From positions 62,001 to 126,000 of the forward strand of contig JAHIVH010000081.1 in the NCBI GenBank assembly GCA_018816735.1: 64,000 nt of DNA, in the 5' to 3' direction. Every line of letters starts with the position of its first letter. The stretch's first letter is position 1. The notes beneath the pieces are model-generated. The model worked only from the letters and a program-made list of their open reading frames with translations. It was not told the origin of the DNA and searched no databases. Position numbers and translations under genes: made by a program. This document shows positions 1 through 64,000 of the stretch, one piece after another. The DNA is from Pseudomonadota bacterium (GTDB lineage: Bacteria > Desulfobacterota > Desulfobacteria > Desulfobacterales > JAHIVH01).

Positions 1-366
1 GGGGTTTTGCAGATCTGAAGACACATTCAGGGTGATCAAAATGGTATCCAGGTCCCAGACAGCCACACGGATGGTCTGACCGGTTTTTTGAGCAAGACGG
101 GACGCATGTCCATAGCTGATCTGGTTGATTTTTAGGGTTTCCGAAACCCGGGTGCCGAATTCATATATGGTAAACCCGAGACTGTATTTTCGGGTTTCAG
201 GATCCTGCTGCAGAAATCCTCTTTGGGCAAGCGTTTTTATCAGCCCATGAACAGTTGTTTTAGATAAATTCAGACTGTTGCTGATCTCAGTGATTCCTAG
301 TCTTGGTTGGGAAACGGTAAAAAGTGAAAGAATGTCTATTGCACGGTTGACCGATTGAATTGCCAT
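1..366 (-). CDS. IclR-family transcriptional regulator, C-terminus cut by window edge
   Basis: Reading the minus strand from an ATG at 366 gives an open frame to the window edge, about 122 residues. It starts MAIQSVNRAIDILSLF and continues with GITEISNSLNLSKTTVHGLI, the winged-helix DNA-binding domain of IclR regulators. The typical linker LQQDPETRKYSLG follows, then the beginning of the effector-binding domain. The usual family length is about 250 residues, so roughly half is missing beyond base 1. It lies 135 bp downstream of the SDR gene on the same strand. IclR proteins usually control small catabolic operons; the target and ligand cannot be read from this fragment. Confidence 0.85.
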   Translation of the reverse strand, partial: MAIQSVNRAIDILSLFTVSQPRLGITEISNSLNLSKTTVHGLIKTLAQRGFLQQDPETRKYSLGFTIYEFGTRVSETLKINQISYGHASRLAQKTGQTIRVAVWDLDTILITLNVSSDLQNP

Positions 367-501
367 AAAATTATTAACTTTTATACTGTTTGTAAGCGGG
401 TTATTTGTGAAAAAAGCCTTTCAAAGCTATTATGGGTGCAATCATGAGTCAAGGAAAAAGATTCATTTTGCCTTTGGCCTTAGCGCGATAAAAAAGGCCA
501 T

Positions 502-2061
502 TTACCAGTCGATCGGATGATAGTCTTTAAGAAATTTTCCGGACCAGTGCGTTCCTGTTGCCATCCCGTCAAAAAAAGGGTCGCATACTCTAGCCGCCCC
601 ATCGACAATATCAAGCGGCGGCTGAAAATCGTGCATTTCCTGCTTTTTTCTGGAAAGTTCCAGAGGATCTTCATCCGTCACCCAGCCTGTATCCACTGCG
701 TTTATGAAGATGCCGTCTTTGGCAAGATCCTCGGCAGCCGTATGCGTAAGCATATTCAAAGCAGCCTTGGCCATATTGGTGTGCGGGTGGCGCGATGATT
801 GTTTGAATCTGTGAAATTTCCCTTCCATAGCCGTCACATTCACAATATGCTTTTGACCGGTATTGTCACGTTTCATCAAAGAGATTAAATTGTTGCATAA
901 AACAAAAGGCGCCACTGCATTGATGAGATGGGTTTCAAACATTTCAGGTGTCTGAATGTCGCCCAGGCGCAATCGCCAACTGTTTGTCTGTCGCAAGTCC
1001 ACCTGTTGCAGATCCATATCCAGCTCTCCTTTTGGAAAAATGGCGTCTGTATCAATCGAGGTATCAAAGCTATAAGGAATTTGAGACAGTTTTGAAGATT
1101 CCCGAAGTCCGATGCCCGGTTCCACGCCATGCCAAGCGACCGGCAGATCAGATGTGGCAGAAGACAAATTATCCCCGCACAGGGAAAATAACTGTTCCTT
1201 CAGGATTTCCTGATTGTCAAGGAGACGTTTAACATTCAAAGGGCGCGACTCAACAGGCATATTTTCATTTTTCATCAGATGGGCATAAAATCCGGCCGGA
1301 CGCCTCACTGTCTGGGCAGCGTTATTTATCAGTATGTCGAGTCGATCAAAATGGGATTTAATGTGGTTCGTAAATATCTCAACACTGGGTGTGTGTCTTA
1401 AGTCCAGACCAAAAATCTGCAGACGGTCTCCCCAAATATTAAAGTCATCTTCTGACGAATACCGGATGGCTGCATCTACAGGAAATCGCGTTGTGGCAAT
1501 CACGCGGGCGCCTGCACGCAGCATTTTGAGGGCGGCCTGATACCCGATCTTCAGACGGGAACCTGTGATCAGGGCGACTTTCCCGTTTAAAGATGCGGTC
1601 TGGAATCGTTTATGATAATTGACATCACCACATTTCTTGCACATGGCATCATAAAAAAAGTGCAATTGGGTATATTCTTCCTTGCAGACATAGCAGTTCC
1701 TGGGGGAATGAAGTCTGTTTTCTCCGGTCTTGACATTTGAATCCGGACTATTGAGTTGGGCCGGTACTTTAAACACCGGTGCTGTTCTGACACTTCGAAT
1801 GCCGGTTGCCGCCCTGGCATGCCTTTCCTTGTCGATGATGCGTTGGCGGATAGCTTTGTTTTTATCTTTTCTTCGTTTTTTGATTTCATGCCTATCCGGG
1901 CGGGAAAGCCTGCCAGCTGCTGTCAATAAAGATATCCGCTGGTCATCGGATAACATGGAAAGCGGCTCGCTGTTCTCAATCAGATGTTCCAAAACTTTAA
2001 TGCTTTTTAATATATCCTCGGTATCGTACCGGACAGGGCTATCATTGTTTTTTTGATGCAT
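502..2061 (-). CDS. SDR-family oxidoreductase with N-terminal four-Cys motif
   Basis: The protein has 519 residues. The first ~120 are charged and carry a zinc-ribbon-like pair of CxxC motifs (CYVCKEEY and MCKKCGD). A Rossmann SDR domain follows: [12 protein letters not shown] gives the TGxxxxxG nucleotide loop and DILINNAAQ the NNAG-type motif. In the active-site region the sequence reads [12 protein letters not shown], so the Tyr of the usual YxxxK is Thr while the Lys is kept. The end contains [12 protein letters not shown]. The start is supported by GAGGAAC upstream of the ATG. Long SDRs with an extension and this variant core occur in diverse organisms, but I know of no assigned substrate. 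An oxidoreductase role is inferred from the fold; it may be catalytically unusual. Confidence 0.8.
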
Positions 2062-2201
2062 GTTTGTTCCTCAGTTTTTAAAGAGCGGACTATACATGCT
2101 CTTTATTAAAATGACAATTATTCTTTACAGGAGATTTATCATTCGGAATGAGGGACCGTGCTGCTTTACCGTTTCAGACTAAATATCAGTAAATACATTA
2201 A

Positions 2202-2230
2202 TTGACAGTAAAGTCCATCTTCTTTATACT
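2202..2230 (+). promoter_or_regulatory. Sigma70-type promoter for the 2386 gene
   Basis: TTGACA at 2202-2207 and TATACT at 2225-2230 are separated by exactly 17 bp. This is the best housekeeping-promoter match in the 324-bp gap 2062-2385. It implies a leader of about 150 nt before the start codon at 2386. I see no other feature in the gap. Confidence 0.6.
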
Positions 2231-2385
2231 GGCTTTCAACTGAATCCCGGTGGCGATCATTTATTGCCATACATTAACCGTCTTTTTCAGTCATCATTTT
2301 TCATATACATCTTGAACAGGTTTTTTGTGTTGAACAAACGATATCCGGTTTTTATGTAAAATCATACACGACGAAGGAACATGCC

Positions 2386-5300
2386 ATGCAGACCATACTT
2401 GATTATCAGATTCAGGAGAAGCGATCTGAAAGCAAGCATGCAGATATTTATCAAGGCTGCCATAAAACGGACAAAAAAAATGTAATCATTACGGTATTAC
2501 ACACCTGCATGCCATCTGTAACGGAAATCGCCAGATTCCGACAGGAGATAGAGCGAATTAAACAGTTCAGCCGGGATGGCATTTCCCATATCCTTGATGT
2601 AACGGAATATAACGATGGTTTGGCCATTGTTCAGGACTATTTTGATGGCATATCCCTTGCCGAAGAGATAAAAAATTGCGGACAGTTTGATATCAAGAGG
2701 TTTTTGAAAGTGGCCATTCCTCTTTCAGAAACCCTGGCCAATCTGCATCAGCAAAATATCATTCACAGAAACCTGAAACCTGCCAGTATTCTGATTCAAC
2801 CGGATACAAGCAATATTCTAATTACGGATTTCGGAATATCACGGGAATTGACTCGTGAATATGCGGATTTTTATAATCCCGAAGTCATCAGGGGCGCCCT
2901 GTTATATATGTCTCCGGAACAGACCGGGAGGATGAATCGAACCCTTGATTATCGAACGGATTTTTATTCACTGGGCATTACATTTTACGAAATGCTCACA
3001 GGTACGCCGCCATTTTTATCCGGTGACCCCATGGAGATCATTCATGCCCATATTGCAAAAACACCTGTGCCTCCATCCAAATTAGATGCCGCTATTCCTG
3101 ATGTGGTATCAAATATTATTCTGAGGCTTCTATTGAAAACGCCTGAGGAAAGATATCAGAACGGGTTCGGGTTGCTTGCCGATTTAAAGGAATGTCTATC
3201 CCGGTTGACACAAAACAGCCGGATAGAGACCTTTGGTATTGCAAAGAAGGATATCTCTACAAAATTTTTGATACCCCAGGTCCTCTACGGAAGAGAAAAT
3301 GAAGTGGATACTCTCCTTAAAACATTTGATCGTGTGGCCAATGGTGCTACCGAACTTATGATGGTATCCGGCCCTTCAGGCATCGGTAAATCTGCGTTGG
3401 TCAAGGAAATCTATAAACCGGTCATTGCCAAAAGGGGCTATTTTATTACCGGAAAATTTGAAGAATTCCGACGGGATACACCCTACAATGCCATTATTCA
3501 GGCATTTCTTGGAATCGTGAATGAAATATTGACGGAGAGCAGTGAGCGGATCAGCAAATGGAAAGAAGACTTGATAACGGCTCTTGGCGCCAGCAGAAAA
3601 TTCATGACCAACCTGATCCCCAAACTGTCCCTGATTATGGGAAGTGAAGAAGATGAATCCGATCTACAGGGTACGGAAACCAAAAGTATCGTCTACCAGG
3701 CGTTCAAGAATTTCATTACGGTATTCTCAAAGGACGAACATCCATTAGTGATGTTTTTAGATGATCTTCACTGGGTGGATACAGCAAGCCTCGCCCTTAT
3801 CAGACGATTGCTGATCGATAAGGACATTCCTTATTTTTTATTGATTGCAACATACAGAAACAATGAAGTGGATGACGCCCATCCGTTACGCCAGACACTT
3901 TCAAAAATTAAAAAATCCGGTACAAAAATCAATGATCTTGTCGTAAATCCCCTTGATGTAACCAGCGCAAATCAGCTGATTTCAAATTTACTACACACAG
4001 ACTTAAACTTATCCCATGGACTCTCTGAACTGATCCATCAGAAAACCAATGGCAATCCGTTTTTCATCAATCAGTTTCTAAAAACCCTTTATAATGAAAA
4101 AATGATCGTCCAGTATCCGGATACCGGATGGAAATGGAATGTGGATGCCATCAAAGGCATGCAGGTTACAGATAATGTGGTACGCTTTATGCTGGAAAAG
4201 ATCAAGATCCTGCCTGATGATACCCAGAAAATTCTTAAAATTTGTGCATCCATCGGAAACCGGTTTGATCTTGAAACCCTGGCCATCATGTTGAATACGT
4301 CTGTGGATCACGCCCTTCAACGATTATCTCATGCCATAGATGAAGGTCTTGTATCCTTATACGGTGATGAATACCGATTCCATCACGACCGGATACAGGA
4401 AGCTGCTTACGCACTTCTGCCCGAACAGGAAAAGGAATTGATGCATTACAAAATCGGCCATTTCCTTCTTAAGAAAACCCCTGAAAAGGAATTGGATGGA
4501 AAGGTTTTGTACATCACCACTCATTTGAATTCAGGGCGAGGGTTACTCAAGTCCAGAGAAGAGGGATATCAACTTTCAGCGCTCAATTTAAAAGCTGCCA
4601 GAAAAGCATCAGCATCCGGCGGATTTGAAACGGCGTTAGGCTATATCAAGAAAGGAATTGCCCTTTTACCGGAAAACAGCTGGGAAGAAAAGTATTCATT
4701 AACACTTAAACTTTATAACGAATCGGCCATATCTGCATACCGTTCATACAAGACAGATGAAATGGAAAAAGCCGTTCAAACAGTGATCGATAATGCCAGG
4801 GATGTTCTTGATAAGGAAAAGGCTTATGAAATACGATTACTATCCTATGCAAATCAAAATAATTTTAATGGCGCCCGGCAAGCCGGGCTGGAAGTTCTTG
4901 CTTTGCTTGGCATTCATTTCCCGGAAAATATTGACCGCCAAATGCTCGATAAGGCCTATTTGGAAATCAAGACGCATTTGACAAAAGAGCGGATAAAAGC
5001 AATTTATAAACTGCCTCAAATGACGGACCCACATAAAATGATGGCCATGCGGATATTGAAAAGCATCATTTTCCCGTTGATGACCACTTCCTATCATCTG
5101 AATGCGTTTGCCGCTTTTGAACGGTTAAAGATTACAATCGAATATGGGCAGACCTATGACATGGCCATTGGTAACGCCAGTCTTGCATCCATTTTATGTG
5201 CCTATTTTGACGATATTGAAACAGGCACCATATTGATTGAGGAAACGCTTAAGCATTGCGCCAATGAAAAAACAAGACTGCCGGTATTGTTTTTTTACCA

Positions 5301-7554
5301 TGGCTTTATTCGGTTTAGAAAAGAACACATGAGAGAAATGCTTGATCCGTTATTTGAAACGTACCAGAAATCGCTTCATCAATATGGAGATGTACAGACC
5401 GCAGGGATTTCCCTGAGTATGTATGGCGGTGCGCTTTATACAGGCATGCCTCTTGCTGAACTGGAGGAAGATTTTTCATCTAAAACAGTGATGGCCACTC
5501 AGATGCTTTATCCTATTGCAGTGTATGTCTTTCAGCTCTACAGGCAACAGATATCAAATCTGATGGGTTTTTCTGAAAATCCAGCAAGAATATCAGGCGA
5601 CATACTAAATGCAGAACAGTATTTACCCCTTCTCGAGACCTCCGATGCCATTGTCCTGATCGCCCTCACCTACATGCATGAGATGTTTGCCGCCTATATG
5701 TTTAACGATTACGTTTTTGCCTTGGAAAGAAGCGTTTTAGCTGAAAAATATATGCATATCGGCTCAATCCCCAAGGAAAATCATATCTATCCCATGTATG
5801 TTTTTTATGACTCATTGCTCCATCTGGCTGCTTATCCAGGGATGAATCCAACCGAAAAAAAACATGCACTGGCAAAGGCAAAGGGCAATCAAGAGAAAAT
5901 GCAGAAATGGGCCTGTTCTGCACCGATGAATTTTCAGCATAAATTTGATCTGGTTGAAGCGGAAATCACGGCTTTGAATGATGATCCCAATGCCATTGAA
6001 TTTTATGATAACGCCATTAAGGGAGCGTTAAAATATGAGTATATTAACGATGCTGCCATGGCTTGTGAATGTGCGGCCAAATTTTTCCTCAAACAGAAAA
6101 AAGACCGGTTTGCAAAAATTTATATGGAAGATGCGCTGAAGTACTACTCTCTCTGGGGAGCGGATGGAAAAGTAGAAGACCTTAAAAAACGATATCCGGA
6201 ACTTACCCTATCATTTATCGAACAATCAGACACTGATTCAGAAGGAAAAGATAAGCATAGCCGACAGAAAGAAACTGTGCTCAGCCTGGATATATCCTCC
6301 ATTGTCAAAATTTCTGAGGCGCTTGCCAGTGAAATGCATCTGGACCGGTTATTGAAGAATATATTGAAATTTTCCATTGAGAATGCGGGGGCATACAATG
6401 GCTTTCTGATTCTGGAAGACGAAGAAACCGGAAAACTCCATATCCAGGCCAGTGGAAATGTGGATAATGTTGAGATTACGGAATCCATTCCTGTCGAAGA
6501 TTCAAAGGCGCTGTCATCTTCGATTGTCAATTATGTTTATAAGACCAAGGAGAGCGTTGTTTTAAACAATGCCCAGGAAGATATCAAGTTTGCCAGAGAC
6601 TCCTTCATTGTCCAGAATCAGTCCCGATCAGTTCTTTGCGCGCCCATGGTCCACCGGGGAAAAATATCCGGTATCCTTTATCTTGAGAATCATCTTGCCA
6701 CAGGCGCGTTTACCAGGGAACGCCTTGAACCGATCAAAGTATTTTCCACCCAGGTGGCCATTGCCATAGAAAATGCAAAACTGTTATCCGAACGGGAAAA
6801 GGCTGCCAAACTCGAGACGGAAATGAACATTGCCGCCAATATCCAGACATCGCTCCTGGTGCATGACCCGGTAATTGTTGGATATGACATCACCACCTTT
6901 ATGGAACCGGCGGATGATGTGGGCGGTGATTATTATGATGTGATCAATACAGAAAAAAACGACTGGATTATCATTGGCGACGTTTCCGGGCACGGTGTCA
7001 CTTCCGGGTTGGTCATGATGATGGCGCAAACGTCTTTGCACACGGCCATTCAATCGTTTCCGGATGGTAAACCATCTGATATCATAAAAAAAGTTAATAA
7101 CATTATCACGGAAAATGTGAAACGGCTGGGTGAAGAAAAATACATGACCATCACCGCACTCGTGTCAGATCGAAACGGCGGGTTTCGCTTTGCCGGTCTT
7201 CACCTTGATATTCTGATTTACAGGAAAAAAGCAAATATAGTCGAAACCATTCCCAGCAGCGGTATCTGGATCGGTATGACCGATGATATCACTGGCATGC
7301 TTCAAGATAGCACGATTAAACTTGATACAGGCGATATTATGCTTTTATATACAGACGGGATTACCGAGGCCATGGAAGCGGACAGTCAAGAACAGCCGCA
7401 CACCGGGAAGATGTTCGGCACGGAAAAATTAATGGACATTTTAGGTCAGCAAAAAGACCAGCCAACGGAAAATATTAAAAATAGCCTGCTCGATGCCATG
7501 GCCGGTTACAAGAAAGATGATGACGTGACCCTGGTTATTCTAAAACGATTATGA
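2386..7554 (+). CDS. Kinase-like / AAA ATPase / GAF / SpoIIE phosphatase signalling protein
   Basis: This 1722-residue multidomain protein reads: Ser/Thr-kinase-like domain (about 5-270); STAND-type AAA ATPase with Walker A GPSGIGKS (329-336) and Walker B LVMFLDDLHW (about 454-463); a long helical TPR-like region (about 560-1290); a GAF domain (about 1300-1465); and a C-terminal SpoIIE/PP2C phosphatase (about 1490-1722). The phosphatase keeps ADDVGGDYYD, GDVSGHG, LLYTDGITEAM and the terminal KDDDVTLV acidic site, so it should be active. The kinase-like domain lacks the beta3 Lys (Thr36 in VIITVL), has HRN instead of HRD (Asn129) and KPAS instead of KPxN, keeping only DFG (148-150). It is therefore probably a pseudokinase or sensor module. 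AAGGA lies 7 nt before this ATG; an out-of-frame ATG at 2381 is ignored. Its phosphoprotein target, probably an anti-sigma antagonist, is not encoded nearby. Confidence 0.9.
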   Translation: MQTILDYQIQEKRSESKHADIYQGCHKTDKKNVIITVLHTCMPSVTEIARFRQEIERIKQFSRDGISHILDVTEYNDGLAIVQDYFDGISLAEEIKNCGQFDIKRFLKVAIPLSETLANLHQQNIIHRNLKPASILIQPDTSNILITDFGISRELTREYADFYNPEVIRGALLYMSPEQTGRMNRTLDYRTDFYSLGITFYEMLTGTPPFLSGDPMEIIHAHIAKTPVPPSKLDAAIPDVVSNIILRLLLKTPEERYQNGFGLLADLKECLSRLTQNSRIETFGIAKKDISTKFLIPQVLYGRENEVDTLLKTFDRVANGATELMMVSGPSGIGKSALVKEIYKPVIAKRGYFITGKFEEFRRDTPYNAIIQAFLGIVNEILTESSERISKWKEDLITALGASRKFMTNLIPKLSLIMGSEEDESDLQGTETKSIVYQAFKNFITVFSKDEHPLVMFLDDLHWVDTASLALIRRLLIDKDIPYFLLIATYRNNEVDDAHPLRQTLSKIKKSGTKINDLVVNPLDVTSANQLISNLLHTDLNLSHGLSELIHQKTNGNPFFINQFLKTLYNEKMIVQYPDTGWKWNVDAIKGMQVTDNVVRFMLEKIKILPDDTQKILKICASIGNRFDLETLAIMLNTSVDHALQRLSHAIDEGLVSLYGDEYRFHHDRIQEAAYALLPEQEKELMHYKIGHFLLKKTPEKELDGKVLYITTHLNSGRGLLKSREEGYQLSALNLKAARKASASGGFETALGYIKKGIALLPENSWEEKYSLTLKLYNESAISAYRSYKTDEMEKAVQTVIDNARDVLDKEKAYEIRLLSYANQNNFNGARQAGLEVLALLGIHFPENIDRQMLDKAYLEIKTHLTKERIKAIYKLPQMTDPHKMMAMRILKSIIFPLMTTSYHLNAFAAFERLKITIEYGQTYDMAIGNASLASILCAYFDDIETGTILIEETLKHCANEKTRLPVLFFYHGFIRFRKEHMREMLDPLFETYQKSLHQYGDVQTAGISLSMYGGALYTGMPLAELEEDFSSKTVMATQMLYPIAVYVFQLYRQQISNLMGFSENPARISGDILNAEQYLPLLETSDAIVLIALTYMHEMFAAYMFNDYVFALERSVLAEKYMHIGSIPKENHIYPMYVFYDSLLHLAAYPGMNPTEKKHALAKAKGNQEKMQKWACSAPMNFQHKFDLVEAEITALNDDPNAIEFYDNAIKGALKYEYINDAAMACECAAKFFLKQKKDRFAKIYMEDALKYYSLWGADGKVEDLKKRYPELTLSFIEQSDTDSEGKDKHSRQKETVLSLDISSIVKISEALASEMHLDRLLKNILKFSIENAGAYNGFLILEDEETGKLHIQASGNVDNVEITESIPVEDSKALSSSIVNYVYKTKESVVLNNAQEDIKFARDSFIVQNQSRSVLCAPMVHRGKISGILYLENHLATGAFTRERLEPIKVFSTQVAIAIENAKLLSEREKAAKLETEMNIAANIQTSLLVHDPVIVGYDITTFMEPADDVGGDYYDVINTEKNDWIIIGDVSGHGVTSGLVMMMAQTSLHTAIQSFPDGKPSDIIKKVNNIITENVKRLGEEKYMTITALVSDRNGGFRFAGLHLDILIYRKKANIVETIPSSGIWIGMTDDITGMLQDSTIKLDTGDIMLLYTDGITEAMEADSQEQPHTGKMFGTEKLMDILGQQKDQPTENIKNSLLDAMAGYKKDDDVTLVILKRL

Positions 7555-7590
7555 CCTGATTGTCCATTTTGAATGTGAGCATATTTTCAC

Positions 7591-7618
7591 TTGACATTAT
7601 ATTGATCCTGCGTAAAGT
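7591..7618 (+). promoter_or_regulatory. Possible sigma70 promoter for the glcD/glcF-like pair
   Basis: TTGACA at 7591-7596 and TAAAGT at 7613-7618 have a 16-bp spacer, 81 bp before the ATG at 7699. The -10 box is only a moderate match. Confidence 0.35.
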
Positions 7619-7698
7619 TCGGCATGGTTGATATGTATTCAGCATTATCAAACTTTTTGCTGTTCAAAATTCGGCCTGGGACCCAATGGGAATAAACG

Positions 7699-9093
7699 AT
7701 GAAAAACGGATTAGCAAGAGATCTTAAAAAACAGATTGGAAAAGACAACGTCAAAACTGATTCTGAAGATTTGTTGGCGTATTGTTCAGATGCGACCCAC
7801 CAATCTATTAAGGGGAAACCGGATGCAATTGTGCTTCCTTTAACCCCTCAAGATATATCAAAAATCGTTTCGTATGCGTCCAAACATCAGGTTCCGGTGG
7901 TTCCCAGAGGGGCAGGAAGCGGCCTTTCAGGGAGCAGCACACCCATAAAAGGCGGAATCGTTCTTGATATCAAACGGATGAACCGCATCATTGACATCAA
8001 TAAAGGGAATTTGACAGCCATTGCTGAGGCAGGCGTGGTTCTTGCCAGATTCCATAAACAGGTTGAAAAGGAGAATCTCTTCTATCCTCCTGACCCGCAG
8101 AGCATGTCGGTCTGCACCCTGGGCGGAAATGTCTCGACACGCGCAGGCGGTCCCAGAGGTGTGAAATACGGCACCACCGGTAATTATATCCTGGGCCTTG
8201 AGGTGGTTCTTCCGGACGGATCGATTATCCATACCGGCGGCTCTTGTGTGAAACAATCCGTAGGCTATGATATTACGCACTTGATGACTGGCGCAGAAGG
8301 CACGCTGGGCGTGATCACAAAAGTGACGACACGACTTCTTCCCCTGCCGGCGGCAAAAAAAACAATCATTGTCAAATGTCGCACAACCGAGCAGGCTGCC
8401 ATTGCTGTATCCGACATTATCGCTGCCGGTATCATTCCGTCCATGCTTGAGTTTTTGAGCTTAGGCGCAATTGCACTCATGAATACCCTTATTTCACCTC
8501 CGATCGTAGCAGATGGCGAAGCCTATTTATTCATAGAGATCGACGGATTTCCCGTTCAGATCGAAGAAGATGCCAAACGTATCAAATATGTATGTGAAGA
8601 TGTGGATGTCATGGAAATACGGGTGGTGGAAGATAAAAAAGAGGCGGCCTCCTATTGGAAAGCCCGATCAAGCCTGTATCCGCTGGTGTTGTCTTTCGTG
8701 AAAAAAGTGATTGTGGAAGATGTCACGGTTCCCCGAAACCGTATTCCTGAATTCGTAAAATCGATTGAAAAAATATCCGCGTCCACTGGGATTGCCATCG
8801 GCGTGAGCGGTCATGCCGGTGATGGAAACATGCATCCTTCCGTACTGATGGGAGACGTTTCAGAAGAGATGGAAAAAAAGGCACAGGATGCCATCCGGCA
8901 GATTGTTGCATGCGGCCTTGAGCTGGGGGGGAGTATTTCAGGTGAACATGGCATCGGCATTCATAAAGCGGAATTTATCTTGCAGGAGATGGGCGCCCGG
9001 CAAATCGAGCTTTTTAAGTCAATTAAAAAAGCCATTGACCCCGAAGGTATTATGAATCCCGGAAAGATATGGATAGATGGAGACAGCGTTTGA
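7699..9093 (+). CDS. FAD-linked 2-hydroxyacid (glycolate/D-lactate) dehydrogenase, GlcD-like
   Basis: At 464 residues this is the normal length of GlcD/D-lactate dehydrogenase subunits. The N-terminal PCMH-type FAD-binding domain shows VPVVPRGAGSGLSG and RAGGPRGVKYGTTGNYILG. The C-terminal FAD-oxidase cap shows GVSGHAGDGNMHP and SGEHGIGIHKAEF, which carry the conserved metal/substrate His residues. The enzyme should oxidise a 2-hydroxy acid such as glycolate or D-lactate to the 2-oxo acid, passing electrons via FAD to the Fe-S protein encoded by the overlapping next gene. Substrate choice cannot be told from sequence; lactate is attractive in a sulfate reducer (inference). Confidence 0.88.
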   Translation: MKNGLARDLKKQIGKDNVKTDSEDLLAYCSDATHQSIKGKPDAIVLPLTPQDISKIVSYASKHQVPVVPRGAGSGLSGSSTPIKGGIVLDIKRMNRIIDINKGNLTAIAEAGVVLARFHKQVEKENLFYPPDPQSMSVCTLGGNVSTRAGGPRGVKYGTTGNYILGLEVVLPDGSIIHTGGSCVKQSVGYDITHLMTGAEGTLGVITKVTTRLLPLPAAKKTIIVKCRTTEQAAIAVSDIIAAGIIPSMLEFLSLGAIALMNTLISPPIVADGEAYLFIEIDGFPVQIEEDAKRIKYVCEDVDVMEIRVVEDKKEAASYWKARSSLYPLVLSFVKKVIVEDVTVPRNRIPEFVKSIEKISASTGIAIGVSGHAGDGNMHPSVLMGDVSEEMEKKAQDAIRQIVACGLELGGSISGEHGIGIHKAEFILQEMGARQIELFKSIKKAIDPEGIMNPGKIWIDGDSV

Positions 9094-10304
9094 TGATGGA
9101 CATCGTTGACTACAAGGATTTGATAGATAAATGTTCCCATTGTGCCTTCTGCGAAGCCGTATGCCCGGTGTTTAAGGAAGACTTGCTGGAAACCCATGTG
9201 GCCCGGTCGAGACTGTTGATTATCAAGGAATCTTTAATAGATCATCATCTGCCGGTAACAAGACGCGTCAAGGAAATTGTGAACCGATGCCTGTTGTGCG
9301 CCCAATGCAAAAATGCCTGTCCTGCCGGCGTACCTGTAGACGATATCGTGATCGCCGCCCGGTATAATCTATACCAGGGGAAACGCTCACCTTTTTTCAA
9401 ACGTCAGATAATGAAACATATCATGGCGCAGCGTGGCAAAAGCGATTTTTTCAGAAGAGCAGGGGCATTTGCCACGAAAATGGGCCTGGATATGGCGGAC
9501 TTGCCTCAGATAAAACGGCAATCGTTTTCGGATATGTATCAGGGGACCTACGCCCCAAAAAGTAAAAGACGGGCCAAAGTGGCCTATTTTGCCGGTTGTG
9601 CCACAAATGCGTTTTATCCGGATACCGGTGATGCGGTGATGAAGGTGCTTTCCCGAAACGGTGTTGAAATCACCCTGCCGGAAGGGCTCGTTTGCTGCGG
9701 TATTCCTGCACTTTCAGAAGGCGATATCGAGACAGCTAAAGAGATGATGAAAATCAATATCAACATCCTTTCCAAAACAGATGCCGATTATATTGTTACA
9801 GACTGTACATCCTGCTTCATGACCCTTAAGGAAAAATCGCTGACCATCATTGATGGATCAGATGCCATTCGGCAACACGCAGAAACCGTATCTTTAAAAA
9901 TAACCGATGTGATGTCATTTCTGAATCAGACAGGCCTCACAGATGATTTCCCCGCACTCAAAGAAACCTATACCTATCATATCCCCTGCCATGCAAGAGG
10001 AATGGCAGATCTGATGACCGCACCGGTGAAGCTTTTATCAAATGTGGATCAGGCCAGGTACGTGATACTGGATGACGATAATGGTTGCTGTGGCGCCGGC
10101 GGCATGTTTTTTACAGAATACAAAGCACTTTCCGGCGCCATGCGGGATAAAAAATGCCGGGCCATCCGTCAGACCGCTGCAACAACCATCGTTACGCAAT
10201 GTCCATCCTGCCGGACATACATCCAGGCCGGATTCGGAAATGATAAAAAAGTCACTCATCCCATGGTATTGCTTGCGAGAGGGTATGGGCTGTATATTGT
10301 TTAG
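9093..10304 (+). CDS. CCG-domain Fe-S protein, GlcF/LldE-like electron-transfer subunit
   Basis: Start chosen at 9093, where the ATG overlaps the upstream TGA (TGATG) and a GGAG lies 8 nt before it; a longer frame from 9069 is less likely. The N-terminus has two ferredoxin motifs, CSHCAFCEAVCPV and CLLCAQCKNACPAG. The rest carries two Cys-rich CCG domains: YFAGCATNAF, LVCCGIPAL and DCTSC, then HIPCHARG, GCCGAGGMF and QCPSC. This is the partner of GlcD-type dehydrogenases, moving electrons from FAD to quinone or another carrier. Translational coupling to the previous gene supports a two-subunit soluble or membrane-associated dehydrogenase. Confidence 0.87.
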   Translation: MMDIVDYKDLIDKCSHCAFCEAVCPVFKEDLLETHVARSRLLIIKESLIDHHLPVTRRVKEIVNRCLLCAQCKNACPAGVPVDDIVIAARYNLYQGKRSPFFKRQIMKHIMAQRGKSDFFRRAGAFATKMGLDMADLPQIKRQSFSDMYQGTYAPKSKRRAKVAYFAGCATNAFYPDTGDAVMKVLSRNGVEITLPEGLVCCGIPALSEGDIETAKEMMKININILSKTDADYIVTDCTSCFMTLKEKSLTIIDGSDAIRQHAETVSLKITDVMSFLNQTGLTDDFPALKETYTYHIPCHARGMADLMTAPVKLLSNVDQARYVILDDDNGCCGAGGMFFTEYKALSGAMRDKKCRAIRQTAATTIVTQCPSCRTYIQAGFGNDKKVTHPMVLLARGYGLYIV

Positions 10305-10394
10305 TTCCGATTATGTTTGATCCATAGACCTAAATCGGTTAAAGGATAAGGTCTGTATAAATCGATTCATGGGATCAAAAATAGAGGATTAAAC

Positions 10395-11207
10395 ATGCAT
10401 CAACGTGATTATTACACGGTTTTAAATATTGAAAAATCAGCCAGCGCGTCTGAAATTAAAAACGCCTACAGAGAACTGGCGTTAAAATATCATCCGGACA
10501 GAAACAGGGACAACCCTGATTCCCTTGAAAAAATGAAGGAAATAAATGAGGCATATGCCGTCCTCTCAAATCCTTCCAGGCGGAAAGAATACGACTCCCT
10601 GAAAACCCAGCTCGGGGCGGGCGCCCATGACCGGTTCCGACAGAGTTATTCTGATCAGGATATCTTTAAAGGATCTGATATCAATCATATTATTGAAGAA
10701 ATGGCCAAAGCATTCGGTTTGAGAGGATTTGATGATCTTTTCAAGGATGTTTATGGAAAAAATTACCATTCCTTTGAATTCAACAAAAAAGGCGTTTATG
10801 CAAAAGGGTTTTTCTTTTCCTCAGGTTTCCCTGGGAACAAAAACAGACAAGGTCTACCTGAATTCAAGCCATCTGGTGTATCTGGAAAAATTGTCCGTTA
10901 TCTTCTGAATAAAATGACAGGGGGCAAACTTCCTGAAAAGGGAAATGATCGCCATGATAGTATCCGCATCGAAAAGGAAATGGCGAAAAAGGGCGGCCCA
11001 TATGCCTATTATTTAAAAGAAAAATCAAAAAAACTGGTTATCACCGTGCCGCCAGGCATCAGAGAAGGTCAAAAAATAAGGCTGTCCGGAATGGGTGAAG
11101 ACGGTAAAAATGAAGGTGCACCCGGTGACCTTTATCTGAAAGTTCAGTTTGACAAACCGGCAATGAAATGGCTTAAGGATGTGACCGGTCATTTATTTAA
11201 AAAATAA
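10395..11207 (+). CDS. DnaJ-like J-domain protein without zinc finger
   Basis: The protein has 270 residues. The first ~70 form a J domain: DYYTVLNIEKSASASEIKNA, the essential HPD in LKYHPDRN, and ends with NPSRRKEYD. The middle is Phe/Gly/Lys-rich low-complexity sequence. Near the C-terminus VPPGIREGQKIRLSGMGEDG and GAPGDLYLKVQF match the end of the DnaJ substrate-binding domain, but no CxxCxGxG repeats are present. It should stimulate DnaK ATPase as a CbpA-like or type III co-chaperone. It is preceded by GAGG and sits alone between metabolic genes; no DnaK or GrpE is nearby. The client is unknown. Confidence 0.85.
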   Translation: MHQRDYYTVLNIEKSASASEIKNAYRELALKYHPDRNRDNPDSLEKMKEINEAYAVLSNPSRRKEYDSLKTQLGAGAHDRFRQSYSDQDIFKGSDINHIIEEMAKAFGLRGFDDLFKDVYGKNYHSFEFNKKGVYAKGFFFSSGFPGNKNRQGLPEFKPSGVSGKIVRYLLNKMTGGKLPEKGNDRHDSIRIEKEMAKKGGPYAYYLKEKSKKLVITVPPGIREGQKIRLSGMGEDGKNEGAPGDLYLKVQFDKPAMKWLKDVTGHLFKK

Positions 11208-11299
11208 CAGGCATGGTGTCTGATGCGATATTCACATTCAACCATTATCCCTGTGTTCAATTGATATCTGGTAGAGGTTTATCTGCGAGGAGGAATTAA

Positions 11300-13204
11300 A
11301 TGGATTATACCAGCTGGCTGCAATCCAATTGCAGTCATAAGCTTATGGAAGCAAAAGATGCGGTGCTAAAGATTAGAAGCGGCAGCCGGGTTTTTCTGGG
11401 AACAGGGTGTGGTGAACCGCAACACCTTATCCGGGCGATGGCCAATGAAATGTCCCTGCAGGACATCATTCTTTATCAGATGTTATCCTATACCCTTGCC
11501 CAGTTCGTTGATGATGAATCCTTTTTAAGACGTTTCTCCATTAAACTGTTTTTTATCAGCAGGCAATTAAGAAAAGCCGCTTTTGAAGGAAAAATCGATT
11601 ATATCCCAGCGTATCTCTCCCAGGTGCCCGGCATGTTCGCCCGGCATAGAATAGGGCTTGATGTGGCACTTATCCAGGTCAGTCCACCTGATAAATTCGG
11701 TTACTGCAGTCTGGGTGTTTCAGTGGATATCACACGGTCCGGGATGGAAAATGCCAAACTGGTGATCGCCCAGGTCAATCCCATGATGCCCCGAACCTGG
11801 GGAGACAGCTTTGTGCATGTGGATGAACTCGATTATATTGTCCAATATGAAGAACCCATTGTTGAAAATCACCTGCCCATGCGGGACAAAAATATTTCAA
11901 AAAGGATCGGGCACTACGTATCACAGCTTGTTGAAGATGGTGATACGCTTCAAATCGGTTTTGGCCAGCTTCCGGATACCATCCTTCAGTATCTTGATCA
12001 GAAAAAAGATTTGGGCATTCATACCCAGGTTATCACAGACGGGTTTTTACCCCTTTTTGAAAAAAACGTCATTACAAACCGCAAAAAGTCATTGCTTCCC
12101 GGAAGAGTGGTGGCTTCACTATGTATGGGTTCTGATAAGCTTTATAAATATGTGGACAGCAACCCCATGTTTTATTTCAGATCTTCCGAATATGTGAACG
12201 ATCCCACTGTCATTGCAAGGAATGATAATTTTGTGTCTATCAGTTCTGCACTTGAGGTCGATTTGACCGGTCAGATCTGTTCGGATTCAGTGGGATACTT
12301 TTTTTACTCAGGCATTGGCGACCAGGTTGACTTTTTGCGAGGAAGCGCCATGTCAAAAGGCGGATTTTCCATCGTTGCATTGCCGTCAACCGCTCAAAAT
12401 GGCAAAATCTCAAGGATCGTCCCCCATTTAAGTCAGGGGGCCGGTGTGGCAAGCACAAGAGGTGATGTCAATTTTGTCGTTACCGAATACGGTATCGCAG
12501 AGCTTCAGGGAAAGGGGATATATCAGCGGGTCATGGAACTGACTCAGATCGCCCATCCCAAATTCCGGGATTGGTTAATAAAAACGGCCAAAAGTTATCA
12601 TTATATTTTCTCGGATCAGCTCACACCCCAGCAGGAGGATCTTCTTTTTCTGGAAGGATACAAGAGCTCCCTCAAACTCAAAAATGGAAAAAATGTCGAG
12701 TTCAGACCGATTCTGCCTTCAGATGAATTCTCATCCCGGAATTTTTTCTACTCGTTGAAGGAAGAAACCATTTACTCCCGGTTTTTTCATAAAGTGAGGG
12801 TATTTTCTCATGAGATGGTTCAAAAGCAATGGGCACATGTGGACTACAGGAAGAACATTTCCATTATCGGGCTTACGAAAAGAGGCGGGAACATGTCTAT
12901 CATTGCCATTGGATCATATGCCTATGTCAATGATGATACTGCTGAAGTCGCTTTTGTCGTTCACGAAAATTTTCAGGGAATGGGAATTGCCTCTTATCTT
13001 TTGGGTGTGCTTGGAGAAATTGCCATAGAAAATAATTACAAGCGGTTTATCGCAAGTGTGCTGCGAAAAAATATATCCATGATTCATGTGTTTAAAAAGC
13101 GATATCCAAATGCCAAACTGCTTAACACCGGTGGAACGGAAATCGATATCGAAATGAATTTCGATCAGGATAAAAAAAATACAAAACAGCCGGAGAATAT
13201 ATGA
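11300..13204 (+). CDS. Acetyl-CoA hydrolase/CoA-transferase fused to a GNAT domain
   Basis: The protein has 634 residues. Residues 1 to ~460 match acetyl-CoA hydrolase/4-hydroxybutyrate CoA-transferase enzymes: the N-terminal FLGTGCGEPQHL loop and, in the C-terminal half, VVTEYGIAELQGKG, holding the Glu that forms the glutamyl-CoA intermediate. From ~470 a GNAT acetyltransferase follows (FRPILPSDEFSSRNFFYSL, then the acetyl-CoA loop ENFQGMGIASYLL). It would move CoA between acetate and other acyl groups while the GNAT domain may acetylate a protein or small molecule. A strong GAGGAGG precedes the ATG. The gene overlaps the next by ATGA and heads an 11300-13982 operon. A similar enzyme-GNAT fusion recurs at 58050. 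Confidence 0.88.
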   Translation: MDYTSWLQSNCSHKLMEAKDAVLKIRSGSRVFLGTGCGEPQHLIRAMANEMSLQDIILYQMLSYTLAQFVDDESFLRRFSIKLFFISRQLRKAAFEGKIDYIPAYLSQVPGMFARHRIGLDVALIQVSPPDKFGYCSLGVSVDITRSGMENAKLVIAQVNPMMPRTWGDSFVHVDELDYIVQYEEPIVENHLPMRDKNISKRIGHYVSQLVEDGDTLQIGFGQLPDTILQYLDQKKDLGIHTQVITDGFLPLFEKNVITNRKKSLLPGRVVASLCMGSDKLYKYVDSNPMFYFRSSEYVNDPTVIARNDNFVSISSALEVDLTGQICSDSVGYFFYSGIGDQVDFLRGSAMSKGGFSIVALPSTAQNGKISRIVPHLSQGAGVASTRGDVNFVVTEYGIAELQGKGIYQRVMELTQIAHPKFRDWLIKTAKSYHYIFSDQLTPQQEDLLFLEGYKSSLKLKNGKNVEFRPILPSDEFSSRNFFYSLKEETIYSRFFHKVRVFSHEMVQKQWAHVDYRKNISIIGLTKRGGNMSIIAIGSYAYVNDDTAEVAFVVHENFQGMGIASYLLGVLGEIAIENNYKRFIASVLRKNISMIHVFKKRYPNAKLLNTGGTEIDIEMNFDQDKKNTKQPENI

Positions 13205-13560
13205 AAGCGCTGTTAATTGTCGCCCACGGCAGCCGGAAAAAAGAATCAAATGACGAGATTATCCGTCTTTCGGCGGAACTTGAAAAAAAGGCACGCGATA
13301 CCTTTGATATTGTGGCATCTGCTTTTATTCAGTTTGCCACGCCACTCGTACCGGAAGTGATTGATCAGTTGGTGGCAAAAGGTGTTACGGAATTGATTGT
13401 CGTGCCTTATTTTATTGCCGCAGGAAGTCATGTGGTTAACGATATCCCTCGGTTAATCGATGATGCCCGCAAAAAATACAATCACATTGCCATTTCACTG
13501 ACCCCTCATTTGGGAAAATTTGACGGGATGAAAGAACTTATTCTTTCGGGAGTAAGATGA
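13201..13560 (+). CDS. Small CbiX-type sirohydrochlorin chelatase
   Basis: The 119-residue length matches the short CbiX/SirB-like class II chelatase half. It begins MKALLIVAHGSR with the metal-binding His of the AHGSR motif and has the second conserved His in VPYFIAAGSHVVNDIP. It should insert Co2+ or Fe2+ into sirohydrochlorin for cobalamin or siroheme synthesis, probably as a dimer. It overlaps the CoA-transferase gene by ATGA and the next gene by ATGA, so the three are translationally coupled. Why a chelatase should be coupled to acyl-CoA enzymes is unclear; a related alpha/beta binding role other than chelation is possible. Confidence 0.75.
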   Translation: MKALLIVAHGSRKKESNDEIIRLSAELEKKARDTFDIVASAFIQFATPLVPEVIDQLVAKGVTELIVVPYFIAAGSHVVNDIPRLIDDARKKYNHIAISLTPHLGKFDGMKELILSGVR

Positions 13561-13982
13561 ACGAAATACTGCAAATCATAGGTCAGGAAGAACATTTTGT
13601 TAGCCATATGTATGAAAAGTATCAGGGTAGGGTTCCTGTCAGTATGGCTTATGATCAGAATTGTTCCGAACTATTTCCCTTTGTTTTTGAAGATGTCGAC
13701 GGACATGCCATTGGCATTATTGCCATAGCAGTTGTCACAGAAAACGAAAAGGAACGCGTGCATATTTACCATATCAGTTCATTCAGACAAAAGATAGGAA
13801 ACGGAAGCATCATGCTTGTTGAACTTTGCCGCCAGGCAGATATATTTAATGTTATTCTCAGTTTAAGCCCGATTTCAATGGGAAATGGCAAAGATTTTCA
13901 AATCAGTTACGGGAAACTGAAGGCCTGGTATGCCACGTTTGGATTTTCAGGAGAGGGACAGCTACGGCGGGAACCGGTTTAA
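13557..13982 (+). CDS. Small GNAT-like protein
   Basis: The protein has 141 residues. It is weakly similar in pattern to GNAT acetyltransferases: a central beta strand region (IGIIAIAVVTENEKERVHIY), then RQKIGNGSIMLVELCRQAD, where an acetyl-CoA loop and helix would fall, and a terminal WYATFGFSGEGQLRR that resembles the usual FYxKxGF ending. The acceptor-loop pattern is degenerate. Start overlaps the previous stop (ATGA). The fold assignment is tentative; acting with the GNAT domain of the 11300 protein is only a guess from context. Confidence 0.55.
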   Translation: MNEILQIIGQEEHFVSHMYEKYQGRVPVSMAYDQNCSELFPFVFEDVDGHAIGIIAIAVVTENEKERVHIYHISSFRQKIGNGSIMLVELCRQADIFNVILSLSPISMGNGKDFQISYGKLKAWYATFGFSGEGQLRREPV

Positions 13983-14005
13983 ACTATTTAAAAGAGGAGG
14001 GACGT

Positions 14006-14899
14006 TTGAAAGTAATCGACAGCCATTTTCACATATATAAAAATGAACAGACGGGGATACTTGCTCAGGGCGGCGTTCCCATGGCCGGATTTACAGGTGC
14101 TTTGGGAGAAGCCATTCCCATTGTTGACAGGAGCCCTCTTGACAGAATTGTTGCTGTGGCCGTGATCCCTATTGCCTCAATGAGAAAAGCCGCCATGGCA
14201 AAATGGCCTGCAGATTTGAAGGCATCTGAAAAAACAGAAAATAAACTATTGCTTGAAGAGAAATTGCAATCCCGCCTGTCCGGTTTTAATGAATGGCTGC
14301 TTTCCGTTGGCCGGGAACATGAGTACATAACTCCTGTGATCGCGGCTGACCCAACTGTTGATGAAACCTTTATGACAGAACATATCCTGTCTGCAATGAA
14401 AAGCGATGCGATTACGGCATTGAAAATTCATCCTGCAGCAAATTCCACCTGTCCTTCAGACAAGGGATATTATCCTGTCTACGAGCTGGCCCAGGAAAAT
14501 GACTTGACTGTCATTTCACATGGCGGTCTATCCGGAGATGACCTGGAAGGAAAATTCTGCACGCCAGAGCATTTCCAAGCCGTCTGCCGGGATTTCCCCA
14601 GATTGAAGATCGTTGTTGCGCATCTGTGTTATCCACATAGCAACCGCCTTATGGACCTTTTTGAATCATGCCCGAATCTTTTTACCGATTTGTCTTTTGT
14701 TTTAGGGAATGCGCCATATGATGACGGCACCCTCGTTAAAATGATCAACAGGTTTGGTCCGGACAGAGTGCTTTATGGGAGCGATTATCCCTGGTCTGAC
14801 CCGGAAAAGGATATTTTGCGGTTTATGAGACTCAAACTTACGGACAGCGAACAGGAAAGAATCGTATACCGGAATGCCGTTGAGTTGTTCGGGGTTTGA
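14006..14899 (+). CDS. Amidohydrolase-2 family TIM-barrel metal-dependent hydrolase
   Basis: The protein has 297 residues and uses a TTG start at 14006, justified by GAGGAGGG 5 nt upstream. Metal ligands of the family are visible: IDSHFHIY near the N-terminus, ISHGGLSG and VVAHLCYPH in the middle, and YGSDYPWSDP near the end. Family members hydrolyse amides or decarboxylate aromatic or beta-keto acids. It is 24 bp after the GNAT-like gene, so probably in the same transcript. No substrate can be named. Confidence 0.8.
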   Translation: MKVIDSHFHIYKNEQTGILAQGGVPMAGFTGALGEAIPIVDRSPLDRIVAVAVIPIASMRKAAMAKWPADLKASEKTENKLLLEEKLQSRLSGFNEWLLSVGREHEYITPVIAADPTVDETFMTEHILSAMKSDAITALKIHPAANSTCPSDKGYYPVYELAQENDLTVISHGGLSGDDLEGKFCTPEHFQAVCRDFPRLKIVVAHLCYPHSNRLMDLFESCPNLFTDLSFVLGNAPYDDGTLVKMINRFGPDRVLYGSDYPWSDPEKDILRFMRLKLTDSEQERIVYRNAVELFGV

Positions 14900-14929
14900 T
14901 TTTTTTGACCCAAAGCGGAGGCCAAATCA

Positions 14930-16411
14930 ATGCCGAAAAAAATGATTTCATCATTGACCCGACGGGACTTCCTGAAAATTTCAAGCCTGTGTTCTGTTGC
15001 TGCAATAATCTATCCAGTGAGCGTGTTGGGAGATATGTCTTTTTTGCCTGTCGAGCGAAACGATCTGGCTGTTTTTCCATTCACGGAGATGACGAGCGGG
15101 TTTAAAGGAACACTGCTTAATATCGCACAGGTATCAGATGTCCATATCATTGATCCGGATCATTATTTAAGGGCAAAAAATCTGAAGCTTTTAGGCCTTG
15201 TTGAACTAGGCCCGCTTCTCGATGCCATTCCGAGCACGTCAAGAGTTCAGGATCATCTTACCGGTCTTGCCTGGGATGCCGTCATCCGGTCTGTTAACTC
15301 AGAAAACGCGATAGAACCTTTTGACTTTCTGATTACAACCGGTGACCATACCGATACGGACCTGGAACATGAGCTGAGATGGTTTGTGGAAATCGCAGAT
15401 GGCATCGTTCCTTCCGATTACAAAGACAGATTACGGCATGGCCTGGTTGCCGATATCTCCCCCCAGGGACTTGATGTTCCCTGGTATGCTGCTTTAGGAA
15501 ACCACGATGTGGAGTACATGGGCACGTTTAACAGTGAATTGCTCATAGGAAAGCTGATTGACACGCTGGGGTCTCCTGATGCCAAAGCCCTATCCGATCT
15601 GAATGAATCGATAGATATCTACCAGGATACGCTCACAACGCCTGATTGGCATGGATTCAAGGCCATGCCGGCGGATTTTCCCAAAGAAGGATATTACAGT
15701 TTTGACCCCAATCCGATAGTTCATTGCATTGTCCTCAACACAGCAAATTTCAATTCAGAAGCAGGTGTCAAACTCGAAACCATGTCCCTGGGCGTGGTGG
15801 ATAAAGTTCAGTTCGCATGGATGAAGGAAGACATCGAAGCCCATTTTGATAAGCTCTGCCTTGTTTTTTCCCATCACAGCCCGAAAGAGTTCAGCACGCT
15901 TGTGGGTAACACATCCAATTCAAAATTTGTCGGCAGGAAAGCATTCTCAGATACGCTCTGCGCTTATGAAAATGTGATCGCCCACATAAACGGTCATACG
16001 CATTTTAACCGTATCGAAGCCATTAAAACAGAAACAGGCGGCTATTGGGACATCAACACCTGTTCCATTATCGAGTATCCCCAGGAATGGCGGAAAATTA
16101 AACTCTTCGACAATAACAATGGTACGGGAACACTGTCTTGCCGGATGATTCAACATCACGATCAGGAATGCATCGATACCGCACTCTCAGATCCGGATGC
16201 CTACCCGGATATGAGAAGAGGTACTGAACGCGACAGGGATGTAACGCTTTTATTCAACATACCTGTTTCCGTCAAAGAAAATATTGATGCAAATTACAAC
16301 CGCCTGCAGGCATCCGGAAAGGATAAATTCGGCAATTCTGCAATCGATTCCGATGCGAAGACAGCAGAGGGGGAAGGTAAAGCCGCTTGCTTCATAGGTA
16401 CAGCAGTTTAA
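14930..16411 (+). CDS. Tat-exported calcineurin-like metallophosphoesterase
   Basis: The protein has 493 residues. The N-terminus has a twin-arginine signal (SLTRRDFLKISSLCSVAAII), so it should be folded with its metals in the cytoplasm and exported. All metallophosphoesterase motifs are present in order: VSDVHIID, TTGDHTDTD, ALGNHDVE, FSHHSP and NGHTHFN. The dinuclear centre should hydrolyse a phosphomonoester or diester in the periplasm. Length and the insertions between motifs resemble TIGR03767-like secreted enzymes of unknown substrate. GGAGG precedes the ATG; the gene follows the amidohydrolase by 30 bp. Confidence 0.87.
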   Translation: MPKKMISSLTRRDFLKISSLCSVAAIIYPVSVLGDMSFLPVERNDLAVFPFTEMTSGFKGTLLNIAQVSDVHIIDPDHYLRAKNLKLLGLVELGPLLDAIPSTSRVQDHLTGLAWDAVIRSVNSENAIEPFDFLITTGDHTDTDLEHELRWFVEIADGIVPSDYKDRLRHGLVADISPQGLDVPWYAALGNHDVEYMGTFNSELLIGKLIDTLGSPDAKALSDLNESIDIYQDTLTTPDWHGFKAMPADFPKEGYYSFDPNPIVHCIVLNTANFNSEAGVKLETMSLGVVDKVQFAWMKEDIEAHFDKLCLVFSHHSPKEFSTLVGNTSNSKFVGRKAFSDTLCAYENVIAHINGHTHFNRIEAIKTETGGYWDINTCSIIEYPQEWRKIKLFDNNNGTGTLSCRMIQHHDQECIDTALSDPDAYPDMRRGTERDRDVTLLFNIPVSVKENIDANYNRLQASGKDKFGNSAIDSDAKTAEGEGKAACFIGTAV

Positions 16412-16601
16412 AATGATGGGCACCTAAAAGCGCTTCCAATTTTCAAATGTGAATTTTTGTGCAAGGCCAAGGAAAGCAAGCTGTTGCGCCGAGACCTATT
16501 GGACTGCATCGCACAGGCAACAGCGCCGATTGACGAAGATATTGTGCAAAAAAACCATTTGCGGATGGAAACCAAATCAGTTTCAAGATAGGTAATATAA
16601 A

Positions 16602-17345
16602 ATGACAATAAAAATAATTGGCGTAGGGTATGGCCGCACAGGTACGATGTCAACTCAGGTTGCCCTGAATATTCTGGGATTTCCCTGTTACCATATGATC
16701 GAAGTCATTAAGAATAAAGCCAATAGAAAACATGTTGATTTTTGGCTGAATGTTGCCAGATCACTGCCAGGAAGCCAGCACGATTGGCAGGAAGTATTTG
16801 CAAACTATAATGCGACAATTGATAATCCCGGTGCCTGTGTCTGGCAAGAGTTGATGGAGGCGTATCCTGAGGCTAAGATTCTTCTGACGATGCACCCCAT
16901 AGGCGCTGAAGAATGGTACGAAAGCACCATGGATACCATTTATTTTTCCGAAGCCAAATGGCAGTTCAAGGTAATTGGATTTATTTCACCGTTTATACGA
17001 AAACTTGGAGAAATGTCGCACAGATTAGTTTGGCAACGAAACCATAAAGGGACAATGCAGGATCGCGATTCAGCGATAGCTGACTATCATAGGCATATCG
17101 AAGAAATAAAGACCAAGGTTCCGCCCGAAAATCTACTGATCTTTACTGCCGATCAGGGATGGGGGCCTCTTTGTCAATTCCTTGGTGTTGACGCCCCTGA
17201 AACTGAATTCCCAAAAGTGAATGACCGCACACAAATTAAAAGGATGAATGCCGGTATGATAATAGCTGCTTACGGTATACTGGCGATAGGTGTGGCTGCT
17301 TTCGTGGGTTTTTTCCGGACGATTGGCTGGTTAATGAGTCAATAG
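16602..17345 (+). CDS. Sulfotransferase-like P-loop protein with C-terminal membrane segment
   Basis: The protein has 247 residues. It starts with IIGVGYGRTGTMSTQ, the 5'-phosphosulfate-binding loop (GxGRTGT) of the sulfotransferase family that includes Sulfotransfer_4 proteins, and continues with LNILGFPCYHM. A middle region ILLTMHP and the late QGWGPLCQFLG also fit. The last ~30 residues form one hydrophobic helix (IIAAYGILAIGVAAFVGFF), which would anchor it to the membrane. It should transfer sulfate from PAPS to a hydroxyl of an unknown acceptor. It lies upstream of the SRPBCC/KAS III/ThDP genes, separated by a 445-bp gap, so co-transcription is unsure. The 190 bp before it hold no gene I can recognise. 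Confidence 0.72.
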   Translation: MTIKIIGVGYGRTGTMSTQVALNILGFPCYHMIEVIKNKANRKHVDFWLNVARSLPGSQHDWQEVFANYNATIDNPGACVWQELMEAYPEAKILLTMHPIGAEEWYESTMDTIYFSEAKWQFKVIGFISPFIRKLGEMSHRLVWQRNHKGTMQDRDSAIADYHRHIEEIKTKVPPENLLIFTADQGWGPLCQFLGVDAPETEFPKVNDRTQIKRMNAGMIIAAYGILAIGVAAFVGFFRTIGWLMSQ

Positions 17346-17428
17346 ATGAGCTGACGTGTTATTCAGCGAAAATATGCCAGTTATTCATATACAGATTAAA
17401 TACTGGATTAAATTCATGTGATCACCAC

Positions 17429-17444
17429 GAGACATTAATGTCTC
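17429..17444. repeat. Perfect 16-bp palindrome in the 17346-17790 gap
   Basis: GAGACATTAATGTCTC is fully self-complementary. It could be an operator or the hairpin of a weak terminator for the sulfotransferase-like gene; no T-tract follows. The rest of the 445-bp gap is non-coding as far as I can see, apart from a small hairpin (TCCGGT-AAAA-ACCGGA, 17678-17693). Confidence 0.45.
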
Positions 17445-17790
17445 AAATATTCGCAAAAACACCCGTGCAACCCCAATTAATCAATCAGGACGATTTGATT
17501 CCTTTGCGGATTGGCAAAAATGTAAACGAATGATATTGTGTCGTATAATTCTATACACGCTAAGCATTTCTGCACCGTCAAACACACGCGATTCTGTGAT
17601 GCTGGCTCTGGTATGAATATTGTAATTGATGATGCTTCAAACTGATTTATTGAGGATTGCATAAAAACTATCGCCACTCCGGTAAAAACCGGAAAACATG
17701 ATATTCATATATGCATGAATAATCTTGGGTGGCGCTAATGCCTGCAACTGAGTTTCCGGCTGTGGCCTGAAGACAAAAAAAGGAGGGAAT

Positions 17791-18432
17791 GTGGCTAAGA
17801 ATACTGACATACCGAATATCCCGGATCTTGTTCGGATAGAAAATGTAAATTTAGATGGCATGCAAGAAAAGTGCATGGAGATGACACATGCTGTTTATCC
17901 CCATGACAAGATTTATGGCCCTTATTGCACAATAGAAGAATATATCAACTGCCCACCCGAGATCATATTTGAATATCTTGCAGACTGCGAACATCTTGGA
18001 GAGTGGACCTACAGTACCAGAGATATGAAAAAAACAGAAAAGGATGATATTTGGGTCTTTAACGATGCTATTGGCGGGATAACCGAATGCTATTGCAAAA
18101 CAGTGGCAAACAAAGAAGCGATGACAGTAGACTATCATTGCGCCTGGGACCAGGGTGACCATCTGTGGATGATCTATCTGATAAGAGTTGTCCCGGCCCA
18201 ACTGGTACTAAACAAACCGGGGTCTGTGGTGCTGTGGACCAATTGCCACCATCCTTTTTATGACAACAACCCCTTTCCCGAAAAAGCGCCGAAAGATCGC
18301 GATGGTTGGGTCGGCGACGCCTGGGATATGTTCTATGCCGGGCATACCATCGAAATGCAAAATCTTAAAAAAATTCTTGAGTTCAGACACAACCGGGATA
18401 ATGCCGGATTAACGGGAAAGGAGACACGATAA
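17791..18432 (+). CDS. SRPBCC (START/Bet v1-like) domain protein
   Basis: The protein has 213 residues and uses a GTG start with AGGAGGG immediately upstream. Segments such as CTIEEYINCPPEIIFEYLAD followed by LGEWTYSTRDM are typical of the first strand and helices of SRPBCC ligand-binding or aromatase/cyclase-like folds. It overlaps the following KAS III-like gene by TAATG, so the two are coupled. In biosynthetic clusters SRPBCC proteins often bind or cyclise a nascent hydrophobic product; that role here is inferred from the neighbours only. Confidence 0.7.
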   Translation: MAKNTDIPNIPDLVRIENVNLDGMQEKCMEMTHAVYPHDKIYGPYCTIEEYINCPPEIIFEYLADCEHLGEWTYSTRDMKKTEKDDIWVFNDAIGGITECYCKTVANKEAMTVDYHCAWDQGDHLWMIYLIRVVPAQLVLNKPGSVVLWTNCHHPFYDNNPFPEKAPKDRDGWVGDAWDMFYAGHTIEMQNLKKILEFRHNRDNAGLTGKETR

Positions 18433-19439
18433 TGAAACCTGTTAGCCTCATATCTGTGGCCAGTTATCTACCGGAAAAAATAGTGGGTAATGATTTTTTC
18501 ATAAATGAATCGGGCGTTGAAACGCATTCCATGTTTCGTTCGACAAGATTCCGGCATCATATCGGTCCAGATGAAACCTGTTGCGATATGGCGGAAATCG
18601 CCCTATCTCGCCTTGCGGAAAAAATTAATATCAATCTGCAAAAGGACGTCGATATCCTTATCACAAATGCCACATTACCGGATATCCCTTTTGTAGGCGT
18701 AGGCGCAGCTATTGTTGGTGCTTTAAACCTTAATCCCCAATTTATTTATGACATTCAAAGCGGTGGCTGTGTTTCCTTTATTTTTATGATGGAGCTTGCT
18801 CGCGCCTTGATAAACAGTTCAGATGCTAAAAGCGCTCTTATATGCAACTTTCAAACTGCAGCCGGCAGAATTTTCGCGCTGCCTGACAATCGTAAGCTGC
18901 CTCAGTCCGCTGTTCCGGGTGATGGTTGTGGTGTTGGCTATATCGTTGCGGATGACAGTTCACCTATCATGTCTATCGTTACACGCGTTCATGGTGAAAG
19001 TGCCAAAGATATGTTTCCGATTGCTCCAGATGGCCGCAAATGGTGGGAGCCCGGATTTCCTGCGCTTAACCTTGACTTCAATAAGTCAAAAATCTCCTTA
19101 ATTGTCGCACGGGGCAACAAACTGGTTCCGGAAGTATTACACATGGCAATGGCGAAGGCACATATCGAGTATAAGGATATTGGTGCTTTAGTCACAAATC
19201 AGCCCAATAAGATTTTTTTACGTAACTGGCGAGAGTCTATGCTCCTTCCGGAAGAGAAACAGGTTCAAACGTTTGATGAGCATGGAAATCTATTTGGCGC
19301 GGCAATCCCCATTTGCTTCGAACGTGGTGTTGATACTGGGGTTATCAAATCCGGGGATAAAGTTCTTCTCGGTGGATTTTCCCATGCCGGTGATTTTACC
19401 GCTGCTGCAGTGGTGCATTGGCAAAAAAACAAAATATGA
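18432..19439 (+). CDS. KAS III (FabH)-like condensing enzyme lacking the active-site His
   Basis: At 335 residues this is the family length. The nucleophile is Cys113 in QSGGCVSFIF. The usual HQAN motif is NQPN (N256 in place of the catalytic His), while the Asn of the third site is kept (N286 in EHGNLFGAAIP). The thiolase fold is otherwise recognisable, including GDGCGVGYIV and LLGGFSHAG. A Cys-Asn-Asn site would not be expected to perform standard decarboxylative condensation well; an acyl-transfer or a non-decarboxylating reaction is possible. It is translationally coupled to the SRPBCC gene and followed by the ThDP enzyme 43 bp later, suggesting a joint pathway on an acyl thioester. It is unlikely to be the housekeeping FabH. 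Confidence 0.8.
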   Translation: MKPVSLISVASYLPEKIVGNDFFINESGVETHSMFRSTRFRHHIGPDETCCDMAEIALSRLAEKININLQKDVDILITNATLPDIPFVGVGAAIVGALNLNPQFIYDIQSGGCVSFIFMMELARALINSSDAKSALICNFQTAAGRIFALPDNRKLPQSAVPGDGCGVGYIVADDSSPIMSIVTRVHGESAKDMFPIAPDGRKWWEPGFPALNLDFNKSKISLIVARGNKLVPEVLHMAMAKAHIEYKDIGALVTNQPNKIFLRNWRESMLLPEEKQVQTFDEHGNLFGAAIPICFERGVDTGVIKSGDKVLLGGFSHAGDFTAAAVVHWQKNKI

Positions 19440-19482
19440 CCGTCAGATGAATGCGAAATATAAAGCCGTTGGGGAATTCATT

Positions 19483-21222
19483 ATGTACGATAAAACAAAT
19501 TTTAATATTGAAGTTAATCAAAAAATGCCCCTTGCGGATGCTATGGTCATGGCGCTCCGGGATTTAGGTGTTGAACATCTTTTTGGTGTGAGTGGCGCGA
19601 ATATCGAAAACCTGCACGACGCGGTATTCAGGTTGGGAGAGGGAAAACTTTCAAATCGTCTTTGCAAATCCGAGATTGGCGCAGCGTTTATGGCTGATGG
19701 ATATAGCCGGTTTAAAGATACGATTGGTGTTTGCTGTTGTACTTCAGGTGGCGGTATGATGAACATGGCTGTAGGCGTGGCAGAGTCCCGTGCATCCGGC
19801 GTTCCATTGTTGGCGATCGTGGGATGCCCTCCATCTTATTTAACCGGACAAGGTGCCTTTCAGGATGCTTCTGGCAATGGCCTGACCGTTGATGCAAAAA
19901 TGTTATGGCAGTCCATTAGTAAATGCGTTATTGAACTTACTGCGGAACATTTTTGGGAACAGCTTTTTCACGCGTTAACAGAAAGTTTCAGCAAGAGACC
20001 CGGCCCATCTTCGCTATTAATTCCCAGAGACATTATCGAACAGCAAGTATCACCCAGGCCTTCCTGGTGGCCATCAAAATTATCAGCGTTTAAAATCGAA
20101 GATGAACTGCCAAAAAAAGAGTTATTATCACTTGTTTCCGCCATCAACGATGCCCGGTCTGCTGTTATATTCGCCGGGCCAGAGGTTGGCAATCAGAACG
20201 AGCTGGTCAAATTTTCAAATTTCACGGGCATCCCTGTGGCGACAACTTTGGGCGCAACAGGTGCATACCCCAATAATCATCCCAACTTTCTGGGAACTGT
20301 GGGTGCGGCAGGCCTCCCATCGGTTCACACTTATTTATCCGGTTGTGATCTTATTATCGTCCTGGGTTGCCAACTGGAAGCGATGATCAGAGCCCCTTTT
20401 GAAACAACCCTATTATCCAAGAACATATATATAATCAATACCTGCACCAGTTCATCTCCAAAACACTTGGATGTAAACACGATCACCGCATGCCCGAATA
20501 GAGTGCTAAAATATCTTAACGGAAACAAAAATCATTTGATTAAAAAACTTAATCCGGAAAAACTTCCTCAACATACCCATTACAAACCGCAAACATATAG
20601 CTATGGAAAGACTCCTGAATTAAATACCGGCGAACAAATATTAAAACAGAGTGAGGCGCTGACAATCCTTCAGTCTTTTATTCCACAAAACGGCAATCTT
20701 TTGTTTGACGCAGGCAATTGCGCTGCAGCTGCTGCACACTACCTGACTATACCTGACGGCACACGGTCACTCGTGGCATTAGGTATGGGAGGAATGGGAT
20801 ATGCGATATGCGCAGCAATCGGAATACAACTGGCAAAGCCCAAAAACCAAACGATGGTTATAAGCGGAGATGGTGCATTCTTAATGACAGGTATGGAAAT
20901 TCATTCCGCCATTGAATGGCGTCTCCCGATTCTTTGGGTGTTTTTTAACAACAGCCAACACGGGATGTGTACATCAAGGCAACGGCATTTTTTTGAAAAT
21001 CGGATTACATGTACCCAGTATGGCGATGTCAATATAGACAGGGTCGTGTCTGGTTTGGACAGTTCAAACACGTTATGGCACGGGCAGGCAAAAGATGCGA
21101 CTGAAATGAAATTTTTACTTGAAGACTACTACGCTAAAGATTCGCGACCGGGCGTACTTGAGTTGAAGATAGGCATTGAAGAAATACCACCATTTTTCCC
21201 TTTAGCTAGGGAGACGTGGTGA
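19483..21222 (+). CDS. Thiamine-diphosphate enzyme, acetolactate-synthase-like
   Basis: Start chosen at 19483 (MYDKTNFN), where GGGGA precedes it by about 8 nt; longer frames run into the KAS III-like gene. The protein has 579 residues with the three ThDP-enzyme domains. The N-terminal Pyr domain has GVSGANIENLHDA and KSEIGAAFMADGYSR with the catalytic Glu. The C-terminal PP domain has GDGAFLMTGMEIHSA followed by FFNNSQHGM, the GDG-N(~26)-NN ThDP/Mg motif. It should decarboxylate a 2-oxo acid and ligate the fragment to an acceptor or form an aldehyde. Next to a KAS III-like gene, acyloin or hydroxyketone synthesis from an acyl-thioester or aldehyde is a reasonable guess. It differs from a normal IlvB because no small subunit is nearby. 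Confidence 0.82.
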   Translation: MYDKTNFNIEVNQKMPLADAMVMALRDLGVEHLFGVSGANIENLHDAVFRLGEGKLSNRLCKSEIGAAFMADGYSRFKDTIGVCCCTSGGGMMNMAVGVAESRASGVPLLAIVGCPPSYLTGQGAFQDASGNGLTVDAKMLWQSISKCVIELTAEHFWEQLFHALTESFSKRPGPSSLLIPRDIIEQQVSPRPSWWPSKLSAFKIEDELPKKELLSLVSAINDARSAVIFAGPEVGNQNELVKFSNFTGIPVATTLGATGAYPNNHPNFLGTVGAAGLPSVHTYLSGCDLIIVLGCQLEAMIRAPFETTLLSKNIYIINTCTSSSPKHLDVNTITACPNRVLKYLNGNKNHLIKKLNPEKLPQHTHYKPQTYSYGKTPELNTGEQILKQSEALTILQSFIPQNGNLLFDAGNCAAAAAHYLTIPDGTRSLVALGMGGMGYAICAAIGIQLAKPKNQTMVISGDGAFLMTGMEIHSAIEWRLPILWVFFNNSQHGMCTSRQRHFFENRITCTQYGDVNIDRVVSGLDSSNTLWHGQAKDATEMKFLLEDYYAKDSRPGVLELKIGIEEIPPFFPLARETW

Positions 21223-21319
21223 TATCTACCCTGACACAGGGGGAAGGGCAAAAGATACCCGTTTAGATTTCTAAATATACCGGTTCTCGGCTGGTTCATA
21301 AATTGGAAGGTCCTACTGC

Positions 21320-23170
21320 TTAAACCCTGAATTGTTCAACATTCTCATAGAGTTTATTGGCGAGCTGTGATAGTCTTGCCGCACCTTGTTCAATCTGACT
21401 CGCACCATTTGCAGTTTCACCTGCTGCCTGACTAAGGCCTGCTATCGTGTTTGAAATTTCAGCGATGCCCTGAGACGATTCTTTTATATTTTCAGATACT
21501 GCGTTTGCCGCATCACTTGCGCTACTGATGTTTTTTGCAATTTCATTGACGGTAATCCCGATTTCATCTACTGCACTGACAATCATCTGGGAGATCATAT
21601 TGACATCTTCAATACTTTTGCCTACTTCAGAAGTGGCACCGATAGCTTCACTCATCGATTTTCTGACAGCTTCAATCTGGCCGCTGATTTCTTTTGTCGC
21701 CTGTCCGGTTTGTTTGGCAAGTTCCTTGACTTCATTTGCTACAACGGCAAACCCTTTCCCGGCGTCTCCTGCTCTTGCTGCCTCAATGGTGGCGTTCAAT
21801 GCAAGAAGGTTTGTCTGGTCTGCAATATCATTGATAATACTAACAACGTTTTCGATATTCTTAAAGGCTTGTGCCAGTAGGGCAATCGATTCTGTTGTGG
21901 TTCGGGCCTTGTCATTTGCCCTTTCGGAAATATCAGATTCATTTTGACAATTTTTGGCGATTTCATTGATGGTCGCTGTCATTTCTTCAATAGAAGCGGC
22001 TACATTCCCAATGGCCATCGACATGTGATCTGAAGAAGTGGCAATATGGTTCATATTGACTGAAGATTGCTCTGCAGATGCTGCAATGGCATTTGATTGT
22101 GCACTCATTTCTTCTGTTGTCGCTGAAAGTTCTGTTGCAGTGGATGAAAGCTCCTCTGAGGCATTCAATAGAATATCAACATTATTCTTATCCTGTTTAA
22201 TGATATGTGAAATTCTGCCGATAAATGTGTTAAACCATGCTGAAAGCTCATCCATTTCAGTTCGAATAACACTTTGCATGACGAGACATTCATTGCAGCT
22301 TTTTAGTTTTCCGGATAAAATGGTCGGACAATGGATTTCGCCGGGTGCGTTTGATCCCACTGTATCCCAGCAGGATGATTCTTTGCCGAATTCCGGACAG
22401 TCCTTATGGCCACATTTTTTGGCAGCACTGCAGTTGATTTTTCCCATAGGGAGACGCTTTGTCAGGTCACTTTCCCCTTGCGCGATTTCCTTCAGAAGAA
22501 GGTTGACTGCTTTGATAGACCGGGTGATGGAGCCGGACAGCAGCAGGATCATCACGATAATTGCAATCGTAAAAAGGATAACCCAGAAAATCGCTGAGCT
22601 GTAGATCATTTTTGTTTTTTGTCTTGCCTGTTGTTCGGTTTCCGTGTATTTTTCGTCTGCTATCTGCCTGATTTCTGCCAACATTTTTTGTACATCGGCC
22701 AAATATTTTTTTGTTTTATTTTCAAAATGGCTGACAGCAACTTCATAATTGTTTTCTCCTTTTGCCAATGTATCTTCAAGAATAATTGCGGATTCATGAA
22801 GATCTCTATGCGGTGCTTCGATTTTTTCCGTTAATTCCTTTAACGCCGGAAGCAACAGAACCGCTTCGTTTTTGCCGGTGCCATAATACCATTTGCCAAA
22901 TCCGCATAGATGAAAATTTTTTTCCACATCCAAATGTTTCAAGTCGGGGTTTGAAAGAAATTCAGCCACATGCTGCGCCCATTTAAGATGATCAATTTCC
23001 AGTTGCATCATTTCTCTGGAAAGCAGATTTAACTGGTCTTTTGTTTGATAATGTTTGTTGATTTGCGATATATCCCTGATAAGAATCGTTCCCAGGAACA
23101 AGAACATGGCAGAGGTCGTACATGCAATAACAATTAATTTTGTCTGAATTTTAATATTTGCAATTCCCAT
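21320..23170 (-). CDS. Methyl-accepting chemotaxis protein with extracytoplasmic CZB-like sensor
   Basis: The protein has 616 residues. An N-terminal membrane helix and one near residues 190-215 bracket an outside domain carrying [24 protein letters not shown] and [10 protein letters not shown]. This His, CxFGxW, HxxxH arrangement is that of CZB zinc-binding domains, which are normally cytoplasmic. After the second helix and HAMP-like region comes an unusual Cys-rich insert (eight Cys between INCSAAKK and NECLVMQ). The C-terminal signalling domain has the conserved hairpin tip ([20 protein letters not shown]). It should signal to CheA in response to a metal or redox cue. No che genes are adjacent, and the Shine-Dalgarno is weak. 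Confidence 0.9.
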
Positions 23171-23226
23171 GGGGTGACTTTCTTGGCATTTGTGAACCTG
23201 TGTCTGCTATATACTGATTGTGAAGG

Positions 23227-23258
23227 CTTAACCCGGCTAATCAATTAGCCGGGTTAAG
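23227..23258 (-). terminator. Perfect 15-bp hairpin downstream of acsA
   Basis: Arms CTTAACCCGGCTAAT and ATTAGCCGGGTTAAG flank a 2-nt loop, 31 bp beyond the stop of the acetyl-CoA synthetase gene on the minus strand. There is no long U-tract, so termination may be partial. Confidence 0.55.
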
Positions 23259-23288
23259 CATGTAAAATATATTGTTTCGTTTAATAAT

Positions 23289-25259
23289 TCAATTTTTATT
23301 TTTGAGTTTTTTATGCTGATCGATGATCTGGTCTACCACTTTGGGATCGGCAAGCGTCGATGTGTCTCCCAGACTGTCAAATTCATCAGTGGCGATTTTT
23401 CTTAAAATTCGGCGCATGATTTTGCCGGAACGTGTTTTGGGAAGAGAAGAAGAAAAATTGATAATATCAGGCACTGCGATTGCTCCGATTTCTTTCCGGA
23501 CGTGTTGCTTGAGTGCTTTCAGTAATTCATCAGTTGCCGCCACATTAACATTCAGGGTGACATAAGCATAGATTCCCTGTCCTTTGATGTTATGCGGATA
23601 GCCGATAACCGCTGCTTCCGCCACATCCATATGGCTGACAAGCGCACTTTCCACTTCTGCGGTGCCCATGCGGTGGCCGGAGACATTGATGACATCATCC
23701 ACACGGCCTGTGATCCAGTAATAACCATCTTCATCACGCCTGCACCCATCACCCGAGAAGTAATATCCGTCGTACATGATGAAATAGGTTTGTTCGAATC
23801 TCCGGTGGTCGCCATAAACGGTTCTCATCTGGCCGGGCCAGGGTTCTTTAATGGCAAGAATGCCTTTTGCCGGGCCGTCCTGAACCTTCCCTTCTTCATT
23901 GAGAACAACCGGAATGACTGAGAAAAAGGGCAGGGAAGCAGAGCCGGGTTTCTGGTCAATAGCGTAAGGTAGTGGTGTGATCAATACCCCGCCTGTTTCC
24001 GTTTGCCACCAGGTATCGACAATCGGGCATTTTTCCTTTCCGACATGGGTAAAATACCATTTCCATGCTTCAGGATTTATCGGTTCACCGACAGAACCAA
24101 GCAATCTCAAGCTTGACAGATCATACGTGTTGACCCACGATTCGCCCTGGGCCATCAGTGCTCGTATGGCCGTAGGGGCAGTATAAAACTGGTTGACCCT
24201 CCATTTGTCGACAACAGCCCAGAATCGTCCCGGATCAGGATACGTGGGAATGCCTTCAAACATGATGCTCGTTGCTCCCTGGGACAGCGGACCGTATACA
24301 ATATAGCTGTGGCCGGTCACCCAACCGATATCGGCGGTGCACCAGTAGATATCACCCTCATGATAATCAAAAATATACCGGAAGGTAATACCGGTATAGA
24401 CCATGTACCCGCCAACCGTGTGCTGGACACCTTTGGGTTTGCCTGTTGAGCCGGACGTGTATAGAATAAAAAGGGGATCTTCAGCATCCATCCATTCTAC
24501 CGGACAATCCGGGCTGGCATTCGCCATGGCATCATGCCACCAGAAATCCCTTTCTTTTTCCATGGTAACCGGTGTCCCGGTTCGTTTGACAACAAAACAG
24601 CTTTGCACATTATGCCCGTTCCCTTTACAGATCGACATGGCTGTGTCTGCATTTTCTTTAAGAGGGATTGCTTTCTCACCGCGCATGACACCATCTGTGG
24701 TGATGAGAATTTTGCATTGACTGTCAAGGATTCTGTCTGCAAGCGCTTCTGCAGAAAAACCGCCAAAAACGATCGAATGAATGGCCCCAATTCGGGCTGA
24801 TGCCATCATGGAAATGGCAAGTTCCGGGACCATGGGCATATATATGGAAATGCGATCTCCTTTTTTGACACCCTGCTTTTTGAGAATATTCGCGAATTTG
24901 CAGACCATTTCATGAAGTTCACGGTAAGTGATTTTTTTATCTTCAGACGGATCGTTGCCTTCCCAGATGAGGGCTGTCTGATCGCCGCGTGTTTCAAGAT
25001 GCCGGTCAAGGCAATTATAGGTGATGTTGGTCTTTCCGCCTTCAAACCACTTTATATATACAGGGCCTTTTGAGAGGGTATAATTATAGTCTCTAACTTT
25101 TTCCCATTTTTTTTCCCAGTAGAACTGATCCGCCATTTCTGCCCAGAATGTTTCAGGGTCATTGACAGACCTATCATACATGGCTTGATATTCATCCATG
25201 CTTTTCATCCAGGCATTTTTTCGAAATTCATCCGGAGCACGAAACTTAAATTCAGTCAT
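23289..25259 (-). CDS. acsA: AMP-forming acetyl-CoA synthetase
   Basis: At 656 residues this is the standard Acs length. The adenylate-forming signature [13 protein letters not shown], the WWQTETGG motif and the C-terminal [15 protein letters not shown] are all present; the last holds the Lys that Pat-type acetyltransferases modify and CobB-type deacetylases restore. It activates acetate with ATP to acetyl-AMP and then acetyl-CoA. AAAGGAT precedes the ATG. The two GNAT-fused acyl-CoA enzymes elsewhere in the window are possible regulators of this Lys (inference). The gene appears monocistronic, with its own promoter and a downstream hairpin. Confidence 0.96.
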
Positions 25260-25311
25260 GTGGTATCCTTTCAGTATTTTAGGGGTTAATGATAGTAGTC
25301 AGACAGTAATC

Positions 25312-25338
25312 ATTATCGTAAATAGGCCATAGTGTCAA
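25312..25338 (-). promoter_or_regulatory. Likely sigma70 promoter of acsA
   Basis: On the minus strand TTGACA (25338-25333) and GATAAT (25317-25312) are spaced 15 bp, with the start codon about 50 bp further. The spacer is short but both boxes are close to consensus. Confidence 0.45.
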
Positions 25339-25430
25339 GCGCGGCCAAGAGGTAATAGCGCAGGATAAATGGTTAATGATAAAAGGTTGATTGGTTAAAT
25401 GAGTGAATGGTTAAAAGACAAGCAGGCAAG

Positions 25431-25475
25431 GGGGAAGTCTCTTGATGAATTGAGACAATCAAAGAGAGCTTCCCC
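25431..25475 (-). terminator. Imperfect hairpin after the flavoprotein gene
   Basis: Arms GGGGAAGTCTCTT (25431-25443) and AAGAGAGCTTCCCC (25462-25475) pair with one bulge around an 18-nt loop. It sits about 40 bp beyond the stop of the 25513-27396 gene and may end the Rieske/cytochrome operon. Below it, 25360-25425 holds loosely repeated GGTTAAT-like words. Confidence 0.4.
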
Positions 25476-25512
25476 TGAAGGTGAAGATATATTATAACGG
25501 TGATAAAAAAAA

Positions 25513-27396
25513 TCATGGATAGATGCTAAAGACAACCCGGCATAAATCCAACAACTTGTTGGGTGAACCGCTTTGAAGGATTTTGATTTTTCCTTTTTTG
25601 AGGCCGGCTTTTTCAACAAGTATATTCGTGACCATTTTGGCTGATACATTGGTTTTTTCCATGTATACACTCAAATGATCGGTTTTAACCCAGTCACCGA
25701 TGAAAAACAGATTGTCAACCGGTGATTGAATGGGGGGTCTTATGGCTTCATATCCAACGAGTTGAGGCGAATAGGTATCCCATCTGTTGACATAATAGTC
25801 TGTCGGATCCGGAAGATCAGGCATGACGATTTTCAATTCTTCATGAACCAGTCTCGCGATCATGTCATCACTCATGTTTTCCACTCTTTTGGTATCCGCA
25901 ATCTGGGTTTCGATAACGGCGATTTTATCGTTTACATAGTCTTGCTGATAGTCGGGGACAACGACCTGACTGCAGGCTTTTTTGCCGTTTAGAATGCCAT
26001 CATGCGCCCAGTTCAGAGTGACGCCGAGAAGCTTGAAACCTGAAGGCATGAAGTCCATAAAACCGGGAAACCGTTTCTCCCAGGACGTGCATTTCGAATA
26101 CCAGAGGTTGACGGGAAATACACTTGTCTTTTCCAGTTTCATGATGTTGTCAAAATAAGAAGACCCGGTGAGATTGGATTTGGCGATCACCTGTTTCGCT
26201 CCGGGGCTGTCCATGGCAACCACATAGTAATCTGCAGTGTACTCTTTGGGCGGACCTGAAGTGAGCGCAAATATCTGGCTTGAAGGGGCGCCACAAACCG
26301 GGCATCGGTTTGGTTTTGACGGTGCACTGAATACAGAACCGCATATTCTGCATTTCCACATTTTACTACCGTCAACACTGCCCTCATCTCCTGCAAGCAC
26401 GCTCTTGATTTTCCCGTTGACATGATTGACCCGAATGACCGGTGTGTTGTAGATGATTTTCCCGCCTCTGGACTTGATATATTGCTCGATAGGCGCAACA
26501 TAGGTTTCACCGGGAGGATGCATAAAAATATCGATGCACATATCATCATAAGAACCACCCGCAAGGTTTAGCAGCATGAGTGTGTATAGTGCGGAAGTAT
26601 TGTCTATATGATCAAACATGGCCATCTCGGACAATGGACCGAAGAGCCGATAAATCAGCTTATCCGGCATGCCTATGGATCTGGCCCACTCAGGGAAGGA
26701 AATGCTGTCCAGATACATTCGCTGGTTGACATCATCGAAATCAAAGGACATCATTTTTAAAAGATATTTTCCGATACGTTCCTCTTCAGCTGAAAATCTG
26801 GACAAATCATTCAGAAGATTGTAGCATCGCTGTATTTCTCCAAACATGCCGGGCAGGTTAGGCGGAGGAAACCCTATGGTGTTTTCCTGGCCGTCCTTGT
26901 TCAGGAAATTGTACATGGTCGTGTCTTCCCGTGGAATTTTATACAACCTGTATCCATGTCTTCCCATAAATTCTCTCAGGTTATTGTAAAATCCCCACAC
27001 CGCATGTGCGCCATGGTCTCTTGGATATCCCTTGAAATCCGGGTCGTTTTCCGGGGGGACGCCAAATGAGGGATCTCTCCAGCTTTTCAATTTGCCGCCC
27101 AGCATGTTTGATTTTTCAATCACTGTGACATCAAACCCCCTGTCCAAAAGCTCACAGGCCGCATGCATGCCTCCGAAACCACCGCCCAGAATCAATACGG
27201 ATTTTCCGTTTGGCGGAAGATTGACCTTGTTTTCAGGAATATCCGGATACTCCTCATCGAGCACGCTCTTGCCTGAACACCCAGGAAGTGCCATGCTTGC
27301 CGCACCTGCTGCCGCTGCTGCCGCGTTTGTTTTGATAAATTGACGCCGTGACAGTGACGTTTCAGAGTTGGGTGATTTTTTAATATCTTCAGGCAT
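25513..27396 (-). CDS. Tat-exported FAD oxidoreductase with inserted rubredoxin-like domain
   Basis: The protein has 627 residues. The N-terminus SLSRRQFIKTN plus an Ala-rich helix is a Tat signal; it ends MALPGCSG, which could also be a lipobox. A Rossmann FAD motif follows (VLILGGGFGGMHAACELL, then VIEKSNMLGGKLKSW) in a phytoene-desaturase/amine-oxidase-like fold. Near residues 345-380 a rubredoxin-like unit is inserted (WKCRICGSVF and NRCPVCGAPSSQIF). The end has NLFFIGDWVKTDH. It is the last gene of the Rieske/cytochrome operon, with AAGGAGGT before its ATG. It should exchange electrons between FAD and the periplasmic cytochrome via the inserted FeS4-like centre; the oxidised or reduced substrate is unknown. 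Confidence 0.82.
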   Translation of the reverse strand: MPEDIKKSPNSETSLSRRQFIKTNAAAAAAGAASMALPGCSGKSVLDEEYPDIPENKVNLPPNGKSVLILGGGFGGMHAACELLDRGFDVTVIEKSNMLGGKLKSWRDPSFGVPPENDPDFKGYPRDHGAHAVWGFYNNLREFMGRHGYRLYKIPREDTTMYNFLNKDGQENTIGFPPPNLPGMFGEIQRCYNLLNDLSRFSAEEERIGKYLLKMMSFDFDDVNQRMYLDSISFPEWARSIGMPDKLIYRLFGPLSEMAMFDHIDNTSALYTLMLLNLAGGSYDDMCIDIFMHPPGETYVAPIEQYIKSRGGKIIYNTPVIRVNHVNGKIKSVLAGDEGSVDGSKMWKCRICGSVFSAPSKPNRCPVCGAPSSQIFALTSGPPKEYTADYYVVAMDSPGAKQVIAKSNLTGSSYFDNIMKLEKTSVFPVNLWYSKCTSWEKRFPGFMDFMPSGFKLLGVTLNWAHDGILNGKKACSQVVVPDYQQDYVNDKIAVIETQIADTKRVENMSDDMIARLVHEELKIVMPDLPDPTDYYVNRWDTYSPQLVGYEAIRPPIQSPVDNLFFIGDWVKTDHLSVYMEKTNVSAKMVTNILVEKAGLKKGKIKILQSGSPNKLLDLCRVVFSIYP

Positions 27397-27446
27397 ATGT
27401 TATACCTCCTTGAAAGAAGATGGTGTTTTAGGTGAAACAGTATCCG

Positions 27447-27776
27447 TTATTCATTAACAAAAAGCTTGACAGACAGATCTTCAATCTGTTTTTGAATCTG
27501 ATCCACAAGCGTCTGTACTTCGGGCGATTCACTGGTTTCCTTTATCTGGGCCAACGTCACGCTGACATGTTTAAGATCATAGATCGTCCGGGTGTTTTCA
27601 TAGTTGCCTGACCGTTTGATTTGAGGGACCACTCTGTCTGTAATCATCCGGTTAATGGATGTGATCGCCGCATTTTCTGTTGAATACCTTTCCTGAATTG
27701 AAAGAAAAAGTGCTGCGATTGAAAAAATAAAAGCCAGGATAACGATCTTTGATTTCTTTTGATTTTCTTCAGACAT
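27447..27776 (-). CDS. Small single-span membrane protein of the Rieske/cytochrome operon
   Basis: Start chosen at 27776 (MSEENQKK) because GGAGAA lies just upstream; a longer frame starting inside the cytochrome gene is not needed. The 109-residue product has one hydrophobic helix near the N-terminus (IVILAFIFSIAALFLSI) and a polar, probably coiled-coil remainder facing the periplasm. I do not recognise the family. Its place between the multihaem cytochrome and the flavoprotein suggests an assembly or anchoring role in the same complex. Confidence 0.65.
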   Translation of the reverse strand: MSEENQKKSKIVILAFIFSIAALFLSIQERYSTENAAITSINRMITDRVVPQIKRSGNYENTRTIYDLKHVSVTLAQIKETSESPEVQTLVDQIQKQIEDLSVKLFVNE

Positions 27777-27831
27777 TTTTTTCTCCTTTTTTATTGACAT
27801 GGATTGAACACGATACGCCATTGTTGTTTCA

Positions 27832-28650
27832 TTATTTGATTTCACGATTGCTTCCTGAAAAAGGTAGAACAATCATCTGGTAGTATTTAATCAGGATAAG
27901 GCACAGCAAAAGAAAAAGGAGGATCATCATACCCTGAAACAGCCATTTCCCGGGTGCTGTGCCTGACATCTTGTTTTCGATATCCATGAGGGATGCCATC
28001 AGATCATTATTGAGATAATTTAACAATTCTTCAGACATTAACGAATGAAATGAAATTGCAAGATTGGTCCTTGCGTTTGAAAGATCCCGGATGGGAACGG
28101 TTACAGGGAAGTGCTCCTCTGAACGGACGGCAATTGTTTCTTCTATCAATTTAATCTTTGACTGAATTCTATGCACAACACTTTCCAGTGGAATAACTTT
28201 CTCAAATGAATGGCATGTCGCGCAATTCTTTTGATTGATAACAGACAGGTCTGCCTTACCGGTATTGTGATAGCCATGACAGGTGACACAGGTTGCCTCG
28301 CAAATTTTTTTAGTTTTATGGATAAATTTTTTACGGCTTTTCATGTTTTTATATTCGTTGATATGACATTTGCCGCACATATCATTGATTTCCTGACCGT
28401 CAGGAAGGCCCATATGTCCCTTTTTGAAATCCATGGCAAGAAATTTGTTGCCCCCATGACAGTCTGCACATCCGGTATCTGGTCCGAAGTGAACGCTTTT
28501 CTTCCAGTTGACGGCAGAAATACCTTTTCCAGGGGCCTCACAGGTCAGATGGCAGCGTACACAATTGTCCTGCAGCAGAAAAAGTGAATCAGACGCCTGT
28601 GTATGGTCGGCAAAACAAAATAGAATTGATATAAGCACGACGCGTTTCAT
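27832..28650 (-). CDS. Five-haem c-type cytochrome with C-terminal membrane anchor
   Basis: The protein has 272 residues. An N-terminal signal peptide (MKRVVLISILFCFADHTQAS) is followed by five CxxCH haem sites: CVRCH, CADCH, CGKCH, CVTCH and CATCH. A helix near residues 235-257 (WLFQGMMILLFLLLCLILI) anchors it to the membrane, leaving the haems in the periplasm. The ATG directly follows the stop of the cytochrome b gene (TAA-ATG), so production is coupled. It should accept electrons from the Rieske protein in place of cytochrome c1/f and pass them to the flavoprotein or other periplasmic carriers. Confidence 0.9.
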   Translation of the reverse strand: MKRVVLISILFCFADHTQASDSLFLLQDNCVRCHLTCEAPGKGISAVNWKKSVHFGPDTGCADCHGGNKFLAMDFKKGHMGLPDGQEINDMCGKCHINEYKNMKSRKKFIHKTKKICEATCVTCHGYHNTGKADLSVINQKNCATCHSFEKVIPLESVVHRIQSKIKLIEETIAVRSEEHFPVTVPIRDLSNARTNLAISFHSLMSEELLNYLNNDLMASLMDIENKMSGTAPGKWLFQGMMILLFLLLCLILIKYYQMIVLPFSGSNREIK

Positions 28651-29910
28651 TTATGATAAAAAACCCCATATGGTAAATATGATGAATGAAAAAATTGATG
28701 TTTTTACCAGCAAAATGTATAGAGGACGTTTTTCAGGATCTCTGGGCCCTTTTTTATCAATCACCGGCAGAAATACCAAGACAAGATAAATGGCAAGCAG
28801 TGAGAGGAGCCCTGTAAATTCTGAAGGCATGATTTTCAATACCTGATAGGGACCCATAAAATACCAGTCCGGTTTGATACGATCCGGTGTGATAAAAGGA
28901 TCTGCGGGTATTTTGTCTTCTATGAGCATGCCATGAAAAAAGAATACGCCTGCAAATAGAATCATGATTGTAACCACAGTCGCTGACATCCGGTGGAGCA
29001 TATTGTGGGGGAAAATAGGCTCTGTTTTCATGGGGCCGGACTGGGATTTCAGTGTAATGGATTGGGTCGGGCACTTATCAAGGCAGAGACGGCAGGCATT
29101 GCAGAGTCCGCCATCAACTTCGGGCATTGATTTGCTGCCGGTACCCGACATCATGCGTATGGCCGAAAACGGACATATCCTTTCGCATACGCCGCACCCG
29201 ACACATGTTTCAGGGTTGATTCCGGCGATCATCTCCGGCGGAGCCGCCACGCCGGTCTGCCAGACTTTCTTGATGTGATACCACATGAAAACAATTATCC
29301 CTGCAGGGAGAAAGATGATATGAAGCATGTAAAAAATGGAAAGGGTCGGCCCGGCCACTTCTTTGCCACCTCTCAGGAGATAAACAATCAAATCACCTGC
29401 AAGGGGTACCGTCCGGATAGCCTCAGTTCCAATGACGCAGGCCCAGTAGGATTGTTGCGACCACGGCAACAGGTATCCTGAAAATCCGGTAACCAGCATA
29501 AGCGTCATCAGAACAGAACCTGTATACCATTGATTCTTCCTTGGCCCTCTGTGGGCACTGACATACATAATTCTGAACATGTGGATGAAAAGAACAAGAA
29601 CAATCAATTTGGCATTGATTGTATGAAGATTGACAAACAAGAATCCGTTCGGGATTTCATTTTTTATGGCAATGACAGATTCAAAGGCTTTTAAAGGATT
29701 CGGAGAATAGTAAAAAAGAAGGAGAAGCCCGGTTACCACCTGAATGAGAATAAGAAAAACCGATATCGTGCCTGTATAGGACAGAACATCCCAAAATCTG
29801 TCCGGAGCAACAGTGGCATCATTTAAAACGCTATGTTTGAGTTCATCTGATTTCCGGATATTATTTTTAAATCCATCAACCAGCCGGGTTGGGAAAAATC
29901 TGTTCATCAT
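28651..29910 (-). CDS. Cytochrome b (b6-type) with inserted 2x[4Fe-4S] ferredoxin domain
   Basis: The protein has 419 residues. The first four helices form the dihaem cytochrome b core: His pairs lie 14 apart (LHTINAKLIVLVLFIH) and 15 apart (HIIFLPAGIIVFMWYH), the b6-type spacing. A ferredoxin unit follows, CVGCGVCERICPFSAI and CNACRLCLDKCPTQSI, and then a subunit-IV-like part with three helices and PDWYFMGPYQVLK, equivalent to the Qo-site PEWY. In cytochrome b topology the loop after helix D is cytoplasmic, so the ferredoxin domain should face the cytoplasm beside the quinone-reduction site. No Cys occurs before helix C, so a covalent haem cn as in b6f is unlikely. It is coupled to the Rieske and multihaem cytochrome genes. 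Confidence 0.9.
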   Translation of the reverse strand: MMNRFFPTRLVDGFKNNIRKSDELKHSVLNDATVAPDRFWDVLSYTGTISVFLILIQVVTGLLLLFYYSPNPLKAFESVIAIKNEIPNGFLFVNLHTINAKLIVLVLFIHMFRIMYVSAHRGPRKNQWYTGSVLMTLMLVTGFSGYLLPWSQQSYWACVIGTEAIRTVPLAGDLIVYLLRGGKEVAGPTLSIFYMLHIIFLPAGIIVFMWYHIKKVWQTGVAAPPEMIAGINPETCVGCGVCERICPFSAIRMMSGTGSKSMPEVDGGLCNACRLCLDKCPTQSITLKSQSGPMKTEPIFPHNMLHRMSATVVTIMILFAGVFFFHGMLIEDKIPADPFITPDRIKPDWYFMGPYQVLKIMPSEFTGLLSLLAIYLVLVFLPVIDKKGPRDPEKRPLYILLVKTSIFSFIIFTIWGFLS

Positions 29911-29939
29911 TCGCCTTACGTTGATTTTTTTTCAAGTCC

Positions 29940-30455
29940 TCAGGCAACCATTATTTTCACAAACGTTCCTGAAACTTCTGTTTTATATTCCTTGATAGCT
30001 GCGGGTGGCGGACCGGCAACCACTTCACCATCTTCATTATATATCCCTCCATGGCAGGGACAGATAAAACGCTTGCCTGACGGGTCCCATTTGACCAGAC
30101 AGCCAAGGTGTGTACAGGTGGCATTAAATATCCGGTAATTATCCCCACGGTTTACAGCGATTACAGGTATATCTGAAAGCGACATGAATGCAGATTCACC
30201 GTCTGGCAGTTTACTCAGGTCAATCTCAAAATGGCCATCTGATGTTTTAACAGGGAGGAAGGCATTATTTTTTCTTTTTGCCCTGTTTGTTTCCGCATCA
30301 AAAATACCTGCATAGCCTCTCTTTGATTGAATGTGAATTTGCTTTGGTGAAAAATAATGGATGACAGAATATAAAAGGCTACCTGATCCAATGGTGAAAA
30401 GGGCGGCAATTGTTTTTTTAATAAATGTTCGTCGTTCGTCTGTTTTCGATTCCAT
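29940..30455 (-). CDS. Rieske [2Fe-2S] protein of a bc-type quinol oxidoreductase
   Basis: Start chosen at 30455 (MESKTDERR), 8 nt after GGGAG; earlier ATGs at 30461 and 30488 are possible. The 171-residue protein has a Tat signal-anchor (ERRTFIKKTIAALFTIGSG) and then the Rieske fold. Ligand motifs CTHLGC and CPCHGG bind the [2Fe-2S] cluster through two Cys and two His. It should take the first electron from menaquinol at the Qo site of the adjacent cytochrome b and swing to the multihaem cytochrome. It is the first gene of the five-gene operon 30455-25513. Confidence 0.92.
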   Translation of the reverse strand: MESKTDERRTFIKKTIAALFTIGSGSLLYSVIHYFSPKQIHIQSKRGYAGIFDAETNRAKRKNNAFLPVKTSDGHFEIDLSKLPDGESAFMSLSDIPVIAVNRGDNYRIFNATCTHLGCLVKWDPSGKRFICPCHGGIYNEDGEVVAGPPPAAIKEYKTEVSGTFVKIMVA

Positions 30456-30508
30456 CTGCATTTTCTCCCAAATCGAAAAGGCATGCATGTTTGTTTTTAA
30501 TTATGTCG

Positions 30509-30549
30509 ATAGTCGACTATATACAATAATATCTGGGACCGTTTGTCAA
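30509..30549 (-). promoter_or_regulatory. Promoter and palindromic operator of the Rieske operon
   Basis: On the minus strand TTGACA (30549-30544) and TTGTAT (30526-30521) are spaced 17 bp. Directly next to the -10 box lies the 12-bp perfect palindrome ATAGTCGACTAT (30509-30520), well placed to be an operator for a repressor near the transcription start. The cognate regulator is not identifiable here. Confidence 0.45.
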
Positions 30550-30588
30550 TAAAAATATTAACAGGATTTTATAATTTGACACAAAAGC

Positions 30589-30612
30589 GGGTTTTGTCGC
30601 AAATTTCGTAAC
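30589..30612. repeat. Probable surviving IS6-type terminal inverted repeat
   Basis: GGTTTTGTCGCAAATTTCGT resembles the GGNNCTGTNGCAAA ends of IS6-family elements. It lies about 30 bp beyond the C-terminal end of the transposase remnant. I found no matching opposite end, consistent with a truncated element. Confidence 0.4.
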
Positions 30613-30641
30613 AAGGCCGAATTTCGCCTCAGTTCCTGAAA

Positions 30642-30967
30642 TTATGCGGCCAGCGAGTAAAATATTTCTGCCGGAGTCTGGACAGAATTATTCCCGTTTT
30701 CCATCTGGCCTTTCCGGATCATCCGGACAAGCTCAATCCCCCTGAGCGTCACGCTCGCCGAATAAAATTCCTTGAATCCGAGCATGGGCCTTGTAATTCG
30801 CTTGATTCCGCGATGGCAATTGTTACACCACATTATTCAGATACTTCACTTGCCGAATTTCAATATCGGTGCTGTTCTCTTTATCCACAGCCCTGTACAA
30901 ATAGCACCATTCTCCTTTTACCTTTATATATGTCTCATCCATACGCCAGCCGGTTCCGATTTCCTGA
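30642..30967 (-). pseudogene. IS6-family transposase remnant
   Basis: On the minus strand TGWRMDETYIKVKGEWCYLY and RAVDKENST match the first catalytic block of IS6/IS26-type DDE transposases. After an abrupt join the sequence continues DIEIRQVKYLNNVV, then a TAA and a one-base frame change, then HRGIKRITRPMLGFKEF and GIELVRMIRKGQM, the normal C-terminus. About 75 residues containing the second Asp are missing, as is the whole N-terminal domain. The nonsense codon stands where the family has a conserved Glu (VVEQDHR). The element is clearly dead. Confidence 0.82.
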
Positions 30968-31074
30968 AGAGACAGACGCGCTTGTCAGGTCAGAAGACTT
31001 TTTAAATGCAAAAAGTAGTTGTCCCGATGAAAATTCTAAGGAGAAACCGCCATGTACCGTCTATTCCATTTTAA

Positions 31075-31330
31075 ACGTATACCGGCATGGTCGTTCAGTC
31101 TGGCACACTTATGGAAAACGTCCGGGTCTATCTCTTCACCGAAACCGGCAGTTACCTTTCTGTCTATGGCAATACGGACGTATCGGGAAAGACATCCTTT
31201 ATCATTCCTGCAGGAAACTAAAAATTCCGCGCAGATTATGATGGGGAAAAATACTGGACGCTTCCGACGTCCATCCCCTCCGGAGAAACCACACCGGTTC
31301 TGATCGAACTCTCCTCCCAACCGGCGGTAA
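31075..31330 (+). pseudogene. Broken fragment of a surface-protein repeat domain
   Basis: In one frame the strand reads YTGMVVQSGTLMENVRVYLF, TETGSYLSVYGNTD, SFIIPAGN, a TAA at 31219-31221, KFRADYDGEKYW and SIPSGETTPVLIELSS. This is the pattern of carboxypeptidase-regulatory-like beta-sandwich repeats in large bacterial surface proteins (NVxVYLFxExGSYLG, NYKFRADYxGxxxWS). The stop replaces an expected Tyr. There is no start codon or partner domain, so only one decayed repeat remains. The gaps on both sides (30613-30641 and 31331-31654) contain no gene I can see. Confidence 0.6.
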
Positions 31331-31654
31331 TTGGGAATACTAAAAGGCCGATCTTAAACCAGTTCCGTCACCTGAAACAAAAACCCTATTGGGGTTGTGA
31401 GGTGTGCCGATTTGTGCATTGCAATATTTTTATTTGACAATAAACTACATCTATTATACGTGAGTTTATCAAGCAAGACCCTGTAAGCCTATTTTTGAAA
31501 AGGCATTGATGCATCTCACACCGTAAAGTCGGACTATTTTAGAACAGAATAACCCAATGAATACTGCGCCTGTTTATTTGTTACATAAATTATTAAGAGG
31601 CAGATATATTCATATTTGCCACGATCATATTAACCCATATTTTAGGAGAGAAAA

Positions 31655-32179
31655 ATGCAGAACATGATGAATGATATATTGAAAAATGTTGATGCAATGA
31701 AGGCTTTTGATTTCACTAAAAATCTTGACATATTCAAAGACATGAACGCATCTAAAATCGGTTTACAAATCCTCGGTTTTCAAAAAAATGCTTTTAACAC
31801 TACTTACAATACGCTTTTGAAAATTCAGGAACAATCTGAAAAAATTGTCGATTCATTTGTAACGAGCAACGCAGCCATCCCAGACCAAGGGCGCAAGTTT
31901 CTTGATGAATGGCGACAGGCTTTTAGAAATGGTCAGAATGAATTTAAAAAATCAATCGATGACAGTTTCGTCAAAGTCGAGTCCTTTTTTTCTGGCGAAA
32001 TTGAATCACCAAAATCCAAATCAAATGATGACCAGCAGGTAAAGGTTTCTGAGCCCAAAAAAATGGAGAGTGACCTAAAAAGAGAATTAAGCAAGAGTAA
32101 TCTGCAAGCTGATGAACCGAAAAAAGAGACCAATGAAAAAGATAAACCCATAAAAGATCAGGTTAAAAAAAATAAGTAA
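31655..32179 (+). CDS. Phasin-like PHA granule protein with Lys-rich tail
   Basis: The protein has 174 residues and is preceded by TAGGAGAG. The first ~110 residues are amphipathic helix (LGFQKNAFNTTYNTLLKIQE, QGRKFLDEWRQAFRNGQNEF), the pattern of phasins that coat polyhydroxyalkanoate granules. The last ~55 residues are rich in Lys, Glu and Ser with no hydrophobic core, like the basic tails of PhaF-type phasins that can touch DNA. A second, shorter phasin-like gene and PHA synthase are at 60809 and 61240. This gene stands alone beside the decayed IS region. Confidence 0.65.
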   Translation: MQNMMNDILKNVDAMKAFDFTKNLDIFKDMNASKIGLQILGFQKNAFNTTYNTLLKIQEQSEKIVDSFVTSNAAIPDQGRKFLDEWRQAFRNGQNEFKKSIDDSFVKVESFFSGEIESPKSKSNDDQQVKVSEPKKMESDLKRELSKSNLQADEPKKETNEKDKPIKDQVKKNK

Positions 32180-32195
32180 AACAGACTACTGAAAA

Positions 32196-32266
32196 ACTCG
32201 GAATAAATACCCAATGTGAACCAAAAGGCACCACCAGATTGCGGCCAGGGCTTTTTTATTCCGAGT
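32196..32266. repeat. 12-bp inverted repeat in the 32180-32502 gap
   Basis: ACTCGGAATAAA (32196-32207) and TTTATTCCGAGT (32255-32266) are perfect inverted repeats separated by 47 bp, beginning 16 bp after the phasin stop. It could fold as a long-loop transcript end or be the scar of a small element. The remainder of the 323-bp gap shows no convincing gene; a 70-codon frame at 32277 has no ribosome site or recognisable content. Confidence 0.45.
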
Positions 32267-32502
32267 CACTAAACATATGCGTTTGCCTTTTTATTCTTCT
32301 TTTTTGCCCAATGAAAACATAAAACATCACAGCGATTTTATGCAATATAACTTCGTTATGTACAAAACCTTGTATTCCGGCCCCTCCCTATGGAATGATG
32401 ATGGCTATGCCAACTTGAGTGAGACGACGGGGGCGGGAACTGAAAATACGAACAAACAGCCTGTAGGAACGTTTTATAAAGCCCTCTGATACAAGGAGAG
32501 AG

Positions 32503-32964
32503 ATGGTTATGATGACACGTGTAAGCAAATACCGCAGGACAAGATTCATTGCCGCCTTTTTTTCTTATTTGTGTTTTTATTTCATGATACCCTTTGCATA
32601 TGCCGGGGATAAGATATCGTTTGTCGCCAATAAGGATGTCTCTGTAAATTCATTAACCAGCACGGACATAAAAAATATTTTTATTGGAAAAAAATCAGAA
32701 TGGGATGATGGCCGGAGAATTATTTTTGCCGTGCTGAAAAATGAAGACACCCATGTCGCTTTTTTAAAAAAATACATCAAGAAAAGTCCGGATCAGTTTA
32801 AAAATTATTGGCGGAACATGCTTTTTTCAGGCAAAGGCATGCTTCCGCCAACTTTTGTCACAGATGCGGAGGTCATCGACTTTGTAACCAAAACAAGTGG
32901 TGCCATCGGATATGTCGTTCAGGGCTCTAAAGGTGATGTAAAAGTACTTACCATTTCAGATTAG
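32503..32964 (+). CDS. Small PstS-like periplasmic binding-domain protein
   Basis: The protein has 153 residues with an N-terminal signal peptide ending near PFAYAGDK. The mature part (VANKDVSVNSLTSTDIKNIF, IGKKSEWDDGRRI, TSGAIGYVVQG) matches the short PBP-like domain related to phosphate-binding PstS, usually 130-150 residues long in these bacteria. AAGGAGAG precedes the start; ATGs at 32509 and 32512 are alternatives. The porin gene begins 31 bp later, so the pair may form a ligand-binding/outer-membrane uptake unit. No ABC permease is adjacent, so transport by itself is not implied. Confidence 0.72.
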   Translation: MVMMTRVSKYRRTRFIAAFFSYLCFYFMIPFAYAGDKISFVANKDVSVNSLTSTDIKNIFIGKKSEWDDGRRIIFAVLKNEDTHVAFLKKYIKKSPDQFKNYWRNMLFSGKGMLPPTFVTDAEVIDFVTKTSGAIGYVVQGSKGDVKVLTISD

Positions 32965-32995
32965 ATTGAGACGGCAAATAACACCAGGGGGTATT

Positions 32996-34219
32996 ATGAA
33001 AAAAATATACGTGAAAATGATAATGGTTCTGGCAGGGTTGATGATTACAGGGAATATTTATGCAAATGATACTGTTCAAATTCATGGTTTCATGTCCCAG
33101 GGGTATCTGAAATCAGATGGCAACAACTATCTGGCAGAATCAAAAGACGGTTCATTTCAGTTCAATGAGATGGGACTTAATTTTAAAATGCAAGCCACAG
33201 ACAAGCTGCAGATAGGCATGCAGTTTTTTGCACGGGACATGGGCCCAATAGGGAATGATGAGATCGTGCTCGACTGGGCCTTTGCGGATTACAAATTCAA
33301 GGACTATTTGGGCCTACGGGCCGGGAAAATTAAGTCACCGATAGGTTTCTACCATGAAACCCGGGATGTCGACATCCTCCGGACGAGCATCCTTCTTCCT
33401 TCAGCTGTTTATGATGAAAATTTAAGGGATTCGGCGAATGCCATTCATGGGGTGGGTATATATGGTGACGTCACAACAGATTTTTTAGGTAATTTTACCT
33501 ATCAGGCGCTTGTCGGGACACAAAATATCAGCACGGATGGCGGAACGGCAAAGTATATATCGCAGACATTGTTTGATATTCAGCATGTGGGACTTGATAG
33601 CATATTGGCCTATTCGCTTCAGTGGGTCGATCCATCCAGCCATTTGAGGATAGGCGGCACCTGCTTCTTTACGGAAATAGAAGCAGATGGCGTGACTCAA
33701 AACAAGAAAAAATGGGACGGTATATCGGGGGGGCTCTTTGAGGTGCCTGAAGGGACGGCTATGGATAACAGAACAAGAAATATTGAAGAATATATTGGAT
33801 CAATCGAATTCACATGGAATGACTTGCTCGTTGCCTATGAGTATAAAGTTTTAAAAACAACAGGTATTTTCAATATTTATTTCCCCGAGTTCACAATTAC
33901 CAGTTTGGCGCCACTAGATATACTTGGTTATTATGGCTTGGTTTCATATCGGTTTTTGCCATTTTTTGAAGCAGGCATTTACTACGGCGAATTTTTTGTG
34001 GATGCCAATGACAGGGATGGCAGTAAGCGTGAGGTCGATTATCTTTCCTGGCAGAAAGATTTTGCTGTTTCCTTGAAATTCGATATCAATGACAACTGGA
34101 TTATAAAGCTCGAAACCCATTATTTCGATGGGGCAGCAAATCTGAATCTGGAGCTTAATCCTGGCACCAATGCTAAATATTGGTGGCTATATGCAGCAAA
34201 GGTCAGTTACGTTTTTTAA
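32996..34219 (+). CDS. Outer-membrane porin-like beta-barrel protein
   Basis: Start chosen at 32996 (MKKIYVKM) after a GGGGG ribosome site rather than the longer frame from 32966. The 407-residue product has a signal peptide ending near NIYANDT and then alternating beta-strand sequence: VQIHGFMSQGYLKSD at the beginning of the barrel, YLGLRAGKIKSPIGFYHE in the middle, and a final strand WLYAAKVSYVF with the terminal Phe needed for BAM insertion. It resembles deltaproteobacterial porins with unknown solute. Confidence 0.75.
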   Translation: MKKIYVKMIMVLAGLMITGNIYANDTVQIHGFMSQGYLKSDGNNYLAESKDGSFQFNEMGLNFKMQATDKLQIGMQFFARDMGPIGNDEIVLDWAFADYKFKDYLGLRAGKIKSPIGFYHETRDVDILRTSILLPSAVYDENLRDSANAIHGVGIYGDVTTDFLGNFTYQALVGTQNISTDGGTAKYISQTLFDIQHVGLDSILAYSLQWVDPSSHLRIGGTCFFTEIEADGVTQNKKKWDGISGGLFEVPEGTAMDNRTRNIEEYIGSIEFTWNDLLVAYEYKVLKTTGIFNIYFPEFTITSLAPLDILGYYGLVSYRFLPFFEAGIYYGEFFVDANDRDGSKREVDYLSWQKDFAVSLKFDINDNWIIKLETHYFDGAANLNLELNPGTNAKYWWLYAAKVSYVF

Positions 34220-34618
34220 AAAAATATTTGACTGACCATGCATCGGATTCGGAAATGCCAACATCATCAATAATTGTATAAAAACAGATATATACAAAAT
34301 AATAACCCCTCAAATAATATGTTTCAAAACAGCGTTTTTATTTCATAAAAATATATTTCAATTCAAGTCTAATAAATACTTGACTCACAAGTTATACCTA
34401 CAGTATCGTTTTCTAAATCGAACATTCGTTTCAAATATAAACATGAATTATTTTCCGTATTTTTAGATAAAATGCGATGCATGAAAATGGTCGCTGACAG
34501 GTCATGGTTCATTTTTCCTGGTGCAGGCCAACATATGGGGAAAATGGTCCTCTGATTTGGTTAGAGACTTTTTTCATTCAGCAGTTAAACGGCATTTTTT
34601 TATGAAGGAGAGGTTGAT
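34220..34618. other. Non-coding AT-rich region upstream of the tandem lipoprotein genes
   Basis: I see no gene in these 399 bp. A weak TTGACT...TATCGT pair near 34380-34410 could be a promoter but the spacing is 18 bp. The ribosome site AAGGAGAGG at 34605-34613 belongs to the next gene. Confidence 0.5.
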
Positions 34619-36514
34619 ATGAAAGGCATTTTTAAAAATAGTTTTACAGGGATCATGATAATGGTGGTGGTGATGTCTCTGAACGGTTTTACCGGTTGCG
34701 ACCTGACAAAGGATGCGCCACCCGTCCCCGAACCGGTTAAGGAACGTGCTGCACTTGATTTTACGCAGGCAGACGTGGATGCACTAGTGTCCATGACCCA
34801 GGAAAAGATATTTTTGCCCGCGCCGACCGACAATGGCGACCCGCCTGAAGAGTGTGATTATGTGCATTTCCTGAGATTCAAGTTAAAAGATATTGACTAT
34901 GATCCTGAAGTTCCTTCCACAATGAACAATGTGGATGCATTCCTTTTGGTTGTACCGGGCATTCTCGAAGGCGCAAACGGATTTGAATATTTTGCGCGCA
35001 ATCTGATCTATACTGCGAAAGTGTATAATAATCTCAATCTTGAAGTCTATGCCATGGACAGGCGGGCGAACTGTCTTGAAGACACATCTGCCGAACCCTA
35101 TATCGAACAGATCTATTATGATGGCACCTACAATGGCCAGACCTTTGAAACCATGGATGAAAAGCACGATGCCATTGTGGATCTGGCATTGGGATACTAT
35201 TATTATGGCGAAACATTGCCCAATGGTAAAAAATTTGCCGGATTCCTCAAAAATAAAGATGTGCCCTATCTTTCGGATTTTGGTCTGAAGATGAATACGG
35301 AAAGCATGTTCAAAATCGCCATGACCATGGTTCCTGATTTGGAAGCAAGGCAAAAGAAACTGTTTGTGGGCGGACACTCCATGGGTGGCATGCATACAGC
35401 AGTCTTCGCCGGATGGGATCTGGATGGTGATCTTGCTACACTGGATGATGCCGGCTATATGAATTGCGCAGGATTGTACGCTCTCGATTCTTCGGTTGCG
35501 GCCTATGAAACGATTCGTGATCCGCTGACCAGTGAACTGCCGATTTCGACCATTGCTCTTTTGGATGCCATGGATGAATACACGTACCTTCAGATCGTGG
35601 ATGCGATTCGAAAAGAATGGCTGCCGCCACTTTTACCTTTCCCGTTCTTTGATGCCGAAGTGATGGCCACCACGGAAATGATCGGATATCTGGGTGACTG
35701 GTTTCCGGATCATGAAGCCACCGCTCTTGACGAGATTCCAATGAGCAGTAATCTCAAAGCCACGCTTCAGGTATTGCATTCACGAACACTCAGTCAGTTT
35801 ATCAATGCGAAACCGACAATAAAAGACTTCCGGTATACCAATGAGGCACTGATCGGGGCCTTTTTTGATGATAATTTTGTGCCTGTGGGCATGATTCAGA
35901 CCAGCATGGGGTTCCTGAAAGGTGGCCCGGTGGTTCAAAAAGATTTTCCGTTGCCGTCGGATTTTTCAAAAGCCAATCCTGAGCTGGCAGATAGCATGGG
36001 CATGATGGTGTCTTCGAAAAATATGTTCATCCCTGCAGATGAGGGCGCTGTGGATAAAGAAGGGAACGGGCCGTTATATTCCTGGGCGGATTTTGATGAG
36101 ATCGGGAATGCGGAAGAGCCCGATTTTCAGGATGTCTTTGGCAACATGACTTACACCACCATGGAAAATGAGATTTCCGACATTCATGATTTTGCACGGG
36201 CGTTGCATCAAGGCCCGTCCAATCTGGTTGAATGGTATTTCCCGTTACGTCCGGTGATTGACATGAATACGATTGGTGCATCATGGGCGCATAAGTACGG
36301 GATGAATTATTTCTATGGCGATATGGCCGGTCAAATGCCGATGATCGAACTCGTTCAGGCAAAAGAAGGCGTTTCCGATACAGACGTGAGAAGACAAATC
36401 AAGGGAGCGAACCATATGGACCCTATGTTCATGTCGGCTAATACGTCTTCGCATCGTGAGAATGAAGTCATGCAGCCGTTGATCGATTTCATCATCGAAA
36501 ATAAGGGGGAGTGA
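34619..36514 (+). CDS. Lipoprotein alpha/beta-hydrolase, copy 1 of a tandem pair
   Basis: The protein has 631 residues. A signal peptide ends in the lipobox-like GFTGCDLTKD, so the protein should be lipid-anchored outside the cytoplasm. The hydrolase core has VPGILEGANGFEYFARN, YAMDRRANCLED and the nucleophile elbow FVGGHSMGGMHTAV (Ser at the centre). Near the end GANHMDPMFM supplies the likely catalytic His. The long middle section with several Asp-rich stretches is extra to simple esterases. It is followed after 234 bp by a close paralogue with nearly colinear sequence. The substrate, probably an ester or lipid, is unknown. Confidence 0.8.
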   Translation: MKGIFKNSFTGIMIMVVVMSLNGFTGCDLTKDAPPVPEPVKERAALDFTQADVDALVSMTQEKIFLPAPTDNGDPPEECDYVHFLRFKLKDIDYDPEVPSTMNNVDAFLLVVPGILEGANGFEYFARNLIYTAKVYNNLNLEVYAMDRRANCLEDTSAEPYIEQIYYDGTYNGQTFETMDEKHDAIVDLALGYYYYGETLPNGKKFAGFLKNKDVPYLSDFGLKMNTESMFKIAMTMVPDLEARQKKLFVGGHSMGGMHTAVFAGWDLDGDLATLDDAGYMNCAGLYALDSSVAAYETIRDPLTSELPISTIALLDAMDEYTYLQIVDAIRKEWLPPLLPFPFFDAEVMATTEMIGYLGDWFPDHEATALDEIPMSSNLKATLQVLHSRTLSQFINAKPTIKDFRYTNEALIGAFFDDNFVPVGMIQTSMGFLKGGPVVQKDFPLPSDFSKANPELADSMGMMVSSKNMFIPADEGAVDKEGNGPLYSWADFDEIGNAEEPDFQDVFGNMTYTTMENEISDIHDFARALHQGPSNLVEWYFPLRPVIDMNTIGASWAHKYGMNYFYGDMAGQMPMIELVQAKEGVSDTDVRRQIKGANHMDPMFMSANTSSHRENEVMQPLIDFIIENKGE

Positions 36515-36754
36515 ATGTAATAGGATGATAGGGGGGCTGCTTTTAAAAAAAGCCTTCTATTTTAGCCAGTTACAAGACGTTTCCTTTACTGCCCGCTCTT
36601 TTGAAAGGCGATAGGTACCTTGGCAGGGCTGATGGAAGTAATATATCATTTTAAGGATAATTATTTTTTTGCCAGACAACGATTTCGGGCAAAAAGGGAA
36701 CGGCTTGCAACTGGCTCAACCTATCGATTCATAATTTTTTAAGGAGAGATGATT

Positions 36755-38674
36755 ATGGAATTTCTGAATAAGGGTAAACTGCCAGGTGGTATCATCACCC
36801 TTGTCTGCCTTTTATCTGTGATGGGATTTATGGGGTGTGATCTGTCTAAAAAATTTCCTCCCATACCTGAACCTGCAAAAGAGAGAGCCGCACTTGATTT
36901 TACCCAGAACGATGTTGACGACCTCGTTTCAATGACTCAGGAGAAGATTTATTCTCCTGCACCCGCAGAGCATGGAAATCCGCCTGAAGCATGTGATTAT
37001 ATAAATTTTTTGAGATTTAAACTGAAAAATGTTTCCTACAATCCAGAAGACAGTGTTAGTTCCGAAAACGTGGATGCATTTCTTTTAATGGTCCCTGGAA
37101 TTCTTGAGGGGGCAAATGGATTTGAGTATATAGCAAGAAATTTGATCTATATTGCAAAGGTATACAATCATCTCAATCTGGAAGTATGGGCCATGGATCG
37201 TCGGGCCAACTGCCTTGAAGACACTTCTGCCGAACCTTATCTGGATAATATTTATTATGAAGGGACGTATAACGGTCAAACATATGATACCCTGGAAGAG
37301 AAGCACGACGCCATCGTGGACCTGGCTTTAGGATACTATTATTACAATGAGGCATTACCGGACGGCAAAACCTTTGACGGCTTTCTGAAAAACAAGGATG
37401 TCCCCTATCTGGTTGATTTTGGTTTGAAGATGAACACGGAAAGCATGTTTAAAATCATTCAGACCATGGTGCCTGATCCTGAGGTGAGAAGACAGAAAGT
37501 CTTTGTAGGCGGCCATTCCCTGGGTGGTATTCACACATCGGTATTTGCAGGTTGGGATCTGGATGGGGATCCGGATACGTTGGATGATGCCGGCTATATG
37601 AATTGTGCCGGCCTTTTCGCATTTGATTCTTCAGTGACACCGTCGGCCACGATCGCAGACTCGGTTCTCCAGATGCTGCCCATTTCTACAGCCGTATATC
37701 TGGAAGACATGACAGAAGATGTATATAGCGCGGCGATTCAAGGGTTTGATGATGGCTGGATGCCGCCCCTTCTGCCATTTCCGTTTTTTGATGGCGAAGT
37801 TATGGCGATTACCGAATTTATCGGATATCTTGGGGACTGGTTTCCGGATCACGAATTTACCGCTATTCATCAGATTCCCATGAATGCCAATGTCAGAACA
37901 ACCATACAACTGATGCATTCCAGAACGCTCTGTCAGTTCATGATCCAGAAGCCGTCTATGATGGATTTCAGATATACCTACGAAGCACTGGTTGGCGCTT
38001 TTTTCGACGACAATTTTGCACCTGTGGGGATGATTCAGGCAAGCCTGGGATTCCTGAAGGGAGGACCGGTTGTTAAAAAGGACTTCCCCTTACCTGAGGA
38101 GATCAATGAAACCATTCCGGAGCTGGCAGATATGCTGAGTGCGACTATTGTATCCAAAGATTTATTTATTCCTGCAGACGAAGGCGTGTCAGATAGCGCA
38201 GGTAAAGGCCCGCTCTATTCCTGGGCGGATTTTGACGAAATCGGCAATGCAGATGATCAAAATTTTATGGATATCTATGGAAAAACGACCTATACTACCA
38301 CTGAAAAAGAAATGTCGGATATGCACGATTTCTGCAGAGCACTTCATATCGGCCCATCCAATCTGGTGGAGTGGTACTTCCCGTTCCGTCCGGTTATGGA
38401 TATGATTGCGGCGACATTCTCCTATGGGCCGAAATACGGTCTCAATTTTCTCCATAAGGACATGGTTGGCGTGTTGCCGTCAGTAGAGTTTGTCGGCGGA
38501 AATGGCATATTGAGCACAGGCCCGCTGGGCGATCTGGTTCCTCAGGGAGATTATATCATACCAGGTGCAAATCACATGGATCCCATGTTCATGTCGGCGA
38601 ATACGTCGTCGCATCGGCCAAACGAAGTGATTCAGCCCTTGATCGATTTTATCATTGCAAATTCAGCGGACTGA
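36755..38674 (+). CDS. Lipoprotein alpha/beta-hydrolase, copy 2 of a tandem pair
   Basis: Start chosen at 36755 (MEFLNKG): AAGGAG at 36741-36746 is well spaced for it, but only two bases from the ATG at 36749. The 639-residue protein has a lipobox-like GFMGCDLSKK, the FVGGHSLGGIHTSV nucleophile elbow and GANHMDPMF with the likely catalytic His. It aligns with copy 1 along its whole length, including LDFTQ, MDRRANCLEDTSAEPY and the shared C-terminus MFMSANTSSHR. The copies have diverged at the gene level, especially around residues 295-330 and 575-605. A rho-independent terminator ends the pair. Confidence 0.8.
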   Translation: MEFLNKGKLPGGIITLVCLLSVMGFMGCDLSKKFPPIPEPAKERAALDFTQNDVDDLVSMTQEKIYSPAPAEHGNPPEACDYINFLRFKLKNVSYNPEDSVSSENVDAFLLMVPGILEGANGFEYIARNLIYIAKVYNHLNLEVWAMDRRANCLEDTSAEPYLDNIYYEGTYNGQTYDTLEEKHDAIVDLALGYYYYNEALPDGKTFDGFLKNKDVPYLVDFGLKMNTESMFKIIQTMVPDPEVRRQKVFVGGHSLGGIHTSVFAGWDLDGDPDTLDDAGYMNCAGLFAFDSSVTPSATIADSVLQMLPISTAVYLEDMTEDVYSAAIQGFDDGWMPPLLPFPFFDGEVMAITEFIGYLGDWFPDHEFTAIHQIPMNANVRTTIQLMHSRTLCQFMIQKPSMMDFRYTYEALVGAFFDDNFAPVGMIQASLGFLKGGPVVKKDFPLPEEINETIPELADMLSATIVSKDLFIPADEGVSDSAGKGPLYSWADFDEIGNADDQNFMDIYGKTTYTTTEKEMSDMHDFCRALHIGPSNLVEWYFPFRPVMDMIAATFSYGPKYGLNFLHKDMVGVLPSVEFVGGNGILSTGPLGDLVPQGDYIIPGANHMDPMFMSANTSSHRPNEVIQPLIDFIIANSAD

Positions 38675-38729
38675 CGTTGTAATCCGGTTTGAATTGAAGC
38701 AACAATAACCTTTCCTCTCCTTGGCGTAT

Positions 38730-38787
38730 CCGTTGAATGGTTTTTCGTCGATGCAAAACAAAAAACCATTCAACGGGCCATTTTTTC
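38730..38787 (+). terminator. Strong rho-independent terminator after the lipoprotein pair
   Basis: CCGTTGAATGGTTTTT (38730-38745) pairs perfectly with AAAAACCATTCAACGG (38761-38776) and a T6 run follows at 38781-38786. It lies between converging genes and could stop transcription from both sides. Confidence 0.85.
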
Positions 38788-38799
38788 GATAGAACAGCC

Positions 38800-39724
38800 T
38801 CACAGATTCAGGGTCATCATCACCGGCAACTCGAATATATCCATTTCCAGTAAATCGCCAGGGTCTTTTTTTTCGAGACTGTCAATACTCCGACCATTCT
38901 GATGCAGAAAAAGTTTTTGTTCTTCTGCCGGAAGTCTCGTTCTTAAAAAAATGAGCGAAACAAGCATATCTTTCCCGAATTCCCGGATTGCGTTGTCAGG
39001 ACAGCTTATCGGCTTGTCAGGCAGTGTAAAAAGAATTTGATCCCGCATTAACAAACTGGCCAGTATCTGAGTGCTGCAAAGCAAATAAACCGACCGGTAT
39101 CCGGTAGCTGATACCCTCATGGCTTTCTCGAAAATTTCTTCCGCTTTTTTTTTGATAGGTTAATATGCTTTTTTTTGATTGGGCAATATCTGTCTGTGCT
39201 TCAACACCTACGGCCTCTGTCCTCAGTCGTCTTAAGGTGACAACCGCCTTTGTGAGGCTTATCACACCATACTCGCAATAAAAATCTTCATCCAGAAACC
39301 CGCCGTTTTCAAGGATGTATGTGGCTTCCTTCTCAGCACGTTTGAACTGAATATCCGAAACGCGAAATGATGGTGCTTCTGAAGCAATGCATCTGAAAAT
39401 GACCATGCGAAGGGACCTTGCATTCAGGTTATTGGGATCGATGCTCAGCACGATGCGAAGAATTTCATTGGCCTCGAAGAACCGCCGTCTGAAAAAAAAC
39501 GTTTTGGCAATTTCAATTCCCAGCATTGAATGATGAGGAAAAGAAAAGAATCGCGTGATTGCATTTGACGGAACCCGTTCTTCAAGCTGTTCCGGGAAAA
39601 GCAGCAATTGGCTCAGGTAGTCAAGAGAAGACGGGTGGGATTGCATAATTGGGTCTTCCAGCATGGCAGGGATAAAATCCCAGTAAATGTAGCTCCAGAG
39701 TCCTTTTATCCACCAGATGTCCAA
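38800..39724 (-). pseudogene. TPR-like protein gene with a homopolymer frameshift
   Basis: A TTG start at 39724 after GGAGAA opens a frame with helical repeat sequence (AKTFFFRRRFFEANEIL, DPNNLNARSLRMVIF). It loses sense after LTYQKKS. Dropping one A from the nine-A run (T9 at 39145-39153 on the plus strand) restores LTYQKKAEEIFEKAMRVSAT, joining directly to the second frame that runs to 38800. The restored product would be about 308 residues. The gene is broken, or the base is an assembly error, or the slip is used in expression. It follows 39800-40318 on the same strand with a 75-bp gap. Function unknown. Confidence 0.7.
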
Positions 39725-39799
39725 TGATTCTCCATTAAAAAGGATAACCTCTTTGGGTATATAAAAAAAAACAGCACGGATATCGTTGATCAGGACACA

Positions 39800-40318
39800 T
39801 TAGTCAACATTCTGTTTCACTTCATTGCACAATTTCAGGAATGTTTCATAGTTCCAGGACGGATCAAGGCCTGGGCGTTCATATCCGATCCAGAATACCA
39901 GGCTCCTTAAGGTGTTTCGTTTATGGGAGGTGTCTGCAGGTTCTTTTTTAAGTCGTGTCAGCATGGTATTGCTTATTTTGGGCAGCTCAATTTTACATGA
40001 TTGGATCAATGCATTTATCCGGTCCGTCATTGTCCGTGCTGAATGATTCGTCTTTAAGAGCTCTTTTTTTCGTTTGAAAAATTCTTCGAGATTCAGATCT
40101 TTAGGCGGGGAGCATGCTGAATGGCTGCGCTCATTTATCCGGATGAACTGCGTGAAAGATTCCAAATCCGCTTGTTTGATGACACCTTCAGTTGCGGCGA
40201 ATGAAATAAAGGAATCGAGTGCTTTGGTATTGTAACTTTTCATCGAAAAATTTTTAAGCGTTTCAAGGGTAGGGAATACTGCCGGAATCGCTGCTTTGGC
40301 TTCCGATACGTTGCTCAT
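39800..40318 (-). CDS. Uncharacterised helical protein
   Basis: Start chosen at 40318 (MSNVSEAK) because GAGGAGGG lies 6 nt upstream. The 172-residue product is mainly predicted helix with charged surfaces and no signal peptide or membrane segment (for example FPTLETLKNFSMKSYNT and VIKQADLESFTQFIRI). I do not recognise it. It is the first gene of a two-gene unit with the frameshifted TPR-like gene. Confidence 0.6.
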   Translation of the reverse strand: MSNVSEAKAAIPAVFPTLETLKNFSMKSYNTKALDSFISFAATEGVIKQADLESFTQFIRINERSHSACSPPKDLNLEEFFKRKKELLKTNHSARTMTDRINALIQSCKIELPKISNTMLTRLKKEPADTSHKRNTLRSLVFWIGYERPGLDPSWNYETFLKLCNEVKQNVD

Positions 40319-40806
40319 AAAGACCCTCCTCATGGATTACCATGAATTGTTTTAATAAAAATAAATTGATTTTAATGAAATGTATCTCAATTTAATTTCA
40401 TGTTTTGCAGGATATTCTCATATGGCAAAATCGGGCATCACGGTCAAGGTATATTTTATCTATCTATATTTATATGAATATTATTCAAATATGGGGGAAG
40501 TAAATTTCAGGTAATAATCTTTTAAGCGCGTGTGGAGCTAAAATGCATAAATGAAATGTTTTAGCTATTTTTATGTTTTGCACAAAATGTTACCTGAATT
40601 TCAGTCTCTATGGATAATGACACGGCAGACGCCTTATCTCTTTGGTCTGTTCTGTTTTATAAAAATGTTTGTTTTGGATTGAAACACGGTTGTGTTTCTA
40701 TATTCAAATGGAATAAAATTTAATAGTTGCCGCCACCATGTATCCAGAACATGACGGGCAGCCTTCATGTGCCTGTCGGTCTATATTCAGTATCAAATTG
40801 CGGTGA
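40319..40806. other. AT-rich gap without recognised gene
   Basis: This 488-bp stretch lies between the uncharacterised gene and the small lipoprotein gene. No open frame in it has a ribosome site or recognisable content. It should contain the promoter of the 40318 gene, but I see no strong match. Confidence 0.45.
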
Positions 40807-41151
40807 TCATATTTTTAAATACAGGCAGTCCTCTGAACCGAGAATGGTTTTGTTGTTTTCGAAAATGGTTGCGGTGAAGGCCAACATATCTCGCACTTGC
40901 GTACACTCCGAGCAAAATTCCAGTGCTTTTTGGGTACCGCTCCATTTATCGGCGGGGACAGAAGCTTTCCACCGGAAATCACCTATCGGCTCAAGCCAGG
41001 CATAACTGTTCTCATCATCCTCAAACCCGATGACATCGCCATATGTGGTTGTCCGTTTGGTAGCCTTGACGGTGACGTCATCACAGGATAGGAATCCGGA
41101 TAAAGAGAAAACGATCAAAAAAATTAAGCAATAACAGGTGTGCCTTTTCAT
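40807..41151 (-). CDS. Small lipoprotein of unknown function
   Basis: The protein has 114 residues. The N-terminus is a typical signal (MKRHTCYCLIFLIVFSLSGF) ending at a lipobox-like LSCDD, so it should be lipid-anchored. The mature ~90 residues contain two further Cys in ALEFCSECTQVRD and another near the end (GSEDCLYLKI). TAAGGA precedes the ATG. There is no match I can name. No operon partner is obvious. Confidence 0.6.
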   Translation of the reverse strand: MKRHTCYCLIFLIVFSLSGFLSCDDVTVKATKRTTTYGDVIGFEDDENSYAWLEPIGDFRWKASVPADKWSGTQKALEFCSECTQVRDMLAFTATIFENNKTILGSEDCLYLKI

Positions 41152-41432
41152 AAGTTTTGGTCCTTATAATCAATTGTGTATAAAAATACGAATATTGAAT
41201 GTCGTTCATAGAATCATTTGTCATTGACACCAATCCACCTTTTTGACATACTTTTTTTTCTGAAGAAATTCCTGTCTTTCATCTAATAAAATGCAGAATG
41301 TTCCGGAGATGCCTGAAAAAACGTCACTGGCACATTGTGCACGTGCATCTGCAAGGCATTTTTGTAATTGCATCACAGAGCTTTTTTTTCATGGTTTCAC
41401 AACATACAAATATTTAATAAAGGGAGGACGGT

Positions 41433-41828
41433 ATGAGCTTATTTAAAGACACCAGCCATATGTATGAATTTTTGGAAGATTTATGGAAATACATTGTTTT
41501 TGAATCGAGTCTGGGTGAAAAATTGAAAGAGAATGACGTGACCTATAAATACATTATTACCGATCCGGATGGCTATCTTTTTGTGGATGCGGAACATGTG
41601 GTCACCGGTAAGGAAGCGAACAGGGATGCGGTGATCACAATGGAGCTTTCCGGAGATACGATTGTTAAATTCTGGACAAAACAGTTGTCCCTTCCGGTGG
41701 CATTGGCAACCCGCAAAATTAAATCCAAAGGCCCGATTCCCAAGGTATTGAAAATGCTGCCCGCATTAAAACCGGTTTATGAAATTTTTCCTGAGTTTTG
41801 CAGGAAACACAATGTTCCCCTGAAATAA
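41433..41828 (+). CDS. SCP2-type lipid-binding domain protein
   Basis: The protein has 131 residues. The sequence VITMELSGDTIVKFWTKQLS, then KIKSKGPIPKVLKMLPALKP, is the pattern of sterol-carrier-protein-2-like domains, which bind acyl chains or acyl-CoA in a hydrophobic tunnel. GGGAGGAC precedes the ATG. It is 55 bp upstream of the acyl-CoA dehydrogenase gene on the same strand, so it probably presents or buffers the acyl-CoA substrate of that enzyme. Confidence 0.75.
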   Translation: MSLFKDTSHMYEFLEDLWKYIVFESSLGEKLKENDVTYKYIITDPDGYLFVDAEHVVTGKEANRDAVITMELSGDTIVKFWTKQLSLPVALATRKIKSKGPIPKVLKMLPALKPVYEIFPEFCRKHNVPLK

Positions 41829-41883
41829 GCTGAATGGGTAAAAATTCTTGAGACATTAACATACAAGAAGGAGGAGTGATTCT

Positions 41884-43128
41884 ATGGAATTCCTGGATCT
41901 GGATATTAACCTGACCAAAGAAGATCGAATGTTGAAAGCCAACGCCAATGAGTTTGCCAGAAAAGTGATGCGTCCCATTGCCAGAGAGCTGGATGAAATG
42001 ACGCCGGAACAGGTCATTGCCAAAGGTTCGCCGTTCTGGACGTTCATGAAAAAGAGCTATGAACTTGGATATCACTCGATTCTTATTCCGGATGCCTATG
42101 GCGGGATGGGGTTGAGCCCGCTTCAGCAGGCCATTGTTTTTGAAGAGCTTGCCTGGGGAAGCGTGGGACTGACTGTTGCGATTGGTGTGTCCAGTTTCCC
42201 GGCATTTGGCGCAGCCATGGTTCCCGAAGAGACCATGGTCGAAGAAATTCTTATTCCCTATTGTGAAAACAGGGATGTGTCTTTTATCGGATGCTGGGGC
42301 ATTACAGAACCGGATCATGGGTCAGATACATTGATGCCGTTTCACCCCAGTTTCAGTGATCCCAGTATTCCGTCCCAGTGCATTGCCACGCCGGACGGTG
42401 ATGATTATATCTTAAACGGTCAGAAATCATCCTGGGTGTCCTGCGGGACCATTGCCACCCACTGTGCGCTGTTCTGCCAGATTGACAAGTCCATGGGGCA
42501 TGCCGGTGGTGGGATTTTTGCCATACCCCTTGATCTGCCGGGAGTGAAAAAGGGGGCGCCACTCAACAAGATCGGCCAGCGGGATTTGAACCAGGGAGAG
42601 ATATTTTTTGATAATGTCCGTGTACCTGGTAAATATCTTATTGCAGGCCCTGAAGCATATGAAGCGCTTCTGGAAATTGTGCTTTCCACCACAACCGCGT
42701 TTATGGGAATCGTGGGTACAGGTGTGGCCAGGGCTGCATTTGAGGAAGCATTGGCGTATGCCAAAAACAGGGTCCAGGGCGGCAAGGCCCTAATTGAATA
42801 CCCGACTATCCAATCCAAGTTGTTTCATATGTTACGAAAAGTTGAAACCAGCCGGGCCATCAGCCGGGCAGCGTTTGTCTACAACCAGAATACATCGACA
42901 CCTGCAGAAGAATATTCCCTGATTGCAAAAGTCCATGGCACGCAGGCGGCATTTGATGTGGCCAATGAGGCTGTCCAGATTTTTGGCGGTAACGGTTTGA
43001 CAAAGGAGTATCTGATTGAAAAACTCTTCAGAGATGCCCGTGCCATGATGATTGAGGATGGGTCCAACGATACGCTGGCCATTTCAGGCGGGCATAAGAT
43101 TATTGAGACATATCCCCGTAGGGATTAA
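41884..43128 (+). CDS. Acyl-CoA dehydrogenase
   Basis: At 414 residues this has the normal family length. Recognisable parts are the FAD/substrate segment CWGITEPDHGSDT, the loop GQKSSWVSCGTIATH, the helix ATFGVV-equivalent region, and the C-terminal VQIFGGNGLTKEYLIEKLFR followed by MIEDGSNDTLAI. It should introduce a trans-2 double bond in an acyl-CoA, passing electrons to ETF. The terminal IEDGSND differs from the common YEGTSEI of short-chain enzymes, so substrate range is uncertain. It lies between the SCP2-like protein and the sigma54 regulator. Confidence 0.88.
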   Translation: MEFLDLDINLTKEDRMLKANANEFARKVMRPIARELDEMTPEQVIAKGSPFWTFMKKSYELGYHSILIPDAYGGMGLSPLQQAIVFEELAWGSVGLTVAIGVSSFPAFGAAMVPEETMVEEILIPYCENRDVSFIGCWGITEPDHGSDTLMPFHPSFSDPSIPSQCIATPDGDDYILNGQKSSWVSCGTIATHCALFCQIDKSMGHAGGGIFAIPLDLPGVKKGAPLNKIGQRDLNQGEIFFDNVRVPGKYLIAGPEAYEALLEIVLSTTTAFMGIVGTGVARAAFEEALAYAKNRVQGGKALIEYPTIQSKLFHMLRKVETSRAISRAAFVYNQNTSTPAEEYSLIAKVHGTQAAFDVANEAVQIFGGNGLTKEYLIEKLFRDARAMMIEDGSNDTLAISGGHKIIETYPRRD

Positions 43129-43183
43129 TCGTGAATGCTCCTTCTGGTCTTTTGGAGGAGAATTTATTTCCTCAGGGGGATAC

Positions 43184-45094
43184 ATGGTTTCAATGAGCGA
43201 CAAATCGCATCGCATAGATGATGATGAGGGCATGGCGCTAAAAAAGGCAAAAGATAATCGGGTTTTGATTCGTGCATTGCGCAAACAACTGACTGACTGT
43301 GAAAATAAACTGGCTGACAAGCAAGGCATCCTCCATGCTCTCGGTCGAAATCAGAGCCGATACCATACGGTCTTTGAAAAAACCGGTACAGCTACCTTTA
43401 TTATGGAGAAAGATACAACGATTGTCCTGGTGAATGCAGGATTTGAAAGGCTATCCGGGTATTCCAAAAAAGAAGTGGAGGGCCATTTGCGGTTGGCTGC
43501 CATTATTGATCCTGATGATCAGGCGCAACTCTCCCATTACCAGCGCCAATGCATTCCTTCCTCGGATAAGGGCGTCAAAGAGCTTTCCTGCAGGATACAA
43601 AACCGAAGTGGCGATTTCAGAAACGTGCTTCTCAAAATTGATGCCATTCCGGATACTCTCGAAAGTATAGGCTCCATGGTGGATATCACCCACATCAAGG
43701 CAGCCGAATTGGCGCTCGGTGAACAAAAAGCCCAGCTGGACGCCATTTTAAATGCTTTTGAAGGTCAAATCTATGTCATTACCGCAGACTACCACCTCAG
43801 TTACACAAACAATCACCTTCGCCGACCAGGTGATACCGATGTGCTGGGTCTCAAATGTTTTGAAACGCTTCATCGTCGAAAGACGCCGTGTTCTTTTTGC
43901 GTCATGGACCGGGTTCAGAAAGGAGAAACAGTTCGGTTTGAATCGAAAAATCCTAAAAATCAGCGTTGGTATTACAGCATGAACTCGCCGATCCAGCATG
44001 TGGACGGCACGGTTTCCTGTCTGTCGATGATCTACGATATTAATGAGCGCAAATCTGCTGAAGTGGCCTTGCGGGAGAGTGCGACTACCCTGCGCCGGGA
44101 AAACATCATCCTTCGATCACAAATCAAGACGCGTAACAAATTTGGCAAGATCATTGGTGCGAGCGCTCCCATGCAGCAAGTTTACGAGAACATTCTGAAT
44201 GCGGCTGCCACTGAAGCCACTGCCTTGATATATGGAGAACCCGGCACCGGCAAAGAACTGGTGGCCCAGGCCATTCATGATATGAGTGAACGCCGGAGCC
44301 ATCGTTTTGTGCCGGTACACTGTGGGGCGATTCCGGAAAATCTGGTTGAAAGTGAATTTTTCGGATACAAAAAAGGTGCGTTTACCGGTGCCTTGGCAGA
44401 TAAACCCGGATATCTGGATTCCGCGAACAAGGGCACCATTTTTCTGGATGAAATCGGTGAAATCAGCCTTCAAATGCAGGTCAAACTGCTGCGCGTGATC
44501 GAAGGCAGCAGCTATACGCCCGTTGGGGCCAGTCAGGAAAAAAAGTCAGATGTGCGATTCATTGCCGCCACCAACCGGGATCTGAAAGAGCGGATCAGCA
44601 GACAAATGATGAGAGAAGATTTTTTTTACCGCATTCACATTCTGCCGATTGAGTTGCCTCCCCTCAGAGAACGAAAAGAGGACTTGCCGCTCTTGATAGA
44701 ACATTTTTTAAACCTGTATGCGGCCAAGGACAAACCGCCTCCCATCACAAGCGAGGTGATGAAAAAACTGGAAGACTATAACTGGCCGGGCAATGTGCGT
44801 GAACTGCAGAATGTCATCATTCGGTATTGCAGTCTAAAACGAATCGATCTGATAGGTAAGACCCGAACCGCGCCCCAATCAGAAGTTCTTAAAGACGATT
44901 TTGCAGGTATGGCAGCAGATTCTGCAGAGGGGACTTTGGCCACACGGATCGAGCGCTATGAAAAGCACCTGATTCTGACTGCACTCAATCAGCACCAATG
45001 GCAGCGCCAAAAGGTAGCCACTGCATTGAAAATAGATCGAAAAACCTTGTTTAATAAAATGACGCGCTTCGGTCTGAACGCTCCTGAAAAATAG
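43184..45094 (+). CDS. Sigma54-dependent activator with two PAS domains, one with a Cys signature
   Basis: Start taken at 43184 (MVSMSDKS); 43193 is also possible, and the frame upstream runs into the dehydrogenase gene. The ~636-residue protein has a PAS domain (about 55-170), a second PAS (about 185-295) with CFETLHRRKTPCSFCVMD, a sigma54 AAA+ domain and a Fis helix-turn-helix. The AAA+ domain shows Walker A GEPGTGKELVAQA, the sigma54-contact GAFTGA in KKGAFTGALADK and Walker B TIFLDEIGEI. The tail ALNQHQWQRQKVATALKIDR is the DNA-binding helix. The C(x)9-PCxxC pattern of the second PAS could bind an Fe-S cluster or metal and sense redox state. It is followed by a 338-bp gap with a palindrome and a -24/-12 promoter, so it probably controls the Hdr/Mvh operon. 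Confidence 0.92.
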   Translation: MVSMSDKSHRIDDDEGMALKKAKDNRVLIRALRKQLTDCENKLADKQGILHALGRNQSRYHTVFEKTGTATFIMEKDTTIVLVNAGFERLSGYSKKEVEGHLRLAAIIDPDDQAQLSHYQRQCIPSSDKGVKELSCRIQNRSGDFRNVLLKIDAIPDTLESIGSMVDITHIKAAELALGEQKAQLDAILNAFEGQIYVITADYHLSYTNNHLRRPGDTDVLGLKCFETLHRRKTPCSFCVMDRVQKGETVRFESKNPKNQRWYYSMNSPIQHVDGTVSCLSMIYDINERKSAEVALRESATTLRRENIILRSQIKTRNKFGKIIGASAPMQQVYENILNAAATEATALIYGEPGTGKELVAQAIHDMSERRSHRFVPVHCGAIPENLVESEFFGYKKGAFTGALADKPGYLDSANKGTIFLDEIGEISLQMQVKLLRVIEGSSYTPVGASQEKKSDVRFIAATNRDLKERISRQMMREDFFYRIHILPIELPPLRERKEDLPLLIEHFLNLYAAKDKPPPITSEVMKKLEDYNWPGNVRELQNVIIRYCSLKRIDLIGKTRTAPQSEVLKDDFAGMAADSAEGTLATRIERYEKHLILTALNQHQWQRQKVATALKIDRKTLFNKMTRFGLNAPEK

Positions 45095-45110
45095 GCTGGC
45101 CTCATTTTAA

Positions 45111-45136
45111 AAATTGGGCAATATATTGCCCAATTT
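45111..45136. promoter_or_regulatory. 26-bp perfect palindrome, probable activator binding site
   Basis: AAATTGGGCA-N6-TGCCCAATTT is fully self-complementary including the centre (ATATAT). It lies 16 bp after the sigma54 activator gene and about 190 bp upstream of the -24/-12 promoter, the usual distance for an upstream activating sequence. It could instead serve as a hairpin end for the regulator transcript, but no U-tract follows. Confidence 0.55.
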
Positions 45137-45323
45137 GTGCATTCATTACCCCAAAATAATATTTCCCCATCATTTTTAATCACTTACACATTGGCACTCG
45201 ATACGCCATGCGTGTAATAATGAAAGATGGGGAATAGGTTCCTCATTCCGACAACCTCGGCCGCCATGAACATTTTCTGATAATTTAATTTATAAATACA
45301 AAATGTTACAATATGTTTTTCGA

Positions 45324-45340
45324 TTGGTACGATTTTTGTA
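45324..45340 (+). promoter_or_regulatory. Sigma54-type (-24/-12) promoter of the Hdr/Mvh operon
   Basis: TTGGTACGATTTTTGTA matches TTGGCACG-N4-TTGCA with GG and GT spaced by 10 bp (consensus GG-N10-GC). It is about 93 bp before the first start codon at 45433. The activator gene and the palindrome lie immediately upstream. Confidence 0.55.
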
Positions 45341-45432
45341 ATACTTGTTGTCACCGCTTTCTCATAACTATGGAACGTCTTATAAAATTTACGGGGACGT
45401 TTCCTAAATAATAGATCACATACTGGATAAAA

Positions 45433-46545
45433 ATGAAAACATTCTCAAATTTAATTCAGGAAGTGCAAAACACCGGGCAATGCAATCAGTGTGGCGGGTG
45501 TGTTTCTTTTTGCAGTTCAGTCAATTACGGTGCCCTGGGGATCGACGAAAACGGACGGCCAGCGTATATTGATCAGGATAAATGCATCGAGTGCGGCATC
45601 TGCTATATGATCTGCCCATCACGGGACATGTTCGAGCATGAAACCCGCCACCTTGTTGGCTGGAGCGCTCCTATGGGCCGTGTTCTGGATATCAGCGTTG
45701 CCTGTGCGCATGATAAGGATGTCCGCACCCGGGGAAGTGATGGCGGGGTCGTGACCGCACTTTTGCTTCATCTGCTGGATACCGGCCGTATCGATGGCGC
45801 CATCGTCACACGGCGTATCGGCCTGTTTCAACAACAGCCACATCTGGCACGGACGCACCAGGAAATCTGGGAAGCAGCTGGCTCTTATCTGGATGCCAGT
45901 TCCGGAATGTCCTTACTCGGAAACCGGTACAGCACATTTTCTCCTTCCATTCAGGCCTTTAAACCTTTAACCCGGGAAGGGCTTCGACGCATTGCGTTTG
46001 TGGGCGTGCCCTGCCAGATAAAAGCACTTCGAAAAATGCAGGTACTGAAGCTTAAACCTTCGGAAACCGTACATATTGCCTTGGGGCTGTTTTGCGGCGG
46101 CAACTTTGACTTTGGAGAGAAAGAACGTAATCGGCTGGAAAAAATTGGCGGATTTTCCTGGGATTCGGTTGCTGACATCAACTTGCGCGATGTTTTGCAG
46201 GTGAGTCTGAAAGATGGCTCCACGCTCCGGATCCCGGTGGATGAACTGCAATTCATGCTTCGTCCGGCCTGTAAATATTGCCAGGACTATACTGCTGAAT
46301 ATGCGGACCTTTCTTTTGGCGGGGCAGGGGCTCCTGAAAAATGGACCACCGTCTTTGTGCGTACCCCTGTTGGACGCGCGGCGTTTAGTGACGCAAAAGG
46401 CATTGCCCTGAGGGAATTCCGAATTGAGGACAACCCGCAGTTCGCTGGTGAGACATTTGCCCAGGTGCAAGCCCATTCAACAATTAAAAAACAACAGTCC
46501 GCTGAGATGCGGTCTCATTCAGACAAGGTAATCCGGCTGTTTTAG
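45433..46545 (+). CDS. FrhB-like Fe-S flavoprotein of the Hdr/Mvh operon
   Basis: The protein has 370 residues. It begins with two [4Fe-4S] motifs (CNQCGGCVSFC and CIECGICYMICPS), followed by the coenzyme F420 hydrogenase/dehydrogenase beta-type domain with GSDGGVVTALLLHLLDTGRI, FVGVPCQIKALRKMQ and CKYCQDYTAEYADLSFG. Members bind FAD and act as electron-input or output subunits for F420, ferredoxin, thiols or formate modules. As first gene of the operon it probably adds a further electron entry to the HdrA core. The donor or acceptor cannot be decided from sequence. Confidence 0.85.
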   Translation: MKTFSNLIQEVQNTGQCNQCGGCVSFCSSVNYGALGIDENGRPAYIDQDKCIECGICYMICPSRDMFEHETRHLVGWSAPMGRVLDISVACAHDKDVRTRGSDGGVVTALLLHLLDTGRIDGAIVTRRIGLFQQQPHLARTHQEIWEAAGSYLDASSGMSLLGNRYSTFSPSIQAFKPLTREGLRRIAFVGVPCQIKALRKMQVLKLKPSETVHIALGLFCGGNFDFGEKERNRLEKIGGFSWDSVADINLRDVLQVSLKDGSTLRIPVDELQFMLRPACKYCQDYTAEYADLSFGGAGAPEKWTTVFVRTPVGRAAFSDAKGIALREFRIEDNPQFAGETFAQVQAHSTIKKQQSAEMRSHSDKVIRLF

Positions 46546-46589
46546 GATTGCGGAAAATATTTATGGTGTTCCAACCATCGGAGGTAGAA

Positions 46590-48605
46590 ATGTCCAAGAT
46601 CGGAGTTTATGTCTGTCATTGTGGTGAAAACATTGCCGGTGTGGTTGACGTTGAAGATGTGCGCCAATATGCCGAACAGTTGGACGGCGTGACAGTGACC
46701 CGTCGTAATCTTTTCATGTGTTCGGACCCCGGCCAGGAAATGATCAGGCAGGATATTGCCAGCGGCCTGGTGGACCGGGTGGTTGTCGCGGCCTGCACGC
46801 CGCGCACTCATGAACCGATTTTTCGAACCACCCTGGAAAAAGCAGGTCTGAACAAGTACTTGTTTGAAATGGCCAATATCCGGGATCAGGGCAGTTGGGT
46901 CCATGCCCATGACAAATACGGTGCCACAGCGAAAGCCAAACGGATTGTCGCCAGTGCAGTGGGTAAGGCCGCCAATCTGCATCCCCTGGAAGATAAATTT
47001 GTCGATGTAACACCTGCCGCACTAGTGATTGGCGGTGGTGTTGCCGGGATTTTTTCGGCGCTGGAATTGGCTAAAATGGGCCATAAAGTCTATCTGGTCG
47101 AAAAACAGCCGTCCATTGGCGGTGCCATGGCCATGCTGGACAAGACTTTTCCCACCAACGATTGTTCGGCCTGCATTCTGACACCGGTGATGGTGGAAGC
47201 CGCCAATCATCCCAATATCGAACTGTTAACCTGCAGCGAAGTTGCAGATGTAAACGGGTATATCGGCAATTTCAATGTCAGGATTCGCAAGAATCAAACC
47301 TACGTGGACTGGAACAAATGTACCGGGTGCGGTGCCTGCGCCGAAGCATGTCCGGTTCGCACTGCCAATGAATTCAACGGCGGTATGGATCATCGGGGGG
47401 CGGCCTATATTCATTTTCCCCAGGCCGTACCCAAAAAGGCAGTGGTGGATATGAGTGTCTGCATCAACTGCGCCGGACGGAAATTGGGCACGGAACCCAG
47501 AATCAGCAAGAAAACAGGTCAGCCGGTTTTAGCTGCCTGCGAAAAGGCCTGTCCCTCCGGTGCCATTGACCGGAGCCACCACTTGCCGGCAGAAGGCACC
47601 CTTCGGGATATTGAAGTCGGTGTGATTATCGTAGCCACCGGTTACCAGGTGATGGAAAAAGAAAATTTTCCTGAATATGCGCCTGACTCGCCCAATGTCA
47701 TCACAGCCCTGCAGATGGAAAGGTTAATCTCGGCTACTGGCCCAACTGGCGGTAAGTTGTTGCGTCCATCAGACCATAGAAAACCCCGGACCATATCCTT
47801 TGTTTCCTGCGTCGGCTCACGCGATGTGCGCCATCACACATATTGCTCCCGGGTATGCTGCATGTACATGATCAAACAGGCCCGTTTGATCAAAGAAAAA
47901 TATCCGGATATCCGGATATTTATGCACGTGATCGATGTGCGTGCCCCGGGAAAGGATTTCGACGAATACTATACCCGTGCCCGGGATATGGGCATCACTT
48001 TTGTCAAGGGCAAGGTGGGCGGCATGGAGATTTTGCCTGCAGATCAAGTGCGGGTCCTTGGTTATGATGTGGATCTGGGGTCAAACATAGAGGTTGATGC
48101 CGACATGGTTGTCCTGGCCTCGGCCATGGAACAGCCTCCCACAGCCAAGCTGCTGGCCCGTAAAATAGGACTGTCTTTTGATGGTGCCGGTTTTTTCAAG
48201 GAACTCCACCCCAAATTAAAACCGGTTGAAACCGCTGTAGAAGGCGTCTTTTTGGCCGGTTGTTGTCAGGGGCCCAAAGATATTCCCGATACGGTTTCCC
48301 AGGCCAAGGGCGCAGCCGCAGCCGCAGCTATTCCCCTGTGTCAGGGAAAGGTGCGCATCGATCCGACCATCTCCGAAGTGGATACCGAAAAATGTTCCGG
48401 TTGCGGCATCTGCACACCCCTTTGTCCCTACAATGCCATCGTATTGAAAACATATTCCGGGCGGCCCAGGGCAATGATCGATATTACCCAGTGCAAAGGC
48501 TGCGGGGTATGTACGGCAGCATGCCCTTCGGCAGCCATTTTGCTTCACGGGTATACAGACGTTCAGATTCTGTCACAGATTGCAGCACTGACCCGTGCTG
48601 CCTGA
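46590..48605 (+). CDS. hdrA: Heterodisulfide reductase-like flavoprotein subunit A
   Basis: Start chosen at 46590 (MSKIGVYVCHCGENIAG) with GGAGGT 4 nt upstream. The 671-residue protein has the N-terminal HdrA domain, an FAD-binding thioredoxin-reductase-like fold (LVIGGGVAGIFSALELA, VYLVEKQPSIGGAMAM), an internal ferredoxin motif (CTGCGACAEACPV) and two C-terminal [4Fe-4S] motifs (CSGCGICTPLCPYNAI, CKGCGVCTAACPSAAI). A Cys set CINCAGRKL...CEKACPSGA lies in between. In methanogens and sulfate reducers the HdrA FAD bifurcates electrons, one path to ferredoxin and one to the HdrB disulfide site. It is encoded directly before hdrC and hdrB, so a complete HdrABC is expected. Confidence 0.95.
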   Translation: MSKIGVYVCHCGENIAGVVDVEDVRQYAEQLDGVTVTRRNLFMCSDPGQEMIRQDIASGLVDRVVVAACTPRTHEPIFRTTLEKAGLNKYLFEMANIRDQGSWVHAHDKYGATAKAKRIVASAVGKAANLHPLEDKFVDVTPAALVIGGGVAGIFSALELAKMGHKVYLVEKQPSIGGAMAMLDKTFPTNDCSACILTPVMVEAANHPNIELLTCSEVADVNGYIGNFNVRIRKNQTYVDWNKCTGCGACAEACPVRTANEFNGGMDHRGAAYIHFPQAVPKKAVVDMSVCINCAGRKLGTEPRISKKTGQPVLAACEKACPSGAIDRSHHLPAEGTLRDIEVGVIIVATGYQVMEKENFPEYAPDSPNVITALQMERLISATGPTGGKLLRPSDHRKPRTISFVSCVGSRDVRHHTYCSRVCCMYMIKQARLIKEKYPDIRIFMHVIDVRAPGKDFDEYYTRARDMGITFVKGKVGGMEILPADQVRVLGYDVDLGSNIEVDADMVVLASAMEQPPTAKLLARKIGLSFDGAGFFKELHPKLKPVETAVEGVFLAGCCQGPKDIPDTVSQAKGAAAAAAIPLCQGKVRIDPTISEVDTEKCSGCGICTPLCPYNAIVLKTYSGRPRAMIDITQCKGCGVCTAACPSAAILLHGYTDVQILSQIAALTRAA

Positions 48606-48679
48606 TGGGCAAAGGCTGAAGGTGGCCCCAAAAAGAAATCGTAAAGGATCTGTTGTCGACCAACCACGCTAAAGGAAAG

Positions 48680-49237
48680 ATGAGAATAAATATGCAAACC
48701 GTAAATCTTACACAAATGGATAAAGAAGGCATAGCGGAAAAAGTTATCGCCATGGGCGGCGAAGGACTGCTCAATTGTGTGCAGTGCGGCGCCTGCGCCT
48801 CTGTTTGTCCGGTGGCCCGGGCCGGCTTCAGCCTGTATTGCAAGAACCTGATCAAAAAGCTGCAGTCAGGCTATATGGAGGAAATCCTCGAAGATTCTTC
48901 CACATGGGCGTGCCAGGCGTGCAACCGATGTACGGAAATATGTCCGCGGGATGTCAAACCGTCTGAAGTGGTGTTTGCCTTTCGACGGATTCAGGCAGAA
49001 GAGCTGGCCATCTCGACTTCTGCCTTTACACCGTTGATGAGTCTTTATGAAACAGGACATGCCGTTTACAACAAACGTTCAAAGGAATTGCGGAAAAAAG
49101 TGGGGCTGCCTGAAACCCCGCCCACATCGATCGGTGATCCCAAGGCAGTGGCAGAACTTCAGAAGATACTGGACGACAGTCCCATGGCAGAGTTGGGAAT
49201 TTTTTTAAACCTGATGTCCCGCAAACAGGAGAAATAA
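48680..49237 (+). CDS. hdrC: Heterodisulfide reductase-like Fe-S subunit C
   Basis: Start taken at 48680 (MRINMQTVNL); TTG at 48653 and ATG at 48692 are alternatives. The 185-residue protein carries two CxxCxxCxxxCP motifs, CVQCGACASVCPV and CQACNRCTEICPR, the standard HdrC ferredoxin domain linking HdrA to HdrB. The HdrB gene starts 4 bp after its stop. Confidence 0.92.
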   Translation: MRINMQTVNLTQMDKEGIAEKVIAMGGEGLLNCVQCGACASVCPVARAGFSLYCKNLIKKLQSGYMEEILEDSSTWACQACNRCTEICPRDVKPSEVVFAFRRIQAEELAISTSAFTPLMSLYETGHAVYNKRSKELRKKVGLPETPPTSIGDPKAVAELQKILDDSPMAELGIFLNLMSRKQEK

Positions 49238-49240
49238 AAT

Positions 49241-50149
49241 ATGGAACAATTTGGTATGTACCTCGGGTGCAATATCCCCTTCAATGCGCCAGACATAGAA
49301 CAGAGTTTTCGTCAGACCTTCCCGAACCTGGGAGTGGAAGTCGTGGATCTTCAAGGCGCCACATGCTGTCCGGCATGGGGGACAGCGCCTTCCTTTGATA
49401 TCAATACCTGGCTGGCCATTTCCAGTCGTAATATCACTCTGGCCGAATCCGAGCAGGTGGACATCATGACCGGCTGTAACAGCTGTTTTGGCATTCTCGC
49501 TGAGGCAAAGCATATGCTCGATCATGACCCGGGACGGAAAGCGCAAGTCAACAGGCTGCTTTCGAAAGCGGATCGAAAATACAGCGGATCATCAGAGGTC
49601 TATCACGTCGCTCATGTGCTGCATAACAAAATAGGCGTCGAGAAAATAAATGCCTCTGCAAAATATACATTAAGGCAGCTGAAAGTGGCGGTGCAGCCCG
49701 GCTGCCATTTGTTATGGCCATCAGCCGTGATGAAAGTAAAAGAAAAAAATCCTTTTTTCCCCACCATGCTGAAAGAGCTATGCCATGCCCTGGGGGCTGA
49801 AACCCCCCACTACAGCCGCCTGGAATCCTGCTGCGGTATGGGTGCCATGCGCAGCACCAACCAGGAAAGGGCTCTGGATACGCTGAAAGATAAATTAAAG
49901 AGCATGAAAGAAGAAATCGACCCGGATATGATCGTTACAACCTGTTCATCGTGTTATCTGCAGTTTGACAATGCCCAAAAGTTGCTGCGGGATAAGGGTG
50001 AGATCGATTTTGCCATTCCGGTATTCTACTACACCCAGCTGCTGGCCCTTTGCCAGGGTCTTGATCCGGCTCAAGTGGCCGCCATCAGTGAAACCCCGCG
50101 TGATGAGATTATCGTACGCATTCAAAGTAAACAGCGGCTTCTGAATTAA
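49241..50149 (+). CDS. hdrB: Heterodisulfide reductase-like subunit B with two CCG domains
   Basis: The protein has 302 residues. Each half has the Cys pattern of noncubane [4Fe-4S] CCG domains: YLGCNIPF, ATCCPAWG, GCNSCFG, then QPGCHLL, ESCCGMGAM and TTCSSCYLQF. HdrB is the site of disulfide (heterodisulfide) reduction in methanogens; in sulfate reducers the physiological disulfide is not known, and DsrC or small thiols are candidates. Its start overlaps the ribosome site in the hdrC end (GGAGAAATAAA). Confidence 0.93.
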   Translation: MEQFGMYLGCNIPFNAPDIEQSFRQTFPNLGVEVVDLQGATCCPAWGTAPSFDINTWLAISSRNITLAESEQVDIMTGCNSCFGILAEAKHMLDHDPGRKAQVNRLLSKADRKYSGSSEVYHVAHVLHNKIGVEKINASAKYTLRQLKVAVQPGCHLLWPSAVMKVKEKNPFFPTMLKELCHALGAETPHYSRLESCCGMGAMRSTNQERALDTLKDKLKSMKEEIDPDMIVTTCSSCYLQFDNAQKLLRDKGEIDFAIPVFYYTQLLALCQGLDPAQVAAISETPRDEIIVRIQSKQRLLN

Positions 50150-50169
50150 CAATGAGAGAGGATTATACC

Positions 50170-50589
50170 ATGGAATACACACCCAATATCGTTGGCTTTG
50201 CCTGCCAGTGGTGCACTTATGCCGGGGCTGATCTGGCCGGCAACCTGCGTTGCAAATATCCACCCACCATCAAACTGATCCGTGTGCCATGCTCCGGCAG
50301 GGTAAAGCCTGAGTTTATACTTGATGCCCTGGCAAAAGGGGCTGATGGTGTTTTGGTGGGCGGTTGTCACTTTGGTGACTGTCATTATAAGGATGGCAAC
50401 CGCAAGACCGCCAACCGGATGATACTGCTGAAAAAAATGATCGCTGATATGGGCTTTGAACCAAAACGGTTCCGCCTGGAGTGGATTTCCGGCGCTGAAG
50501 GCCAGAAATTTGCCGACGTGGTCAGCGAGTTTACCGAGGAATTGATAAAACTGGGTCCCAACACGATAGTAGAAGAAAATGCAGCATAA
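50170..50589 (+). CDS. mvhD: Hydrogenase-Hdr linker Fe-S subunit MvhD
   Basis: Start chosen at 50170 (MEYTPNIVGFACQWC) with GAGAGAGGA upstream, rather than 50152. The 139-residue protein has FACQWCTYAGADLAG, RVPCSGRV, VGGCHFGDCHYKDGN, the Cys motifs of MvhD that ligate a [2Fe-2S] cluster and connect the hydrogenase to HdrA. It follows hdrB and precedes the hydrogenase small subunit, the expected order. Confidence 0.93.
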   Translation: MEYTPNIVGFACQWCTYAGADLAGNLRCKYPPTIKLIRVPCSGRVKPEFILDALAKGADGVLVGGCHFGDCHYKDGNRKTANRMILLKKMIADMGFEPKRFRLEWISGAEGQKFADVVSEFTEELIKLGPNTIVEENAA

Positions 50590-50660
50590 TCACTTCCGGC
50601 GGGTAGAAGGAACGCTCTTTTTCACCCCCCGGCGAATATGTAAAATGGAAGGAATAGATA

Positions 50661-51644
50661 ATGGCCGATAAAATCAAATTTGCTTTTCTGCTGACAGGCG
50701 GATGTGCCGGATGTGAAATGTCCCTGGTCGATTTGTCGGAATCGCTTGTGGATGTCCTTGATCACCTTGAGGTCGTATTCTGGGCGCCAACAGTGGCAGA
50801 CGTCAAATACAAGGATCTGGAAGCCATGCCGGACCAATCCATCGATCTTGCGTTTGTGGACGGTATGATCCGGTTGAGTGAACACGAGCACATGGCCAAA
50901 GTGCTGCGAAGCAAAGCAAAAGTACTGGTTGCTTTTGGCGTATGTGCTTCCCTTGGCGGCGTTGCCGGCATGGCCAATTTACACCCCCGGAAGGCTCTCT
51001 TTGATACTGCCTATATTGATTCGCCGAGCACGGATAACCCGGAGGGTATCTATCCTCAACCCAAGTGTGTGGTTGACGGGAAGTATGAACTGACCCTGCC
51101 GGAATTTTGTGACCGGGTGCGGCCGCTTACCGATGTGGTCACTGTGGATTATATGGTGGGCGGCTGTCCTCCCCATCATGAATTCGTGGCCAAGCTGGTT
51201 ACCGCCATTGTCGAGGGGAATCTGCCAGCGAAAGGATCATGGTTGACCGGCGGCAAGGCAGTTTGTGATGTGTGCGACCGGAATCCGGCAAATGAGCAGG
51301 TTAATCGGAAGACAATCACAGAAGTCAAGCGGGTCGTCGACGGCAACGGGGTATTGGAAGAAAAGGAGTGTCTGCTTCAAGGGGGGTATCTGTGTCTGGG
51401 AGCGGTTACTCAGGGAGACTGTAATGCTTCCTGCCCAAAAGTCAATATTCCCTGTCGGGGTTGCGGTGGTCCCATGCCGGGTGTGACCGATTTTGGCGCT
51501 CAGGCCCTGAGCAGCATCGGCGCGATTCTGGAAAATGAGGAGGTGGCCGAACGTATGGTGGCCAAATATCCTGACATGGCTAAAATGATGTATCGTTATT
51601 CTTTACCGGCGAGTTTGTTGGGCCGTAAAATAAAAGGCCAGTGA
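50661..51644 (+). CDS. mvhG: [NiFe]-hydrogenase small subunit MvhG-like
   Basis: The protein has 327 residues. GGCAGCEMSLVDL provides the proximal-cluster Cys pair; GVCASLGG and VGGCPPHHEF complete it, and the C-terminal part has CDVCDRNP, GDCNASCPKVNIPCRGCGGP for the further clusters. No Tat signal is present, as expected for cytoplasmic group 3c enzymes. GGAAGGAA precedes the start. It carries electrons from the Ni-Fe site to MvhD and HdrA. Confidence 0.92.
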   Translation: MADKIKFAFLLTGGCAGCEMSLVDLSESLVDVLDHLEVVFWAPTVADVKYKDLEAMPDQSIDLAFVDGMIRLSEHEHMAKVLRSKAKVLVAFGVCASLGGVAGMANLHPRKALFDTAYIDSPSTDNPEGIYPQPKCVVDGKYELTLPEFCDRVRPLTDVVTVDYMVGGCPPHHEFVAKLVTAIVEGNLPAKGSWLTGGKAVCDVCDRNPANEQVNRKTITEVKRVVDGNGVLEEKECLLQGGYLCLGAVTQGDCNASCPKVNIPCRGCGGPMPGVTDFGAQALSSIGAILENEEVAERMVAKYPDMAKMMYRYSLPASLLGRKIKGQ

Positions 51645-51707
51645 ACCTACCGCTACCTGTATACGTCGAATATTTCATGAGGTATCAGCATTGTTTTGGA
51701 GGAAATC

Positions 51708-53171
51708 GTGAAAAAAATTGAAATCAATCCCATCACACGCCTGGAAGGTCACGGGAAAATTGCCATATTTCTAAATGACGAAGGCAATGTGGAGGAAGCA
51801 TTTTTCCAGACTGTCGAATTTCGGGGCTATGAAAAGTTTCTGGTTGGCCTGCCCATTGAAGAGGTGCCGCGAACGGTTTCGACAGTGTGCGGCGTATGCC
51901 GGGCCGTCCATTTCATGGCCGCCATGAAAGCCTCGGACGGTATTTATGGTGTAGAACCGCCACCCACGGGCCGTAAACTTAGGGAGCTGTTTTATAACGC
52001 CCATTATGTCGAAGACCATGCGGTTATTCTTTATGCCTTGGGATTCCCGGATTTTGTAGTCGGCCCGGAAGCACCGGCAGCGGAAAGAAATATCGTCGGT
52101 CTGATTCAAAAGGTCGGGGCCGACCTTGGCCGTGAAGTGCTTCGCAAACGCGGCTGTGCCGTTAAAATATTTGAACTGCTCGGCGGCAAGCCTAATCATC
52201 CGGTCGCTGCTTTACCCGGTGGCTGGTCCAAGCGCCTGAACGAGGAGGAACGCCAGAATATCGAGAACTGGTCAAAGGAGCTGGTTGAACTCGGTCAGCT
52301 GACCCTTAAAGTATTCGAAGACGTGGTGCTTAAAAATCCGGAATTAATGAAACTTGTCGCCGGCGATATGTATCGGGTAGAAGTGGGGTACATGGGCACG
52401 GTGGATGAACAGAATCGACCTGCCTATTATGACGGGATACAAAAAATCGTGGATGTTAACGGCAATGAAGTTGCCCGTTTTACCGGCAGGGAATATCTGG
52501 ATTACATTTCAGAACGGGTGGTGCCATGGAGCTATCTCAAGGTTCCGTACCAGAAAAAAATCGGGTGGAAAGGCATTGTCGAGGGCGAGGGCACCAGTAT
52601 GTACAGTGTGGGGCCGCTGGCGCGCTTCAACATCTCAAGCGGTATGGATACACCTTTGGCCCATGCGGCGTATGAACAGTTTTTCGACACCTTTAAAGCA
52701 AAACCGGTGCACCAGGTTCTGGCCTATCACTGGGCTCGTGCCATCGAACTGCTGAATGCCGCTGAAAAATGCGTAAAATTATCTCAGGATCCGGAGATCA
52801 CCGGAGAAAAAACATGGCAGGAAATGGGACCGGTAACAGGTGAAGGCGTCGGGATCATCGAAGCACCACGTGGCACCCTTATTCATCACTATACCACCGA
52901 TGACAAGGGAATCGTCACAGGGGCAAACCTCATTGTGGCTACCACCCACAACAAAGGCCCGATAAACCTGGCCGTGCGAAAAGCTGCCAAACATTTTATC
53001 AAGAACGGCAATGTCAGTGAGGGCCTGCTCAATTGTGTGGAAATGGCTTTTCGGCCCTATGATCTATGTCTGGCTTGTGCCACCCATGCCGTGACCGGCG
53101 GCGGCATGCCTCTGGAAGCCAATATATTCCGGCATACCGGTGAGTTGTTCCAAACCGTCAGGAATTACTAA
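51708..53171 (+). CDS. mvhA: [NiFe]-hydrogenase large subunit MvhA-like
   Basis: Start chosen at the GTG 51708 with GGAGGA 5 nt upstream; the longer frame from 51696 includes the ribosome site. The ~487-residue protein has the Ni-ligand pairs VCGVCRAVH and DLCLACATH. The usual Arg of RxCGxC is Thr (STVCGVC) and the usual Pro of DPCxxCxxH is Leu, but all four Cys are kept. After the final His a 27-residue tail remains, the part normally cut off by a maturation protease, which is encoded next. It should catalyse H2 oxidation or evolution for the HdrABC complex. Confidence 0.9.
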   Translation: MKKIEINPITRLEGHGKIAIFLNDEGNVEEAFFQTVEFRGYEKFLVGLPIEEVPRTVSTVCGVCRAVHFMAAMKASDGIYGVEPPPTGRKLRELFYNAHYVEDHAVILYALGFPDFVVGPEAPAAERNIVGLIQKVGADLGREVLRKRGCAVKIFELLGGKPNHPVAALPGGWSKRLNEEERQNIENWSKELVELGQLTLKVFEDVVLKNPELMKLVAGDMYRVEVGYMGTVDEQNRPAYYDGIQKIVDVNGNEVARFTGREYLDYISERVVPWSYLKVPYQKKIGWKGIVEGEGTSMYSVGPLARFNISSGMDTPLAHAAYEQFFDTFKAKPVHQVLAYHWARAIELLNAAEKCVKLSQDPEITGEKTWQEMGPVTGEGVGIIEAPRGTLIHHYTTDDKGIVTGANLIVATTHNKGPINLAVRKAAKHFIKNGNVSEGLLNCVEMAFRPYDLCLACATHAVTGGGMPLEANIFRHTGELFQTVRNY

Positions 53172-53311
53172 GACGCAGAAAAAAGACCGCACTCCCTGGA
53201 GCGCCTCCCCGGCCCGGCACCCACCAGCAGGGCAGGGATGGCGCTTCGTTTGTGCCAAAAATCAGGGAAGATTGAAGATAATAACGAAAGGAAGGCTATG
53301 AGGAGTATCTA

Positions 53312-53842
53312 TTGTTGAAAGTGCCGCAACCCGAATTGTCCTTCACGCAGCCTACAACCGAAACCGGTCTGCCAGAGACAAAGAAAAAAGAATGCATTGT
53401 GTTAGGTATAGGAAATCCTCTGTTAAAAGACGACCGTGTGGGCATTGATGTGGTCGAAGCTCTGGAAGCCAGCCACACGCCGGTGGCTACCGAGATCCTT
53501 TACTCGGTCGGCTTCGAAGTCCTGGATAAAATCCTGGGATACCAAAAAGCCATCATCGTCGATGCGTGTCAGCTTGGCCTTGATCCCGGAACTATTATTG
53601 AAGTTACACCGGAAGCCCTGTTTGCGTCAGATCGTCTTGTAAATTCTCATGCTATTACCTTGGGAGCAACCTTGCGAACCGGCCAAATGGTCCTAGGCGA
53701 TGAAATCCCGGAAAGCATTACCATTATTCTGATTGAAGCGGCTGATATCACTCACTTCAGCCGCAAATGCACACCGGTGGTTGCAAAGGCAGCCATGGAA
53801 GTGGTCAATCGAATTCAGGTTGCTGTGTCAAAAAAATCCTGA
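53312..53842 (+). CDS. Hydrogenase maturation protease (HyaD/HycI type)
   Basis: The protein has 176 residues with a TTG start at 53312 supported by AGGAG at 53301-53305. A short leader precedes IVLGIGNPLLKDDRVGIDVV, the typical beginning of HycI-type endopeptidases with the first Ni-sensing acidic residue. The central VDACQLGLDPGTIIEV and NSHAITLGATL supply further ligands. It should cleave the C-terminal tail of MvhA once nickel is in place. It lies 140 bp after mvhA and ends the operon. The longer N-terminus than usual is odd and may mean a later start at MECIVLG-like position. Confidence 0.85.
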   Translation: MLKVPQPELSFTQPTTETGLPETKKKECIVLGIGNPLLKDDRVGIDVVEALEASHTPVATEILYSVGFEVLDKILGYQKAIIVDACQLGLDPGTIIEVTPEALFASDRLVNSHAITLGATLRTGQMVLGDEIPESITIILIEAADITHFSRKCTPVVAKAAMEVVNRIQVAVSKKS

Positions 53843-53952
53843 AGACCCAAAAATTTTCAGGCAGATGTTGACACATGTTTAACGTGTTTTTATGGTTTTA
53901 GGCTATTTCCAATCATATGTCCCTTACCCTCAAACCTGGCTCATTGCACAAG

Positions 53953-55143
53953 CTATCCCATGGCGCCTGAAGACATGATCGTGTCAATCTGATCCGGCGT
54001 TTTTTTAAGGAGTTCCTCAAGTACCCATCGGTTATGCTGGCCATGTTCCGGAGCCGGGCCGCGGACTTTGATCTCATGGTTTCTGGCCTTGGTGGGCGGA
54101 CCGTAAATATTGACTTTTCCTCTGCCCGGTTGATCGATATCCACGGGTAATTGCCTGGCTATGGTATGCGGGTGGGTGATGACTTCATCAACCTCCAGGA
54201 TAGGCGCGCCTGGAAAATCAAATTTTACGGAAAGCGCCAGAAGCTCGGCTGTGGTATGTTGTTTAGTCCAGTTTCGAATGATTTCAGTTAACGCGGGTTC
54301 ATTGTCATTTCGGACAAAAAGGTTTGAGAAACGCGCATCAGATTTAAGTTCGGGCAAACCCATGGCATCGCAAATACGTATGAAAGTCGCATCTCCGGCG
54401 CTGCAGATCATAAAATAACCGTCTTTTGCCGGATATGTGTCAAACGGGCTTACATAGGGATACCGGTTTCCTGTGCGGCGCTGGACATTTCCGGTTAACG
54501 TATAATCTGTCCACGTACCCGCCATCAGATTGACCCCGACATCGAACATGGAGACATCCAGATATTCGCCTTCACCGGTTTTCTCCCTGGCGTAAAGTGC
54601 AGCGCAGATGGCAAAGGCCGACTGCATGGCTGTGGAAAGGTCTATAAGGATGGGGCCGGCTTTGGTAGGCGGACCATCCGGAAACCCTGTTGTGGCCATC
54701 AAACCGGTCATGGCCTGAATGATGGAGTCATATGCGGGCCGGTTGGCAAGCGGGCCATATTGCCCGTATCCTGAAAGGGCCAGCATGATCAGACGGGGGT
54801 GAATTTTTTTCAACTCGTCATAACCGATCCCCAGCTTTTCCATGGTTCCGGGTTTGTGGTTTTCCACCAGGACATCTGCGGAAGACACCAGCTCTTTGAA
54901 AAGCAAAATGCCTTCCGGTTTTTTCAGATCAATGCATATTCCTTTTTTTCCACGGTTCATCACGACAAACGGTGCTGAAAAACCGTTCAAATAGGGGGGG
55001 AACAGCCGGGCATCATCACCAAGGCCCGGTTTTTCAACCTTTATCACTTCAGCCCCCATATCCGCCAAAAAGGCGGTCGTGGCAGGGCCGGACACATTTG
55101 CAGTAAAATCAATAACACGGATACCTTCCAACATGGACTTCAT
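53953..55143 (-). CDS. CaiB/BaiF-type (class III) CoA-transferase
   Basis: Start chosen at 55143 (MKSMLEGIRVIDFT) after GGGAGGT. The 396-residue protein has the class III fold: ADMGAEVIKVEKPGLGDDAR, MNRGKKGICIDLK near the N-terminus and ILIDLSTAMQSAFAI with the catalytic Asp that forms the acyl-CoA anhydride. It moves CoA between carboxylic acids such as carnitine-like, formate/oxalate or bile-acid substrates, but the acceptor here is not evident. It is on the opposite strand to the hydrogenase operon. Confidence 0.88.
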   Translation of the reverse strand: MKSMLEGIRVIDFTANVSGPATTAFLADMGAEVIKVEKPGLGDDARLFPPYLNGFSAPFVVMNRGKKGICIDLKKPEGILLFKELVSSADVLVENHKPGTMEKLGIGYDELKKIHPRLIMLALSGYGQYGPLANRPAYDSIIQAMTGLMATTGFPDGPPTKAGPILIDLSTAMQSAFAICAALYAREKTGEGEYLDVSMFDVGVNLMAGTWTDYTLTGNVQRRTGNRYPYVSPFDTYPAKDGYFMICSAGDATFIRICDAMGLPELKSDARFSNLFVRNDNEPALTEIIRNWTKQHTTAELLALSVKFDFPGAPILEVDEVITHPHTIARQLPVDIDQPGRGKVNIYGPPTKARNHEIKVRGPAPEHGQHNRWVLEELLKKTPDQIDTIMSSGAMG

Positions 55144-55374
55144 CACACACCTCCCAAACATTCTATCTGAAAAAACCGTCTAAAATACCCCGAGCTGACT
55201 GAATGAAACGATTGATTACTTATTCAGGATGGTCATGAATGTCAATATGTAAATGAATTAAAATATAAATATGAATGAGATTCAGTAAAATAACATTATT
55301 CTAAATTCGAAGATAATTATCAGGATTTGTTTAAAAACAAGTTGGTGTGGCAAATGAGGTTACCCTGCGATTTT

Positions 55375-56118
55375 TTATGCCATGATGGTTGGATCATCCG
55401 TAAAAAAACCGTGAATGCCTGCCTCTATAAATTTTTTGGCAATGATCGGTGTATTGATGGTGAAGGGGATCACATGGAATCCTGCATAGCGCATTTTCTG
55501 GACATGTGCGTAGAGGATCGTTCGATAGTCCGGATTCCAGGAATAGGCGGACAACTTTTTGAGTATTCCCGTGATTTCATCATATGGCGGGATTTCTGTC
55601 AGAAAGGATATCGGCACATGGGCATTCAGTTCTCTGATCCGGAAAAGAACATTTTTTTCAAAGCTGGAAATCAGAACCGAATCCATTACATTTTTCCTTT
55701 CCAAAAGATCAAGAACCTGTTTTTCGATAGCGTCCAAAGGATTTAAGGGCTCATGGGCGCTTTTTTTGATTTCAATATTGATGGCGACTTTGCCGGCAAA
55801 AGCATCCAGCACGTCTTCCAGGGTTGGCAATCTTTCTCCTTTAAAGCCAGGACTGAACCAGCTTCCGGCATCGAGTTTTTTCAACTCTGAAAGGGGGTGA
55901 TCGCTGACATTTCCTTTGCCGTTTGTGGTCCGGTCAAGTGTATCATCATGAATGATTACCATTTTTCGATCCTGTGTAAGCGTCACATCCAGTTCGATCA
56001 TTTCAACACCCTCCCTTACCGCAGCCTCAAAGGAAACGAGTGTGTTTTCCGGATATTTTTGTCTGAACCCACGGTGCGCAATCACTAAAGGATGTTTCAA
56101 TTCATTCAGTCTGGTCAT
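55375..56118 (-). CDS. Glycerophosphodiester phosphodiesterase
   Basis: The protein has 247 residues and no signal peptide, like UgpQ. VIAHRGFRQKYPENT, EGVEMIELDVTLTQDRKMV and IIHDDTLDRTTNGKG carry the catalytic His pair and metal ligands. It releases sn-glycerol 3-phosphate from deacylated phospholipid headgroups. The 213 bp between it and the CoA-transferase gene are non-coding. Confidence 0.92.
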   Translation of the reverse strand: MTRLNELKHPLVIAHRGFRQKYPENTLVSFEAAVREGVEMIELDVTLTQDRKMVIIHDDTLDRTTNGKGNVSDHPLSELKKLDAGSWFSPGFKGERLPTLEDVLDAFAGKVAINIEIKKSAHEPLNPLDAIEKQVLDLLERKNVMDSVLISSFEKNVLFRIRELNAHVPISFLTEIPPYDEITGILKKLSAYSWNPDYRTILYAHVQKMRYAGFHVIPFTINTPIIAKKFIEAGIHGFFTDDPTIMA

Positions 56119-56161
56119 CAGTTCTGTCCATGGTTATGATAGGATAAAAAAGTTATGTTTT

Positions 56162-57046
56162 TCAGTGTTTGTCATAAGTCTCAACCGTCATGACCGTATC
56201 ATCTTCAACTATTGAGTGAAACAGTTTAAAAACATGATAAAGAATTGACCGGATCATGGCAATGTGATTCTGTGCGGAAGGCACATGGATGCCACATACC
56301 CGATTCCCTGACAGCAGAAATGTTTCCACATTTGTTTTTGACAAACAGTCTTCCATGGCTTCGGCTTTCTGAATATGGTGATTCAGAATTTTTTTTTTTG
56401 TGATCAGGGCATCCATGATGTCCGATTCATCTTTTATTTCCGTAAAAAACTCAAGCATGAAATCAAGGGCATCAAAGAAGGATGGATCATCTGCCGGAAA
56501 CCGGTTTAAAAATTGAACAAGGACTTCAATCCGGTTATCCGTATAGGCAAATCTGCTGTTTCTTAATTTTACAGCGGTGCGATACCGTTTTTCCGAAGGA
56601 TCATAAAAATCAAAGGCATCTTGAAGCGCGGGATGAATGGCGCGCCCCATGTTCAATCGTCTGATGAAACGCTCAAGAACCGGTTTGCTGATATCGATCA
56701 TTATCGGTTCGTTTTTCTCAGGCAGAAAAATGCTGGCACAGACAGGAGACGCCACAAGTGAAGCAAGAACGTCGTTTTTTTCAGGCAACATGACGCCGAT
56801 GGATTCGAATACAGGCTCAAAAAGCATCTGCACCCTTTCATCCGGATAAACGATAAATTCAACAATATCATCCGGCTCTTCCATGGTTTTAAGGACGTCA
56901 AAAAAATGATGACACACATGCCGTGGGGATATGGCATACGTGGATTCAATAAACGAAAGAACATCCGGCCCCAGGTGAAAACCTGATCTTAAAACGTTTC
57001 GCACCTGCCCGGCAATACGCTCAACGGCGTTTATCTGCTGCGACAC
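56162..57046 (-). CDS. Uncharacterised protein coupled to a Cys-rich protein
   Basis: The protein has 294 residues with a GTG start one base after the stop of the upstream gene, so translation is coupled. It is soluble, rich in helices and acidic residues (DPSFFDALDFMLEFFTEIKD). I see no known catalytic motif. Together with the Cys-rich protein encoded before it, it may act in metal or Fe-S handling; that is only inference. Confidence 0.6.
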   Translation of the reverse strand: MSQQINAVERIAGQVRNVLRSGFHLGPDVLSFIESTYAISPRHVCHHFFDVLKTMEEPDDIVEFIVYPDERVQMLFEPVFESIGVMLPEKNDVLASLVASPVCASIFLPEKNEPIMIDISKPVLERFIRRLNMGRAIHPALQDAFDFYDPSEKRYRTAVKLRNSRFAYTDNRIEVLVQFLNRFPADDPSFFDALDFMLEFFTEIKDESDIMDALITKKKILNHHIQKAEAMEDCLSKTNVETFLLSGNRVCGIHVPSAQNHIAMIRSILYHVFKLFHSIVEDDTVMTVETYDKH

Positions 57047-57047
57047 G

Positions 57048-57662
57048 TTATTGTACCCCTGCTTTTTTCTTGATCTGTTTCAAACCGGGACTGAAATGAA
57101 AATACATCAAAGAAGATTCAATCCCTTTTTCCAGGAACAGGGTTTCAACTGTATTGAAAAATACAGGTTTATCCGGCCAGGTATACAATTTCTGCCGGAT
57201 TCTGAATGCCTCAATCTGTCTGGCGAAAGATGCATCGGTCACGGATGATTCCTCAATCAGCCAGTCACAAAAAAACATTTCACATACAATCGGCTTAATG
57301 GTCCATAAGCATCCTTTTTCAGATAAATAGACACATGTGGTGTGTGTATTTGACCGGGATAATGTATTTTTTAGTATGGAGATTTTTTTTTCATCTGAAA
57401 AAAGGACATTTAAAACCATGTCCGTGAAATAAGTGATGATACCATCCTTGGTGCAGCAGGCACTCAGGCCTGTATCATGGCATTTTTTTTTGCATAACGG
57501 TGCCAGGTATGTGTCTGAAAAAGAGGCCATGTCCTGCCTGAATTGAAGATAATCCGATGCACTGTCTTTCAGTTCAATGATTTCTTTTTCAGGCATGCGC
57601 GGCAAAACGTTCACGATCATGTCGAGGGTTTCAAGCTGTTCTGTATTATAATCTGTCATCAT
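57048..57662 (-). CDS. Cys-rich (YkgJ-like) protein
   Basis: Start taken at 57662 (MMTDYNTEQLE); a GTG at 57671 is possible. The 204-residue protein has clustered Cys: LCKKKCHDTGLSACC, then CVYLSEKGC and IVCEMFFC. This resembles YkgJ-family zinc or Fe-S cluster proteins with a CxxxC...CC and later CxxxxxRPxxC pattern (here LWTIKPIVC). It is first in a two-gene unit. Function unknown. Confidence 0.65.
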   Translation of the reverse strand: MMTDYNTEQLETLDMIVNVLPRMPEKEIIELKDSASDYLQFRQDMASFSDTYLAPLCKKKCHDTGLSACCTKDGIITYFTDMVLNVLFSDEKKISILKNTLSRSNTHTTCVYLSEKGCLWTIKPIVCEMFFCDWLIEESSVTDASFARQIEAFRIRQKLYTWPDKPVFFNTVETLFLEKGIESSLMYFHFSPGLKQIKKKAGVQ

Positions 57663-57931
57663 TGAGTTCACCTGTCCGTTTACCGGAGATGGTGAGGAAA
57701 CACTATCTTCCTCTTAAAATTAAGGTACATATCCTTAAACTTCCTAAAAATCAATTGTCTTGGATGCATTTTTATAAAAGACGCTGTCTATCAACTCAGT
57801 CCCAAAGATATTTGACAAATTGTAAAAAGAAAAAACAAAGGACCGTGCCGGTGGTGGTGGCCATCGCAGGTGCATTTTTATAATAGTTTGAATTCATGAT
57901 GAAAAATAATTGAAAAACTGGGGATGGCCTG

Positions 57932-57947
57932 TGGCATGTCCATTGCT
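57932..57947 (+). promoter_or_regulatory. Sigma54-type promoter of the acyl-CoA synthetase/PHA operon
   Basis: TGGCATGTCCATTGCT has GG and GC separated by exactly 10 bp and matches TGGCACG-N4-TTGCW at all but one fixed base. It is 102 bp upstream of the start codon at 58050. The 387-bp gap 57663-58049 also contains two imperfect direct repeats (GGCCATCGCA at 57859 and 57999) on either side of it. Confidence 0.6.
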
Positions 57948-58049
57948 CTATTTCGAGAACGAGCAGATGGAATAACAAAAATGCAAAAGAAAGCGGTTGG
58001 CCATCGCATTTGATTATAAAACCGGCAGAAAATCAGAAAGGACAAAGGT

Positions 58050-60761
58050 ATGAGCATTGCCAACATGGACAAGATTTTCAATCCCAGAAATGTGGCTGTG
58101 ATAGGGGCGAGCGACCGGGAGGGGAGCATTGGCTCCGTGATATTGAATAATTTAAAAAGCTCGGGTTTTCAGGGAGACATATTTCCTGTGAATTCCAATA
58201 AAACCCAGGTTAATGGCTATAAAGCCGTAAAATCCATATCAGCGATTGACACAAAAGTTGATCTTGCAGTGATTGCAACGCCCATCAAAACCGTGCCGGG
58301 CATTATCCAGGAATGTTCTCATGCCCAGGTTGGCGGCGCCATTATCATCTCTGCAGGCGGAAAGGAAACCGGAGAGGAAGGCCGTGCGCTTGAAATGGAC
58401 ATCCTTGAAAAAGCCAATCATTCGGGTTTGCGCCTGATCGGGCCGAATTGTCTGGGGATTATCAGCAGCAAACCCGGATTAAACGCCAGTTTTGCCAGAT
58501 ATATGCCTCAACCGGGCCGATTGGCATTTGTATCTCAAAGCGGGGCGATCTGTTCGTCGATTCTCGATTTTTCGGTCAAGGAACACATTGGATTCAGCTA
58601 TTTTGTAAGCCTTGGATCGACACTGGACGTTGATTTTGGCGACATGATTGATTATCTGGGTTGTGATCCGGAAGTCAGCAGTATTGTCATGTATATTGAA
58701 AGTCTCACGCAAATTCGAAAATTCATGAGCGCTGCCCGCGCGGTTTCAAGGATAAAACCGATAATCGTTTTTAAAGCCGGCAGATCCAAAGCAGGGGCAA
58801 AAGCGGCCGCGTCCCATACCGGGGCGATGACCGGTGAAGATGCCGTCTATGATGCAGCGTTCAAACGGGCCGGTATTTTAAGGGTAAAAACATTTGAAGA
58901 GCTGTTTGATTGTGCGGAGCTTTTATCAAGGCGCCCCCGGTTGGCTGGTCCTTCCCTTGGTATTCTCACAAATTCCGGCGGGCCGGGTGTCATGGCGGCA
59001 GATGCATTGAATGATTACCAGATGGAACCGGCCACACTGTCGGTTGATACCGTTCAAAAACTCGATGCCATTCTTCCGGCGCACTGGAGCAGGGGGAACC
59101 CGATCGATATCATCGGGGATGCATCATCTGAAAGATATTGTAATGCCGTAAAGGTCCTCAAAGGGGCCACGGAATTAAACGGTCTTTTGATCATGCTGGC
59201 GCCAACCGCTCTTGTTGAACCTTCGGCCGTGGCTGAAGGATTGATCGATGAGTTGAAATCATTTCCCATGCCTGTGTTTACTTCCTGGCTGGGTGGAAAA
59301 GATGTCGAAAAGGGAAGGGATATTTTCAACAGGGCAGGTATTCCTACTTTTGATTCTCCGGAACGGGCGATCAGGGCCTTTATGGACCTTTACCGGTTTA
59401 CAAAAAATATCGAAATGCTTCAGGAAATTCCTTCCAGGCTGCCCAATAAGCTCAATTTCTTTCATGAAAAAGCAGATCTTCTCATTTCAGAAAAAATCAT
59501 AAACAACGAATTCGTATTAACGGAAATCGAAGCCTCAAAACTCCTTTCCCTATACGGTATCCCTGTGAACAAAATTGAATTTGCCATATCTTTGGAAGAA
59601 GCGGTAGCAAAGGCCAAAGGTTTTGGTTTTAATGTGGTGATGAAAATCTGTTCCAGGGATATCCCGCACAAGAGCGATGCAGATGGTGTGAGATTGAACC
59701 TTTTAAATGAAGCGGATGTGAGGGAGGCTTATCACGATATCATGAGGGCTGCACGTCACTATAAAGCCGATGCAGTGATAGATGGGGTAACCATTCAACC
59801 TATGCTTGGCAAGCCTGATTTTGAACTGATTCTGGGCGCCAAAAAAGATCAGGATTTCGGACCGGTGATTCTTTTCGGTATGGGGGGCGTGATGGCTGAA
59901 GTACTTCAGGACAAGGCGCTTTCTCTGCCGCCTTTGAATCGCCTTCTTGCCAGAAACTTGATGACAGACACAAAAATATACAAACTGCTCAAAGGGTTCA
60001 GGAATATTAAACCCGCCAATATGATGCAACTGGAGGAGATTCTTATTCGTATATCCCAGCTGGTTACCGATTTTCCTGAAATCTCTGAAATGGATATCAA
60101 CCCCCTGACCATTAAAGACGGAAATGCGTGCGCTGTGGATGCCAGAATTATTTTAAAACCATCCGGTACGAAATCTCCTGCGCATATGGTCATCAGTCCT
60201 TATCCCAATGGCCTTGAATCCCATATTACGCTTAAATGTGGAGAAAAACTTTTTGTCCGGCCCATACGTCCGGAGGATGCATCCCTATTAACAGACCTTT
60301 TTTATGATCTGTCTCCCCAGTCGGTGTACTTCCGGTTTTTCAGTCCTTTAAAGCAGTTGTCTCACTGGATGCTGGCACGGTTCACCCAGATAGATTACGA
60401 CAGGGAAATGGCGCTTGTTGCCATCACTGAATCCGGTGGCACTGAAAAAATGCTCGGTGTCTCCAGGATCATCACCATGCCAGGAAGAGAAAAGGCCGAG
60501 TTTTCGGTTGTTGTGGCTGATAAATGGCAGGGGAAGGGGATAGGGGCGGCACTATTGACAAAATGTCTTCAGATTTCAAGAGAAAGACAGGTATACGATA
60601 TCTATGGACTCGTGCTTTATGAAAATACCACCATGATTGCCCTCAGTAAAAAGCTGGGATTTAAAATGACGAGGTCACCGGACGCGCATGCTTATGAAAT
60701 GACCATTGATCTGAGGCAGGTCGCACCTGAATTGCAGATATTCAATGGAGAAGCGGTTTGA
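58050..60761 (+). CDS. ADP-forming acyl-CoA synthetase fused to a GNAT acetyltransferase
   Basis: The protein has 903 residues in the order CoA-binding Rossmann domain (about 1-130), ligase-CoA flavodoxin-like domains (to ~450), ATP-grasp (about 470-710) and GNAT (about 730-890; acetyl-CoA loop DKWQGKGIGAALL). The phosphorylated catalytic His is retained (ASHTGAMTGED, about residue 255), unlike some PatZ/Pat proteins in which the ligase part is dead, so acetyl-CoA/ATP interconversion is likely in addition to acetyltransferase activity. It could conserve energy from acetyl-CoA and acetylate AcsA or related targets (inference). Phasin and PHA synthase genes follow, giving a probable operon. Confidence 0.9.
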   Translation: MSIANMDKIFNPRNVAVIGASDREGSIGSVILNNLKSSGFQGDIFPVNSNKTQVNGYKAVKSISAIDTKVDLAVIATPIKTVPGIIQECSHAQVGGAIIISAGGKETGEEGRALEMDILEKANHSGLRLIGPNCLGIISSKPGLNASFARYMPQPGRLAFVSQSGAICSSILDFSVKEHIGFSYFVSLGSTLDVDFGDMIDYLGCDPEVSSIVMYIESLTQIRKFMSAARAVSRIKPIIVFKAGRSKAGAKAAASHTGAMTGEDAVYDAAFKRAGILRVKTFEELFDCAELLSRRPRLAGPSLGILTNSGGPGVMAADALNDYQMEPATLSVDTVQKLDAILPAHWSRGNPIDIIGDASSERYCNAVKVLKGATELNGLLIMLAPTALVEPSAVAEGLIDELKSFPMPVFTSWLGGKDVEKGRDIFNRAGIPTFDSPERAIRAFMDLYRFTKNIEMLQEIPSRLPNKLNFFHEKADLLISEKIINNEFVLTEIEASKLLSLYGIPVNKIEFAISLEEAVAKAKGFGFNVVMKICSRDIPHKSDADGVRLNLLNEADVREAYHDIMRAARHYKADAVIDGVTIQPMLGKPDFELILGAKKDQDFGPVILFGMGGVMAEVLQDKALSLPPLNRLLARNLMTDTKIYKLLKGFRNIKPANMMQLEEILIRISQLVTDFPEISEMDINPLTIKDGNACAVDARIILKPSGTKSPAHMVISPYPNGLESHITLKCGEKLFVRPIRPEDASLLTDLFYDLSPQSVYFRFFSPLKQLSHWMLARFTQIDYDREMALVAITESGGTEKMLGVSRIITMPGREKAEFSVVVADKWQGKGIGAALLTKCLQISRERQVYDIYGLVLYENTTMIALSKKLGFKMTRSPDAHAYEMTIDLRQVAPELQIFNGEAV

Positions 60762-60808
60762 TCCCATTAATTATTATGAATATTTTTTTTAAAAGGAGGA
60801 GAAGAAAA

Positions 60809-61162
60809 ATGGAAATGAATTCAATCAACACCATGAAAAAAATGTTTGACGAATGGCCGAATATGCCCCGGTTAATGGTTGAGGCAACTCACAGAGCCTA
60901 TGATCCGCTGTTCGAGTTATGTGGCACTATTTTATCGACCAACAAGAGCATCCTCGACGCATTAAAAAAAAATACAGGACAATCCAGTCACGTTTTTAAA
61001 ATGCCATTTGATATGTTTGAATCTGTAATGGACTACAACTATTTTGCAGATTCATTTGAAAAGGCTGCCAATTCCTTGCAGACCGCTCTTAAGGATGAAG
61101 TGGATTACTTGTTTGAAGGACAAAAAAAACTTCGGCATAGTCTGTTGAATCTTTCAAAATAA
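60809..61162 (+). CDS. Short phasin-like protein beside PHA synthase
   Basis: Start chosen at 60809 (MEMNSINTMKKMFDE), where AAAAGGAGGAG precedes the ATG, rather than 60758 inside the previous gene. The 117-residue product is almost entirely amphipathic helix without Cys clusters or a signal peptide, as in phasins (YDPLFELCGTILSTNKSILD, FEKAANSLQTALKDE). It lies 77 bp before the PHA synthase gene, the usual arrangement for a granule-associated or PhaE-like partner. Confidence 0.68.
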   Translation: MEMNSINTMKKMFDEWPNMPRLMVEATHRAYDPLFELCGTILSTNKSILDALKKNTGQSSHVFKMPFDMFESVMDYNYFADSFEKAANSLQTALKDEVDYLFEGQKKLRHSLLNLSK

Positions 61163-61239
61163 AAAATATATCAAAAGAGAATGTTGATAAACCGAGACAT
61201 GACTTGTCGAAATAAATACAGGTTCAAAGAGTACGCCCT

Positions 61240-62973
61240 ATGGAAAAGATGACTGACAAAACACTTCTAAGAGACATCGACAGTTTATATCATGCCATGC
61301 AAGGCCGGGCCATGTTTAACGTTTCTCCTGTGGCGATTTCTCTTGCTTTTTTGGACTGGTATCTTCATTTTGCAAATTCTCCCGGTAAAATCACGGAAAC
61401 CAGTTTTTCCATGTTTCGCACAATCGAAAAAATCGCTGGACGAAATACGGAACTTTTTTTTCATGGCAAACATGAAAAAAAAGAGAGAACCTTATGGGAT
61501 GTAAGATTCAAGGAACCATCCTGGCAGAAGGAACCGTATCGGACACTTTACAAATCTTTCCTGGGGGTGCAAAAATGGTGGCAGGATATGACGAGTAACG
61601 TACCAGGGGTTACACCGCATCATGAAAACGTGGTTTCGTTTGTTGGAAAACAGATGCTCGATATTCTCTCACCCTCCAATTATCCGTTTACAAATCCTGA
61701 AGTGATCAATCTGACAGTAAAAAAGGGGGGCATGAATCTGGTTTCCGGGATGCTTAACCTGATGGAAGATGTCAAGCGTCAGGTGTCAGGTGAAAGACCA
61801 TTCGGAAGTGAGGCATATACAGTCGGGAAAAATCTGGGGATTACGCCGGGTAAGGTCATTTTCCGTAACAGGCTGATGGAGCTTATTCAATACAGTCCGG
61901 TAACGGAAGACGTATATCATGAGCCGATTTTGATTATACCTGCCTGGATCATGAAATATTATATCCTCGATCTGTCTCCTGAAAATTCACTTGTAAAATA
62001 CCTGGTCGACAAGGGACATACTGTTTTTATGATTTCCTGGAAGAATCCCGGAAAAGAAGATCGTGAAACAGATATGGATGATTATCTGAACCTTGGCATT
62101 ATGAAGGCAGCAGATATGATTTCGGAAGTGATGCCTGACAGAAGGTTCCATGCCACAGGCTATTGTCTGGGGGGAACGCTTCTTGCCATCGCCGCTGCTG
62201 CCATGGCAAGAGACGGCGATCATCGGATAAAAACAATGACCCTCCTTGCCACACAGGTTGATTTCACTGAGGCAGGGGAACTCATGCTGTTTATTGATGA
62301 TTCACAAATAACTTATCTGGAAGACATCATGAACAGCCAGGGGTATCTGGATACCCGGCAGATGGCCGGTGCGTTTCAGATACTTCGATCCAACGATCTG
62401 GTCTGGTCCAGAATCGTGCATGATTACATGATCGGTGAACGCGTTGCCTTGAATGATCTGATGGCATGGAACACGGATACAACCCGAATGCCATTTAAAA
62501 TGCACAGCCGGTATTTACGGGAACTTTTCCTGAATAATGACCTTTTTGAAGGAAGATTTCTGGCAGGTGGCAGGCCTGTGGCCATATCAGATATCCATGT
62601 GCCTGTATTTCTTGTTTCAACTGAAAAAGACCATGTCGCACCATGGGCATCAGTGTACAAATTTCATCTGGCGTCAGATGCCGAAAGCATCACCTTTGTA
62701 TTGACAAGTGGCGGGCACAATGCGGGTATCATCAGCGAGCCGGGACATCCGGGTCGGCATTATCGCATTTCAACATCAATTGAAAAAGATTGCTATAGGC
62801 CCCCTGAAGCATGGTTTAAAGATACGCCGGTTAATGACGGCTCATGGTGGATATCATGGGAGCAATGGCTTTCCGGGCATTCCGGTATGAAGGAAGCGCC
62901 GCCTGAAATAAAAAATTTTCTTGAGAATGAGTTCCCTTATGACGCACCCGGAAGATATGTCATGACACCTTGA
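61240..62973 (+). CDS. phaC: Poly(3-hydroxyalkanoate) synthase PhaC
   Basis: The protein has 577 residues, class I length. The lipase-box-like nucleophile motif is TGYCLGGTLLA with the catalytic Cys at about 309. The Asp of the triad is in VSTEKDHVAPW and the His in SGGHNAGI. The N-terminal PhaC_N region contains NPEVINLTVKKGGMNLVSGM. It polymerises 3-hydroxyacyl-CoA on granules in the cytoplasm. It follows the phasin-like gene in the acyl-CoA synthetase operon. Confidence 0.94.
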   Translation: MEKMTDKTLLRDIDSLYHAMQGRAMFNVSPVAISLAFLDWYLHFANSPGKITETSFSMFRTIEKIAGRNTELFFHGKHEKKERTLWDVRFKEPSWQKEPYRTLYKSFLGVQKWWQDMTSNVPGVTPHHENVVSFVGKQMLDILSPSNYPFTNPEVINLTVKKGGMNLVSGMLNLMEDVKRQVSGERPFGSEAYTVGKNLGITPGKVIFRNRLMELIQYSPVTEDVYHEPILIIPAWIMKYYILDLSPENSLVKYLVDKGHTVFMISWKNPGKEDRETDMDDYLNLGIMKAADMISEVMPDRRFHATGYCLGGTLLAIAAAAMARDGDHRIKTMTLLATQVDFTEAGELMLFIDDSQITYLEDIMNSQGYLDTRQMAGAFQILRSNDLVWSRIVHDYMIGERVALNDLMAWNTDTTRMPFKMHSRYLRELFLNNDLFEGRFLAGGRPVAISDIHVPVFLVSTEKDHVAPWASVYKFHLASDAESITFVLTSGGHNAGIISEPGHPGRHYRISTSIEKDCYRPPEAWFKDTPVNDGSWWISWEQWLSGHSGMKEAPPEIKNFLENEFPYDAPGRYVMTP

Positions 62974-62979
62974 GATCAT

Positions 62980-64000
62980 TTAGCTTGCTTTCCTGAAATA
63001 GTCGATCACTTTCGGGAAGCATTTGTGCATGGCTTTGTGAAAGGGATATTCGGGGATATCTTTTGGATGAATCCATGTCCTGTTTGCATCGGCTGTTAAT
63101 CGTGTCACAGGTGAAACCGGATGGCAGAGATAAACGGATAACTTTAATTTGAAATGCGTATACGCATGGCCTACATGAGTGAGGTGTGCTGTTACAGTCA
63201 CGGAAATGCCAGTCCGTTTTTTTACCGCACTTGCAAGACTTTCTTCAGGTGATTCAATAGTTACTGGGCCACCAGGAAGCTCCCACATGCCACCTAAAAA
63301 TCCATGCTCCTCCCTTTGAACAATCAGAAATTGATCATTTTTAACAATAAGCCCGGCTACCATTTGGCGCGTGGGAATTTTTCGAGGGGTCACACGTTTG
63401 GGATATTCGTCTGTTCTCTTGTTTTTAAAGGCCTTGCAGAATCTTGATACCGGACAGGCTCCACATAACGGACGTTTCGGTTTGCAGACAAGTGCACCCA
63501 GTTCCATCATTGCCTGATTTGAAGTGGACGGATCATTTTCATCCAGAAGCAAGGATGCCTTATCATAAAACGCAGCGTGGGCGCCGGATTGATTCACCGG
63601 CATATCCATCATAAACACGCGGGACAGAACTCTTTTGACATTTCCGTCAACAACAGCAAGCGCGTGTCCAAAAGCAATGCTCTGCACAGCCGCGTTGATA
63701 TAATCGCCAACCCCCATGAGTTTCCTGAATTCTTCAGGTGTATCCGGCACATCGAACCGATTGTCTTCAATTAATTGCCTGGCCGCCCTGTGAAGATTTC
63801 TGGCTCGGGAATAATAGCCCAATCCTTCCCAATGTTTCAGAACCGCCTGAAGGTCAGCCTGTGAAAGGGTTTTGATGTCCGGAAAATAGTCAATAAACCT
63901 GTTGAAATAGTCTATTACGGTAATGACCTGGGTTTGCTGCAACATGACTTCCGAAACCCATATATGATAGGGATTTTTTGTCTCCCGCCATGGCAGGTTT
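62980..64000 (-). CDS. mutY: A/G-specific adenine DNA glycosylase MutY, N-terminus cut by window edge
   Basis: The frame is still open at base 64000; upstream of the first internal ATG it reads NLPWRETKNPYHIWVSEVML, the normal MutY sequence, so the true start is outside the window. The helix-hairpin-helix region GVGDYINAAVQSIAFG and catalytic VDGNVKRVLSRVF are present. The [4Fe-4S] site is CKPKRPLCGACPVSRFC (C-x6-C-x2-C-x5-C). A NUDIX-like C-terminal domain follows (MWELPGGPV). It removes adenine opposite 8-oxoguanine. It converges with phaC, leaving only six bases between the stop codons. Confidence 0.95.
   Translation of the reverse strand, partial: NLPWRETKNPYHIWVSEVMLQQTQVITVIDYFNRFIDYFPDIKTLSQADLQAVLKHWEGLGYYSRARNLHRAARQLIEDNRFDVPDTPEEFRKLMGVGDYINAAVQSIAFGHALAVVDGNVKRVLSRVFMMDMPVNQSGAHAAFYDKASLLLDENDPSTSNQAMMELGALVCKPKRPLCGACPVSRFCKAFKNKRTDEYPKRVTPRKIPTRQMVAGLIVKNDQFLIVQREEHGFLGGMWELPGGPVTIESPEESLASAVKKRTGISVTVTAHLTHVGHAYTHFKLKLSVYLCHPVSPVTRLTADANRTWIHPKDIPEYPFHKAMHKCFPKVIDYFRKAS

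Follow-up and report, generated by a model that had tools for sequence, protein, structure and literature searches.

A conserved Rieske/cytochrome b gene unit with a fused ferredoxin domain and an exported flavo-rubredoxin protein in Desulfobacterales

The window, a 64,000-nucleotide stretch of a Desulfobacterales genome, carries five closely packed genes at positions 25513–30455 of the minus strand, all open and intact. The gaps between them, in the order Rieske protein to flavoprotein, are about 30, 0, 55 and 50 bp. An earlier note had described five packed genes here from the sequence, and that description holds, with the domains confirmed by Pfam. The features are as follows.

30500..30552, minus strand: probable promoter, predicted from sequence matches; a TTGACA box and an AT-rich −10 region, with the palindrome ATAGTCGACTAT overlapping the promoter (sequence and palindrome scan)
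29940..30455, minus strand: Rieske [2Fe-2S] protein; alternative start at 30488 (PF00355, alignment of relatives)
28651..29910, minus strand: cytochrome b, with a b6-like half, a 2x[4Fe-4S] insert and a subunit-IV-like half (Pfam/NCBIfam, alignment)
27832..28650, minus strand: five-haem cytochrome c with a signal peptide and a C-terminal membrane anchor (five CXXCH, one hydrophobic segment)
27447..27776, minus strand: small protein with a single N-terminal transmembrane helix and a conserved C-terminal tail (sequence, alignment)
25513..27396, minus strand: FAD protein exported by the Tat route; its sequence resembles phytoene desaturase and contains a rubredoxin-like insert (Pfam, alignment)

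Just upstream of the operon, a degenerate stretch at 30642–31320 of the minus strand resembles, by eye, the terminal part of an IS6-type transposase (WCNNCHRGIKRITRPMLGFKEFYSA...). A gene for an AMP-forming acetyl-CoA synthetase (23289–25259) lies on the same strand 253 bp downstream of the unit and does not adjoin it in the relatives examined. Elsewhere in the window, positions 34619–38674 encode two neighbouring long proteins of 631 and 641 residues with near-identical starts (GCDLTKDAPPVPEPVKERAALDFTQADVD and GCDLSKKFPPIPEPAKERAALDFTQNDVD) and no Pfam matches; they are probably tandem duplicate lipoproteins.

The cytochrome b is a fusion. Pfam recognizes the N- and C-terminal Cytochrome_B domains on either side of a Fer4 dicluster at residues 229–290, and the profiles put this insert at the junction of the two halves: the b6 profile is matched up to 222/223 and the subunit-IV match begins at 28/160, with the dicluster in between. 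The cluster cysteines are residues 236/239/242/246 and 270/273/276/280, and the haem b ligands are H96, H110, H197 and H212, with the 14/15 spacing of the b6 type. All eight ferredoxin cysteines and all four haem b histidines are invariant across the seven genomes that carry the gene; the Qo motif reads PDWY, and PEWY in genome G110. Judged by these residues, the Qo site is of the menaquinol type, and ligands are present for two b haems. In known b6f structures, the b6/subunit-IV junction sits on the inner, cytoplasmic side of the membrane, a topology that would place the ferredoxin insert on that side as well. Because H212, a ligand of haem bH, is separated from the first cluster cysteine, C236, by 24 residues, the inner clusters should, with this topology, lie close to haem bH. 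The haem cn (ci) cysteine near the b6 N terminus is missing and is replaced by Tyr, Phe, His or Gln in all seven sequences; the other b6 of the same genome retains the haem cn motif FCLGG. That b6, with its haem cn cysteine kept, belongs to a split cytochrome b6 and subunit IV set with the genome's second Rieske protein (G000:C82:70000-89000, 8714-17714), which lies within a nitrate-reductase-like molybdopterin oxidoreductase operon. AlphaFold2 runs on the flavoprotein and on the cytochrome b from two-sequence input gave poor models (pLDDT 32 and 41).

The Rieske protein matches PF00355 over the cut-off (E 5.9e-12) and has an N-terminal anchor/RR motif and the cluster motifs CTHLGC...CPCHGG. 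Both CTHxGC and CPCHG are kept in six Rieske sequences, and in all six proteins compared the potential-raising serine is a glycine (CPCHGG). Mutational work cited in PMC12954380 makes this serine worth about 130 mV. The substitution argues for a Rieske protein of lower potential here and against forward bifurcation of the anammox type.

The cytochrome c matches multihaem cytochrome c families in Pfam. Its five CXXCH motifs are kept in six sequences, and its one hydrophobic segment, residues 233–266, forms the predicted C-terminal anchor. No sequence match to cytochrome c1 or f was obtained for it, and the anchored pentahaem protein is predicted to stand in their place. Because just four further histidines are conserved, at least one of the five haems can have no conserved second histidine. 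The small protein begins at 27776 behind an AAGGAG site, and searches of Pfam and NCBIfam returned no match for it.

In the flavoprotein, Pfam recognizes Amino_oxidase/NAD_binding_8, TAT_signal and RUBY_RBDX, the last at 33.8 bits versus a cut-off of 26.5 and with CxxCG/CPxCG present; the rubredoxin-like insert spans residues 347–371. Across the six full-length flavoproteins, neither the twin arginines nor Cys40 nor any of the four rubredoxin cysteines varies. Since Cys40 follows the Tat signal, the protein may be a lipoprotein, with an imperfect lipobox (LPGC here, LKAC and MRAC in two relatives). Among solved structures, plant phytoene desaturase (5mog, E 6e-16) is the closest in sequence. 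The likeness to plant-type phytoene desaturase and HpnE covers residues 66–341 and the C-terminal FAD motif, whereas Tat export and the rubredoxin-like insert, which breaks the phytoene desaturase fold after the best-matching stretch, set the protein apart. Its scores also fall far under the family cut-offs (HpnE, 94 of 283 bits; PDS, 70 of 569 bits), and that of zeta-carotene desaturase is likewise far from reached. The carrier genomes differ from the setting of those enzymes in a further respect, in that squalene/phytoene synthase (PF00494) is missing from all seven, whereas the same search was positive in 7 of 14 control genomes. A role in carotenoid or hopanoid synthesis was rejected on this absence, and a C30/C40 isoprenoid that the cells make themselves through such a synthase is thereby excluded as the substrate.

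The five genes are one real conserved unit, as the earlier note had proposed. In a first survey of 146 relatives, the flavoprotein occurred in three, the same three that have a full-length ferredoxin-type cytochrome b. Two samples of 389 genomes, drawn at order and class level and apparently largely one and the same set, gave the cytochrome b in seven genomes (order level: G000, G001, G110, G540, G608, G557 and G587) and the flavoprotein in seven (class level), exactly the same ones. In a phylum sample of 395 genomes, both were found only in the window's own genome, G000. No genome of the 389- and 395-genome samples had either gene alone, and the sampling covered one phylum. The seven carriers span three families (f1, f67 and f70), including four of nine species of f67 and one of three of f70. 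The order Rieske, cytochrome b, cytochrome c, small protein, flavoprotein is identical in G000, G110, G540 and G608; it is also kept in G001, where a contig end cuts the Rieske gene, and in G587, where the flavoprotein gene is split over two contigs. The order is thus conserved in six of the seven carriers, and the possibility that the genes are not conserved together is answered by their co-occurrence in the same seven genomes. Conservation across three families places the arrangement far above chance. In the seventh carrier, G557, the bc genes are on one contig and the flavoprotein, preceded by a gene that matches GDSL hydrolases weakly, is on another, so that the two halves are probably separable. 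A single-sequence scan of genome contigs had as its sole match a Desulfobacterales MAG of the same genus, DeMMO2_31, and the search for plasmid-borne relatives gave matches of only 23–27%.

Between families, the flavoprotein is 62–67% identical, compared with 47–52% for cytochrome b, 31–40% for cytochrome c, 31–49% for the Rieske protein and 33–53% for the small protein. As the best conserved of the five, it is the most constrained part, which suggests that it has one specific substrate.

The accessory neighbours vary among genomes, and none is present in the window. A short-chain dehydrogenase (SDR) is linked to the unit in G110 and G587 (57% identity to each other), a 2-hydroxyacyl-CoA dehydratase/benzoyl-CoA reductase-type gene lies directly downstream in G110 and G557, and TetR regulators are linked in G110, G540 and G608. 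Together these neighbours, although not constant, suggest an inducible catabolic role. Neither enzyme was accepted as a core member: each is linked in two of the seven carriers, the other five having distant SDR paralogues of at most 36% identity and a dehydratase-type homologue, about 50% identical, at some other place in the genome. The dehydratase-type protein was retained as no more than a hint. G110 also has a region (C4:110000-129000) with several clustered 2-hydroxyacyl-CoA dehydratase/benzoyl-CoA reductase-type subunits and activase-like genes.

Compared with known systems, the unit is a variant Rieske/cytochrome b complex. It shares with cytochromes b6f and bc1 the Rieske motifs, the four spaced haem b ligands, the PDWY/PEWY Qo motif, the b6 and subunit-IV halves and an anchored c-type cytochrome on the outer side. 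Unlike b6f and bc1, it joins the two halves by a 2x[4Fe-4S] domain, lacks the haem cn cysteine, has a pentahaem cytochrome in place of c1 or f, and includes a flavo-rubredoxin partner. The Rieske/cytochrome b complexes of the anammox bacterium Kuenenia (Kustd1480-1485 and Kuste4569-4574) combine the same core with outer multihaem cytochromes c and an inner Fe-S electron path through Fe-S reductases (PMC12954380). They have a separate FAD/NAD(P) reductase subunit and serine-containing Rieske proteins above +300 mV (PMC12954380), whereas the conserved units here encode no inner-side FAD/NAD(P) reductase, only the fused 2x[4Fe-4S] domain, and have glycine at the serine position. The Geobacter ext cluster likewise brings together a Rieske protein (ExtO), a cytochrome b (ExtP) and multihaem Ext cytochromes (PMC5877670). 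Among the named cytochrome b families, ExtP scores best for ours (NF040969, 180.5 bits, below the cut-off of 290), but at 23 kDa it is too short for both halves and the insert, and the cluster as published includes a porin and a rhodanese but lacks a flavoprotein (PMC5877670). The interpretation put forward in the earlier note is supported in part. Multihaem c (Geobacter ext) and inner Fe-S reductases (anammox) each have precedent elsewhere; the open-access papers searched contained no description of a cytochrome b with a fused ferredoxin domain that is paired with an exported flavo-rubredoxin enzyme of its own.

Our main reading, to which we give a probability of about one half, is that the five proteins would form a Rieske/cytochrome b system in which menaquinone, cytosolic ferredoxin and a periplasmic flavoenzyme exchange electrons. 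The topology indicated by sequence and homology has the ferredoxin domain inside and the haems c and the flavoprotein outside. The flavoenzyme would act on one specific, probably hydrophobic, periplasmic substrate, and electrons would move between its Fe(Cys)4 site, the pentahaem cytochrome and the Rieske centre. On the inside, the clusters would connect soluble ferredoxin electrically with haem bH or else with the Qi site, a task in which they would replace the missing haem cn.

The direction of electron flow is less certain. In the favoured direction, the enzyme would oxidize a substrate whose potential, about 0 mV, is too positive for menaquinone. One electron from this substrate, arriving via the Rieske protein, and one low-potential electron from reduced ferredoxin, arriving via the b haems, would meet at the Qo site to give menaquinol. 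The proton-motive force would also contribute, and such a Q cycle run backwards would amount to electron confurcation. Textbook values place menaquinone at about −70 mV, ferredoxin at about −400 mV and C–C desaturation near 0 mV. Reduction of ferredoxin from menaquinol with an organic acceptor would be uphill and opposed by the membrane potential, whereas the reverse would be downhill. By thermodynamic reasoning only, the direction that we favour is thus one in which the substrate is oxidized and ferredoxin assists in reducing menaquinone. The full proposal, a quinone-based electron-confurcating complex in which ferredoxin and the outer flavoenzyme jointly reduce menaquinone through a backward-running core, is put forward tentatively.

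The main rival is forward anaerobic respiration, in which menaquinol, with ferredoxin feeding in from the inside too, would send electrons through the Rieske protein, the pentahaem cytochrome and the rubredoxin site to a flavoenzyme that reduces a periplasmic C=C bond or similar group. The anatomy fits equally well, the relatives of phytoene desaturase include reductive enzymes such as HpnE, and exported multihaem-flavin reductases are a common design. Passing electrons from menaquinol to an acceptor at about 0 mV, however, would leave little energy for a Q cycle, the neighbours in some relatives look catabolic, and an acceptor for such a respiration is not known. We consider substrate reduction a possible but doubtful outcome.

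A further explanation is that co-regulation, without any electrical contact, is all that links the bc complex to the flavoprotein, and that both the insert and the rubredoxin-like knuckle have structural or regulatory roles. The G557 flavoprotein does lie on a contig without bc genes, and the knuckle could be a zinc-binding, structural site, as similar CxxC/CxxC knuckles in other proteins bind zinc. The strict co-occurrence in seven genomes, the tight gene order and the invariant cluster cysteines make this explanation improbable. Quinol bifurcation of the anammox type, in which a high-potential periplasmic acceptor would receive one electron while ferredoxin or NAD(P) would receive the other by way of the b haems and the Fe-S clusters inside, has its precedent in the Kuenenia pairing of outer multihaem c and inner Fe-S reductases on such a core (PMC12954380), but is very improbable here, as it requires a strong oxidant and a Rieske protein above +300 mV, the serine is glycine in all six proteins compared, and the conserved units have no NAD(P) reductase subunit.

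Textbook Rieske/cytochrome b complexes pump protons and carry out quinone chemistry on either side of the membrane. If our main reading is correct, this core would have been re-plumbed to connect a third, low-potential electron pool; if the confurcation proposal holds as well, strict anaerobes could use substrates that are too weakly reducing for menaquinone. With this system, the idea that anaerobes confurcate electrons at a quinone becomes testable, and the best-conserved enzyme of the set points to a periplasmic oxidoreduction.
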